In this document: in pieces, positions 1 to 64,000 of the stretch | Layout: each line of letters opens with the position of its first letter | Numbering within the stretch: the first letter of the stretch is position 1 | Assembly: GCF_963576615.1 (NCBI RefSeq) | Contig: NC_088714.1 | Location: 43,060,072-43,124,071 of the forward strand | Source: Watersipora subatra | Lineage: Eukaryota; Bryozoa; Gymnolaemata; Cheilostomatida; Watersiporidae | Direction of reading: 5' to 3' | Length of the DNA stretch: 64,000 nt | Program-made: the position numbers and the translations under genes | The notes under the pieces: model-generated | The model's database searches: none | What the model was told of the DNA's origin: nothing | What the model saw: the letters and a program-made list of their open reading frames with translations, nothing else

Positions 1-1745
1 GGCGAGTGGAGAGGTCAAAAGTCAGCAAGACTTTCTATAGATCTCTACAAGTACTTCACATAGCAGTCTTTTGTAAATTTGCAAGCAGCCTGTAAATCGC
101 ATACGCATTGAAAATATGAACACCTGATCCAGGAATTATCTGGCAATAGCACCAACTAATAAGACTGGCAGTTTCATTCGCTCACCACAATCTGAATATT
201 ACAAGTTCTTGCTAGTATGTTGACTTCCGAATGTGCAAATTCTCATCATCATTTATCGGAAATTGTTTGTTTGTTGAAATATTTGCTCACGTTTTATACC
301 ATGCGTTGGATGGCTTATTTACTAAGGTATTCCTAGTAAAGGTTCGAATATATTCAGAACTTTCTAGAAACTTTAACTGATGTGCTATTGAAATGGTGAT
401 AACTGTATAACACTGTTCTATATCAAGAGAGTGAAAATGTTATAGAGTGCGTAATCAAAAAGGTGTTCCTCTATTTAAAACATTTGTGGTTTTAATGTAC
501 ATCTTGTTCATAAAAGCTTCTTACATTATTGTAACCTTTTTTTACAGCTGAATGTCTTACATAACTTACTTGCATAGACAGCAATATTTTTACTTTAGCT
601 CTTTCCTAGTTCTTGGGATGCCTGCTCAACAGTGTATTAAAGCAATAATATAATGGGTAACCTGCATTACTTATGCCTTTCGAGCATTACTTATGCCCTC
701 CGGGCATTAACCCTATTATATAACTTGCCCACTCATGCCCCTCACCTACTCCAGCCCCTGCTAGCTCATGCCATTTGTCCACTCTTGCCACTCCTCTGCT
801 CAAATCACTTGTCCACGCGTGCCACTCACCTACTCTAGCTCCTGTTTGCTCATATCACTTGACCCCTCGTGGCATTTACCCTATTACAGTATATTACTTG
901 CCTACCCATGCCACTCAAGTACTCTGGCAGCTCATGCCACTTGTTTATTCAAGCCCCTTGTCCAATCAAACCAATCCAACCTCTGCTAACATGCCACTTG
1001 TCCACTCATGCCACTCACCTATTCTGGCTTCTAGTAGCTCATGTCACTTGTCCCCTATTGTCACTAACTGCTACATGCCATCTGCCTACTTTGCCAAACT
1101 CACTTCAGATTTACTCAGCTCGATGCCTATTGCCTATTGTGCCACTTTGCCAACCAGGCTGGTTCACGCTGTATCGCTGTAGTTGGAGTTATTCTCTCGG
1201 CGATTATGTCGGATATTTCAGACTCATGTGGATGTCAGGAAACATTACATCAGCATCCACGACAGTTTGCGCGATGTGCAACACTTCAGCAATAGTTGCT
1301 GGCTGTCACGGACTGTTTTATCTGTTTCACTTCATGGTAGATGCTGTGTGACTAGTAAATGTGGATGGCTTTGTGATAGTGTAAACTATGTTATCACAGA
1401 CCAATGTATTGTGAGATTAACGCTGACATGCTGTGATATGGCGTGAACCACCTTTACATACTTGGACCACACACTCTCTCTTGTCACCTGCCTACTCAAG
1501 TCACTTGCTTGTTTGTGCCATTATCATATTGACACCCCTTGCTCATTCCTATACATGCCATTTGGCAGCTTAACTCGTATCACTTTACGAACCCTTGAGC
1601 AACATAAATGTGAATGAGAAAACTGGGAAAAGCGCTAGTCGAGTTTTTGTACATTATTTTACTGTTTTTGATATAACGGAATACATGTATAATAATTGAC
1701 CAAGGGTAATGTGTTGTTTTAAATAATTAGTTGCTAATCTTTCAG
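1..1745. other. ENA/VASP upstream intron with a degenerate cytosine-rich repeat
   Basis: Bases 1-650 show nothing I recognise. About 650-1160 and again 1480-1560 hold a diffuse C/T-rich repeat built on variants of actcatgccacttgtcc and cctactctagctcc. Overlapping short open frames there come from the repeat and have no coding character. Confidence 0.5.
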
Positions 1746-1933
1746 AGTCTGCTCTGCCATTGGCAGCTTTAGTTCCAGCGCCACCGGCTCCCCCACCTCC
1801 ACCTCCTATTCCTGCAGGTGGCATACCACCCCTAGCTAAGTCAACTCTGACTAATGGCAGCAAAGCTAATTCTATGTCCATGTCGGGGCTTGCCACTGCC
1901 ATCCAATCTGCAACATTAAGAAAGACTCCAAAA
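1746..1933 (+). CDS. ENAH: ENA/VASP exon: proline-rich tract and G-actin motif
   Basis: AG acceptor at 1744-1745, GT donor at 1934. Reads SALPLAALVPAPPAPPPPPP, then a linker and GLATAIQSATLRKTPK. Enters with two bases of a split codon and ends in phase 0. The glycine-rich open frame on the opposite strand is only the shadow of this proline tract. Confidence 0.85.
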
Positions 1934-4272
1934 GTATGAATTAACTTTGCCACCTATTTTCAGATTTTCTTTTCAGAATCTCAGTATGAAGCCAAATCTC
2001 TAAAACTGCATTTAGTTTTGAGCTATATATACCGTCAGTTAACCATAGTTGTTCATTTCTAATAGATTATCATAAGTTTGTCTTAGAGGCATGACAGTAT
2101 ATGAATGGCTCTGCTATTTGGACAGGTGGAGACAACTGGAATACCTGCCCCTCTCATTGGAGCGAAGGCAGTTCTCATGGAAGAGATGCAAAGGAAACTA
2201 GCGAGAAGGAAGGCAAAAATCGATGGGGTATGTTCTGAGTTTCTGAGTTTGATCCATGATAATGGACTGAAAAATGATTGAAAAACTTCTCCGACAATGT
2301 TTTGCAGATTTCACTAAATAAGTTTTCTATATATAGCAACAATACCTTAACAATAGATCAGCTTGACTTGGATCAGGTTGCCTGCTTCTATTTCTCATCA
2401 TGCTATTTCACAGGATGCTTCCCCTCCATCTGAGGACAGCAGTGCAAGAAACTCTCCCTTTGCTAATGCTCGATCGGGCACTTTCTCTCCGAAACCTTTT
2501 CTCAAGTAAGCTGAAGTTAGGGGTATCGACTTGATGTGGTGAATCCTTCACATTTCTTGCTTGACAGCACATATGGTAGACTACTAGTAATAGGGTAGAG
2601 ATAGTTGACTACTAGTAATAGTGTAGAGATAGTTGACTACTAGTAATAGTGTAGAGATAGTTGACTACTAGTAATAGTGTAGAGATAGTTGACTACTAGT
2701 AATAGTGTAGAGATAGTTGACTACCAGTAATAGTGTAGAGATAGTTGACTACTAGTAATAGTGTAGAGATAGTTGACTACTAGTAATAGTGTAGAGACAG
2801 TTGACTACTAGTAATAGGGTAGAGATATTTGACAACTAGTAATAGTGTAGAGATGCAGTTTACTGTCTCTAGACGCAGAAGTTTTTTGTTTTTCGAAACG
2901 TCAATATTTAAAGATTACATGAGCTACTTTACATCACTAAATTTTGTTCTTTACAGTTTACACGCTTCCAATGATCAGATTAACATTTTGCGCAGTTTTG
3001 TCAAGTCATACCGCTGTTTTTTCGCAGAACTGTTCAAAACAACCTAACCGGTAACTATATTTCTTCTGTGTTTTCCATGTTGTATTGTTTGCCTAAAGAA
3101 CTTTGTTCCCTCGTTACTTAAGTTTGAATGTTATATCTAGTTTTCCCGACCTAAATTTACTGCCAGCTTTGTTTTTTTTACAAGCTTGTATTATGTCTGA
3201 CTGGTTTCCCTGTTCTATGACCTGGAAAACAGAAATATTTTGGAATCTCCTACTCTGAATAGAATTCCACACAGCTTGCTGCTTTCCAAAAGGGTTTTAG
3301 TCATTTACCACATTTGAAGATGAACTTGCACAAAATTTTCATAGATTTTCTCAAAAGGCATCTGTATTTTTCTATCATTTGAGCTTGTTTTTGATGTTGC
3401 TGTGATCTAACTGCCAGGATGTTTCAAGATTAAAATTGACAGTCTGATCGCTGTTAAAACGCTCAGAAGAAAAATTCGTCTCCAAAACTGATATCAGTAG
3501 TTGTGTTTCCTGTTTGTCCCTCTTGCTATGACATCAGCTATTGCATTCAAGATGTAGCCTTACACGTCTCTGTTGTCAGATATTTTATTTTGTATTTGCT
3601 CTTAACTTCTTAAATGTTAACATAAAAATTAAAATATAGCTTCAGATACATTTCTATAGATGTTTCCAATAGTTTAAAAATAGATTAGGTGATTACAAAT
3701 TGCCTGACATCTTCCTCTAAAGGCTGTGTAACAACCTATAAGGACCCGATGCCAATAAGACAGTATATTTATCACTTATAAACAATATAAATGATTCCTG
3801 ACATCATTTTTGGAGAAGTCTGTGCAAATCCTTTTCTCCTGAGCATTTTAATGGCAATCAACTGTTGTCAATTTCAAACTTGAAACATTCTTGCAGTCAG
3901 ATCACTTTAAACATCAAAAACAATCGCAAATGATAAAAAAGTACCGATACTTTATAACAAAATCTGTTGAAATTTCGTCCAAAATCATCTTTAATTTCTT
4001 TAAAAAAGCTGTTAACGAACCAGATGGCACATTTAGTAAGTAATTGAACACTGCTAAAGTGAATTGAAAGCTGTTGATGTTAGAGTGCGATCAGCAACTA
4101 TGACCTTTTTAGGTCAGGCTCAAAGGTCGGGCCGACTACTGATAATACACACGAACTCGGATACACGCTGCCACCGCAACTTGAGCAGTTCAAACAAGAA
4201 CTGCTCAATGAGATAAGGAGAGAGATGAATGAATTTAAATCTGACTTGATAGGAGGTGAGAAGAAGAATTAA
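1746..4272 (+). CDS. ENAH: ENA/VASP family actin regulator (Enabled-like), last four exons
   Basis: Three-prime end of an Enabled/VASP gene; earlier exons (EVH1 domain) lie left of the window. Exons are 1746-1933, 2126-2227, 2414-2505 and 4113-4272, all with AG/GT borders and matching phases. In order they encode a proline-rich segment (APPAPPPPPPIPAGG, a profilin/SH3 ligand type), a G-actin-binding stretch (GLATAIQSATLRK), the F-actin-binding stretch (LMEEMQRKLARRK, matching the family LMEEM-x-ALLARRRK), a Ser/Pro linker, and a C-terminal coil (LEQFKQELLNEIRREMNEF) typical of the tetramerisation domain. The family drives barbed-end actin elongation at leading edges and focal adhesions. Stop is TAA at 4270-4272. 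It converges on MADBUB, whose stop lies 1.1 kb away on the other strand. The symbol is by family; the invertebrate gene would be ena. Family assignment is strong, exact borders good. Confidence 0.88.
2126..2227 (+). CDS. ENAH: ENA/VASP exon: F-actin-binding motif
   Basis: 34 codons, phase 0 to phase 0. Reads VETTGIPAPLIGAKAV then LMEEMQRKLARRKAKIDG, the most diagnostic block of the EVH2 region. Donor GTATGT. Confidence 0.88.
2414..2505 (+). CDS. ENAH: ENA/VASP exon: Ser/Pro linker
   Basis: Reads DASPPSEDSSARNSPFANAR and continues SGTFSPKPFLK; donor GTAAGC. Leaves two codon bases that join the G at 4113 to make Lys. The linker itself has no family signature; it is placed by splice sites and phase. 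Confidence 0.75.
2573..2855. repeat. 28-bp minisatellite in an ENA/VASP intron
   Basis: About ten head-to-tail copies of a 28-bp unit around gactactagtaatagtgtag and agatagtt. Copies are nearly identical, with single-base variants (agtaataggg, ctaccagt). Confidence 0.9.
3316..4002. mobile_element. Inverted-repeat MITE (family M3) in an ENA/VASP intron
   Basis: The left edge (gatgaacttgcacaaaattt, then atctgtatttttctatcatt) recurs inverted at the right edge (aaagtaccgatactttata, then cgtccaaaatcatctttaa). The left half contains a module of about 125 bp (ccaggatgtttcaagatta through gttaaaacgctcagaaga) also found at 19914-20052, 47820-47960 and inside the pogo-like elements. No coding capacity. 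Ends are approximate. Confidence 0.55.
4113..4272 (+). CDS. ENAH: ENA/VASP terminal exon: tetramerisation coil
   Basis: Acceptor follows a T run (ccttttt-ag). Reads SGSKVGPTTDNTHELGYTLP, then an amphipathic helix LEQFKQELLNEIRREMNEFK and the tail SDLIGGEKKN-stop. Position and character match the right-handed coiled coil at the C-terminus of VASP proteins. Confidence 0.85.
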
Positions 4273-5382
4273 CTCAGGAAGTGACGGACATTTTCACAAG
4301 TTTGAATAAATTTACAGCAGAGTGAACCAAATATCTAATTGCTGATCAAAATATTTTTACAAGTTTTTACGTAGGACCTTGACAGAAAATCTTTAAGCAA
4401 ACTGTCAGCAGATGAAACAACCTGTCAAGTACATGCACACTACTATCCCGCATTAGTTTTGCCGTCATCAGATTATGGTTGTGTTAGTCATCTTTCTGAA
4501 ACCCCTGGAAGTCATTTCGCTAGGTTTTGGAGGCATTTCGCCTTATCAACTGTGTCTAGGATATTATTGTTAGCGAAACCACAATGTCTGTAATAGTGTA
4601 TTGCATGCCTATTTCTGCAAAACCACCCTTTTCACAATAATTGAACTTCCCTTAAGAGGATAGTGTTTTGTGTTTTGTAGCCATAAAAGAAAGGAGCAAA
4701 CGCACAGACATCTGATTAGTGGTATGATAGCACAGCAGAACATTGACAGATACCCTCCTCGACACCACTATGTGTTCCACTGTATTCATTTTCTAATCAC
4801 ATTTCTGGACTCAGAAAATAGTAGACTAGTTGTGGTTGATTGAAAGGAAATACTTGAGCCGGGATGATTGATGAGCAGCCTGGTGAAGGTTAATTATTTT
4901 ACTGTATGCCAAGTGTGATACTTAGACATACATGTCTACATATCTGTAATATATATATTTATATATATAAATTATAATATATTTATACATAAATATATAT
5001 AAACGATTCACAGGCCATGTCTAAGCTGAAGTGCAATACTACCTACCTGTTCTGTTTTGTCTCATATCGTGTTAGAAGTCAACCTTTCAACAGCCAATAT
5101 TTCACATAACAGACAAAATTTGGTAAAATTTTTCGATATCCACATGTATATTAGCGCAATGTTAAGGAACTATGAAAATTATAATATAAACAAAATCTAC
5201 CACAGAATAGGGTAAGAATATGATTAAGAGATGAATATGCAGGTGATACAGCTAGATTGTGACATCACGTCAAATGTCAGTTTACTATAAACTTGCCTAC
5301 AAGTTCAGACATCTGTTAATACGAAGCGCGAGCTATGAACCCTGACAAATCCAAAGTAAGCACAGCCATTCATAGGTGGGTT
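4273..5382. other. Convergent intergenic spacer between ENA/VASP and MADBUB
   Basis: Holds the 3' UTRs of two tail-to-tail genes and an AT dinucleotide-rich patch (about 4948-5003). No other gene seen, and no clear polyadenylation hexamer for MADBUB identified. Confidence 0.5.
4305..4310 (+). other. Likely polyadenylation signal of ENA/VASP
   Basis: Canonical AATAAA 32 bases after the ENA/VASP stop. It would give a very short 3' UTR; a longer alternative UTR is possible. Confidence 0.45.
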
Positions 5383-5569
5383 TTAGCTCGACGAAATAAG
5401 TGAGTTAATCGTTGCAGCTGCACAACTGTAGGCTCTGGTCATTTCAGCAAACTCATCCTCAAACCTTTCACGCCAAAGAGACACGTCAGGAATCTCGTCA
5501 CAAGATGGGATGTTGAGGAACTCATCAAACATTTTCTCCCAGAGCTTGGAGGAGTAGTAACGGCTGTGC
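5383..5569 (-). CDS. BUB1: MADBUB exon 24: kinase C-terminus and stop
   Basis: Contains LWEKMFDEFLNIPSCDEIPD, matching the W-x-x-FF-x-x-x-LNI-x-x-C end of the BUB1 kinase. TAA stop at 5383-5385. Confidence 0.93.
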
Positions 5570-8500
5570 CTGTAAGAGAGAATTTTAAGGATATCAACTT
5601 GCCTAAGCCTAACTTTGAAGTAAAATGAAGGCCTTGAGATGTCAAGTTGTGAACTGGATAGGCAAATAAGTGTATGTGACTCTTAACCTGACAAGGAACA
5701 AAATGCAACATCTTTGCTTCTTGCACTTCAAATAACTTCCACAAAATAATACTCCATTTTCACATTTGAAGGTTCTCAAGACGAACATTACAAATTCTAT
5801 GCATCCGATAAGCTAGTGCAGGCAGTATATGCAGGCAGTATATGCCAAAACACCTATGCAAGACTCTAGCACTGTCACTCATTGTCACTTGTGACAAACG
5901 CATGCCAACACACCGATATTAGTACTCTAGCCATCTTTGCGAGGTCTTTGAACGCCCACTCAATGGTCTAGACTTAGTTTCAATAGATAAACATAGATTT
6001 CAGTTAATTCAACGCATAATATCGACTTCTTAATTTATTATATAAACAATACAATATGCTGCAGAAAATGAAAAACTCACCTGGCGGTTCCAAAGACTTT
6101 TCCAGCCGTCCATTTGTCATTTGAGCTGTCATAGTTGACCTTCATATAGCTAGCAAAGAGCATTGTATAAACTGTGCCGAGCACCCCAAAGAGGTCAGTC
6201 TGAAAAATTCACACCATGGCACCAATTGTGTCATTCTAACAAGTAAGATGTGACAGAAAGAGATCAGAACTATAAAAAAGCTAAAACACCAGAGCTCCAA
6301 ACTACCGTGTAACAAAAGGGGAAGAGTAATAATCTCCTACCTGGTATGTCCATGGTCTATCAGTTTTCATTTCTACGCAGATGAATCCTTCAGTTTCGTT
6401 GTTTGCAGTAAATGTTGTTCCCGCAGGAAACTTCGAGATATCTATGCTTCGGCCATAGTCTATCAGCTTGATGCTGCTTGTCGCGAATGGAGTTTCCTCA
6501 TCTACTTTAGGACTGTAAGCAACCACAAAATAGTAGAGGAAAACAGCCAGCGAGTCAGCCATGGCTTTCGTGTCGTTCACTGACTTTATGATCATGTGTT
6601 GCTTGTCTAAGTGAGTCTTCTCAAACAATACCATGCTCTCATGATCATGTGTTGCTTGTCTAAGTGATTCTTCTCAAACAATACCATGCTCTCATGATCA
6701 TGTGTTGCTTGTCTAAGTGAGTCTTCTCAAACAATACCATACTCTCATGATCATGCCCTGCTTGTCTAAGCGAGTCTTCCCAAACAATACCATGCTCTCA
6801 TGATCATGCCCTGCTTGTCTAAGTGAGTCTTCCCAAACAATACCATGCTCTCAGGTAGAAGTTAAAACTAAGAGGACAATAAACGAATGACTTATGAGTC
6901 TGACTTAATGACATACAGTGAAACATTTTCTTATAAACACCTTAATATCCAAATCTTTGAATATGTGACACAAAGTTCGGCAGCAGTTCTTGATACACCT
7001 GAGGCAATTTCCAGAGAGGTTTCAAAAGCATTGTCCATGTCACACTATGTTACAATGTATCCCCTCTTTCACACCTGCTAACCCTTCAATGGGCCACCTT
7101 TCAAAATTTTTCATCCCATGGGAAAATTAATTTATTTTATTTTTTTAATATGCTCCATGTTAACTACTTTGGTCATCACTTAAATGCAGTTTGTTTGATT
7201 TCTATGAACTCAAATGAGAACTGCAGTAAACAATTCTTTACAAAATGATACGAATAATGCCTAGATTACATCAATATATATTTGTATATGAATAACGCCT
7301 AGATTACATCAATATATACAAATAATGCCTAGATTACATCAATATATATGAATAATGCCTAGATTACATCAATATATATGAATAACGCCTAAATTACATC
7401 AATATATACAAATAATGCCTAGATTACATCAATATATATGAATAGTGCCTAGATTACATCAATATATACAAATAATGCCTAGATTACATCAATATATATG
7501 AATAGTGCCTAGATTACATCAATATATACAAATAATGCCTAGATTACATCAATATATATGAATAATGCCTAGATTACATCAATATATATATGAATAATGC
7601 CTAGATTACATCAATATACAGTCAAACATGGATAACTCGAACTTCAAGGGACCGAGCAAAAGTGTTCGAATTATCAGAGCGTTCAAGTTATCAGAGCACT
7701 GTCACAAGTCCATGTATTTACTTATTTATTAGTAGATACATGTACATATACAAACTATAATATAAATCAAAAGCACAAATGGCTTGTTTCAAATTAAATG
7801 CTTCTAATGTAAAGTTTAAAACGTTTTTATCAAAAAGTATAGAGATTTTTCTATCACTTGAGATTGGTTTGTTGTTTGAGGTGATGTTATTGCCAGGACG
7901 TTTTTTTAGATTGACATTGGCAAAACTTGATCGTTGTTGAAATGCTCAAAAGAAAAGACATCTTTTTCTTTTGAGCGTTTTACCCACGATCAATTTTGCC
8001 GACTTTTCTTGAAGTTTATGCAACTTCAAGAAAAAGTTACCAAAGAAAAATCCCTTACTTTACCTGGGATTCGTTAAGAGCAACACTCCGAGGCAGTTCA
8101 ATTAAAAGTTTTACGAGGTTTAACGGTACATTGTATATCACTCACGCTTATTGAATGTACACACGTATTCTGTGTTTAGGTCAAACGATGAATAGTTTTT
8201 TTTAGCTAAGACAACGTATACGTTTAGTAAAAACAATTTTAAGACGTTTTAAACATTCAACATTCCGACGTTGATTCAACACGGAATCAACGTCGGAAAA
8301 CTATTCGTCACGGGCTAGCCGGGTCACGCACTCAAGGATTTTCGCCACGCACATACAAAACAACACGCTGTTTTTGTTTTGTATGTGCGTGGCGAAAATC
8401 CTTGGGCGCGTGACCCGGCAAGCCCGTGCTATTAATCGTATATAGCAGTGTAAATCAAATTTGACCAAACCTTTAGAAAAGTCGTTGACAAAATTATTTT

Positions 8501-11500
8501 GCCGATGGTGGTAATAACAACGCTTATGAATTACGAAAATATGAGGTTTACCTCTATGGCTTTGAATAAAGTGATTTTCTAATGCGATAACAACCGTTTC
8601 GGTAGCCGTTGGGCAAAAAAACAGTTCGAATTAACAGTGTTGAGTTCGAGTTATCTATAGCAATTTATCATTACGTGGGAACGGACCAAAGAAACTGTTC
8701 GAATAAACCATGTTTTCGAGCTATCCGTGGCCGAGTTATCCATGTTTGACTGTATATATACAAATAATGCCTAGATTACATCAATATATATATGAATAAT
8801 GCCTAGATTACATCAATATATATATGAATGTTTTGTCGCTGTTGTCATGGAAAACAAGGTTTTAGTGATGACGAGTGTTCCTGAGAGGGTTGATCTTCAG
8901 AATCATTAGAACTTCGCTTAGATTCCAAGTCACTAAGTTTAAGGTTTAAATCTTACCCACTTCATTCAGATCTGTCCATGAAGTGTTTTACAACCCGATT
9001 TGAAAACTTTAAAACGTTTAGATGGGTGACTAGAATGCTATTCAGGAACAGTGTATGGTATACTAGCATCAGAAGACACCTTTGTTACAGCAGGTCCATA
9101 TGCAAGTGATGTCCAGATCCTTTACTTAAAGTGGTCTCTTGTTTAACTCAGTTTGATATGTACTTCGATGTATATGAGAAGCTATTGTAAATAACTGCTT
9201 ACGCTGGAGAGTGCAAAATATAGATGACATAAATGTTTATTACACTTTCTACTTTCTCACCATGCTCTTCCATTCTCCTGTCTCTATGATGGAGTAAAAA
9301 TCAAAACTGTGTTTATAGACTAATATTTTATTAATTTAGCGTTAATTTAACTTTTAACGCTATGTGCAGTTACTTACAGTATTTACTCAATTCCGGAATA
9401 AATTACTCTATATTCCGATAGAGTAATTTGTACATATTTCATGATCACTTTGATATACAAAGCAGATAAGGTGATGAATTACTCTTAAATGTACAGGTTT
9501 GACTTCGCTGAGGGTTGGAATAACTAATAGAGGACACTCATTCCATGATAGAGATTTTTCCAGTAAAAATTTTGCCAGCGAACTTGATAATAACATGGCA
9601 TAGACATGGAACTTACAATCGCCAAGTGCTGAAGAAGCAAATGTACAACAACGACTTGATTAATTGATAATTTGTGATGAAGAATGGATACGACACTTCT
9701 TCGTCTAAAGCGCATTATAATTGCACACTTTGTACAGAATCATGTCATTTTAGTGATTTAGTCGACGTTTAATAACCAGAGAAACAAAATTAACAAATTC
9801 TAACTATTTATGCTATTATTATCACTGCTATTTGGGAAATACACCAAGCTCTACGACGTATTCTTAACACTAAACCTAATTTATTTGGACATCAAAAATA
9901 TTTTTTCATGAAAATTCATTGAATTGCTCGATGCCTCGATGTACTAACTAATCTGTGATGTAGTAATTTTCCCATGTAAAATCAGTGATCACCAAAGTTA
10001 GCATGTAGACTAGCAAGAAAATACTCACAAACCAATGAAGAGTACATTATCTGGTTTGATGTCTCCATGGATGATCTTACACCTGTGAAGCACTTCAATG
10101 GTATGGAGTAGCTCTATGGTTATATACATAACCAGTGATTCATGCAGCTAAAAGAATACAAATGGTATGGAGTTGCTCTATCATTTTGTAAACAGTTGAA
10201 CAGTGTATTCTCGATTTGAACTTTTGCATATCAAACTACAAATGCTCCGAGAAACTTATGAAGTTATATGTTAGAGGATAATCACTCAAATATTAGATCG
10301 TGTATTGGAAAACTGGTAGGTTAAACTGATTGCAAGTAAAGGCTTGGTTGTATATAACAGCATATACAGCGTACTCGGTTGTATACAGCAACACACGCAA
10401 CATATTCGTCGATGTAAAACAAATGAGCTAGGAAAAGATTGCGGCAACACACCATCATTCTTCTGGCCTTGGCCAAGTTGACAAGATTTAGGAGAGAGCC
10501 AAAGGGCACAAAGTCATTGACCATTAAGGAACCATCGCTATAGAAGACCGCAGGTGCGATATGCATCACCCTCGTCAGCTGAAACAATGAAAGTCCACGT
10601 AAAGAAGATTTTACCCCAAACTAACGAAGCAATCTGTAAAACATGAACAAAATTAGACAAACAACATACCTACTTGACGTACAGGCTGCCAAGTAAAATA
10701 CCAATTAAAGTCTCTTGAAGTCAAAGTATAATAAAGTATTAGAACTAGAGAGTCTCCTGAAGTCAAAGTATAATAAAGTATTAGAACTAGAAAGTCTCTT
10801 GAAGTCAAAGTACAATAAAGTATTAGAACTAGAGAGTCTCTTGAAGTCAAAGTATAATAAAGTTTTAGAACTAGAGAGTATCTTGAAGTCAAAGTATAAT
10901 AAAGTATAAGAACTAGAGAGCCTCTTGAAGTCAAAGTACAATAAAGTATAAGAACTAGAGAGTATCTTGAAGTCAAAGTATAATAAAGTATTAGAACTAG
11001 AGAGTATCTTGAAATCAAAGTATAATAAAGTATTAGAACTAGAGAGTCTCTTGAAGTCAAAGTATAATAAAGTATTAGAACTAGAGAGTCTCTTGAAGTC
11101 AAAGTATAATAAAGTATTAGAACTAGAGGGTCTCTTGAAGTCAAAGTATAATAAAGTTTTAGAACTAGAGGGTCTCTTGAAGTCAAAGTATAATAAAGTA
11201 TTATAACTAGAGTCTCTTGAGTCTTCATGAAGTTTGCCGTATAATTCCTACTATTATATATTTTGAATAAAAGAAATGATGACAAAGATTTTGGTCTGAT
11301 GAAAACATCTTCTTCTAGTCCATTAACAGGATATAAGCCATTGCAAAGTCTACTCACGATATCTCTATCTAAATCATCGTCCATGCATTGCATGCGCTCT
11401 CTCAATTCTCGACAAATGTATAACTCCCACGGACATGCCGGCTTCTGCATCTTAATACAGACAGGGTGAGACTTGATGTATTGTGAGCTCGTAGTCAAAC

Positions 11501-14500
11501 CTGCAACAGCATAGTGTCACCTTATAACCTGCCACGATGCGTGACGACGAAGATATTATGGCATTTTACTACGTTATAAGATTTTACTAGCTAAGTCTAA
11601 GGCATAACATACTATATTCAGAAGTGACAGACGTCTGCAATGACTTCTCTGATTGCAAGATAGTTGCTTTGTATGTGGAGGCAAATCCTCCTTGGCCTAC
11701 AAACACACAGAAGAGAGTATACAATAAACTCGTTTGGGACCCTATGTGGTTCCAAATGTACCACATTGGAGATTATTACACGCGTCATTAATCTAATGAT
11801 GCAAACAAAATAATTGAAATGTTTTGTAAAAAATTGTCTACCAATCTTGCTGACAATCTTCAAAGTCAGGCCGGACAGAGTCATCTTACTTCCTACTTTC
11901 ACTTTTGGCATAGCATCGGGAAGTACCTCAACTTCCTCGTAAGAGCTGAGGTCAACCTGGAGAGTCCAATATTAAATGTCATTTAAAGGTTAGTGCTAAC
12001 CATAGACCTATTAGCTATACTAAGTATAGTTAATAAGTCTATGGTGCTAACATAAAGAAGTATAAAATAAGAGTAAGAAAAACAGTTTTATCGCATTTAT
12101 TGAGCAAGTACCATTTAATGTCTTTGGAACCGCTCATATGAAAACATAATCAATTTACATTATAACTTTAGGTTAGAAAGCTATCAGCCTAGCAGTACCT
12201 CTGCGGTGACACACCTACAGTAACACTCCTGCAGTAGCGACACGCCCGCAGTAATACCTCTTTGGCGACACACACACAGTAACACTTCTGCAGTGACACA
12301 CTCACAGTAACACCTCTGCACGGACACATCCACAGTAACACAACTGCAAGAACACGCCTACATTAACACCTCTGCAGTGACACAGCCGCAGTGATACCTC
12401 TGCAAGGACTCGCCCCCAGTACCACCTCTGCAAAGACACGCCCACAGTAACACATCTGCTGTTATATGCCCTGTAACATCCTGTTAGCATCGTGACGTAC
12501 CTTCCGAAGAAGCTTGGACTGGACAGACTCAGAGAAGGGATTACTCGGGTCTATGAAAACTGTAGTATTAAGTTGTGCTTCTGTCAGCTCTGGTGGCTGA
12601 TAGAAAGTTGAATCAATTATTGGCGTGGCCTTCTGCAGTATCTCTCCACTCTCCTCCTTGACCACATCTAAGACATGCCAATCATTAAAGTGAGCAGCTA
12701 TAATCCACCAAACACATGACATCCATTTTAACGCTTGAATGCCTGAAAATTACCCAAGCAACCCTACCATGAAAGCACAACTCCCCTCCATAAAATTGAC
12801 TGACCCTGAACACTTAGCAAACTGAAAAAGTGATTGGGTTATCAAATCCAAGTTCTATTTTTATAGCATTCAGCAACACTATCAAAAAGAGTGTTTCAGT
12901 GTGAGGAAATATGAATTGATATGTAATGTTTAGCCCTTTCTATAATTGGCCTCTCACATATAATCTTTTCTCTCTCTCTCTCTGATTGTCTATGATGCAA
13001 TAATTTTGCTCTGATTGGTCTATGACACTTATTGCAAATGGGCTGACGCCCCACTGAAATCTAGTCACTCAGCCTATAGTCACTCAGTCTATCGCAGTTG
13101 ATGAAAATTAGTACTAACCACATAAAGTGAATGTATTCCAAGCAGTGCTTATTTCTACGTTTATTAAATAAGCCAGAGTGAAAGAGCTGTTTGTGAGTAA
13201 GTTTTCACCCGAAATCAACTGACAACTAAATATTTCGTTCACTCCATTGTCTGACTCGAAAAACACATGAGTAAGACTGCTTGCTTGTTTGCCTTGCAAA
13301 TCACCTTCACCCATGTAATCTTTGATGAACGGATAAGCTAGTCGAGCCATTGTTGTTCTTTTCTGTGTCTAGTTTTCAATCAAGGAATTTCGAAGGTTAT
13401 TAGCCTTCGAATTGAGCTATTAGACTTTTGGCCTTCACCGCCTTTGCACCGTGTTATGATAATAGAACCGTGATCGTTGGAAAAATCCACAATAATCTAG
13501 GCGTGAAGAATGCAGTGCGAAGCAGAGTAAAATCGCTGATGTTCACGTAGAATATAAACACTGAAGCCAGAGATGCAGTGCAGAGAGTACATCATCCTGT
13601 TTCAGTTAGCGTTTAGTGAGATAGCATGACTAGACTTGCTGAAAGAAAAGCAACAGGATGAAGAATATGAACGAGTGTTTGACAAAAAAAGGGCAGTGTG
13701 AAACAGGAGTGCAAATCTTACCGAGTTCATGAAAGGATAATCGTGCCTTTGACTTGCTCTGCGCTAAGGATGCTTCCGAGTTACTGTCTGTAGCGGCAGC
13801 GTTGTCCGATTCACTACCACCATGGCAACGAGTCCTCATCATATCGGAAGTGACCTTGGTCAGACATATGTTGCTACTGCTAGAGCAGACTGCATTAGTG
13901 ATTCCCATTTGGTTAGAGCCATCAGAAGAAAATGTGCTACGACTGGCTGAGACAGACTCGCGGCTCTGCTCACAGATAGGACTACAATGCAAGCGTTGGC
14001 ACATGATTATTTATAACTAGCATTAGGTAATGGTAGGGTAGTCCATGGCAGTACATGGTAGTTTATGATATTTCATGGTAGTCCACGGTAGTTCACGGTA
14101 ATCCATGATAGTCCACGGTAGTTCATGATAGTTTATGGTAATCCATGATAGTACATGGTAGTTCATGATAGTCCAAGGTAGTTTATGGTAGTCCACGGGA
14201 GTACATGGTAGTTCATAATAGTCCATGGTAGTTCATGATAGTACATGGTAGTTCATGATAGTCCATGGTAGTTCATGATAGTTCATGGTAGTCCATGATA
14301 GTTTATGGTAGTTCATGGTAGTCCATGATAGTCCATGGTAATTCATAGTAATTCATAGTAGTCCATGGTAGTTCATGATCGTCCATGGTAGTTCATGATC
14401 ATCCATGGTAGTTCATGATCATCCATGGTAGTTCATGGTCATGCATGGTAGTTCACGGTAGTTCATGGTCATCCATGGTAATTCATGGTAGTCCATGGAA

Positions 14501-17500
14501 GTTCTTGGTAGTTTATGGAAGTCCATGGTAATCATTACAGTAAACTGTTGGTAATTTATAAATCTGAATGAGTCTACTGCCAACAGTTCATGTATTATTA
14601 AAATGAAATATCTTGCCATCCTCACGCAACGTAATCAAAGTAATTATGATACACTAATGCATTACCTGATAAAATAAAAGCGAACAACAGTAAATATTAC
14701 CTACTAAATTAAAATCAATTATTTTATGTATTATTTAGCAAAGAAAAACTAACCCTCTGTACGAATGAAAATAAAAGTAAATCTATGCATCTCGTGTATA
14801 TATTTATGTATTAATTATCATGTCAAGGTAATCCTACTCAAACCACCAAATGTCGCTTGTCTACAAATTAATAGGCTCTCAATGCGAATACTTTGGTCAT
14901 ATCAGTAACTTCTGGCTAATACTGGATGAGCAATGCATAAAAGGGAGGTAACTGCTAGAAAAGCTACTTTCACTCACTAGCTTTCATTCTATCAACTGAT
15001 AGATTTAAAAGAAATACAACCTCATTCAATTTTAATGATAATATTATTACACCGTATGTTTTGCTATGTGTGTATAAATTAGTAGAAATATAACATTAAG
15101 CAAAATAAAGATATAGTTATAATATTGATTGAGTTAAACAAAATAAATGAAAGCTTAGTTCCTACTCGTTAAGGCATGATGAGGCCCACATGCGCAGTAG
15201 CACTGCTGCTACTGTAGAGGTGCTGGGCCCACAGGAATTGGTAAACTCAAACAGCAGGTCTGAATTAATCTAGGCTTAACAAATGGCTTTTAACATTATT
15301 TCTAAAACTAGTAAATGCAGGGGTTTTGCATATCTATTGAAAGACTGTTCCAATGTGATGGTACTCTGTATTCGATTGTGCTTTAACCTGAAGCGGTATA
15401 AAATTATGGTAAAGGTAAATGGGCTTCCAAAGATCTGGTGTTATAGTGTGAATCTTTCTTGGTTTCGTCACTTGAATCAAATTTTGAATGAGCTATCAAG
15501 AAAATTTTATACAGGTAAAGTTTATCAACAGGCAACACAGACAGCTGAACAAACAGGGACCGAGATGAAGTAAGTGGTGGTTTATTGAACATTATGCGCA
15601 TTAGACATTTTTGTAATATTAGTATTTTTTTAAACAACAAAATGGAGCATTTCCCCATGACTCCAGACAGTAACTAATTTTTGAGTTAATAAATGCGTTG
15701 TATATTAGTTTCATAACACTTCTGGGTAACTTTTTACCCAGAAGTGTTATGAAACTAATATACAACGTGTTTATTAGCTCAGAAATTAGTTACTGTCTGG
15801 AGCCATGGGGAAATGCTTACCCAGACGTCATACAAATTTTTACCAGACTAAATTAATAAGATGTGGTAGACCCATCCTATTATTTAGTCATCGGACATTC
15901 CTGAAGCCCTTTCGGAACAAATTTATACTTTGTTTACCTTTGAACAAAAATGGTTGCCCCAAGTACCTGGTGCATCTCTTGAAATGTTTCACATGACTGC
16001 AAGAACAGACCAATTCATTGTGAGACTAGCCTCTACTCGGACAAAACCTAACGCATTTAGTAAAGCTAGTACCCTGGCAGAGATCGTCAGGTGTAGTAAC
16101 TAACCGCACAAGTATTCCCAACAGTGGCAACGCGGTCGATTGGAGGTGACTCGGCTACTCAACACGCTCTTATTACAAAGGCCTAACAACACAACTATCA
16201 TTATTTGATGTCAGTTGTGTTTTCTATACCCAGAGCCTAAGTGGCTGCCAGAGCAGAAAGAAAGCTTTAGAATGTACCTGAGCACTTGAGTAGGAGCAAA
16301 GTCTATTGGAGCTATTGAGCATCTCTTAGGGACTGCAGATGCTTCACTCTGTTTAATTTCACTGATGCTTGGGCCTGAGAGTTGATTTTCGTTTCCAAAA
16401 GGGGTGGAAGAAACGATGCGACTTGCTTGATTGAAGTTAGCCCGTATCTCCATATCCGTTTGCAAATCAGCGCTGTCTGAGCCTGACATCAGCCTGCTTA
16501 CAATAATTGACAATCTATACGTATATTTCTCAGAATTTGTGAGTATGTGTGAATATGTCCGGCTATAGATATTATTATAGAATTATAAATATTATAAATA
16601 TTATTAAAATATTATAGATATTAATATCTTGGAATTGAAATCACGAAACCACCGCAGGTTTGACACTAAATCGTCTAACCACGAGTCTACGAAGACTCTT
16701 ACGTTTGGTAGCTCTTACTGTATACACCCTTTTCCCTATTTCATACGCTAAACGACAGATTAATTGAAACTCAAATAAGTCTATGAAACACAATGCTGTT
16801 TTGTGTTTTTGTGAACTTTTATTTCCTGTTTTTCGTAAGGTTCAATTGCTGAATCGGTCAATGCTAATACTCTTCACGCGGACAATTGTATTATCGAGTA
16901 AGAATAGCTTCTACATTCTCTCTCCGTTCGGTCAAAAAAAGTCAGATATCTCATTTTTACATTTGTACCAGTATCGAGAGGCACCAGTATCGCCGTATTC
17001 AAAGTTTTGAGAGATAGCTTCTCTCGTAGAACAGTAACCTTTTTATACACACACACACTTCTATGCAAGACTTGTTATTATTAATTCCACATATTCAGGA
17101 TTTTTATTTTGTTTTCTCAGTTCGTATTAATTGTATCATTACCGAATCATCTTTTATTGTAATCATAGCAAATCAGACTAAATTTAGCTATTACTTGCTA
17201 ATTATTTCACATTAACATTTAAACACTTGTATAGTTGTTTTATTTTGTTTCTTAATTTATTTGACCTGCACAAAACATTTCCTCATGATCTGAGGTTTGA
17301 AAACCTTTCCAGTTTTTTTTTCTTCTCTTTTATTTATTTAAACCTCACAAAACAGTTTTCACATGATATGAAGTTTTTCTGTGCTAAGACCTTTATTACC
17401 CGGGCACCGCTGGGTAATAAAAGTCTTCAATAATAATTTTTTTATATATAAATTAACTAAATAAAAATCCATTCTCTTCAAAAAACCACCTCAATAGAAT

Positions 17501-20500
17501 ATTACAATTGTAAAACATGCTTTTAATTGACCTAGTTCACCATCTACGCTCACAAAGTAATAAATGCCTATCTAGTGGTTTAGTCTTTATGATCTGCAAT
17601 AAAATGTAACATTTATTATGTACAGACGGTAGTGGCTAACAGTGGTGAGATGGAGATTTCACGGCAACACTTTCAGCATGTTGCACTTTAGTGAGACGAA
17701 CATCAACTTTGAACTTAACTTAAAAAAGAATTTAGCTTACTAAGCACACGCTTGAAATTAAGTTTTCTTAAACAAAACTTGATTCTAATTTTGTCTTCGT
17801 TTTCAATTTATTATTATCTCCCTTTCGGCTTGGCTCTTTTTCTCTTTTTTCCTCATTTTCGCCTTCACTTTTAGTCGGCCTTTTTAAAAAGTTTTTTACA
17901 CTGATCCGACAGGAAATACCGAGTGATGCTGTTCTTGTAAGCGGCCTCTCAGCCATACTCAGTCATCTAGCACCCGCATCGAGAACTGTCTCGTATGCTC
18001 GTATCTCAAATTTGTTTCATATCTCCAGGCAAACGTTTGCTAGAAATTTTTCTCGTATTTCAAACTTCTCATATGTTGGGAGACTAGTATGTCGAGGTAT
18101 GATTGTAATAATATTAAAGCTATAAACAAGCCATACCTGGACTTCAGTGTAGGTGGCTTTGGAGGCTCATTCTCCTAAAGAAAATAGTTGAGTCTAACAT
18201 CAATAAATACAACAAGCCTTAAAGGAGGAGATGAAGGGGAGAAAATGGGTGAAGGAAAGGAGGTGGGTGAAGAGTAAAAGGTGAACGATACGGAGAAGGT
18301 GAATGATAAGAAGGTGAATGATAAAAAGAAGGCCAATGAAGTGCAAAACCATTTCTAGAATTGAAATCGCAAACACACTAGGTGATTTTACAGGAGGAGC
18401 AGGGAGATATCGATGGCATGTACTAAAACACACTCGGACGATTCACCAGTGAGCGGTAACGCGAGCACGCTCGAAAGGAGCCATTAAAATTTTATATCAA
18501 AAGTTTCTTCGGAGTCGGTAATGAATTTAAGTAAGACAACGACGTATACAACTTTTGCTTGAAGCCGCTATCTCATTCTTATGAATTGCACACTACAAAA
18601 AAACAATGATTTTAATATTTTTAACTACAATATTTAACAATTTTTATATATAATTTACTTTATACTAACATTTAATTTCTAATATAATAAATATTTAATA
18701 TTCTCAAAATGGTCAACTTTTTATTTAGAAAAAACAACCAATCGAAATGCACCTCTCATCCAATAAAGTTCTGATTAAGCAAGTCTAGCATTATCGCTCA
18801 GCATCAACTCGCTGGGAGAATTCTAGCACTACGCGACACAATTTAAGATCTCGCACTACATATCGCCTAGTGTGTATGCGCATCTACTGTCACGCTCCCA
18901 CCTTACAACCTTTTAAGAATTTATGCCAAACTTATGTAGTAAATAAATGCAGTGATGAATGGGAGTGCAGAAAGCTGGTAGGTGTGTTGGACAAGCATAA
19001 CGAAATGCTAAGACCAAGCTTGTGAGAGTTATCTCCTCAAATCAGATCCCTAATAAAAATGAGCAAAAGAACTGTAAATAACCACTGCATGATAATAAAG
19101 AGTTGAATTTCATACAGACGAATGTGAGAACATATGAATTTTTGATAGATGTTTGTATGCCATGACAAAGTCCTTGTTCACCATGCTTTAATAACCAAAT
19201 ACCAAATCTCTAAAAGTAAAAAGTCAAATTAGGGCTAATATAAGACAACAACGTACCTGGTTAGGGTGGGGTAAGACACGCACACTCTTGGAGGCGTGAT
19301 CAGGCCCTGGAAAGTCTTTATGAGATGACGGATCTGTGAAGACAGAGAATGGGTTGCCCACCGACTTATGTTGCAGTGAGTGACTACCCAGGACATTCTC
19401 TGGCCGTTTGAATGCTGACAATGGTTTTTCAAAAGCCCCATAGTGTGGCAGCTGGTCTGAAGCAAGTGCAGGCTCACGAGCATCAGTATGAGGTGACATA
19501 GCACTGACAACTTGCGATGGTGCTGCAGTAACCTCCATTGGAGGGTCTTCAAAAGGAGCATCGGTAAATATGGTGACGGGTGCCTCAGAAGGAGCATCGG
19601 TAAATACGGTGATGGGTGCCTCAGAAGAAGGAGCATCGGTAAATATGGTGATGGGTGCCTCAGAAGAAGGAGCATCGGTAAATACGGTGACGGGTGCCTC
19701 AGAAGGCGCATCGGTAAATATGGTGATGGGTGCCTCCTGAGCTGGAGGTTCATGGACAGATTTGTGCTGTTCTGTTTGTTCCGTATAAATAGAAAATCTA
19801 CAGAAAAGTTAAATAGCACCATAAACTGAGCGGAAATCCATCGGAACCAAAAGCTATTGTGAGTAGCAGTACAGCTCTATACAAGTTAAAGGTAAACTTA
19901 AACAAAATGTTAGTAGATTCTATCAGAAAGTATCAGTATTTTTCTATTTTTTGTGATTGTTTTGATGTTTGAGATCATCTTACTACCAGGATGTTTCAAG
20001 ATTAAAATTGACAAAACTTGATCGCAGTTAAAACGCTCAGAAGACTACATGACAAAATGACATCACTAGTTGCACGGCTGACTGTCTCTATCATTATTGA
20101 TATCAACTATTACGTTTAATTTGCAGCATTACGTGGCTATATTCTGTTGGTCTATTTGCCGAGAGCAACTACAGACTGTGACTGAAGAGTGACAGCGCGA
20201 CTGAATCACACTTTCACTTGAATCTGAGCGGCTTAATCGCAAGCAAGCATAGTCGATGTTAATCGACAATGACTAATCTGAGCGGCTTAATCACAAGCAA
20301 GCATAGTCGATGTTAATCGACAATGACTAATCTGAGCGGTTTAAAGGAAATTTGATGGAAATGATAGAAAAACACGGATACTTTTTGATGAAATCTACTT
20401 AAAAATTGTGCAAGTTTATCTTTAAACTCTCAAAGACTCAAATGACTGTACAGACAGACAGACAGACAGATAGTCTGTCTATTTGAGTCTTCTATAACTT

Positions 20501-23500
20501 ACAGTCATACCTCGACATATGAGCTTAATGTGTTCTGGGACTGAGCTTGTATGTCAACTTACTCAGTTTACTGTTTGGTACACTAAACTTTTGTGACCCT
20601 ACGTAACAGAAACATTGAATTTAACTTAAAAGAATTTAGCTTACTAAACACACACTTCGAGCTAAGTTTTAATCTTTAACTAAATTTACTTTGATTTTGT
20701 TGCCATATTTATTTAGTACCTTTTTTCTGTTTCAGGCTTTTGCCTCGCGTATACTATAATTTTTAGCCAACCTTAAAAATTTTTTTTCAAACTGATTCGT
20801 GGAAAAATACCGAGCGATGCTGTTCTTGAAGGCGACCTCTTGCATACTTGCCCATGCATATAGTGTAATGGCCATCGAGAACTTTCTTGTACGCTCAATG
20901 AACAAACGTATCTCGTATCTCAAGGAACAAACATGCTAGAAAGTTAGCTCGTATCTTTAGTTTCTCGCGTGTTGGGGCACTCGTTAGTGGAGGCATGACT
21001 GTACTGAATACTCAATTCATAAAAATTTGCCTGATTTTACCAACAAGCTTGCTTCATTAATAACAAAGCAACAATATTATTCCACTATTTGATGATCCGC
21101 TACATATGGCCCATGGTTCACATGTTATCAACGTGTCTCAAACTGAGACTAAGACAAAGTATTCACAATTTGCTTGAAGGTAAGAAACTAGTTTAATCAT
21201 CAACCAAATGATTGGCTAGAAATTTTCCATAAGCCAATCATTTCCAATCTATAATTTAAACATTTGCAATAAACTAGACACTTGTTGTAAAATGATAAAT
21301 CTTTTAAAGCATTTCCTCAATAGCTGCGATGTAAACATTGTCTAAGGATAATTGAGTCAGTCGTACTGATTGCTTTGCTGATCCTGGACACTGCAAGTAG
21401 CTTCATCAGGAACAGAACTAGCTGTCACAGCGCCTGCTCCAAGTGTCTGGTTAAAGAAGCCATTAATGAGACGAGCGCAGTCCTGGGTGACGGACAGAGG
21501 AGAGTTCTGCAGCAAACACCAGACACATCAGAGCGTAAATAAGGCTGCACCACTAAATTAGCTTTAGGGCTTAGCTCTTAATGGCCACTGTATTTTCCGT
21601 AGCGACTAGTTCTTTGGGCTACAACTGCCTGAATACTTGGTTTGCCAATTTTGCGATACAACAACTGTAGTATTAATGGTTTGTATTGAAAAAGCTTTTT
21701 AATACTTTATCATATCAATTTTACTCGGTTTATGATTGATGATTATGGTAATTTTACAATAAGTTGAGGGGGTACGAATGAGTATAACTGGAGTGGCTCA
21801 GAACCTTGTCACTTGACGGGGGAATTTTCTGAGTTTGTCACATGTCTTGCACATGCCCAGTTGCATTGAATTTTAATTTAATATTATACATTTTAATTAA
21901 TATTAGACACTTGCCACAATGCTATATTCTATCACAGCAATATTGCAATAACCCACTACTAATAACCCAATACTGTTAAGAAATATAAGATAAGATATTA
22001 TGCAAAAATGTGCATAAATAGTTGCAGAATCTTGCATAAGATTATTGTACACACAGAGGTATTTGGAAAATGTATAGAAAAATAGAGAAATGTACAAAAA
22101 AAAATATAAATCTCGAAAAAATTGGTAAGATTTGGCATAAGATATTAAGTATTAGACAAAAACATAAAATTCCCCCGTCACGTGACGAGGTTCTGAGCCA
22201 CTCCAGTTATACTCGTCCAGGGGGTACACGCCTTCAATGTCAACCTACATTGGTTATTTTTAATTTTTTAGAGAGCATTGTCTATTCTACAAAAGAAAAA
22301 ATATTGCAAAATATTTTGTATGTCTAAAATAAAGTAAAACAAAAATATACCTTCACTGGACGTTTTAGGAGCGGTGTGTGTATGCCCAACCATTGCCAAA
22401 GTTCAAGGTTAGGATAGGAAATAGCCTTCGATGAAACTCAAACTCGTAACATTAAGCTTGCTATATCAACACTCACATGCACGCACCAATAGACCGCCTT
22501 AAGCACCTATTTCTGAATAATTGCGCTGCTACTTATTTTCTGTGTTTTGTCGACACGCCTGACAATCTTCAACGACGAACTAGATTGCAAGGGTACGTAT
22601 AGAGAGCCCCATACATATGTAGCTTTCTCTTTCAAGTTTGGTAAATGATATCACTATTTTTAGAGCTAACTACGATATTCTTTTTATTCAAATCGAATTT
22701 GGAAAATTTGCACAGACTTAACACTACATTATATGGAGCTCTTTACGCTGTATGAAGCAAAAACTCGACCAACTTTTTTACATTATGTGAAATTTACGTT
22801 ACAGGAGGTGTACGTTACATGAGGTGTACGCTACAAGAGCGTCTACTATACTGGTAAACTGTTATTACTTTAATTATAATATATCCTATTATGTTATTAC
22901 TAAAACTGTTAAATTACAACATATATTTTTCTTACTTATGCTAATAAATTCGCAGCAGCCAAAAATAAAACATGACATCATCAATTTGCTGTCCATTTAA
23001 ATTATTGTATGCAATATTGAGACTTTAAACAGTACATAAAACTAAGAATAATTATAGAGACTATCCAACCTTTAACTGTCAGCAAATACACTGTAATACA
23101 GTTATGATAAAATGCATCAAAGCTTATTATTGATTTCCAATGTGTAATAGAAGATTAAAATAACGACGAAATTGAATTAAACTTTATTATTTAATATTTC
23201 TTTTTCCTATGTATGAGGTGTGTGGTTAAAAATTATCTCCTTATCAAACATCAACATGTAAAACAGGGTGTGATACATACGCTGTTGTACATGTTGATGT
23301 ACAACAATATGTACTGTCGATGCACTGTACTGTCGATGTACAGCGTACGTATGCTGAATACAGAGTACGTATGCCGAATATAGAGTACATACACTGGATA
23401 TAGAGTACATATACTGAATATAGAGTACATACATTGGATATAGAGTACATATACTGAATATAGAGTACATACACTGGATATAGAGTACATATACTGAATA

Positions 23501-26500
23501 TAGAGTACATACATTGGATATAGAGTACATATACTGAATATAGAGTACATATACTGAATATAGAGTACGTATACTGAATATAGAGTACATACACTGAATA
23601 TAGAGTACATATACTGAATGTAGAGTACATACACTGGATATAGAGTACATATACTGAACATAGAGTACGTATACTGAATATAGAGTACGTATACTGAATA
23701 TAGAGTACATACACTGGATATAGAGTACATACACTGGATATAGAGTACATATACTGAATATAGAGTACATATACTGAATATAGAGTACGTATACTGAATA
23801 TAGAGTACATACACTGAATATAGAGTACATACACTGAATATAGAGTACATACACTGAATATAGAGTACATACACTGAATATAGAGTACATACACTGGATA
23901 TAGAGTACGTATACTGAATATAGAGTACATAAGCTGAGTACAAAGTACAAATGCTGAAGATAGCGAGCGTTGAAAATAGAGTAAGGTATGATTAAGAAGG
24001 AACAGTGCCCCATAGATTATGACATTTAAATTACATCTAAGAAAATACTTGGTAAGTTGCTGTTCTAAATTCTTGTTGGTTCAACAGCTGCATAACATTT
24101 TTAATCATGGAGCGCTATAGAACACAGCTGCTCCCCAGGCACATGCAGTAAAATATAGTCAATCAGTCACCTTAACGTAAATAAATAAAATAAATCAAAC
24201 TGGTTAAAAAATAGTACTAAAGATGAAACTGTGTACCTTGATTAATGATCGCTTAGCGGAAGATGAATCAGGTGTTCTGTGGCGCTTGAATGATACACTT
24301 CCGCTGGACTGACTTGAATTGCACTTCCCTCTTGGTGTCCTGTTGCCATGACAATGAAAGGTATAATACAAACACCTTGCCTTGCTACTGACTTAATGGC
24401 AGAGAGAATTGCTGCCTGCGGTAGGTAGAATAATGATCAAAACCAGACTCTGATAATTTCTTAGATTATGCCAAGTAAGAGTGTGGAATCTATAAGGCTA
24501 ACACGATCTATAATCAGGGTTGTTAAAAATCGATAATTATTAAAAAAAAATTAAAAAATCGATTTTTATTGATTTATTTGATTTTTGTTATTTAAATCGA
24601 TTTTTTTGATTTTCTTTGTTTCAAAAAGATGTTTTGTGTTCTGAATTGCAAGTTATTGCTATCAATTTGGAATTTATGATTTGCAGGGGTATTATTTAGT
24701 TCTATTACAACAATTAGGAAATGAAAAAACATTTACACAGTTAACACACGACAAAAAGGATAGCATAATTTATGCGCTGGACATTTTAAACCCAGAAACG
24801 AAGATGAAGAATCACAGAGAACAGATCACACAACCCAAAGCATTATTACATGTTAACATTGACATTCCCAAGTAAGAAACCAAAATACATAGACCTAACT
24901 CCTTAGTTCAATAGCAATTTATCTAGAATGCATCAAGTCTTAAGAATTTAAAGTTTTGAACAAAAACACTAGTTTTCCGGCCTTCTCAGTTCCAAGCCTA
25001 TTTCTGAGTTTGCTATGTACCAAGCCAAATGATGAAAAAATTCTTTCCACATTCGCACTACTGCATATGGCACCAATCATTCTCAGAACCGCCGCTTTGT
25101 GTTCCTGATCTAAACCGATAGCCGACTTCCACCAAGTTGCTGTGTCGACTGCTTCGACAACTCCTTTCTCAAACTGGTAAGCTTGAAATGGCCCAGTTCT
25201 GGCTTGGTAATTCATCACCATGGGCAGCAGTGTTGGCCATTCATCAGAAAGAGATTTGGTCACACTTTTTAGTACCTCATCAGAAAGCGTAAACGAGCTG
25301 GCATACTTAGAAGTAAGCATGTATGCCAAGTAGTGGTAAGCTGTTAAGTTTTTAATCATGCTTAGTTTCAGCTTCTGCATTTTTGCTGCATCAATAGCTC
25401 CCTCTAACTTCTGCTCCAATGACAGCCAGATTTGAACACCGTCAGCTATGGTGCAGTTTTCGGCTTGCGCTTGATCGATGGCTATCGCTACAGGTTTCAG
25501 GAAAATGATGACATCTTCGACATTCCGTTTCATTGACATGTCTCCTACTTTCTTAGCTATCCCCTTGTCAATCTTGTCTCGATGCTCTTCGCACACTGCC
25601 AAGAGATTTGGCCAGTTTGCGATATAATAGGCCTCCAACGTATCTATAACACTCTTCGATCGAACATCGCAGACCATAGGCAGTTTCTTTCCACCCGCTG
25701 CTTTATACGAAGCATTGGGGAGATGCAAATGCCTAGACATCTAGTCTTTTACTTAAATCAGTGCGGTCATTAAAGATTGAAATAAATTTAATTATCTACC
25801 AGACGACTTGTCTTCCCTTCCATTAGTTAATGAAAGGTACAATCAATGATATACAGCCCCCCAAGGATAGCCGACGGCTCTTATATGGGCGGGGTTTAAT
25901 GATGGAGCTCTGTTGGGATGAACCCGAACACGGCAACCGAACAAACAAATATGCTGAATAAAGCCCCTCGCAAATTTACAAATATTATGAACTGTAGTGG
26001 TTATTTTACTTATCTGTTGAATTCATTTTGTTGTCAAATAAATATAGTATTCCAATATTGTCACCATTATGATCAGTCAGTTGCCATTCACAAGCATTCG
26101 TTATATTAATAGGCACAATCGTAAAATAGCCCAAATTCTGTTTTGTATTTAGATTTTGGGTATGAAAACTACACTGCACAGCTTTGCCTGCTGTCCCATC
26201 TTATTGGCCAGGTAAAACAATGTGAGAACAATGAGAGACTTTGTCATTTTCTATTAGGGGTGGCAACATATTAATCAAAAACTAGGAAAATAAGGCCGTT
26301 GTTCGGATAATTTCGGGTAAATTATATTCAACTTTAAGCATATACTACGACCTTTACCAATTTTAAAATTACTAAAAGTAATTTGAAATGTTTTATTTTG
26401 CATGGATCCATTATTTTGGTTAGGTATCACCCCTACATTGTAGAAATTCAAGGTTTGCTATTATGAACCGCGGGTCTACTGACTGAATGAGCTAATGAAA

Positions 26501-29500
26501 CGATAACAGCGAGTCGTGTTTTCCAAAACCTAACAAGGCAACGCAACCGCCCCGCGAGAGTTGTGTTTGCTCCAAAGCCCAGGCTAGCACAGTCCTAACT
26601 GAGCTCCATCATTAAACCCCGCCCATATGATAGCCGTCGGCTATCCTTGGGGGGCTGTATATCATTGGTACAATGCTGTTTATAACCGCATCGTTATAAG
26701 CTATGGACATTAGAAGGCTTCTAGCTAGGGATGGCATTTGTTGTTTGCAAAGGTGTTATCGACTATCGTTGGAGTTGTTCCACCGTTAGCGATAGTATCG
26801 AATTATCAATGAGTAGACAGAGTTCACCGATAGTTATCGAGTGAATTGGCAGCTGGTAAAACTATCGAATTATCGTGCCTGAAAAAATAGAGGATTGTGA
26901 GAAGGAATAGGAAAAGGTGTTCGAGTTATCAGAGCGTTTAAGTTATCAGAGCACTGTCACAAGTCTATGTATTTATTAGTAGATGAATGTACTTTTCCAA
27001 ACTATATATAAATCAAACGCATAGATGGCTTGCTGCAAATTAAAAGACTTCTAGTGTAAAGTTTAAAAAAAATTTCATCAGAAAGTATAGAGATTTTTCT
27101 ATCACTTGAGATTGGTTTGTTGTTTGATGTGATTGCCGGGATGTTTTCAGATTAAAATTAGCCAAACTTGATTTCTGTTGAAATGCTCAGAAGAACAGAC
27201 ATCTTTTTTTGAGCGTTTTAACCAATGATATACAGCCCCCAGGAATGATATACATGTACAGGGCGCTGTATATCATTGTTTTAACCAAGATCAAATTTGC
27301 CGATTTTTCTTTAATTAAGTTTATTCGAAGGTTAGCTCACTTTTCTTAGCTTTCGGAGGGCCATCGCAAGCGGATGATTGGCAAAATTTGATTTTTGCAA
27401 ACTTTTAGAAAAATCGTTAACGAAAATATTTTGCCAGTAATGGTAATAACGAAGCTTAAAAACTACTAAAAGTTGAGGTTTGTCTCTATGGCTTGGAATA
27501 AAGTGATATTCTAAAGCGATAACAACCGTCGTAGTAGCCGTTGGGCAAAAAATTGTTCGAGTTAACCAAGTTGAGGTCGAGTTATTTAAAGCAATTTATC
27601 ATTGCATAGGAACTGGCCAAACAAATCCGTTCGAGTTAACCATGTGTTCGAGCTATCCGAGGGTGATAACTATCGAGTTATATTATTTTTTATTATTCGA
27701 TAACAATATATTTGTTTCGGATGTTTCGGTAAGCTAAAAATAGACAACTATCGACTATCGAAATTGACTATCGAGCTATCGTGCAACCCTACTTCTAGCC
27801 CTTCCCTACCCACTGTATTGCTGCACACAATGAGCTAGATTGCTAGAATGGTCTGCAAAAGAGCCTTCAGTGAGCTCAAGATACATAGCAAGGTTTATTT
27901 CAAACGTATGTACCGTGTTATAAAAAAATCAATAAAATCGTGATTTTTGTGGGTGATTTAAATCAGATAAAAATCGGTTGATTTAAATCGGTCGATTTAA
28001 ATCGGTCGATTTAAATCGTAACAACCCTGTCTATAATACAATCATACCTATGTAGTCTGTCTGGAAGGCTAAACACTTTTAAGTGTAGTTTATAGGCCGA
28101 CAGGTTCAGTTAATGTCAGAGGACTGTAGCTGATCACACCTCACCTCATACCACTGGGAAGTTCACCAACCTTTGTCAGTACATTACCCTGCATCTGCTT
28201 GTTTCATAGTTAAAGACTGCTCTCACATGGGCAACCATTCTGTACTCACTATTTAGTTACAATGAGCAGGCGAATTGTTTGATAAAACCTGGTTTCTATA
28301 CACGCACCAAGCGCAGGTGGCAGGATTGCAGGGCTATTGACGTTGAAATGGCAACCTATGCACCAAGTACCGTCGGTTGTCACAGGCGATCAATGGAAGA
28401 ATTCAGCACTTGTCAACTTTCGAAAATGCGTTGTACAGTTGTACAGGTGAAAGTCAACACTTTCAAAACGGCACAGCGGGTGGCTATCTTTATGTGAACA
28501 TAAGTCGCCGAGCCTAGCACCGCAAGTGTTTTGCTGCGCAGGATTACTGCCGGGGTCTCGCAGCCGGTATGGGAATCAAGCTTAACATGGAGAGAGCAGA
28601 CCTAATCACTCAATCGTATAACTGGTTACATAGTGAATGAGTTTGCAGAGGGCTCCCAAACCGCAAGCATACATCTAGCGTACATCTAGCACCTACTTTG
28701 AGCTCATAGATGCTCCTAGTCTTTGTTCTGTATTAGCTATGACAGCACTGGATGAATGCACCAAGCCAGATAGTTGTTGTTGTAATGCATCCACTCTACA
28801 AAAGCAGAAGTCTTAACAAGTTAATCCCAACTCGGCAATAATGCATGGAGAAGATAACTATAAACTCTTTTGTGCCTATTGAAATATGTACTGAGCACCA
28901 ATCATGTGATTGTCACAAAAATTGTCTACACCACTCAGTCTACTAGCTCTGAACTGTTTATATTATCACTCTCATATACAATACTCAGTCTACTAGCTCT
29001 GAACTGTTTATATTATCACTTCCATCTACACCACTCAGTCTACTAGCTCTGCGCTGTTTATATTATCACTCCCATCTACACCACTCAGTCTACCAGCTCT
29101 GAACGGTTTATATTATCACTCCCATCTACATCCCTTATTCTACTAGCTCTGAACTGTTCATATTATCACTCCCATCTGCACCACTTAGTCTACTAGTTCT
29201 GAACTGGTTACATTATCAGTTCCATCTTCATGGGTTTTTGAACTTTGGAACCTCCTTAGTATTTCATAAGCAGGCATATTTTTTGTAAAGCAATGGAATA
29301 TTTGCAATGAATGAACTGCTAGTGCAAATGAGTGAAAACTAATAAAAAAACTGCTATCAACTTACTAGTAATTATGGATCAAGCATACCTGTTGGTAAAT
29401 GTTTGAAACCAAGTAGCTTCTTGCAACAACCTCATCGCAACATAATGGCAGCGCCTTGCTGACTGATTAATAGCGGATGCTTCAACTAGCTTGTTATAAA

Positions 29501-32500
29501 AGAATATGCTGGGAGATCAACTCTTGAAAGTTTAGGATTTTATATTATATAAAATCTACCAAGTTTTACAAACTGCTAGTTTTAGCTGAAATGGTACACA
29601 TGTTCACCATTTCTGCTAGAAATGGTGAACACTAGCCTGTCTTGACAAACTGTTGTTTTTTGCGGAGTTGTCCCCCGTCGAGCGGGCGAGCAACAACAGC
29701 TTGTCACAAGACGTACTGCACCTGATGCATCAGCTGTACTTATAGGGAGTTGTTCTCTTCCGTCTAAGCGGCTTGGCTGCAATGTTATGTCGGTCGCTCC
29801 ATTGGTAATCATAACGAATTTCACGCAAAAATTTATGTAGAAAAAATAAGATCACAACATTTAACCAAAGACCAGTCTATGTGGTAAACTTTATTAGAAC
29901 TTAAGAATAAAATTAATTGAAAATAAAATCAATAAGAACAAATAAAACTGACTGATACAAAAATAGAAATAAAACTGACTGAGCGCACAAATAATGACAT
30001 GTTTAGTCGCTGTTGTTGCCTAAGTTCTCAAATTCTACTAAAGTTTACAGCAGAGACCGGTGGCTAGTTAAATGTTCTTATCTTAATTTTTCTACATAAA
30101 TTTTTGCACGAAATCCGTTATGATTACTAATGGAGCGACCGACATAACATCGCAACCAAGCCGCATAGACGGAAGAGAACAACTCCCTTTCAGTGCAGCT
30201 GATGCATCAGCTGCAGTACGTCTTGTGACAAGCTGTTGTTGCTCGCCCGCTCGACGGGGAACAACTTCGCAAAAACAACAGTTTGTCAAGACAGGCTAGG
30301 TGAAAACGTGTACCCACAAACATAGGAAGAACAATCTCACCTCATCTCCAATGACTCCAAATCATGTGCTTTTCTAGCCTCATTGGATTTCAATGCATTC
30401 AACTCGTCACGCAACTTCTCTCCCAATTCACAAACAGACTTTGATACAACTTCCCGCAGTTCTACCTTCAACTGATCCAAAACAACGACCTTTTCCATAG
30501 AGAGTTCATGAGAGAACTGTTTGTATAACTGGGTGAGCTTAAACATTTGTTGTTCGGTTTCACCTTGCAATCGGGCTTGTTGGGTCTGTAGGAGAGTGGC
30601 TGCTTCTGCAATGATGCCAGCCGAAGATGAGCTTGTTCACATAATTTGCTTTCTTGTTTGGTCAACATTCTATGAGCTATTTAAACTGTCTCAGCTCATC
30701 TACACCACCCAGTCAACTAACTCTGAGCTGTTTATATTATCAGTTTCATCTACATTAACCTGTATACAATGAGGTGACAAGCTTTCATGACAGACACTTG
30801 ACCTCGTATAGTGTCGGTAAAAACTATTAATACTATTTCCCAACATTTTAAAGCTTTTTATAGCATTTCTCATTGGCTATAGCTTAGCATATTCCATCTT
30901 CAAAACTCTACAATAAAATTGACATCGACCACTTGCTTTTACGTTTAAATACTGTTCAACAAAAACAGTTTAGAAGATAAACTTACGACTGACAACTGTA
31001 ACTGAGAGGCTGCTGTAGGCTTGTTCCAGCAATAAATTGCTGTAGTATTAGTGAACTAGCTAATAAAACTATCTAGCTTTTGCTATTCATTTTAATAGAT
31101 AACTTGTCCTTGTAAAATAAATGACAGAGGGCCTAAGAAAAGGGAGATAATTGCAGAGGCAGAATTATGTAAATGTGGTGAACACCAGCACAATGTATTG
31201 CAGTGTCAAATTATCAAAGCAGGAAATAAACCGTGCCAAAAACATACAACCAAAAGTATGATAAAAAGCTCAATTTGCAAATGAATTTAGAAAACTATAT
31301 AAAATGGTTGCAGATGGACAGTAAAATTCATAGCATTCAAAATGCATATGTGATGAAGATGATACAGCAGATTGACAAAAATAGACTCCAAGAACTATAA
31401 GTAAGACATTCACTAGATCAGCTATCAATGTGTATACTAAAGTCTCTACCTTGCTCCTTCTTTTTCTCTTCCACTTCCTGATGCCATTTAAGAGCGTGCA
31501 ACTCCTCAAATGAGTATTCCATAACGCCAGCATATACCTTAAATACAAGTTCAAATTGACAATTTGTCGCGGAGGAGACAGCTGACAACATAGAGAGCGA
31601 GGATTAGGCTAACCAAGCACTAAAAAATTCCAGGTGAGACATACACAACTGACAAACAACTTTACCTACATGTAGTTGCTGACTAATCAGCAAACAATAA
31701 CTCATGATAGAGTTCAAGAGGAGATGCATTACCTTGGCTTTGTCATACATAGGAACCTCCTGTACGTAGTAGTCCCCTTGCTCTTGGTTAGTAAATAAAT
31801 GAGGAGCATCATCTCTCATCCCCTTCTTTTCTGCTTTCTTCACGCTATAGCGCAATGACATTAGTTTTTACCCAACAATTATTACATAAGGAAATCGGTG
31901 TGAATTATCTTGTAAAGGAGAAAATCATTAAGAGTAAAACCAGATTACACACCACCTTCTAGTCCTATATCGAACTCTCTTATGTTTTGCCACACTAGAG
32001 ATAAGAAAACATATTTTTTATTCATACGACAGCAGCGCAAATGAGGAGTCAATACACCATTGTGCAATAGACGAAAGAAAGACAAACCTAAATATAGCTT
32101 TGGCATAAATCAGATTATAAAAAGCTACCCTCACGTAGCATGGCTTTTACAGAAGTGGTGGGAACTTTATATAGTAATAACATTTTTCATTTCAATTATC
32201 AGTCTAACTGTAACCTACAATTAAATTCAGATACGACATCAAATTTAGGCAAATATTTGACTGCAAATCTAAAGTTATTTCCAGTTTCTAAAAACACAGT
32301 TTTGTAGATCAGTAAGTGTGTGTGCGTGTGCACGCGCAGTTCTCCTTCACATGGTTTGGTTGTACGGTGTTCAAATAACATCAAACAATGCTTCATATTG
32401 TTTTATGTTATTGAACTTTAATCATTTTAATAGATTAAAAAACCTCTGATACCAGAAGACTAATCCTAGTGATAGTAGTGATGGAAAGAAGGAAAAAGGA

Positions 32501-35500
32501 AGGAGGCCATGCATACTTTAGGAGGCCATGCATACTTTGGAAGGAGGCCATGCATACTTAAGAAGGAGGCCATGCATACTTTAAGAGGCCATGCATACTT
32601 TAGAAGGCCATTCATACTTTAGAAGGAAGCCATGCATACTTAAGAAGGAGGCCATGCATACTTTAGGAGGCTATGCATACTTTAGGAGGCCATGTATACT
32701 TTATAATTAAAATACCGTACTTTTCGGAATATTAGCCGCTACTTTTTTCTGATGTTTTGAGCCATGCGGCTTATATAAGGGTGCGGCTATTCTGTGGTTT
32801 TTTCTTTCGCCGCTAGGGCGCATTAACCGGAATCTCCAGTAGTGCACTTCTAGCGAAGAAAAAAAAAACAATGCTTAACCGAACTGTTCCGTTAGGCACT
32901 GGGTTAAAAATCATTGGTTAAAGCGTCCGGCTGGTTCCAACCAGCCAAGTTGCGGCTGTGTTAAAAAGCACCGTCATGAGTTCTGCGGCCTATACAAAAG
33001 GTGCAGCCTATGTTTTGTTATATTATTGGTTTTTTCAAAATAAATCAGATGAGGCTTTAATACTATAATAGATGTCCCTATACTCCTATAGCATAAACCT
33101 CCTTTTACATAAATTCCACTGAGTGTAAAAATTAATGTAGTTTTTTGCATTATATTACTTAATGAATTCTATATAATGGAAAGAGTAAAGTCGGTGCAAG
33201 TTCTCAAATTTGATTTGAATAACGAAAGTCACACAGTTAGCCTTAAGCATTCAGACGAGCGGTGAGAGATCTTCAGGTTTCCGACAAGGAATAGAGAATA
33301 AGTGGCTGCATAAGTATTCAGAAATACCGCAAGGCAGTCGATTGGTGCAGGTGTTGAGTGTTGGTCTACCAAGATATCAAAAGTCCCATTTAAAGCAATC
33401 TTTTATCTTAACCTCTAATCCCGTCTTCGGACAGACAGACGAATAGACAGACAGACGGACAGACAGGCAGACGGATAGACAGACAGACAAATAGACGGAT
33501 AGACATACAGCCGGATAGACATACAGCCGGATAGACAGCCAGACGGATAGACATCCAGACGGATAGACAGACAGACGGATAGACAGCCAGACGGATAGAC
33601 AGCCAGATGGAAAGACAGACGGATAGATAGCGCTCTTATTTTGGTAAGGATATTTTTCATGCAATATATTTGAGCCATCTATAATATATTTTCTTGTTTT
33701 ACCTAGCTGCAGAAAAAATTGAGTTAAATTGACATTGAAGGTACGTATTCCACTCAACATAAAATTACTGTAATCGTGAACTCTTAACTAATGTAAATTC
33801 AAGTGATAAAAAAAGGAAAATTTATCGATACAAACCAATAATATCCCAGTTATTGTACAGTCGTAAAATTAAATGGGTTAAGTTTAGTTTGTTTCATTTT
33901 GAAGAGCCAAAGGGCTGAATTTAGGAAGATAATGGAACGATGGAGGCTATTTACAAGTATTTTACGCTTCATATAGTGCAGAATTCCTATAATGTAAACA
34001 TTTTTGGAACAAATTATTCATCTTTGAGGGGTGCCTACTGTACTAAAAAGGTGAGCATGAAACTAGTGTAGGTGGAGATGCTCAACCTGATAATTAACCC
34101 TTTGAACCCTGGCCGTTTTTGTAAATGCATGTCAGTAACCCTGGGCAATCTGTCCAACGATTCGAAGTTGTTAAGCTTTTATTAAAATTAATATATCTTA
34201 ACGTGCTCATAATACAAGGATATTTAGTAAACCACTAGCAAAAAAGTCGGGCAACCCACAGCAAATGTCATCAAACAGAAAAAACAGTACTTCACCATTA
34301 GTTGGGCTAAAACTATAAAAGTTCGTACGATTTTATAAAACTCGTAAAAATATTTACAGTAGCATATCCACTGTGCACTTGTTTATCATCATTTCATGAC
34401 TTAAAATATACTGGAAAATTATAACTAGTATCATAAAATTCTTTATTTGCATCGCAATCATTTATGACCTACCAATAAATGGGTCGTATCGATTTTTTTC
34501 GCAATATCGTTCTAATAAAATTTGTTATTAAAACAAAGGAAGTGGGTAAAGATATTTGAAAACTAACAAAGGGAAGTGAAAATTTTGATTTAATATCCTG
34601 TGCAAGAATTAATTTGATTGGTTTCTGCTGTTACTTAGAAATAGCTTTTGTTAACAAAGCCATGTAAATACCGGAAAACCGGCCTTTGGGGATTCTGACA
34701 CACCCAACGCAATGCCAGAAAACTGGCTGCTAGGGTTCAAAGGGTTAAAGATAAAATGTAAAAAATATTACCTAAAAAACAATACAATGTGTTCATTAAC
34801 AGGTCATGTAATTTTCATGTAGGTTAGACTTGCACCATACTACTACCTATATCCAAACACCGTTTGTATACAGCAGACGCTCCTAGAACATAAATCATAT
34901 GTTTCAGGAATGTTTACGTTATAGGGAGTTTACGTTTTAAGAACATTAAAATACATGTAAATTGCTTAATTCGTTCCAAGATCTTTCCAAACTCACCCCT
35001 TTGGTCATGCAAAAAAGGAAAACTTTACTTAAAACTCTTTTAATTTGTGGGCTGTACCGTAACTGCTGAATTATTGGTTTGCGTCAACAACTTTCTCCTT
35101 TTTATGATCAATCTCACTGGTTATATAGACCATGGTTGCGGTAAATTACAACAAGTTGATAGGAGCTGCCCATCTTCGACGATCATTTACAACGATTTGC
35201 TTATTTTTCTAAATGGCAAAATCTATCCTGCAAAGTGACGCTAATAACAAATATTTTGTACGTCTACAATAAAGCAAAACAACAAAATATTTTTACTATA
35301 AAAAGCAGTTCAACCTGTTCGTCGTCCATTACTATCCAAGGGTCAAGGCTAGGATAAAGCTAAGTTTTGACGATACTCCAACTCGTGACGATAAGACTGG
35401 CAGACTGACGCTATAACACCTACCGCAGCTATCTTATTCGCCTTTTTGTCGACACATTTAACGGTCTATGACGACGAACTAGAATGTCGCTAAAGTTATA

Positions 35501-38500
35501 TATAATAAATAGTATGCTAATCGCACGACGTTCTTTCTTCCGCAAGTGCGGCGAAATAATTACCATTCAAATCGATTTTGATAACTCACCCGTCTTGACA
35601 ATTTGTTATATGGAGCTTTTTACGTAATAGGAAGCAAAAATGTCACAGAATTTTTTACACTATCTGGAATTTACGTTATAGGAGGTGTACGTTATTAGAG
35701 TGTCTACTGTATATCGTTTATATACCGTATGTCCTCGCATAGACGCTGACACTAGAACACAAAATTTATTGACAAAACTTAGGGGGTTCGTCTTATATGT
35801 GCGCAACTTTGATTGAAAGCAAACAAAATGACATCACGCTAACTTAATTTTAACAACTCAATCCTTTATTAACTCAACTTAATTAATTAGCATAAAACTG
35901 TACATCATCTGATGCCATAAAAAGGCCACAAATGTGTTGTAAAATCAGTTTGGACACATTTTTGTCCTCTTCATACTATCGTGGTGGACAAGTTAAGCAT
36001 GTTCCGGAGCCAGACGAGTTACCGCTATTACTATAGCTTACAGCATTATTATTACTATTGAAATCAATACTGTTACTACTACTATAATTGCCCAATAGAT
36101 AATCATCGCAAGTCCATCGATCTAAGATTTGGGAAGCCTACATAGCTGTAATGCTTCTGATCACCGCGAAGAACAAATAGCTGTAAAAATGCGCTTTTCA
36201 AAAGCTAAACTCAAGTCAACGTGAGATGCAAACATGTTTGACATTGGCTCAACGTAAACAGATGATTGTTTCCTTCCGATTAAGTGGATACTCGATACGT
36301 AAACTATACAACTACTCACCAATCAGAAACGTTTTGTACTAAGCTCACAAAAGCCGGCCCATTTCCACAACCTTCTGCTCTGCTAGATGCGTACGACGTG
36401 TTACGATCTGTAGGGTTGGTTTATATGCGAGTTCTTGTAAATTACTTGATTTTAGGACTGTTTTTCTAGGTTAGCTTACATATATGCGAGATAGGCTTAT
36501 ATACGAGATATATGGTAAATATCACCTGGGCTACATCTCCGTTTGCTGTCTCAAGCTTGATAGTCAGATGACAATAAAAACTTTTCAGGTTCAGTGATAT
36601 CATATAAATAATTTAGTTGTTGGTTTACAGTTTTGGGTACTGCATTACTTTCCATGCTATATATTATATATATGTATTGCTCCATTATACATGCACCATT
36701 GTATATTGGAGCAAAGATTTCTATAAGAATTCATTTTATAGCGTTTAATTCATTCCACAATTTCAAACTTAATTCAAAATGTATATATATATATATATAT
36801 ATATACATGTCTATATATTCATGTAGAATTGCCCGTAACAGTTTTTCATTAAGTTTTGAAGCTGAGCCACTGATTATTAGGAAACCACGACACCTCTAAG
36901 ACAAGCTTAAAAAATTTAAGTAACCAGAATAGTAACCTAGCCAAAGTGCCACGCATGAAAAATAACTTACCTCAAACCAGTTCCTGCACCCAACAATGTT
37001 GTAGATTTAGCTGATGTAGCTGCTGTAGTGGCATCCTCATGCACATCAAAGTTGCTCTCTTTGCATCTCTGCGCTGAAGGGACAGTCGACGTCGATGTTC
37101 TATAGAGCTACCAAAAACCATGAGTAAGTTGACAAAGAGAGATGAAATCTGAACAATTTATGTTTAGCTAGATGGACTCTTATAAATAAATGAACCAACA
37201 AAGACAAGATAACTGACAAAGATAAGATAACTGACAAAGATAAGATAACTGACAAAGATAAGATAACTAACAAAGACAAGATAACTGACAAAGACAAGAT
37301 AACTGACAAAGATAAGATAACTGCAAAGACAAGATAACTGACAAAGATAAGATAACTAACAAAGACAAGATAACTGACAAAGACAAGATAACTGACAAAG
37401 ACAAGATAACTGACAAAGACAAGATAACTGACAAAGATAACTGACAAAGATAAGATAACTGATAAAGATAAGATAACTGACAAAGACTAGATAGCTGACA
37501 AAGACTAGATAATTGACAAAGATAAGATAACTGACAAAGATAAGAGAGCTGACAAAGATAAGATAACTGACAATGACTAGATAACTGCAAAGACAAGATA
37601 ACTGACAAAGACTAGATAACTGACAAAGATAAGATAACTGACAAAGACAAGATAACTGACAAAGATAAGATAACTGACAAAGACTAGATAACTGACAAAA
37701 ATAAGATAACTGACAAAAACTAGAGATGCCTCGATATTAAATGCAAGAGCTGATCGAGCTGATACTGTTGCAAGGTCGTTTCTTTTATTTCAGAAAATAT
37801 TAATGGAATATGCATCTATTAATGGGTTAGTTAATTAAATCCTAGTGCGTGATTGATAGCAGTAATAAACCTCATTTAAAATGGCATTGCAACTCTATCA
37901 CTCATATCGAAACTAAAACGCATAAATTGTTCACTAAACCTAACAGCTAGCATAATTTAGACTAATGAAAGATCATATATTTGTATGTTAACATTATTTA
38001 TATTTTTTGCATTAAAATTTGAAGATTATAAAACATTAAATTATTTAATTATCATGCTCAGTCTAATCATTCCACTTTCATTCATTTTTGGCCTCCTATC
38101 AGTTCCACCTTTTTTCTTTCTGATGACTACTAGAATCGATGTCTCTGCTTTCCAATTATTTTACGTTTAATTAAAATGAAAAGCATTGCCTTTTATGCAA
38201 CTATTACCACTCGTACTCACCTCCTTAGGAGCTATGATTATTAGAGTAGACGAGATTTAGTAGAGAATGGTACGAAGCAGTATTTAGTAATATTGTAGCA
38301 ATGTAAAAGTTAGAACCAACTATTTGCAGGAGAACTGTCTACATTGTCCACATATGCACCAATTTGTCAACCTGCAGTATTTCTATAACCTTCAGAAGTT
38401 GTATGTTAGAAATCATGTAAAATGATGGGAGCAAACTTTGCTCAAAATGAACTTTACGTAGTATGCCAGAAATCTGCAAGCAGATGTGAGCATCTGATGA

Positions 38501-41500
38501 GGTTAAACTGTATACTTATATGACCTATTACACGTTTTGCATGATTCAGAATATTAACCAGTTGTAATAAATCGCTCCAAGTCACACTTACAAATTTCTC
38601 ATGTGGCCATGTTGTTATTTTAGTAGGCAAGCGGATCCTGGCTAATATAATTGGCATGCTGAGTTATTCATATGAATACTTTGTTCCTTATTGTTCCATT
38701 ACCAATTAGTAATTTGTTGCTAGGGTGAAATTCCATCAAATCTCATGCCTAGGTACGTCTCGAAATGTTTGATAAGCACGCATCGATCAAAGACACTTAC
38801 CGTCTCACTTTTATTCCACTTGCCAGCAGCCAGTTGATTCTCTTTAGCATTTGGTAGAACAGACTGTTTAGAAGATTGACCTTGACCTAGAGACTGACCT
38901 TGAAGTGGTAAATGCTGACCCTTGTCATTCTCATCAACAAATATCTAGAAACAGTAATGAATGAAAGAAGGAGAGTTCACCTACTTGACCTCCTATACAT
39001 TTGCATGCAAACAAGTTGATTTCAACACAATATTATGAAAGAGTCAGAGTGAGGGAGTCGGCGTGTGGGAAATCCCACAAGCTTCACACTAGTAAGAAAA
39101 CTTGCAGAAATTGACAAAGTAGGCTATATGAGTTATGGGCTTTAGAAGCCTGTAAGTAATGAGTCAGTTTCTGTAGGAAATATAGACTACAGCAATCCCT
39201 CCCTCTTTGCAGGGGTGGCTGCAAAGTTCAAGACCTGAGAAACGCGAATTTCTGTGAAATAAAAACTGATATTTTTCTAAGTATGAGCCATAATTTTTTA
39301 CCCTTCTTAACACTTAGCTGCTTTCCAAACAATTACTAAATGCATGTCCCTCTACATACAATATACTTGTATTGTATGTTTTGTGTCATTGCATATTACA
39401 AAACATAAATTCGTAGGAAAATAACAAGAACTGAACACCAAAGAATAACTTGGGTGAGAATCAAAGAGGTAAAGTTAGTGCTAAATACTTTTGAACCAAT
39501 CAGTGCCAGGATAGTAGAACGATGGAAAGTGTTTATTGGCTATTCTCTGTAGATGAAGAAGGATAATTGGTCAAATTCCATTCAATTGTTGAAAAGTGCT
39601 CTAAGCTCTTGTTGGAAGTGATTATACTTTTATTGCTGACCGCAACTAGTCAGTTGAAATGCCACTTTCATATAAGGTGCGTTCCACATTCATGACCTGT
39701 TTTGCGCAGATTGTGTGAGTTTTATGGATACGCAAGGGATTTGATTTTAAGTTTTCATTTCAACTTCTTCTCTCACAGTATTTTAAGCCAGAGCATGTAT
39801 TCATGCTTAAGTATAGAATTGTTCTAGTTTGAATATTAATGATGATTTAATTGATGATTAATGTGATTAATTGGGTTCATTGTGAGAAGGAAATGACTTA
39901 TTTGCAAATATGAGAGAGGGGATAACTCTCAATTGCTACAATATGTAATTCATAAACAGATTTAGTAATAAGACGAAGGCAATTAAAAACTTGTGATACA
40001 ATGCAGACATGTGTAGTTGAAGCCGCAAAGTAAGAGGGATTAATCTATATTTAGATTACTGTAATTCCTCGCTACTTCGCGGCTCACCTTTCAAGATTGC
40101 AGTGGTTCAGCGAATTCTCGGTTAAACAATGTTCCTTAGAAATGAAAGAAAATTAATTAACATTAAAACAATTAAATGCACAAATATACATACATGAAAT
40201 ACAGTTACAAGCACGTGACTTCCTTTTCACACCAAATCTAGTTAACCATAAGTACAAATATTCAGACCAGATAAAATCCAAACTTCTTCAGCTTACAATA
40301 CTGAGACTTATTTGAAGTATAATCTGACAGTCAGTCAAAATAACTTCAATTTACTTACCTATTACATAGGAAATAAATACAATATGTTTAGACAGCGGCT
40401 TAAGTGTTCTGGTATTAAAATTTAGCTTGCACATACACTAAAAACTAGTCTCTATTTGGCGGATTTTCACTATCGCGAGGGATGACGGTCACCATGAACT
40501 GCGAAAAGTGGAGAATTACTGTAGACAGTTCAATATTTTTACCTGAACAAAATAAGCCTAAACTCGCTTGCTGATGCATTTGTCTTGCCAATGATAAGAC
40601 AAATGCTGCGATGAAATAATGTTAGTAAAGCAGATCTTGTGAATGGCTTTCACCTAAGTTGCCCTTGAGAAACAACAATGCTGAACAAGCTATCTTTACT
40701 CTCTGAATCTAGTTATTGATCTAAGAAACTAGTACTAGTACCCTAATAGCGTGCTCTTCATTCCTTCCAACTACTATCGAGTCTACTATTAAAAATGGCA
40801 AGCACATGACTATTGTCAACACATGTACACAAACTTGCCTCATGCTTGCTAAATACAGTCAAACATGGATAACTCGAACTTCAAGGGACCGAGCAAAAGT
40901 GTTCGAATTATCAGAGCATTCAAGTTATCAGAGCACTGTCACAAGTCCATATATTTACTTATTTATTAGTAGATACATGTACATATACAAACTATAATAT
41001 AAATCAAAAGCACAAATGGCTTGTTTCAAATTAAAAGCTTCTAATGTAAAGTTTAAAACGTTTTCATGAAAAAGTATAGAGATTTTTCTATCACTTGAGA
41101 TTGGTTTGTTGTTTGAGGTGATGTTATTGCCAGGACGTTTTTCAGATTGACATTGGCAAAACCTGATCGTTGTTGAAATGCTCAAAAGAAAAGACATTTT
41201 TTTCTTTTGGGGTTTTACCCACGATCAATTTTGCCGTTTTTTCTTGAAGTTTATGCAGATTACCTTACTTTACCTGGGATTCGTTAAGAGCAACACTCCG
41301 AGGCAGTTCAATTAGAAGTTTTACGAGGTTTTACGGTACATTCTATATCACTCACGCTTTTTTAATAGATACTTATTGAATGTACACACGTATTCTGTGT
41401 TTAGGTCAAACGATGAATAGTTTTTTGTAGCTCAGACAACGTATCTGTTTAATTACAACATTTTTTAAGACGTTTTAAACATTCAACATTCCGACGTTGA

Positions 41501-44500
41501 TTCAACACGGAATCAACGTCGGAAAACTGTTCATCACGGGCTAGCCGAGTCACGCACTCAAGGATTTTCGCCACGCACATACAAAACAACATGCGATTTT
41601 TGTTTTGTATGTGCGTGGCGAAAATCCTTGCGCCTGTGACCCGGCTAGCCCGTGCTATTCATCGTATCGCAGTATAAATCAAATTTCACCAAACTTTTAG
41701 AAAAGTCGTTGACAAAAATATTTTGCCGATGGTGGTAATATCGACGCTTATGAATTACGAAAAGATGAAGTTTACCTCTATGGCTTTGAATAAAGTGATT
41801 TTCTAAAGCGAAAACAACCGTTTTGGTAGCTGTTGGGCAAAAAAACAGTTCGAATTAACAGTGTTGAGTTCGAGTTATCTATAGCAATTTATCATTACGT
41901 GGGAACGGACCAAAAGAAATGTTCGAATTAACCATGTGTTCGAGCTATCCGTGGACGAGTTATCCATGTTTGACTGTAGTTACCATGACGGCGTAAGGTG
42001 TAGGCCAAACCACCATGCTATTTATGTATCTGTTACCCGCTGTTATGAAATGGTCTATCGAATGCCTCCAGACAGAAAAAACTATGCTAGAAGTATGGAA
42101 TGTTTGTTACCAGTTAACAGAAATCAATTTAAGGAGACGAGTTTAAGAACAACATCATGTTATAAACCACTACGATTAGGCATCAAAATATCTCATGTCT
42201 TACTAATTGAAATAACAGAATACAGTGCACCTTACCCCCTCCCCCTCTCCCGGTTACAATGTCCCTGTTATACTGTTTTTTTTTCGCCTGACATTTTTTC
42301 GCTATACGATATCAAGAAAAATTTATCTTGAAATTAAAACTTGGCAGTCGGTGTGCTGAATGCATCGGTATAATAATATAATATATATATCGGTATATAA
42401 TATAATGAAAATGCCGATATGCTATTCGCCGACATCCCTTGCACAATGTCTGAACGAGATACGATGCTCTCTCTCTCTCTACCTCCAGAATTCTTTGTGT
42501 TTTGTAAATGCTTGATATTGCGTGAGTGAAACGAAAAATTAGTGAAAAGTGAGCAAAAATTAATTGTGTTTTGCCGTTTAATATAATATTTACTATAAAC
42601 TCCATTTAGTTCATTATTCGTACATAACTACATATATATAACTTCAATTTGTTAGCCATGGGTGCTAAGATTGATAACGACATTAAAGGAAAAAGTAAAA
42701 ATCATAATCATCAGCAGATCATAACCACTAAATACACTAAAGTTACTGTAGGTAACTATAGTTACTAAGGTTAATATGCTACTTTATTACTAATTTTTAA
42801 TATGTATATAAAATTTTGATGCTTTTTACAAGGGGTGTTCGCATTATCTAATTACTATGGGTTTCTATACCCTTCTACACAACATTTTCGCCTTACAATG
42901 CCAACACCGGAACGAATTAATGTCGTATGGAGGAGGTGCACTGTAAATAAATCCCCTAAAAAGTTATTGTTAGCTCATATGAAAGAAATTGTTGGTTGCT
43001 AAGAATATCAAGCTCACTCAGCTGCTATGCAGTATAAACATGATATATGAGAGCGACAAACACTCTAATCTCCAACTCGTTTACATTGGATCTTACCTGC
43101 AGAGGTTTCTGCGGACTAGTCAGCTCTCCTGTGCTATGAGTAGCAACGATATTTGGTCGAGCGCCAGAAACTCTGTCACAAGGTGCTCTTCCTTTGCTAC
43201 TAGAAGTGAGAGGGACAAGAGCTCTACGTTGACAAGCAAGTTCTTCATTCGACTCGTCTGAGGTAGACATGTTGGCTATCATATTTCTGCATGTTCTCGT
43301 TTCAAACTCCCTGCAAACAAGTGAATAACCACTCCTTCAAGCAAAACTTTTCAGCATTATGGCACCATTCATAGAAGTTTAATGACAAAAATTTGCTTCT
43401 CAATTTGCTCTGCTAATTCAAATATACCTTAGGGTCTAAGTCAAATATACCTTAGGGTTTAATTCAAATATACCTTAGGGTCTAAGTCAAAGATACCTTA
43501 GGGTTTAATTCAAATATACCTTAGGGTCTGAGTCAAATATACCTTAGAGTCAATTCAAATATACCTTAAAGGTTGACTTGCAACAAAATTCACATTACAG
43601 TTATTTGGTATCAAAAGATTCACCATGTCTTACTCTGTTGTGTTGTAGGTGCCAAATGTGGAAATGTGATTACAAGCTCTTAAAAGCACAAAAACGAAAA
43701 GCCGCCGTAGATTGGAATCCGTTTATTTCTGTGATGTAGCCATGACAGTTTGGTTATTGTTTTGTCACGTGATGTTCTCACGTGAATTGAAATGCCAATA
43801 AAAAGCTCAATATAAACTTATCGTAGCACTAGTTTGTGACAAACACTTCGGGTTTTACCGAAGACCCGCGTATCAAATATAGATGCTCGCTACTTTACAG
43901 TTTTGTTTCGGCTTGAACTAATCGTCCAGTCGTAATCTGATCATGTGACCCAATACTTCGAAAATAATTTTTGCAACACTTTTCGATTATCACAGGTGAC
44001 CAACAGGCTGTCATGATTATCAGACAATGATATGCACTCCTTCGAGGTAAGGTTAAAAAATTAAAATAATTTTTACGGTAAGTTATAAGATATCACTGCT
44101 AAAAGTGACAGCATTACAATGACGATAAAACCGACGCGTAAGAACAATAGACATAGTTTTATTGAATGCGTGAAGTATATTTGTGAAAATATTTCGACGA
44201 ATAAGGTTGCATGAAAGTGTAGACAGAAACCATCTACCACAGCTACGTCACATTTGAGCCGTTTTGGAAAGAGAATCCAAACTACGGCGGTCTTGTGTGG
44301 CTGCGATTAACTGTTCATTTTTGAGCTTTTAAGAGCTAGTAATCACATTCCCACATATTTTGCAACTACAACACAACAGAGTAAGACATGGTGAATCTTT
44401 TGATATTAAATAACTGCAATGTGAATTTTGTTGTAAGTCAATCTTTAAGGTTTAATTCAAATATACCTTGGGGTCTAGTTAAAATATACCTTAGGGTCAA

Positions 44501-47500
44501 ATTCAAATATACCTTAGGGTCTAATTCAAATATACCTTAGGGTCTAATTCAAATATACCTTAGGGTCTAATTCAAATATACCTTAGGGTCTAACTCAAAC
44601 ATACCTTAGGGTCTAGTTCAAATATACCTTAGGGTCTAATTCAAATATACCTTAGGGTCTAACTCAAATATACCTTCAGGTCTGAGTCAAATATACCTTA
44701 GGGTCTAAGTCAAATATACTTTAGGGTCTAATTCAAATATACCTTAGGGTCTAATTAAAATATACTTTAGGGTCTAATCTAAATATACCTACCTTAGGGT
44801 CTTACCAGATTTACTTAACAAAAGAAATAATTGAAAAGTTTCAAGAACAGTTCAAGTTTACAATTCAATGACCGGTATTCAACTTACATTAACACAATTC
44901 TAGTCACAACTGAAAAGGTTTATTAAATTACTTGAAGAATGGGGATACATTTAGTTAGCAGACTAACAACAGAATTCACATGAGTACTTGTATTATGAGA
45001 CTGCTTTAATCATTTGTGAATAGCTTTATAATTTTGTAGTTTTAACCTTGCAAATATTTTCCCAGAAAGTTACAATACGTTGTGATGTACTACTACTGAC
45101 ATGTACTACACATACGTACTTCTAGCGAAGATCTTTATTTTGTAAATAAGTCATGATAAGTAGATCACAATTGGTTAAAGCAATTATGAACTCCTAGCAT
45201 TTTGTAAACAATAACGCGCAATATTTTTAATGCATCATCAAATGACTTTTGGAGGTTGTAGCTAGTTTTCGAACCTTGACCTGAACCTTGACCAAATAAG
45301 CGTGTACATGAAGAAAACTGATGTTTCAAGTAAACTAAAATTTAGTCATTCTACATAAATGACTCAGACTAACATCATGACATAAACAGGTTGTTTCCTA
45401 TAAATGACCTAACAGAAGCAATAAACAAAACGGTCTGAAATGTAGAAACTGGAAGTGATAGTTAAAGCTAATAACAAACAATAGAGGTAGGTTCTGTTTC
45501 CCTACTGTATTAAACTAGGTTCTTTGTATCTGTATCACCACCTACACCCATGTACTACATGCTTACCTCTTGAATTACACACTATACGCCTCCATTTGCT
45601 GTTAAAGCAAAATTACCAAAGTCTTTTTAAATATAATTTAGATTTTTAAATTCAGTGTTAAAATCTAATCTTTCTAACCTACTGCAGTTTCGTGATGGCA
45701 ACGATTAACTGCTCATTTCTGAGCTTTTAAGAGCTTGTAATCACATTTCCACATATTTTGCACCTACAACACAGCAGAGTAAGACATGGTGAATATTTTG
45801 ATAGCAAATAACTGTAATGCGAATTTTGTTGCAAGTCAAACTTAAGAGATCTTTGACAAGTTGGAAGTAAGTTAGCAGATTTATTGCGTTTTAAAGGTTT
45901 AATATCGCTCCACCGGAAAAAGAGGGACTTTAAGATATAAGCGACAATCGCTTCACCCGTAAAAGGGCTAAATTTATCTTTCCAAAATTCTGATGAGCCA
46001 TCTGAAAAAAACAATGTCAGCTTCTACTTGAACGCCACCTTCAATTGACTGCCACTATAGAGAAAGGATTAAAAATAAAACTTCATGGCGTTCAATTAGC
46101 GGTTTTATGGTAGTAGAATAGTTGCTTCAACATGCAATGGTTTAGATACACAAATAAAATCCCAAAATAAATTACACTCCAACCTGTATTTGAACACCAT
46201 GGCGCTCTATTTTTTAACCTCCTACAGTGGGGTTTTATTTGAGGTGACGTTCAAATAGTGGGTAGCGTTGTATTTTTCGAAATAGCTCGTCAGAATTTAG
46301 AGAAAATAAATTGAACCCTTTTACGGGCAAAGCAATGTAAAACATTAGCCGGATATATTTATTAATTATTTCGATGGTTTTGATATCTAGGTTTAAAAGA
46401 AAAAACCGTAAAGCTTTGGAGTTTAAAAATGACTTCAACTATTGGCTTGAGTTACGATACAACTTGTTCTACTATTTCGAGGTTAAAATTTGTGCTTGGC
46501 AAGCATGTGCAAACTTTACATGTGGCTAAAAGTTTCATATCGCCCACAATCTTATTACGTATCTGTTTTCAATTTCGTTCTCACTATAACTAATTACGAA
46601 TAAAGCTGAACTGAGTGAGCCTCGTATTTTTTCATGCGTTCTGGGAAGGATTTCGACAGATAGCATATCAGCATCTTAGTTATTATGACGTATTCGGCAT
46701 ATCGACTGCCAAATTTGAATTTTGCAAGAAATTGTTGTCGATATTGTATGGCGAAAAATATATTGTATGGCGAGGGCGAAAAACATCGGGTTCTCCATCG
46801 TATGGCAAAAAGATTGTATAACAGGGTCATCATAACTCGAGGGGGCACAGTACTTTAATTTTACATCATCACTGGTGGTTCAGAAAAGAAGACAGCTTAC
46901 GTGACTAATGCAACAAATGTAAAATTAATATACATGTATGTAGCAAGTATTATTAAAACGATAATAAACTTCCCTCATTACCTAGCATGGAACTCACACG
47001 CTAACAACAAAACAAAAAACTTTTTTCAAGAAGAACACAAATTTTCGCCACTGCATATGCTTACTCTCGTGCTCGTTTTAGTGTGTCTGTCGGTTCTGCT
47101 CCAACAGTGAGTCCCTGTACAAATATCTTGTCTGCCATCTTTGTCTGGCCAAGGTCTTCAGTAGCAAGAGCCCAAGCTTTATAAAATGCAGCTGACTGTA
47201 GCCCGATCTTTTTACTGTGCATATGTTTGTACACTTCACATGGCTCTTTGCATTTCCCTGCCTAAAATATGGTTGCAACTGCCAAGGTGTGTACCAAGAC
47301 TAAGATGTTTACTAAGGCTAAGGTGGATACAAAGGCTAAGTTTTTCACAAAGACTAAAGTGTGTACTAAGGATAACGTGTGTACTAAGTCAAAGGTGTTT
47401 ACTAAGGTCAAGTTGTGGTATGGCGTGTACTGAATGATAAAAACTAGCAGTATTGTTAAAAGTAGAGAGCTTATATAATGGCTTGTATAAAACTTACATA

Positions 47501-50500
47501 ATGGCAAAAAGTTCTTATAAATGCTGAATGAAACCTTACGAATGTTATCCATATCTGTATATATCTTTCATCTTTCTTATACTTTTCAGATTGTTCAAAT
47601 TGTTTCACACAAGACGTCAGCAGCTCTTTGAGGTGTGATGTTTTTCCACCCTTAGGAAAATTTTCTTCTGTCCAGTTGATGTAGTTGTACCATACAGAAA
47701 GCGGATCATCTCCCGAGTATGATCGCAATGCTGCCTCATACTTCCTAACAAATAAATATTTCATCATTTCATTTGTTTTGCGCTGGTCAGAATTTAAGGG
47801 TCTTTCACATCAAATCTTAAAAGATTGTATCGCAAAGTATACATATTTTTCTGTTATTTGAGATTTTATTTGTTGTCATGTGATCTGACTGCCGTTACGT
47901 TTCAAGATTAAATTTGACAAAACTTGATTGCAGTTAAAAGGTTCAGAAGAAAAGACGTTGAGAGAAAGAAATGCAGTTGTGGGAAATTGACACTAACAGG
48001 AATGTTTGGAAAACTTTGTCATTTGAAAAATTTTACTAACCCTTCGTGTCAGTAATACTACAAGGCGTAGATTGTGAGTGACATTTTTAAACATGGGTAG
48101 GAGACCATATTTACACGTTTGTTCCTGGATGACCAAGAAAAACCAAGTTCTTCTCATGATTGGCAACAACGTAGCACACCTAACTATAAAAAGGCTTATG
48201 TCAATCAAGCTTCTAAACACATCACTCAAAACTACAAGCGTGCTGCTACCTGTGAAGCATAGAACTATCTGAAGTTTTAAGTTTTACTACAGCCAGCAAG
48301 CTTTGCAGTTGACTATTGATTGTTTTGACTTTCATGGAAAGAAGCCAGATGCAGCTATTAATGCCCTGCAAGCAATACGTTGAGTACAAGGAGCTTGGAA
48401 TCTTGTCACAAAAAAAATTGTTACCAACTGTTTTCACAACGGGCTTGGTAATCCTGACTGTGATCAAACAGATGTGACGAAGAAGACATACTGAAGAAGA
48501 CACTGAGAAAACTGAATCTGCTGTTACACACGATAAATCCCACATTCAATGTGACAGCAAGCAGCTAAACTTGAACTAGCATACCGTCAAACCTTTATTT
48601 GAACATCACCTCTATTTGGGGTCACTATGGGAGAAGGGTTAAATAATTTACCCAAATAATTGAACTCCACTTCCAACTGAATGCCGCTTCTATTTGACTG
48701 ACACTATTTTACATTTCTGATCTTCACGAACCCGTAATAGCAGTGATCAGTAAAAAGGCGTCTACAAAACCATACTAATAATGACTCGCTCACATCAATA
48801 ACAATTAATTCATTCGTTGTATCTGTTCCTATCGAAGTCCATTTTCCAACTCCAAGTCTTTGGGCTCTTTCGTTAGAAACTTGCAGCCGCACAGAAATAA
48901 TTAGTGACTGTATCAGGCAAATAGTAGTTCCTTTTTTAACTTTGTTTAATCTTGATACTTCAATGTATGTGGGAAAAAGTTTCACATTTATGATGGAAAA
49001 TGTGCTAACAAGTATTTGAGGCTATTTTGATCCCATGCGGTTTCTCTTTGTTGCACTAGAAGTTTCCATTAAAAATGGCATCGTCTAAAAGGTTTTGCTC
49101 TGCTAAAAATTGTTTGGACACTAATATTGACTAGAACAGCTGTGCAAAAGAGTAGTTGAGGTCAGAAGACACCATGGAAGGTATTGAACAGCCAGAAGGA
49201 TATGGAATGATTTTAAAAGACAACAACAATCAGACCGGAACTGGCCAAGCAAACGATGCTAATATTAGTTTTAAAAATGTTATTTTGTTTTAAAATGTTA
49301 ATTTTTGTTGCTGCATGTATTATAATTATGGTTTGTTTTAATTTGTTGTAATTTTGTAATAATCTCACTTGCTCTTGAATATATATTTGTAGCATTTGCT
49401 AGATTCTTATAAAACTTACTAAACTTAACTTACAATGGATCGATGCTCGTAACTCCTGTTCAAATGCACAGAAAAAAGCCATTTTGTCTGGGAACTGTAA
49501 CAAACATTGATGAGTACAACAAACTTCTATAAATCTAGTTATAAAATGAAAATATACCTTCAAATTTAAAATGAAATAAAAATCTCTAAAGCTTTAACTA
49601 CCCTAGGACACTTATATTTCGCTAGTATTTAGTTTCGTGAGTAGCATACAGAGTAAAATTTCGCTGCAACTTAATTTCGCAACTCTGATGAGGGCGAAAA
49701 TATAATGATGTGAAAATAAATGCAGTGGAACAAACATAATTATATTCCTCAGGTTCGGTTCGCCGGTAAGAGAATTTTTTCATTTTGGGACTAGTTTATA
49801 ATTGTGAACCGCAGGTAGAATTGTATGGCCGAGATCGATAATGTAATTTGATCGTTTGCTGCCATTTGTTTCTTGGACTACTGTAGAAAGGAATTTAATT
49901 ACGCTGAAAATTTTAACGTTTTTGTCACAATTTAGCTTGCTTTTATATTGACGTATTTTAATTTTAACGATCAACGGTGTTGTGTATAGGTATCAATTTT
50001 AACGTTTTCCAAAACACTCAACTGCTGCTAATAATTGCTGAACATCTTTATTACAGTAATTACAAGTTGTATACAAATACATACATGATACAGCTGCTAG
50101 TAATACTACAGCTACAGATACTAGGACAGCGTGTAGTTATTATAACTTCTTCTCTTCCTTTTTATTAGTATTATTTGTCAGAGCTAACTCTTTCTCTATT
50201 GCCTCATCTTCTGAATCATTACAAGTTATTGAAGAGGTGTCAGTGGTGAATCCAAACCTTTCCAGAGCCATGCTGCTTGTGTAGTACTATGAGTGTCAAT
50301 GTGACTTATTTTCTTTCAACACGCGGTGCTCACTGCATTGATTGATGTCCCCAACAAACAATAACGCTACTAATGCATTGCACTACTGCGCATTGACATC
50401 AAATTCCTATCATTATAAATCATTATTAATGGGAAAATAATCATAATTAATTGCAAAATAATAACGTAATAAATTTTAACAGTACAATTATTTTGTTGGT

Positions 50501-53500
50501 TTATATTTTAATGATGCTATAGTGGTCGTTAAAAACGTTAAAATAAATGTCGTTATAAAATTCCATTCTACAGTATCAATGAACAAAGCTATTTAATTCC
50601 GCGTTTTCGCTCGTTCGTTATGATAGTTTAGTTTCACTCATGAAATTTTCGCGAGAGGATGACTCCGCGAAAACGCGAAAGTAAGATGAGGCGAATACAT
50701 AAACATTCCTAGGGTAGTAATGCAGGCTATAAGATCATTGTTGGTCAATCGCAAGCAATAGATATCAACTGGTGGAAACATTTAACAGCTTTCTTGTGCA
50801 TATCGTTTAGAGGTCTACGACAAGTTGAAGGTAATTTAGCTTCCTCGCGCATACTTATTTAATAATCAATTTATTTTACAACAGGGTGGTAGTAAGTTTG
50901 CAAATTCCTTGCACCCAAAAGAATTTGTCGCACTGCCCAAAGGAGCGCAAAACAGGCAATATTTGATTTCTCCACGAAAGGGTCAAATTTAATTTTCTCG
51001 ATATGCTGATGAGATGTTTGAAAAATACAACGCCACCCTTTATTTGAACGCCACCCTTTATTTGAACGTCACATTTAATACAACGCCACTCTAAGAGAAG
51101 GGTTTAAAAATAGAGTGACATGGCATTGAATTAAAGGTTTTATGGTCTGCTATTATAATATCATGAACTCCACTCACTTTAGTGCTAAATTTAGAGACTG
51201 AAAAATGCCGACTAACAAATGTCTTAGAGATGGTGTGGTTTTCTCATAAGTTCAAATTTATATTTTGTTTTGCGGATGAGCTTTTGGCACTTGATGCAGA
51301 AGTTACTGTTGCTGAGAACGACTGGATGACCCGAATGATCGATAAAGAGGATAAGCCTAAGATTGTTGAACCTGACCTTACTAAAGTTCCTGATGAAAAC
51401 AATGCTTTAAATGTTCTCAGACATTTAATAAATATTAGGGAGTGCAAGGCCTATGAAAACTGTTTAGTCTATATCTACACTCAGTTAATGCTGTTGATCT
51501 TCCTAAACAAAATACTTTGTTAGAGACTATACTTGATAAGCATTTTAGATGCAAACAACTGATCAGATGTAAAACATGCTTTGTTGCAGAGGCCTTGCAA
51601 AATTTGAAGACTCTGATGAGAGTTTGAGTTATCCATGTTTGATTCTACATAGCCTAATTGATAGCTGCTGTACTTGAGAAGTTTGTTATAAAGCTATCCA
51701 ACTTTGCATTATGGATATTTATTATGTGAAATTTAGGTGAACAAGTGAAGCTAAAATATGGAGGGTTTTTAATAGAGCCTTAAAACATGCAGATTCAGAC
51801 ATATTAAGCTTTTTTCAATCGGCGCAAGTTGGCCATTAAAATGAAAATCAAAACAAACTGTTTTATATTGCTAATAATTCATGTTTCTTAAAGGTTGACT
51901 TGCAACAAAATTCACATTACAGTTATTTGGTATCAAAAGATTCACCATGTCTTACTGTGTTGTGTTGTAAGTGCCAAATATGTGGAAATGTGATTACAAG
52001 CTCTTAAAAGCTCAAAAACGAAAAGCCGCCGTAGATTGGAATCTCTTTATTTTGATGACGTAGCCATGACATTTGGTTATCGTCTTGTCACGTATGTTCT
52101 CACATGAATTGAAAGGCCAATACAAAGCTCAATATAAAATTTATCGTAGTACTAGTTTATGACAAACACTTCGGGTTTTACCGAGGACCTCGTATCAAAT
52201 ATAGATGCTCGCTACTTTACAGTTGTTTCGGCCTGGTCTAATAGGCAAGTCGTAATCTGATCATGTGACCCAATACTTCAAAAATAATTTTTGCAACACT
52301 TTTCGATTATCACAGGTGACCAACAGGATCGTCATGATTATCAGACAATGATATGTACTCCTGGCAGCTGTGGCAGATGACTCAACTTCTATCACCTGAA
52401 TATTAGCATCACTGTCTGAATTGGTGTTTTCAGCTTGACATTTTGCTACATGAGCTTTAAGCCTATCTGCGTGACCTCGCATTACGACAGCGCACCTATT
52501 ACGTTTTGCCTTAAAACCTTTGTCTTTCAAAACACAACTTGATAAACTGAATTCTAACAATCCAATGACTTTGGCTAGTGCCCAATAAATGAAATATTAG
52601 TTTGCAAACTTAAAGCTTTTGCCCAAAAGGATTTTATTGTTTTAATTTCTAATTATAAGTAATTCTTTCTCACTGGCCAGACTTGAGAAAGTATTCATTC
52701 ATTATTAGAGACGATGATTGGATTAGTATATTTCACACGGTTTTTATATTTCATCAGGAAAGAGATCATCATATCACTTGATAAAAACCAATTGAAAATG
52801 AAATTCACTATTTCATTGTTGGATTTCATGTAGTTTCAACTTGAGCTCTGTCATCAATTTACTACTGTGTCCTAAATAAACTTCCACAGCTGATAATTAC
52901 ATATAATTGCATTTCTGTCGCACATGAACCACTAGGAGCTTAAAATATTATGTTTTTCACAAAAAATTATGAAAAAACCATAAACACCGATTTTTTCGAG
53001 CTGGTTTAAACCACTTGGTTTAAACCAAGCCAACCCTGCTAAAGACAATATTTTTAGTAGATTATCAAAAGTACAGATATTTTTTGAGAAAAGTTCTGCA
53101 TTAGTTAATTTGAAAGAGCGATAGAAATTTAAGGTCAGATGTCTTTCCTATCACCACCACTAGCATGCTCTGCTCTGGGAATTAGACACTAATCTGCTGT
53201 TTACAGATAGGTATTTTAGACCAAGGCTGAGAAAATATTATATCAGAAATATGACACATATATTAAACATTGTAACAAGGCTTAGACTCCTTAGTTTGAC
53301 CCACTACTGGCCAAAGCTAGCATTTAAATGAATTTGTAGTACCTGAATGTTGGAAGTAGAAGAAAATAGTAAGCAAAGAGTGGTAACTTAACAGTTTGTT
53401 TTTGTGCCCGGGAATATATTGATACAACATTAATACATGTGATAAAAGAGAGTATTAACTTTCAATAGATGTAAGCCTAACTCACTTAACCTGATATACA

Positions 53501-56500
53501 ATTACTATATGCTGTGGTTCAACCCATGCCATCGCTTATGTCTGTGACCAAACCAACTTTTGCTTAAGTCCTGAGCAATTGACGTCGCTATCAATGTGTT
53601 CCTTATTAAAGGACATACAAGACAAAAACAAGCAACTCCAGCTATTCGAATTGATAAACAAAAGAACAGCAGATTTGTTGATCATGCAGCGAAAACTAAA
53701 TAGCCAAAGAATAAAAAAAGAAAAACTGTGCATATTCTAAAATCTTCTGATAAAATATTATACCAATAGCGTTAGCCAACTTGAGGGCGGCCGTACAGAG
53801 CCAATGAATGAGGATATTAGAAAAAAATTGGGAGAGCTGAATACTAGTATTACTGTTAGAACAGCATTTTATGCTAGATGCACCTTTCAAGGAAGGTGAT
53901 AGATTCGAAGCTAAACTCCAGCTCAAAGTCAGGAACATGTAACGTTCATTTCAATAGGCCTATCTAAATTAAAGGTTTACTTGCAACAAAATTTACATTA
54001 CAGTTATTTGGTATTAAAAGATTCACCATGTTTTACTCTGCTGTGTTGAAGGTGCAAAATATGTGGAAATGTGATTACAAGCTCTTAAAAGCTAAAAAAC
54101 GAACAGTTAATCGCGGCCATCACGAAAACGCCATAGATTAGAATCACTTTCCAAAACGGCTCAAATGGGACGTAGCTGAACGATATGATATGGCTTTTGT
54201 TTCCACTTTCATGCAACCTCATTCGTCGAAATATTTTCATAAATGGGTCTATCCATAATCACCATTGTTACAATTAGAGCAGAAATTTAATTATAAAAGA
54301 TTGGTATTGCATTTAATACGATTTGAAATCAGATATTCTCTTAGAGCTCAACAAGCTCTTTCGAATGATGTATAATATGTCACACTAAAGTTGATTTTTA
54401 CTGAGAAATTTTGTAGTTGGTGTGTCACTCGCGTTACATCAGAGAAATATGCATTTTGAAGAGCTAGTTGCTTATCCTTAAAACTCTCTGATTTGTTGGG
54501 AAGCACAATTATAAAAACTTGTTTCTCTTATTTCAAAGAAGCTTGCTGACATATGCGCTAAAATTTATCCAGATACTAGATGGTAGTTGTGAACTACCTG
54601 CTTGTAAACATGTCACCGCTGTTACATTTGATTGTCACCATCGCTACGCATATTATATCCTGTAAACTTATTTAGGTATTTAAGTTCACTGTAATGAGAT
54701 CAATAATGGTATTAAAGCTAATGATTACAATATATATAGACAAGCCTTAACTTGAAATGTTTTTTATTGGTTTCAAAGTATAAAATATAATAGTTATAAT
54801 ACATAACAAACATGATTAAGCTTAAATAACGTAAAATGACAAAATTTATATTGATCATGTAATTGTGAGAATGTACTAACAAAATGTTTTAGAGCATTCT
54901 GTATGCTCTAAATCTTCTGTAAAACATTACTGACCTCTTTTAGAGAAAATAGGACAAGAAAGTGACTTGGCTATGTGATGAAATTCTACCCATGCTATAT
55001 TTTTTGTATTAACAACAAAAGTGTTTTTTGGCTTCACTTTAAAAAAAACCCGCACTTTAGCTTTGAGGGCATCTACACTGTTTACCACTTCTACATAATG
55101 CCTAGAAGTTTTTTTTCCAGGCAGCAATGTTAGCACATGATCACCTTTCAATGTGCTTGCTAGCTGTTTGATGGGTTCGGAATTGCACTCACTTTCTGGA
55201 TCACTGATTGCATGGTCATCAGGATCTATGTAAAAGTTAAAACTTTCCAATGGCATACTTTTACTTTTCTATTTCTTTGTTTTATTTTATCTTTTCTCAT
55301 CTCTATTGCCATCTTCTGACAATGATAGTCCAACTGTCATTGCTAGTTTACGGACGGTCTGGCGACCTTTGCTTGGGCTGTTTAGAAGTGCTCGATCAAT
55401 TTTTTTACAGCTTTAACTTCAGATTGTGGGTTGCCAAATTGGGAAGTGGTTGCTACAAAAAATGAATATAAACTTTAATAACATTTTTTTTACAAAATAT
55501 TTGACACATTAACCTAAAACATCCATAATGTACGCAGATGTAGTAAAGAATTAAGTTTTTTAAAGAAAAACATGAATGTACATACCTGGTAATTTTACTT
55601 TCAAAAGTTTTTTTCTGATCTCTGTATTGCTTAACTCTAATTCTTGCTTTTTCTCGAGTTTCCTCCAATTGATCTTCTGTAAGTTGAGCTTCTTATTTTG
55701 TTCTACTCCTCTGATTTTGACTAGGGCAGTCAAATATTGAGTCTATTGTTTGGAATACTGACATATTTTTTACGATATTTACGCATCTGCTCTGCAGATG
55801 TTGTCTTACCCATGTTGAAAGCAGAAATGACCAACAGACGTTCCACCTAACAATATTCTGTTTCAAGCGCTTGTTACAAGTTTCTCACAGGATTGGATCG
55901 GATTAAATTTTGAACCATTCTCAGTATCGGAGTTGCAAGTCTTAGTAATACATTTGTAAGGTAGCAACCGTTTGCTAACTTGCTAGAAGTTTGTTCAACT
56001 CCCACAATGGCTTAAATTTACAATATAATGAGTAACTCATACATGAGAACATCAACAACACCACAAATTACTGTTAAATGTGAAATTCACTCAAATTAAT
56101 CTTACAGGTAGATGAGTTGAGGGGTATAACAATGGTGACAGTGTAACAGCGGTGACGCAAATTTTGGAAAGATATGCAATTTTGAGCAAAACTGAAATTA
56201 GTTAAAGGTACAGCGTATAAAGTTAGCGTTGAAAACAAGTTACTACCAATTTTAACTAACAATACAAGTGTAGCAGAAACTTATTGATGTTTCCTGTCAC
56301 CATTGTTACTCAAAATATGCCAACTTATAAAAGAGCCCCACACCAACAGATCAGTGCACGCAATGCCAATTTATGCATTAACGGGCAGCAAAGCCATTGT
56401 GAAATCCATTACAATTAGATATTTGTGTTCAGTGTAATATGTATACCGTGTACAAGCATCTCTATCTTACCATTATGACTATAAAGTATTTTGTGCATAT

Positions 56501-58174
56501 ACACTAACTTTAGCAAATTATTACAACATGATAAAGGAGCACTACCCCCACAATTTTTTTCTATTTTAGGGTTTGGTATGTCTACTTCATATGTGAAGCA
56601 TTATTTTAATTAAATTACTGTTTTAAAATTTTGCCAAAAAATCTATTTATTTATGGATAGACCCAAATATACTTCTCGCATTCAATAAAACCATGTCTAT
56701 TGTCCTTACGCGTCTATTACATCATCATTGTAATGGTGTCATTTTGAGCACTGATATCTCAAAACCCACCATACAAATTCGTTTAATTTTTCCACCTTAG
56801 CTCGAAGGAGTGGATGTCATCCTCCGATAAACATGACGAGCCTGTTGGTCATCTGTGATGGTCGAAAAATGCTGTAGAAATTGTTTGCGCCATATGACGG
56901 GAATGATGAGTCACATCAGATTACGACTAGACGATTAGACCAAGCCGAAACAAAACTGTAAAGTAGCGAGCATCTATATTTGATAAGGGCTTTCCGGTAG
57001 AACGCGAAGTGTTTGTCATAAACTAGTGCTACGAGGCGTTTTATATTAAGCCTTTTATTAACCTTTCAATTCACGTGATAACATTACGTGTCAAAACAAT
57101 AACCAAATTGTTTGAGTACGTCAGAGAAATAAATTGATTCCAAACTATGACGTTTCCGTGATAACGACGATTAACTGTTCATTTTTGAGTTTTTATGAGC
57201 TTGTAATCACATTTCCACATATTTTGCACCTCCAACACAGCAGAGTAAGACATCGTGAATCTTTTGATACCAAATAACTGTAATATGAATTTTGTTGCCA
57301 GTCTACTTTTAAGAATAATATAGCACTGTGTGGAAAGAAGACTGGGTAAGTCAATTTATGTACGAGCTCAATCAGGTGTATTGCATGTAGTGTAGATTAG
57401 AGTCAACATTATACTAGTTTGTGACATCATTTGAGTTCATACCATCATAAATGACAGCCAGTTTCACCTGATTCTTATTGACAGCCACTTTTTGCAAATA
57501 TTTTTGGTTTGCACAGTAACTGTTTAGCAAATATAAAAGCGTATAATAACAGTAAAGCTTCAATCCTGATCACTTCAACAAATGATTTTTTGACATTTGA
57601 TGTCAATTTTCAGCCTAAGCTTGACTCTACACTCAAGTTTCAACGTAGGCTACAAGGTTCGGGTTACAATGTTGAAAGTTTCTCAAAACATTGGAGTATT
57701 TATTAGTGAAAGTGAAAAGCAATTAAAAGGTAATAATGCAATGTAAAAATATAAAAAATTGGAAATATGGACTACGTTAAATTTGGCTTCGAGAATTTTG
57801 ATCTATTAAGAGTCTCCCAAGATTCACGAAGGTAACTAGATGAGTTCAAAGTGTTAGGCTTGGTCACGCTTTATTTATAGCAAATTTAAAACTAACACAA
57901 GATTTTCTTGCATTACAAGTACATCTTCTATCAACTTAGTAGTTCAACATTAGTTCGTAATCCTAGGGCTAGGTACCAGCAATAATATTCACTTGAAATC
58001 GATTCTAATGAGCTCTGGTACATACTCTTTTTCGAGTTTCAGTTTAGTCAAAGTGTCTTTTTCAGATCGTGCGGATAAACCTGAATTTAAGATGTCAGCA
58101 CATCGGCCATGTTTTCTAGGCTGCACATTTTCCTTACTCTTCTCCCATTCAGGTATCTCCTCATCGCGCTCCAT
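5383..58174 (-). CDS. BUB1: MADBUB spindle assembly checkpoint kinase (single BUB1/BUBR1 gene), complete, 24 exons
   Basis: Complete spliced gene; exons (minus-strand order) are listed separately. Lengths sum to 4041 nt, giving 1346 residues plus TAA, and all 23 junction phases agree. Domains: KEN1 (residues 14-16); TPR domain homologous to the BUB1/BUBR1 N-terminus (about 50-190); ABBA-like LQIFVD (254-259); KEN2 (289-291); ABBA-like FDVHED (323-328); GLEBS Bub3-binding motif MYDKAKVYAG-YSFEEL (about 381-400); coiled coil (about 416-504); CD1-like LSVTQDCARLINGFFN (542-557); seven ABBA-type motifs (586-740); SSTPF and KARD LSPICE (849-854); kinase domain from about 1015, with GQGGFAS loop, CIK lysine 1075, HGDIKPDN (catalytic Asp 1177) and DYG (Asp 1206). 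It should act at kinetochores both in the Cdc20-inhibiting mitotic checkpoint complex and as an H2A kinase. Having KEN boxes and an intact kinase in one protein marks the unduplicated ancestral form. Longer than human BUBR1 or BUB1. Confidence 0.93.
6081..6199 (-). CDS. BUB1: MADBUB exon 23: kinase C-lobe
   Basis: Reads TDLFGVLGTVYTMLFASYMK, matching the D-x-FG-x-A-x-T-x-Y-CMLFG-YMKV helix of BUB1. Confidence 0.95.
6341..6512 (-). CDS. BUB1: MADBUB exon 22: DYG and activation segment
   Basis: Reads SSIKLIDYGRSIDISKFPAG then TTFTANNETEGFICVEM and PWTYQ. Asp 1206 of DYG replaces the DFG/DLG magnesium-binding aspartate in place, and the segment follows human BUB1 closely. Confidence 0.95.
6588..6854. 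repeat. 53-bp minisatellite in MADBUB intron 21
   Basis: About five copies of a 53-bp unit containing gatcatgtgttgcttgtcta and aaacaataccatgctctc. It lies 75 bp beyond the acceptor of exon 22. Confidence 0.9.
7250..7618. repeat. 30-bp minisatellite, left part
   Basis: About twelve copies of a 30-bp unit containing aatgcctagattacatcaat. The array resumes at 8753-8826 after a 1134-bp transposon insertion. Confidence 0.92.
7619..8752. mobile_element. Pogo-like non-autonomous DNA transposon, copy 1
   Basis: 1134 bp with terminal inverted repeats (cagtcaaacatggataactc against gagttatccatgtttgactg) and TA on both sides, the target of Tc1/mariner/pogo elements. Inserted into the 30-bp minisatellite. 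No transposase. The middle contains two nested palindromes (see 8270-8430). Copy 2 lies at 40856-41976; a third, diverged, end-less copy lies at about 26915-27665. Confidence 0.85.
8308..8430. repeat. Foldback hairpin inside the pogo-like element
   Basis: Two arms of about 53 bp (cacgggctagccgggtcacg ... acatacaaaac against the inverse) around a short loop. Also present in copy 2 (about 41537-41660), so it was there before the element spread. A shorter palindrome (ttccgacgttgattcaac) precedes it. Confidence 0.8.
8753..8826. repeat. 30-bp minisatellite, right part
   Basis: Continuation of the 7250-7618 array beyond the inserted element. Confidence 0.88.
8827..10028. other. MADBUB intron 21, repeat-derived then unassigned
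   Basis: About 8827-9200 is related to 62735-62945 (shared tcattagaact and tacttcgatgtatatga segments), an internal part of the dispersed repeat family described at 48587. The rest, 9300-10028, shows nothing I recognise. Confidence 0.4.
10029..10147 (-). CDS. BUB1: MADBUB exon 21: catalytic loop
   Basis: Contains VLHRCKIIHGDIKPDNVLFI: catalytic Asp 1177, Lys 1179 and Asn 1182 are all present, as in active BUB1 and unlike the degenerate vertebrate BUBR1 loop. Confidence 0.95.
10453..10578 (-). CDS. BUB1: MADBUB exon 20: kinase N-lobe strands
   Basis: Reads LTRVMHIAPAVFYSDGSLMV then NDFVPFGSLLNLVNLAKARR, matching the FYS-x-x-L-x-x-GS-x-x-x-x-x-x-Y-GTLLN-x-x-NL region of BUB1. Confidence 0.92.
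10703..11222. repeat. 42-bp minisatellite in MADBUB intron 19
   Basis: About twelve copies of a 42-bp unit containing gaagtcaaagtataataaag and tattagaactagaga. Because 42 is a multiple of three, frames stay open on both strands (KSKYNKVLELESLL on plus, YTLTSRDSLVLILY on minus). It sits between two proven kinase exons, so these frames are not coding. Confidence 0.92.
11358..11500 (-). CDS. BUB1: MADBUB exon 19: catalytic lysine
   Basis: Contains HPVCIKMQKPACPWELYICR. Lys 1075 of CIK is the VAIK-type lysine, followed by the BUB1-family KPA-PWE signature. Donor GTGAGT. Confidence 0.93.
11613..11696 (-). CDS. BUB1: MADBUB exon 18: glycine-rich loop
   Basis: Reads GQGGFASTYKATILQSEKSL (the first Gly codon is split with exon 17). 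This is the ATP-binding P-loop of the kinase. Confidence 0.92.
11842..11956 (-). CDS. BUB1: MADBUB exon 17: kinase N-terminal extension
   Basis: Reads VDLSSYEEVEVLPDAMPKVK then VGSKMTLSGLTLKIVSKI, matching the LGSKL-x-V-x-x-x-LGEG entrance of the BUB1 kinase fold. Confidence 0.9.
12196..12470. repeat. Degenerate GTGTC/CTGCAG minisatellite in MADBUB intron 16
   Basis: Degenerate units of about 18 bp (cagtaacacctctgcagtga type). Ends 30 bp before exon 16. Confidence 0.75.
12501..12667 (-). CDS. BUB1: MADBUB exon 16: pre-kinase linker
   Basis: Reads VVKEESGEILQKATPIIDST through FIDPSNPFSESVQSKLLRK. The NPF-x-x-x-x-x-x-LL pattern resembles the segment just before the BUB1 kinase extension. Donor GTACGT. 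Confidence 0.85.
12668..13721. other. MADBUB intron 15
   Basis: Only a short TC run (about 12970) stands out. A 78-codon frame at 13114-13350 (minus) has no needed place: exons 15 and 16 join in phase directly. Confidence 0.5.
13722..13981 (-). CDS. BUB1: MADBUB exon 15: KARD motif and Ser-rich linker
   Basis: Begins PICEQSRESVSASRS, completing LSPICE across the junction: an LxxIxE B56-PP2A ligand resembling the BUBR1 KARD core. The remainder is Ser/Asn-rich and ends LSFHEL. Confidence 0.85.
14025..14535. repeat. Short-unit (10-bp) satellite in MADBUB intron 14
   Basis: About fifty degenerate decamers of the type gtagtccatg / gtagttcatg / atagtccatg. Gives spurious Tyr/Pro/Met-rich frames on the minus strand. 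Confidence 0.9.
14536..15646. other. MADBUB intron 14, unassigned AT-rich sequence
   Basis: No repeat or exon recognised. The 96-codon plus-strand frame at 15283-15573 shows no domain. Confidence 0.4.
15647..15816. mobile_element. 170-bp foldback (palindromic MITE)
   Basis: Near-perfect palindrome: gcatttccccatgactccag at the left matches the inverse at the right, and the arms meet at about 15732 with almost no loop (ctgggtaa-cttt-ttacccag). Would form a strong hairpin in RNA or single-stranded DNA. Confidence 0.8.
16278..16493 (-). CDS. BUB1: MADBUB exon 14: STP segment and start of KARD
   Basis: Contains ANFNQASRIVSSTPFGN, comparable to the AA-RFVSTPF segment of BUBR1/BUB1 that includes a Polo-binding site. 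Ends APTQVL plus a split Ser codon. The last Leu is the first residue of the KARD LxxIxE motif completed by exon 15. Confidence 0.85.
16494..18136. other. MADBUB intron 13
   Basis: 16494-17690 holds nothing recognised. About 17690-18107 is the right part of a TA-flanked element related to 20502-21001 (shared gaatttagcttactaa, gctcgtatctcaa, gaggtatga segments), left end lost. Confidence 0.45.
18137..18174 (-). CDS. BUB1: MADBUB exon 13: 38-bp microexon
   Basis: Reads ENEPPKPPTLKS plus a split Arg codon. Acceptor ctttag, donor GTATGG. Short, but its phase (0 in, 2 out) is exactly what exons 12 and 14 need. Confidence 0.72.
18175..19256. other. MADBUB intron 12
   Basis: A purine-rich patch (about 18222-18330, gaaggtgaatgataa variants) and otherwise AT-rich unique sequence. 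Confidence 0.4.
19257..19797 (-). CDS. BUB1: MADBUB exon 12: tandem ABBA-motif array
   Basis: The largest exon (541 nt). Starts with FSIYTE, then five units of the form EAP[IV]T[IV]FTDAPS, then a 68-residue spacer and NPFSVFTDPS. No frameshift or stop across the array. ABBA motifs (F/I-x-[ILV]-[FY]-x-[DE]) bind the Cdc20 WD40 domain. Ends HPNQ in phase 0 before GTACGT. Confidence 0.9.
19548..19737 (-). repeat. In-frame coding minisatellite (36/39-bp unit) encoding ABBA-type motifs
   Basis: Five tandem units, each 12 or 13 codons, differing mainly at the Ile/Val positions and by an extra Ser codon. Minus-strand units carry ITIFTD, VTVFTD, ITIFTD, ITVFTD, VTIFTD. High nucleotide similarity suggests recent amplification. 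Confidence 0.92.
19888..20438. mobile_element. Inverted-repeat MITE, family M3
   Basis: The left edge (gtaaacttaaacaaaat, then agtatcagtatttttcta) recurs inverted at the right (tagaaaaacacggatact, then gtgcaagtttatctttaaac). Contains the 125-bp shared module. Two near-identical 58-bp direct repeats lie at about 20222-20340. Confidence 0.6.
20502..21001. mobile_element. TA-flanked small DNA transposon (cagtcatacctc type)
   Basis: 500 bp; begins cagtcatacctcgacatatg, ends with the inverse-like ggaggcatgactg, TA on both sides. Non-autonomous. A relative lies at about 17690-18107. Confidence 0.7.
21367..21506 (-). CDS. BUB1: MADBUB exon 11: CD1-like MAD1-binding motif
   Basis: Reads NSPLSVTQDCARLINGFFNQ, comparable to the BUB1 conserved domain 1 (T-x-EAL-x-x-I-x-x-MF), which binds MAD1 after phosphorylation. 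Ends in SNQ with a split codon; the donor GTACGA is weak but gives the only matching phase. Confidence 0.8.
21776..22218. mobile_element. 443-bp inverted-repeat element with 9-bp target duplication
   Basis: Terminal repeats of about 55 bp (gagtataactggagtggctc against its inverse) flanked on both sides by AGGGGGTAC (21767-21775 and 22219-22227). A 9-bp duplication suits Mutator-like elements. No coding capacity. Confidence 0.8.
22318..22855. mobile_element. Truncated copy of the 34871-35709 TA element
   Basis: Shares gtatgtctaaaataaagtaa, aaggttaggata, atggagctctttacg and gtgtacgttac-type segments, in order, with 34871-35709. Left end missing. Confidence 0.55.
23340..23942. repeat. 20-bp satellite in MADBUB intron 10
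   Basis: About thirty copies of tactgaatatagagtacata variants. Opens three long Cys/Tyr/Ile/Val-rich minus-strand frames (up to 268 codons) that are artefacts of the repeat. Confidence 0.95.
24237..24339 (-). CDS. BUB1: MADBUB exon 10: Ser-rich basic linker
   Basis: Reads TPRGKCNSSQSSGSVSFKRH then RTPDSSSAKRSLIK. Contains TP sites of the kind phosphorylated by Cdk1. Weak family signal alone, but phases fit both neighbours. Confidence 0.8.
24940..25740 (-). CDS. hAT transposase, C-terminal half
   Basis: 266 residues, open to a normal stop. The last 60 residues carry the hAT dimerisation signature: GAICSSANVERIFSSFGLVH then SKLRNRLGTEKAGKLVF. The tryptophan block (ATWWKS) and upstream helices suit the region after the catalytic core. 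Full hAT transposases are about 600-700 residues; the BED zinc finger and the first part of the RNase-H fold are missing. A nested element begins 104 bp upstream, so the 5' half was probably lost or displaced; unlikely to be active. Confidence 0.85.
   Translation of the reverse strand: MSRHLHLPNASYKAAGGKKLPMVCDVRSKSVIDTLEAYYIANWPNLLAVCEEHRDKIDKGIAKKVGDMSMKRNVEDVIIFLKPVAIAIDQAQAENCTIADGVQIWLSLEQKLEGAIDAAKMQKLKLSMIKNLTAYHYLAYMLTSKYASSFTLSDEVLKSVTKSLSDEWPTLLPMVMNYQARTGPFQAYQFEKGVVEAVDTATWWKSAIGLDQEHKAAVLRMIGAICSSANVERIFSSFGLVHSKLRNRLGTEKAGKLVFLFKTLNS
25844..26667. mobile_element. 824-bp inverted-repeat element with 7-bp target duplication
   Basis: Terminal repeats of about 75 bp (caatgatatacagcccccca ... 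ggagctc) with GTACAAT on both sides (25837-25843, 26668-26674). No transposase seen. Nested in the hAT element. Confidence 0.8.
26915..27665. mobile_element. Diverged pogo-like fragment
   Basis: Follows the two full pogo-like copies from gttcgagttatcagagcg to ccatgtgttcgagctatccg, but without the outer tips and without the long foldback hairpin. Older than the other copies. Confidence 0.7.
27223..27278. mobile_element. 56-bp palindromic miniature of the 7-bp family
   Basis: Starts caatgatatacagc, ends gctgtatatcattg, flanked by TTTTAAC on both sides (27216-27222, 27279-27285). The related pogo-like copies give the empty site (gagcgttttaccca). Confidence 0.8.
28270..28610. repeat. Dispersed repeat shared in inverse with about 61610-61930
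   Basis: Blocks such as ggcaggattgcagggct, aagtcgccgagcctagc and ggggtctcgcagccgg reappear, inverted and diverged, near 61620-61930. Class not recognised. Confidence 0.55.
28925..29228. repeat. 50-bp minisatellite in MADBUB intron 9
   Basis: Six copies of a unit of about 50 bp containing ctcagtctactagctctgaa and tttatattatcactccca. One diverged unit also occurs at about 30690-30760 next to exon 9. Confidence 0.88.
29633..30298. mobile_element. 666-bp long-inverted-repeat element with 9-bp target duplication
   Basis: Arms of about 220 bp (tagcctgtcttgacaaactg against the inverse), flanked by GGTGAACAC (29624-29632) and GGTGAAAAC (30299-30307), one mismatch. Ends 42 bp from the low-coordinate edge of exon 9 (30341). 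Mutator-like by duplication size; no transposase. Confidence 0.75.
30341..30605 (-). CDS. BUB1: MADBUB exon 9: coiled coil
   Basis: Begins AATLLQTQQARLQGETEQQ and continues as a long Leu/Glu/Lys heptad-like helix to LESLEMR. Continues the KKKKEQE helix of exon 8, as in BUBR1 after GLEBS. The acceptor (cattgcag, 30606-30607) was chosen by phase; another AG (ctcctacag) would break it. A 666-bp transposon ends 33 bp beyond its donor side. Confidence 0.83.
31450..31537 (-). CDS. BUB1: MADBUB exon 8: GLEBS core
   Basis: Reads VYAGVMEYSFEELHALKWHQ then EVEKKKKEQ. The paired glutamates of SFEEL are the Bub3-contacting residues of the motif. Ends with one codon base before GTAGAG. Confidence 0.92.
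31733..31844 (-). CDS. BUB1: MADBUB exon 7: approach to GLEBS motif
   Basis: Reads VKKAEKKGMRDDAPHLFTNQ then EQGDYYVQEVPMYDKAK. The P-MY-x-K-x-K segment is the start of the Bub3-binding GLEBS motif. Confidence 0.9.
32495..32705. repeat. About 20-24 bp minisatellite in MADBUB intron 6
   Basis: About nine copies of ggaggccatgcatactttag variants. Confidence 0.88.
32712..33017. mobile_element. MITE-like repeat (taccgtacttttcgg type)
   Basis: Internal inverse symmetry between tattagccgctac / gcggcttatataagg and gcggcctatacaaaa. Resembles small DNA-transposon derivatives known from other animals. Ends uncertain. Confidence 0.4.
33425..33630. repeat. (AGACGGATAGAC)n-type satellite
   Basis: Degenerate tetra/hexadecamer array (cggatagacagacagacgga). 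Gives Ser/Leu/Cys-rich minus frames that are not genes. Confidence 0.9.
34871..35709. mobile_element. TA-flanked DNA transposon, 839 bp, non-autonomous
   Basis: Begins cagcagacgctcctagaaca and ends gttattagagtgtctactg, with TA on both sides. A truncated relative lies at 22318-22855. Confidence 0.65.
35723..36517. mobile_element. Probable inverted-repeat element next to the TA element
   Basis: Left end taccgtatgtcctcgcat, right end inverse of accatatatctcgtatataa. Starts 13 bp after the previous element. Boundaries approximate. Confidence 0.5.
36779..36807. repeat. (AT)n microsatellite
   Basis: Uninterrupted AT dinucleotides of about 24-28 bp. A similar run lies at about 58707-58733. Confidence 0.9.
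36971..37107 (-). CDS. BUB1: MADBUB exon 6: Ser/Thr-rich linker with FDVHED
   Basis: Reads LYRTSTSTVPSAQRCKESN then FDVHEDATTAATSAKSTTLL. FDVHED fits the ABBA pattern F-x-[ILV]-[FYH]-x-[DE]. A second AG lies 8 bases further in, but only the acceptor at 37108-37109 keeps the frame open. Confidence 0.82.
37195..37725. repeat. 18-bp satellite in MADBUB intron 5
   Basis: About thirty copies of gataactgacaaagataa / gacaagataactgacaaa. Gives Val/Ile/Leu/Ser-rich minus frames without coding meaning. Begins 88 bp from exon 6. Confidence 0.93.
38801..38944 (-). CDS. BUB1: MADBUB exon 5: ABBA-like motif and KEN box 2
   Basis: 48 codons. With the last residues of exon 4 it makes LQIFVDEN, an ABBA-type Cdc20 ligand, and near its end reads NAKENQLAAGKWN, the second KEN box in its usual KEN-x-L-x-AG-x-WN setting. 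Confidence 0.92.
38945..40058. other. MADBUB intron 4, left part
   Basis: AT-rich, no exon or repeat recognised apart from the TA element that follows. Confidence 0.4.
40059..40521. mobile_element. TA-flanked small transposon (gtaattcctcgc type)
   Basis: 463 bp; ends ctgtaattcctcgctacttc and inverse gcgaaaagtggagaattactg, TA on both sides. Terminal sequence resembles Tc1/mariner/pogo MITE tips. Confidence 0.65.
40856..41976. mobile_element. Pogo-like non-autonomous DNA transposon, copy 2
   Basis: 1121 bp, closely similar to 7619-8752 over the full length, including both internal palindromes, with the same tips and TA flanks. Differs by small indels, for example a longer cttttttaatagatac stretch. 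Confidence 0.87.
41977..43096. other. MADBUB intron 4, right part
   Basis: Unassigned AT-rich sequence with a short CT run (about 42467-42480). A 131-codon frame at 41936-42331 starts inside the transposon end and shows no domain. Confidence 0.4.
43097..43310 (-). CDS. BUB1: MADBUB exon 4: end of TPR domain and basic linker
   Basis: Begins EFETRTCRNMIANMS, in the place of the last TPR helix, then a Ser/Arg-rich linker ending SPQKPLQ. Placed by phase (GA+G) and by the donor GTAAGA. Confidence 0.82.
43425..43565. repeat. 24-bp minisatellite, left part
   Basis: Copies of caaatataccttagggtcta with aattt/aagtt linkers. Resumes at 44449 after a transposon insertion. Confidence 0.9.
43570..44444. 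mobile_element. TTAA-flanked inverted-repeat element, complete copy
   Basis: 875 bp; tips aggttgacttgcaacaaaat and inverse, terminal repeats over 100 bp, TTAA on both sides (43566-43569, 44445-44448). TTAA targeting is typical of piggyBac-like elements. Interrupts the 24-bp minisatellite. Other copies: 51892-52361 (half), 53973-57308 (interrupted), about 45685-45841 (end only). Confidence 0.83.
44449..44795. repeat. 24-bp minisatellite, right part
   Basis: About fourteen more copies of the 43425 array. Confidence 0.9.
45685..45841. mobile_element. End fragment of the TTAA element
   Basis: Carries the right terminal repeat (acatggtgaatattttgata through ttgcaagtcaaac) followed by TTAA. The interior is gone and a piece of the 48587-type family follows immediately. 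Confidence 0.6.
47065..47261 (-). CDS. BUB1: MADBUB exon 3: second half of the TPR domain
   Basis: Reads AGKCKEPCEVYKHMHSKKIG then LQSAAFYKAWALATEDLGQT and KMADKIFVQGLTVGAEP. Matches the Y-x-x-L/M-H, IG-x-x-x-A-FY-x-W and ADKIFQ-G positions of the family. Ends with GA before GTAAGC. Confidence 0.92.
47280..47410. repeat. Degenerate actaagg minisatellite
   Basis: Units like gtgtactaaggctaag within MADBUB intron 2, ending 130 bp from exon 2. Confidence 0.7.
47540..47744 (-). CDS. BUB1: MADBUB exon 2: first half of the TPR domain
   Basis: Reads KYEAALRSYSGDDPLSVWYN then YINWTEENFPKGGKTSHLKE and on to RYIQIWITF. This is the conserved Mad3/BUB1 N-terminal block (Y-x-GDDPL-x-VW, W-x-E-x-FP-x-GG). 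Confidence 0.93.
48587..51151. mobile_element. Dispersed inverted-tip repeat family, copy with nested insertion
   Basis: Left tip accgtcaaacctttatttga, right tip inverse-like gaattaaaggttttatggt. Tips are followed by repeated tttgaacgccacc phrases. Relatives: about 45846-46118 (end), 60101-61345 (left part), 62570-63197 (short, both ends), 63490-63755. Contains the 49598-50717 element. No transposase found. Confidence 0.5.
49598..50717. mobile_element. PIF/Harbinger-like inverted-repeat element
   Basis: Tips ctaccctagga / tcctagggtag with TAA on both sides (49595-49597, 50718-50720), as expected for Harbinger-type 3-bp targets. Inner inverted segments (acgataatgtaatt / ttttaacgtttt) add symmetry. 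A 45-residue minus frame (50134-50270, MALERFGFTTDTSSITCNDS start) with an acidic/lysine-rich tail may be a leftover of an element gene. Confidence 0.5.
51270..51627 (+). pseudogene. Probable pogo/Tigger-like transposase C-terminal remnant
   Basis: Coding-like stretch reading DELLALDAEVTVAENDWMTR then MIDKEDKPKIVEPDLTKVPD and ENNALNVLRHLINIRECKAY, then a frameshift near 51465, then LLETILDKHFRCKQLIRCKT to a TGA at 51625. Acidic residues followed by an AL-x-x-LR-x-x helix resemble the tails of Tigger/pogo transposases. The sequence directly after (gagttatccatgtttgattc) matches the tip of the pogo-like elements at 7619 and 40856. Broken by frameshift; no catalytic core present. Confidence 0.5.
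51892..52361. mobile_element. Half copy of the TTAA element
   Basis: Follows copy 43570-44444 from its tip (TTAA at 51888-51891) to about its centre, then stops abruptly at actcct, where a BED-finger fragment begins. Confidence 0.75.
52362..52560 (-). pseudogene. BED-type zinc finger fragment of a hAT transposase
   Basis: Minus-strand frame with KRNRCAVVMRGHADRLKAHV and AKCQAENTNSDSD, the second half of a BED finger (MxGxxxRLKxHxxxC). The first cysteine pair is not intact. About 480 bp further on, ccaaccctg (ending 53038) resembles a hAT tip, preceded by ggtttaaacc repeats, so this may be the 5' end of a second, largely deleted hAT element. The frame runs on into the half TTAA element. Confidence 0.5.
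54927..55256 (-). CDS. Uncharacterised transposon-borne protein fragment (C-terminal domain)
   Basis: 109 residues: acidic start (DPDDHAISDPESECNSEP), then LKGDHVLTLLPGKKTSRHYV and a beta-rich, Lys/Phe/Val-rich region ending at SLSCPIFSKRG. The G-D-x-V-L-x-x-PGKK-x-x-RHYV pattern looks like a small barrel (Tudor/chromo-like) found at the end of expanded invertebrate repeat proteins; that comparison is from memory and unproven. May be a terminal exon. Confidence 0.4.
   Translation of the reverse strand: MPLESFNFYIDPDDHAISDPESECNSEPIKQLASTLKGDHVLTLLPGKKTSRHYVEVVNSVDALKAKVRVFFKVKPKNTFVVNTKNIAWVEFHHIAKSLSCPIFSKRGQ
55453..55840 (-). pseudogene. Uncharacterised transposon-borne basic protein, N-terminal part, disrupted
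   Basis: Upstream of the previous fragment on the same strand. Starts MGKTTSAEQMRKYRKKY near 55815, soon meets a stop, and continues in another frame with TREKARIRVKQYRDQKKTFE followed by a GTATGT donor-like site. Arg/Lys/Tyr-rich repeats of this sort suggest a DNA-binding N-terminus. Confidence 0.4.
57309..58025. other. MADBUB intron 1, first 0.7 kb
   Basis: Unassigned AT-rich sequence. The 65-codon plus frame at 57509 shows no domain. Confidence 0.4.
58026..58174 (-). CDS. BUB1: MADBUB exon 1: start codon and KEN box 1
   Basis: Starts MERDEEIPEWEKSKENVQPR; the KEN-VQP context matches the first KEN box of BUBR1, which blocks APC/C-Cdc20. Donor GTATGT leaves two codon bases (GA) that pair with the G of exon 2. 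The intron to exon 2 is 10.3 kb. Confidence 0.88.
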
Positions 58175-58338
58175 TTTCAAGCAATAATAAAACACGCGAT
58201 GATTGGTTTATGCGATTAAAAAGGTTTCTGTTTAATTGGTTGCGAAAACGAGACTGGACACGTGATTATAAATCGGCCATTTTTACAATCTTGGTACCGT
58301 GTCTTTTAATCTTACTCTTGAAGCTTTCAACCGAACCA
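58175..58338. promoter_or_regulatory. Shared bidirectional promoter/5' leader between MADBUB and NOVA
   Basis: Only 164 bp separate the two start codons. It contains two inverted CCAAT boxes (ATTGG at 58202-58206 and 58235-58239), a CACGTG E-box (58259-58264), and TTCAAG (58176-58181), which on the MADBUB strand reads CTTGAA, a variant of the CHR element of G2/M genes. Motif function is inferred. Confidence 0.6.
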
Positions 58339-58423
58339 ATGGAGGGACACACAGATTCTCGCAAACGTCCTTTGGATTCAGACGGTGACGACGGAATGAC
58401 AAAACGTTCTAACCAAGGCATAG
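58339..58423 (+). CDS. NOVA1: NOVA exon 1
   Basis: 28 codons plus one base, ending KRSNQGI before donor GTAACT. Contains the KR-x-LDSD and MTKRS segments that resemble the NOVA N-terminal localisation signal. Confidence 0.8.
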
Positions 58424-61400
58424 GTAACTTTCATCAAATGCAAAATGTATATTAGCTTGTTCTGAGCCTACCGCAATTGAAAGTAGGAGTATATTCCAAA
58501 TTGTGCAAAATCAGTCCGTATCATTGTGTAATTTAATATATTTGGTTAGAATATGTGAAGAAACAGATTATTCTTTCAAGCTGTACGTAAACTGCGCTAA
58601 AACTAAGATAAATTAGTGGTAGCATATTGTGTTCGACTGTTATAACAATTTCCGATAACGTAATTTGTAGAGCTCAACATTCTCAGCGAGTAGCATTGAA
58701 GGATTAATAGGTTAAATATATATATATATATATATTAACTAAAACATATAATATATATTTAACTATACATTAAATATATATATATATATCTGTGTGTGTA
58801 TATTCATACTATTTAACGTATTGTAATCATTACAATTACGTTAGGTAGACGAGTTACCTGTTTCATTCAGTTCACTATTTAAGCTCGTTATTCCCGTAAC
58901 CTTTAATATACGTATATGATTAGACTGGGTTTTAATGAAAAAAATATCACAACCGTCACATCAACATCTATATTTTGCACGGAATCACCTCATTGCCTTC
59001 AGTTAATGTTGTAATACCATATGATGTTTAGTGCTTGCACATAAAACCTCTGATTAGCGAAAATTATGAAAAATGTCGGTTTCTTTCGTAGTTAAGAAAT
59101 AATTTTATTGTAAAGCAGTTTATAATTGTTATGTACCGAAGTTCAATGACAAACTCGAAGTAGCACCAATACGGTTAGGCCTATGTAGTCGGCTATCAAA
59201 GTACGTAATGCATAATTACTGCCCTAATATTTGTCATGGTACTTAATTTAGAAAATAAAATAAATGGTGTGAAATTGTGTTTATTTTTTTGTATTTTTTT
59301 ATTGAATCTGTATTTATTATCGTTTTTGTAGATCCAACAACCCGAGAAGATGTGCATCTAAAAATGTTAGTGCCAAGCTGTGCTGCAGGGGCCGTTATCG
59401 GCAAGGGTGGTGAGACAATAGGCAAACTACAGAGAGATACCGGTACCAAAATGAAGATGTCTAAAAACCAAGACACATTTCCAGGTTATTTGCTTTACTC
59501 GTTTGTCATGTTTAATGGTTGTAAACTATTCTTGTCTCATTTTAAGTGTGTTTGACCGTTTTCAATCATGAGTGTTATTATGGCATCTGTCCTGACAAAA
59601 CCAACAATGCTGCATAAATTTCACAACCCTTTTTTAATATTCTCTGAAAGTCTAATTTTTCTTAATTATTTTTCTTCTATTTGGTCCCACTTGTCCAACT
59701 GTAACAAAAATTTTACTAAAAAAGCTGGCAGGACTTCTATTACAGTAAACAAAGTAGGGCAGGGGAACAATTGCAGTCAAGTTGCAGATTAAAATATTCG
59801 CAGCAATAATTGTTTACTTTCATGTTTTCCATAGTTACGACTATCATATTTCATTTTACATATGGAACCTTGTGTAAACCTGTTCAGTAAAACTTTCTCT
59901 TGAACTACACTTCTCATCTCGCTTCATAACTATTCCAAATATGGTTTCTACAACAAAGGGTACAAACATAAAAATTGGAGTTTTTTATTAAAAGAACCCA
60001 TATGAAGAAAATTTGGATGAAGATGACATGAAGACAACACTATTTGCCTTGTAAATTGTTCCATTAGCTTCAGTAAAGTTCAGCCATTTTAGAACCTACC
60101 GTGAAACCTCTAATTCAACATCACCCCAATTGATCGCCACCCTCAATTGACCGTCACCACCAATTGACCGCCACTACCAATTGACTGCCAATTGACCGTC
60201 ACTCCCAATTGACCCTCTGAGAGGGGAGTCAAAAAATAGACCTCTACTCCAATTGAACGCTGCCTCCATTTGACCCCCACTTTGACATTATTTGATTGTT
60301 ATGAGCCCATAATATCTAATCTGATCACCAGAAATGGGTCCACAAAATTTAATTAAAAAATCCTTTATATCAATAACAATCAATTCTTTCGTTGTCCTAT
60401 TCTAAAGCTTTTCAGTTTTTTACTTCGTTAAAACCTTGAAAGCAACACCAAAGAAATAATCAAATACGGTCTCAGACTAGTAGTAGTTCTCTGTTTAACG
60501 CAGTCTTTTTACTTCGAAGTAGCCTACATATATATAAAAAACTGGCGTAAATTTACGATGGTAGATGAACTTTCAAAGCAACGCCATAGAAATAACCACT
60601 GTTACAGGTTAATAGTAGTTCCTTGTTTAACGCGGTCCTAATACTTTGAAGGACATGCACATAAAAACCAGTTTGCAAGTTTTTGACTGAAGGTTACGCT
60701 TAGTAAGCAAACCTTTGCGCGTTGCATTGGTGCTAAATGCAGCGCGTGAAAGTTTTGCTCTGCCAAAAAATTGTTTGGACGCTAGTATTAACTAGTTCAG
60801 TAGTGCAGAAGAAGAGTTGAGGCTCGAATATATTGTGGAAAGTATTGGACAAATAGAAGATGTTCGTTCCATCGATAACAACAATCAGAAAGCAGCTATC
60901 CTACCAAATGATCCAAGTATTTTTTGTTTTAAAACATCACCTTTTGTTTCTGCACGTAATATAATTATGGTTCGTTTATGTCACTTGTTCATCAATATAT
61001 ATTTGTATCATTTGATAGATTATTATTGTATAACTTCTAAATATGCAGATTTATAGCATGTTATTTAATAGCATCATTGCGGCTATTTTAACATGGCTTA
61101 CAATGGATCGATGGTCTTCTATTGCACATAAAAAGCTAATTTGGGCACACTAGCAAACATATCCGTGAGTGCAATGCAATGTGTTTTTATTCAACAATGT
61201 TAATATAAATATAAAATTTCAATAAAATTTAGAATAAAATGAAAATAGAAAATGTCAACAAATTGCTAAGCAGTACACAGGCTATAATATCATCACAGAT
61301 CAATTGCAAGCAATAGATATGAACTGGTAGAGATATTTTTCGATTATATTATGGTTCTATGGCATGCCAATAATACATAGCGACCTTGACTTTTATAAAA

Positions 61401-63440
61401 CCTGTCATTAACCCTTTGGCTGGGGAAATGACAAAAATGTCGGTTGGGTGAGGTAGATGTTTATAGAACAGTTGTCTAGTAACGTTAAACAAAAGATAGT
61501 AAAATTTAAACATCAACAAGATATCAGTCGATAAAGTACAATATGCACTAATTATTTGAGAAGCGTTGCCTTGTGCTAAAGAAACCACGCCTCCTTAGAA
61601 AAAATATAAGTTCCCAAAGCAGGGCTCCCATATCTGCTGCGAGACCCCGTCGATAATCTTGGGCAGCAAAACACCTGCAGCGCTAGGCTCAGCGGCTCAT
61701 GTTCACTTGAAACTGCGTCACTGATAATCTCATAAAAATGACCATGCCGATTCGAAAGAGCCGACTTTCATCTGTACAGTGCATTTCGAGAAGGTTTTGT
61801 CTGAGGCTCCTTGCAAAAGTTGAACAGCGCTGAACTTCTGCGTTGACAACCAACAACTACTAGCAGCACTTATCATATAGGTTTTTATTTCACAGCCGAT
61901 AGTCCTGTGATCCTGCCACCGGTGTTTTAAGCAGTATATGCATCTGCAGATTTAAATGTGCATGTAAAAAAACTTGGGACTAAAAACCATGCCTCAAAAT
62001 TCGAGCGACATTATGACGTTTTTAAACAAAGCGTAAGCCAATTACTTATTCAATAAAAAGATTTCACATTCTACGGCAAGAGCAACAACTAACGTTCTTA
62101 ATGCATTCTGTCTTCAAACAGTACTACAACAAACAACAACAGATCCTAAAGAAAGAAAAAAGGAATATTAGAAGTTCTAAGATGATGCCCAGTGATATCA
62201 TCACGGCTTGGAAATATTAGTGTGGCAAAATTTGCTTTGACTGTTCTAACAGCAGATAACCTTAGGAGTAGGTTTCTTTTCATTCATCTGTGCATCTGAC
62301 AGCCTTAGCAATGTCATTGGCAATGAAATGTCCATGAGACGTCATATTGGGAAATTTGCCCAGCAACAGATTGAACAACGAATTCGGGTGGTTATAATAT
62401 CTTGATTGGGCTAAAGGCCTGCGATAGGTCGTTAAGGTTTTTAATTCTTGTAATAATTATTTTTGAAAAATTTACCTACTCACGACAGTTTTGTATATGC
62501 TTTAATCGTTCCTGTAAAATATATAAGGTGTGTGACATTTCGGGTTTTGTCACAATGTGTTTCATATATTATAAAACCTGTAATTTTGAACGTTACCCTT
62601 AATTTAGCGCCATCTCTGTTTGCCCGTCATTTTTACACTCTTTGATCTTTACGAACCCACAATAGGAAGTGATCGGGAGGCAACTGTTCACAAAGTGGGA
62701 CTAGTAATGACTCGGTTACATAAATAATTATGGACTTTTTTCGTTGTTGCTATAGTGGTTGTCATGGTTTTAGCGATGCCATACTAAGAAGATCGGTCGT
62801 CTCAATCATTAGAACTACACGCTGATGCAAAGTCAACAAGGTCTATATTCAATCTTTTTTTTTCAGATTTGTTCAAATGTGATTTACAATCTCATCTGAA
62901 GACTGTTTCGCTTGGTCTGATACTTCGATGTATATGAAAAACGGTTTAATAAAAATGCAAAAAATGGATGGCATTGGTGTCGCTCGGCCCAGAGGAGAGT
63001 GCAAAATATAGGCAACATTAGCAAGAGCTTCACGTGTAAAAGGTTAAATTTATCTTCCTAAAATTCTGACGAGCTAGTCGGAAAATACCGCGTCACTCTT
63101 TATTTTAATGTCACTTTTAATAAAAACATCACTATATATGACGGGTTGATAAATACAGTGCCATGGCATTCAAATTGAGATTTTGGTGTATTTGTCCATG
63201 TGAATAATCCAGATATTCCATAACAACCGTAATTTACAACAATCTTAATTCAACAGCATTCAAGACAGTTATTAAATTATTGTAGGCACAACAGAGCGAG
63301 TTTGTCTCATAGTTGGAACTGTGAGTGCCTGTCATCTGGCGCATGATGAAGTTGCGCAAATAGTAATGGATAAACCTGATCCGCAGCCCAAGCCAAGTGG
63401 AGATGGTGATGGCAAAATAAACTATCAAAGACATAATCAG
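58339..63440 (+). CDS. NOVA1: NOVA-type KH-domain RNA-binding splicing regulator, first three coding exons
   Basis: Five-prime part of a NOVA-family gene; later exons (KH2, KH3) lie beyond the window. Exons: 58339-58423 (MEGHTDSRKRPLDSDGDDGM, nuclear-type basic/acidic start), 59332-59484 (first KH domain with GAVIGKGGETIGKLQRDTG, the GxxG RNA-binding loop being GKGG) and 63286-63440 (GTTERVCLIVGTVSACHLAH, completing KH1, then an acidic/Gly linker). The FPG/TTERVCL junction matches vertebrate NOVA. NOVA proteins bind YCAY clusters in pre-mRNA and control alternative splicing. Phases agree (1, 1, 0). Start chosen for the good context (accaATGg); an in-frame ATG at 58210 would add a hydrophobic, less likely N-terminus. 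Symbol by family only. Confidence 0.9.
58424..59331. other. NOVA intron 1
   Basis: AT dinucleotide runs near 58707-58790; no other feature recognised. Confidence 0.5.
59332..59484 (+). CDS. NOVA1: NOVA exon 2: KH1 core
   Basis: Reads DPTTREDVHLKMLVPSCAAG then AVIGKGGETIGKLQRDTGTK and MKMSKNQDTFPG. Acceptor after a long T run. Confidence 0.95.
60101..61345. mobile_element. Left part of the 48587-type repeat in NOVA intron 2
   Basis: Starts accgtgaaacctctaattca, followed by a short array of ccaattgaccgcc units (60120-60280). Continues co-linear with 48600-49560 and 50720-50770, showing the site without the Harbinger-like insert. Confidence 0.55.
61610..61930. repeat. Dispersed repeat, inverse of 28270-28610
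   Basis: Same blocks in inverted order (gctgcgagaccccgtcg, cagcgctaggctcagcgg). Class unknown. Confidence 0.5.
62570..63197. mobile_element. Short copy of the 48587-type repeat
   Basis: Left tip ataaaacctgtaattttgaa, right tip ttcaaattgagattttggt. Ends 88 bp before NOVA exon 3. Confidence 0.5.
63286..63440 (+). CDS. NOVA1: NOVA exon 3: end of KH1 and linker
   Basis: Reads TTERVCLIVGTVSACHLAHD then EVAQIVMDKPDPQPKPSG and INYQRHNQ. Donor GTATTG, phase 0. Confidence 0.92.
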
Positions 63441-64000
63441 GTATTGTTATGAAGAAGACCATGTCCTACTGGTCACTTTGCTTGTATTTTATAGATACCG
63501 CAAACCCTCTAATTGAACGCGATGGAGGACTCCGAGATAATTGATTGCTATTGATGTAAACGATTCATTGTTAATACGATTTTGCGGACAGTTTTCTACT
63601 TGTCTTTTAATATTATGGAGATCAGAGATTGTCAACGTGACGTTCACATGGAAGTGGCGTTCAAATAGCAGGTGCCACCTGTATTTTTCAACTCTTTTCT
63701 CATAGTGGTGGTCAAATAGAGGTTACTTTCAGTTAGAGTCTTCAGGGTATGTATGTTAGAGTCAACCAGCTCATCCAATCACAAATGTGTCAGTTTATTT
63801 CTATTGAAGCGGACGAGCATGCTTGTTTTGACACAACACATTGGCTACACCAAAGATGCATTATGTTTGTGGGTAGCCTGGTCTTGAGAGTAAAATGATT
63901 TCCGTCTTTTACATGTAGGCGTACCCAACGTGAACCAGGCTTTAAATATGAACTTTTACAACTTTTTTTGTAGGGGATTTTATTGGAAAGTATTGTAATT
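63441..64000. other. NOVA intron 3, start
   Basis: About 63490-63755 is another piece of the 48587-type family (tctaattgaacgcg, gtggcgttcaaatagcagg). No further exon recognised. Confidence 0.45.

Follow-up and report, generated by a model that had tools for sequence, protein, structure and literature searches.

In BUB1, the CD1/CMI segment holds Mad1, while the ABBA motif that follows CD1 binds Cdc20 between WD40 blades 2 and 3, and both contribute to the catalysis of C-Mad2:Cdc20 formation and the mitotic checkpoint complex (MCC) (PMC7614552). Human ABBA peptides bind Cdc20, the Ile-first ITVFDE more weakly than the Phe-first one, and the ABBA in the C-terminal half of human BUBR1 has only a minor checkpoint role (PMC5179498); its loss does not weaken the checkpoint (PMC5204127). 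ABBA repeat arrays are reported from Physcomitrella (moss), basidiomycetes and stramenopiles (Tromer et al. 2016, PMC5204127), and in yeast the copy number and strength of MELT motifs set checkpoint strength and responsiveness (PMC7292645).

Here we describe an ABBA-like array in the bryozoan Watersipora subatra. The window, meaning the whole stretch of DNA analysed, is 64,000 nucleotides long (NC_088714.1, positions 43,060,072 to 43,124,071); coordinates below are window positions, and all exons and motifs given lie on the minus strand. The arrays of Tromer et al. 2016 are alike in placing several ABBA motifs in a row in a disordered part of a MAD/MadBub protein. The examples in the text of that paper are non-animal, whereas the Watersipora array consists of near-identical 36/39-bp units with Ile- or Val-first motifs preceded by Pro, and lies directly after the CMI in a protein retaining KEN1 and kinase. 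These earlier arrays overturn the statement, made in a preliminary description of this DNA, that no case had been described. Searches of the open-access literature turned up no paper evidently describing an animal ABBA array, and nothing on BubR1 together with bryozoa. To the known arrays we add an animal case made of near-identical units and, with sequences unrelated to it, arrays from two nemerteans, from a land snail (where KEN boxes accompany the motifs) and, provided that the motif may contain Cys, from an octopod.

The ABBA motifs of human BUB1 (CD1-ABBA) and BUBR1 (ABBA528) occupy the same site, in the interval between GLEBS and kinase and, in BUB1, after CD1; they share the consensus Fx[ILV][FHY]x[DE] with the two motifs that flank the Watersipora array, but the human proteins have one motif there and Watersipora has seven, five of them Ile/Val-first (PMC7614552, PMC5179498). 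The ABBA1-KEN2-ABBA2 cassette, whose human ABBA1 (ITVFDE) is Ile-first like the Watersipora units, is present separately in Watersipora (LQIFVD, KEN, FDVHED), the array lying elsewhere and without KEN. The MELT repeats of KNL1/Spc105 are likewise a multiplied checkpoint docking motif in a kinetochore scaffold, but the motif, the partner (Bub3-Bub1) and the protein are different, and an effect of number is known for MELT (PMC7292645).

Gene identity and exon layout

The gene extends from about 58174 to 5383, and the window contains most or all of it. A query of the joined exons (1196 residues) retrieves P0001, a 1379-residue 'BUB1-like' protein of W. subatra and the sole Watersipora protein among 32 matches (protein search with 7987 candidates scored). 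Pfam detects Mad3_BUB1_I (N-terminal TPR; 142.6 bits, cut-off 31.4) and Pkinase (50.7 bits, cut-off 31.7) in the whole protein, a BUB domain being absent from the scans of single exons; PDB matches include human BUBR1 (E 4.1e-65) and the BUB1 kinase (7e-53). Judged by its sequence, the gene is a BUB1-like MadBub kinase of the BUB1/BUBR1 family, as the preliminary description's 'checkpoint kinase' had it. P0001 contains KEN1 (position 14), ABBA1 (LQIFVD, 254), KEN2 (289), ABBA2 (FDVHED, 323) and a KARD-like LSPICE (882). Its GLEBS segment PMYDKAKVYAGVMEYSFEEL aligns with those of relatives, and the kinase residues K1108, D1210, K1212, N1215, D1239 and G1241 are among the invariant or nearly invariant columns of an alignment of 16 proteins. 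KEN1, ABBA1-KEN2-ABBA2 and the kinase domain are thus found together, and the combination of KEN1 and kinase in one protein corresponds to the undivided MadBub state of Tromer et al. (PMC5204127).

Exon 1 (58026..58174) encodes the start codon and KEN1 (KEN at 58135), and is followed by two TPR exons encoding Mad3_BUB1_I (47065..47744; exons 47744-47540 and 47261-47065). ABBA1 is divided (LQ/IFVD) between an exon ending in its first two residues (43097..43310) and one carrying IFVD and KEN2 (38801..38944; KEN at 38845). Three weak candidates for a separate exon encoding the first half of ABBA1 were ruled out, the LQ-ending exon joining IFVD directly in P0001. ABBA2 (FDVHED at 37050) lies in an open frame at 36970..37107, these positions being limits of the frame rather than exon borders. 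The GLEBS segment PMYDKAK/VYAGVMEYSFEEL is encoded by two exons (31450..31846; 31846-31733 and 31537-31450), followed by three linker exons with approximate ends from tblastn of P0001 (24237..30606; about 30606-30334, which is coiled-coil-like, 28797-28696 and 24344-24237). The CMI-like segment SPLSVTQDCARLINGFFNQTL is encoded at 21367..21506, immediately before the array exon. Beyond the array exon are two exons whose junction encodes the KARD-like LSPICEQS (13722..16493; 16493-16278 and 13981-13722), and the kinase exons through the stop codon (5383..11956), with the VCIK lysine, HGDIKPDN at 10069 and DYG. The exons from the CMI exon to the stop form a single open frame of 829 residues.

The exon model built from the window disagrees with P0001 at the junction after HGDIKPDNVLFI, where different acceptors are used; P0001 was followed there and for four linker exons (ABBA2 and the three between GLEBS and CMI). 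A 53-bp, 5-copy minisatellite (6588-6853) lies close upstream of the kinase exon with differing acceptors. Among the introns, one contains a 266-aa open frame on the minus strand (24943-25740) with a weak match to the hAT transposase dimerisation domain (21.1 bits, cut-off 21.4), and a 20-bp intronic minisatellite of 31 copies (23345-23963) is open in all three minus-strand frames.

The array exon and its minisatellite

The array exon (19257..19797) comprises 180 complete codons plus one base finishing the preceding codon, with AG/GT borders exactly at 19797 and 19257. Its translation is unchanged in P0001 (residues 619-798; 180 residues, exact match), and in the model fitted to that protein it is the 13th coding exon, not exon 12 as first numbered. 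It encodes FSIYTE (19779..19796), which by position is the counterpart of the single post-CMI ABBA of relatives, and then, as placed by the codon table, ITIFTD (unit 1, 19710..19727), VTVFTD (unit 2, 19674..19691), ITIFTD (unit 3, 19635..19652), ITVFTD (unit 4, 19596..19613), VTIFTD (unit 5, 19560..19577) and, outside the tandem array, FSVFTD (19332..19349). Together these ABBA-like motifs span residues 619-773 of P0001 (155 aa). The five central motifs belong to a coding minisatellite (19551..19736; TRF and codon table) of five units EAP[IV]T[IV]FTDAP[S/SS/F], whose starts are successively 36, 39, 39 and 36 nt apart. TRF, which is blind to the motif, places the array at 19549-19736, with period 39, 5.1 copies and 90% matches. 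The five copies are of minisatellite origin; both the seven motifs within some 155 residues of one exon and the 36/39-bp repeat had been read correctly from the DNA.

An assembly or gene-model artefact, giving a wrong copy number or an unused exon, is scarcely credible. Tandem repeats are prone to misassembly, and P0001 probably derives from the same assembly and is then not an independent witness; against this, all units are in frame, the splice sites are consensus, the reading frame would be lost if this exon (541 nt, phases 2 and 0) were skipped, and a 186-bp array should be short relative to long reads.

The consensus known for metazoan ABBA motifs, Fx[ILV][FHY]x[DE], is matched by two of the seven, FSIYTE and FSVFTD, while the units of the array, like human ABBA1, require a broader definition in which Ile or Val may come first. 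The Ile-first human variant to which the preliminary description appealed does bind Cdc20, though more weakly than the Phe-first one (PMC5179498), and Ile- or Val-first ABBA1 motifs are common among relatives. The excess of motifs over chance was assessed by shuffling the exon and counting the pattern [FILV].[ILV][FHY].[DE]. The array exon has seven matches against a shuffled mean of 0.092, a number reached in none of 20,000 shuffles, and with the array collapsed to one unit three matches remain against 0.063 (1 of 20,000 shuffles); the reversed motif has no occurrence in this exon. Outside the array exon the same test is weak, with two matches against 0.509 (293 of 3,000 shuffles) and three reversed matches against 0.479 (31 of 3,000). 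The MadBub-family protein of Watersipora carries a series of consecutive ABBA motifs larger than chance would give, and the shuffles, with the permutation test described below, bear out the proposed ABBA-type identity.

A very improbable alternative is that poly-SUMO binds the five units as SUMO-interaction motifs (SIMs), with P[IV]T[IV]F and acidic or hydroxyl residues after it. A SIM pattern of the ELM type fits every one of the five units. It fits neither FSIYTE nor FSVFTD, is absent from the ABBA-like motifs of the Lineus, Tubulanus and Argonauta arrays described below, and its single match in Bradybaena is unrelated to them; the ABBA pattern, by contrast, is shared by all of these arrays and that of Watersipora. 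Moreover, SIMs need no aromatic residue at position 4, which is TTT in all five units.

Motif positions 2, 4, 5 and 6 are identical codon for codon across the five units, and at positions 1 and 3 no residue other than Ile or Val is found. Beyond these Ile/Val exchanges, what separates the units is an inserted TCT, a single silent change and Phe in place of the last Ser. All four Ile/Val combinations of positions 1 and 3 are present, pointing to recombination, conversion or repeated mutation. A serious rival, although we consider it rather unlikely, is that the minisatellite is passive: slippage or unequal crossing-over would have amplified an ABBA-holding segment in which one or two motifs work and the rest are harmless passengers in a disordered linker. 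Tandem repeats are indeed abundant in this region (TRF; 33 merged arrays, which make up 9.1% of the window's bases and, within the gene, 10.0% of its span), the near-identical units must be young, and a selection test within the units gave no signal, retention of the motif being not significant (0.11 to 0.28 for two changes). However, by comparison of coordinates only one of the 33 arrays falls in a coding exon of this gene, and the one that does amplifies a motif class already known in MadBub proteins.

ABBA-like motifs after the CMI and in other animals

Many animal MadBubs have one or two ABBA motifs after the CMI. In most relatives the CMI reads SPTVNTKEA..V.GMFN.SL and is followed by an ABBA such as PFTVYDE, the place taken in Watersipora by FSIYTE; the Watersipora CMI itself has diverged (SPLSVTQDCA against SPTVNTKEA elsewhere). 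The array comes after this CMI-like segment and does not flank the KEN boxes, so that the setting around KEN boxes given for such motifs in the preliminary description does not apply to it. In the bivalve Mactra, a second motif, SAPITVFCD, stands soon after the post-CMI ABBA; it resembles the unit EAPITVFTD and may be the kind of single copy from which the array grew.

All five units score higher as ABBA3 (post-CMI) than as ABBA1, with a margin of 0.7 to 2.4 bits that comes chiefly from Pro at -1. The scoring scheme builds its ABBA3 class from 10 proteins, the remaining proteins being without a clear instance, and sorts 35 of 42 motifs correctly when each is left out in turn. Pro at -1 occurs in 8/10 ABBA3, 1/17 ABBA1 and 2/15 ABBA2 motifs, the Watersipora ABBA1 also having it; FSVFTD and the Mactra SAPITVFCD score higher as ABBA1. 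These scores weakly suggest descent of the units from ABBA3 rather than ABBA1. Placement in the ABBA3 region also bears on a negative role, in which the array binds Cdc20 (or Cdh1), competes with ABBA1-KEN2-ABBA2, and buffers Cdc20 or helps to switch the checkpoint off. Silencing of the checkpoint had been proposed in earlier work as one function of ABBA3, and ABBA3 may counteract ABBA1 and ABBA2 (PMC5204127). We nevertheless regard this role as improbable: in BUB1 the ABBA likewise follows closely on CD1, and there it promotes signalling and the recruitment of Cdc20 (PMC7614552), and an undivided MadBub joins both roles, so that the result for vertebrate BUBR1 may not transfer.

For a family-wide comparison, the region between GLEBS and kinase was examined in 17 of the 32 matched proteins, these being invertebrate by name or likeness; 14 vertebrate or fungal proteins were left out, as was Haliotis asinina P0006, a near-duplicate of P0005. 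The region was extended to the protein end in P0003, P0009 and P0012, where the kinase start was unrecognised, and given a default start in P0017, where GLEBS was unrecognised. In its true order the pattern has 48 matches and ranks first of 360 permutations; the others average 4.8 (sd 3.1), and the second-ranked order, with 24, departs from the true one only by exchanging the first and third position classes, which are almost the same. Three or more matches are found in 8/17 proteins (four or more in 6/17), and two or fewer in 9/17.

In the nemertean Lineus longissimus the CMI is preceded by six ABBA-like motifs, spaced 12-18 residues apart, and followed by FVIFDE; a second nemertean, Tubulanus polymorphus, has five, 15-25 residues apart, after the CMI. 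In the land snail Bradybaena similaris (P0011, residues 773-1021) there are seven ABBA-like motifs, in repeats of about 52 residues that combine two such motifs with a KEN box; the KEN boxes number five (at 810, 863, 914, 966 and 997) and lie between the motifs or close to them. In the octopod Argonauta hians (P0016, residues 558-682), six FxICED-like motifs carry Cys instead of F/H/Y at position 4, and P0009 has one FTICED; the relaxed pattern that admits them (Met/Ala at position 1, Cys at position 4) was chosen after the sequences had been seen, and the strict pattern gives 0 in Argonauta. No 5-mer of the Watersipora array is shared with the Lineus, Tubulanus, Bradybaena or Argonauta arrays, so that it was not the array that pulled these proteins into the search. 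One nemertean array precedes the CMI and the other follows it, and the other gastropods sampled (Haliotis, Biomphalaria) have one match, from which we infer, at the level of protein sequence, that the arrays are independent. Arrays of unrelated sequence, differently placed in different phyla, are unexpected under the passive-minisatellite explanation, in which any segment may be amplified.

The preliminary description took decay of units at key positions in relatives to speak against function. In the arrays of the other species, positions 3, 4 and 6 are mostly kept, but decayed units do occur: two Bradybaena copies (PFIYRD and VKVLCD) are without the pattern, two Lineus units have Met/Ala at position 1, and Argonauta has Cys at position 4. 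Two protein searches gave no relative from another bryozoan: the 23 matches of the alignment query are P0001, 15 further BUB-family proteins and 7 MRCK kinases, and a query of P0001 residues 1-200 matched P0001 only. A multiplied Bub3-binding segment is seen in Periplaneta americana P0015, where three consecutive GLEBS-like segments (PMYCKNKVYAGGIEFTFEELRAIEY, PKYCKAKVYRDGTEYSFEELRAIDY and PMYCKSKVYRGGTEYSFEELRAIEY) occupy alignment columns of about 430-590.

A putative Cdc20 dock and a possible role for copy number

We think it fairly probable that the array exon encodes a multi-site Cdc20 dock of the Watersipora MadBub, beside the Mad1-binding CMI. Several observations speak against a dock: the C-terminal ABBA of human BUBR1 matters little to the checkpoint, the Watersipora CMI has diverged, motif retention within the units is not significant, 9 of the 17 invertebrate MadBubs have at most two matches between GLEBS and kinase, units in other arrays have decayed, and the window abounds in minisatellites. 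Its parts would be FSIYTE, where relatives have an ABBA, the five tandem copies, and FSVFTD downstream, each predicted to fit into the WD40 domain of Cdc20 at its ABBA pocket. The WD40 propeller is large relative to the spacing of the units, which are 12-13 residues apart with 6-7 between motifs; simultaneous occupation of all neighbouring sites is therefore improbable, and these presumably weak sites would act mainly through rapid rebinding rather than by holding five Cdc20 molecules together. Rebinding would raise the occupancy of Cdc20 beside the CMI, the segment that binds Mad1-Mad2 in BUB1, and higher occupancy would help Cdc20 to enter the mitotic checkpoint complex where kinetochores are unattached. 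Checkpoint strength might then be dialled by copy number, as it is by the MELT motifs of Spc105/KNL1. The least certain step is that unit number is under selection, which we propose only tentatively.

The unrelated sequences of the arrays in a few other invertebrates hint that evolution repeatedly multiplies Cdc20 docking sites. It is possible, though we would not yet expect it, that animal MadBubs repeatedly and independently multiply Cdc20-docking ABBA motifs, whose number would be an evolvable and possibly polymorphic dial of checkpoint strength, doing for Cdc20 what MELT amplification does on the KNL1 side. Checkpoint strength is partly set by MELT number, and ABBA number, if this is true, would be a second dial. 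The natural arrays would then be ready-made alleles for testing what number of Cdc20 docks is required in a checkpoint scaffold, and nature would already have run the experiment in the lineages that carry them (the bryozoan, the nemerteans, the land snail and perhaps the octopod). Because its units are short, the Watersipora minisatellite could also differ from one individual to another and so offer a test of the dial idea within a single species.
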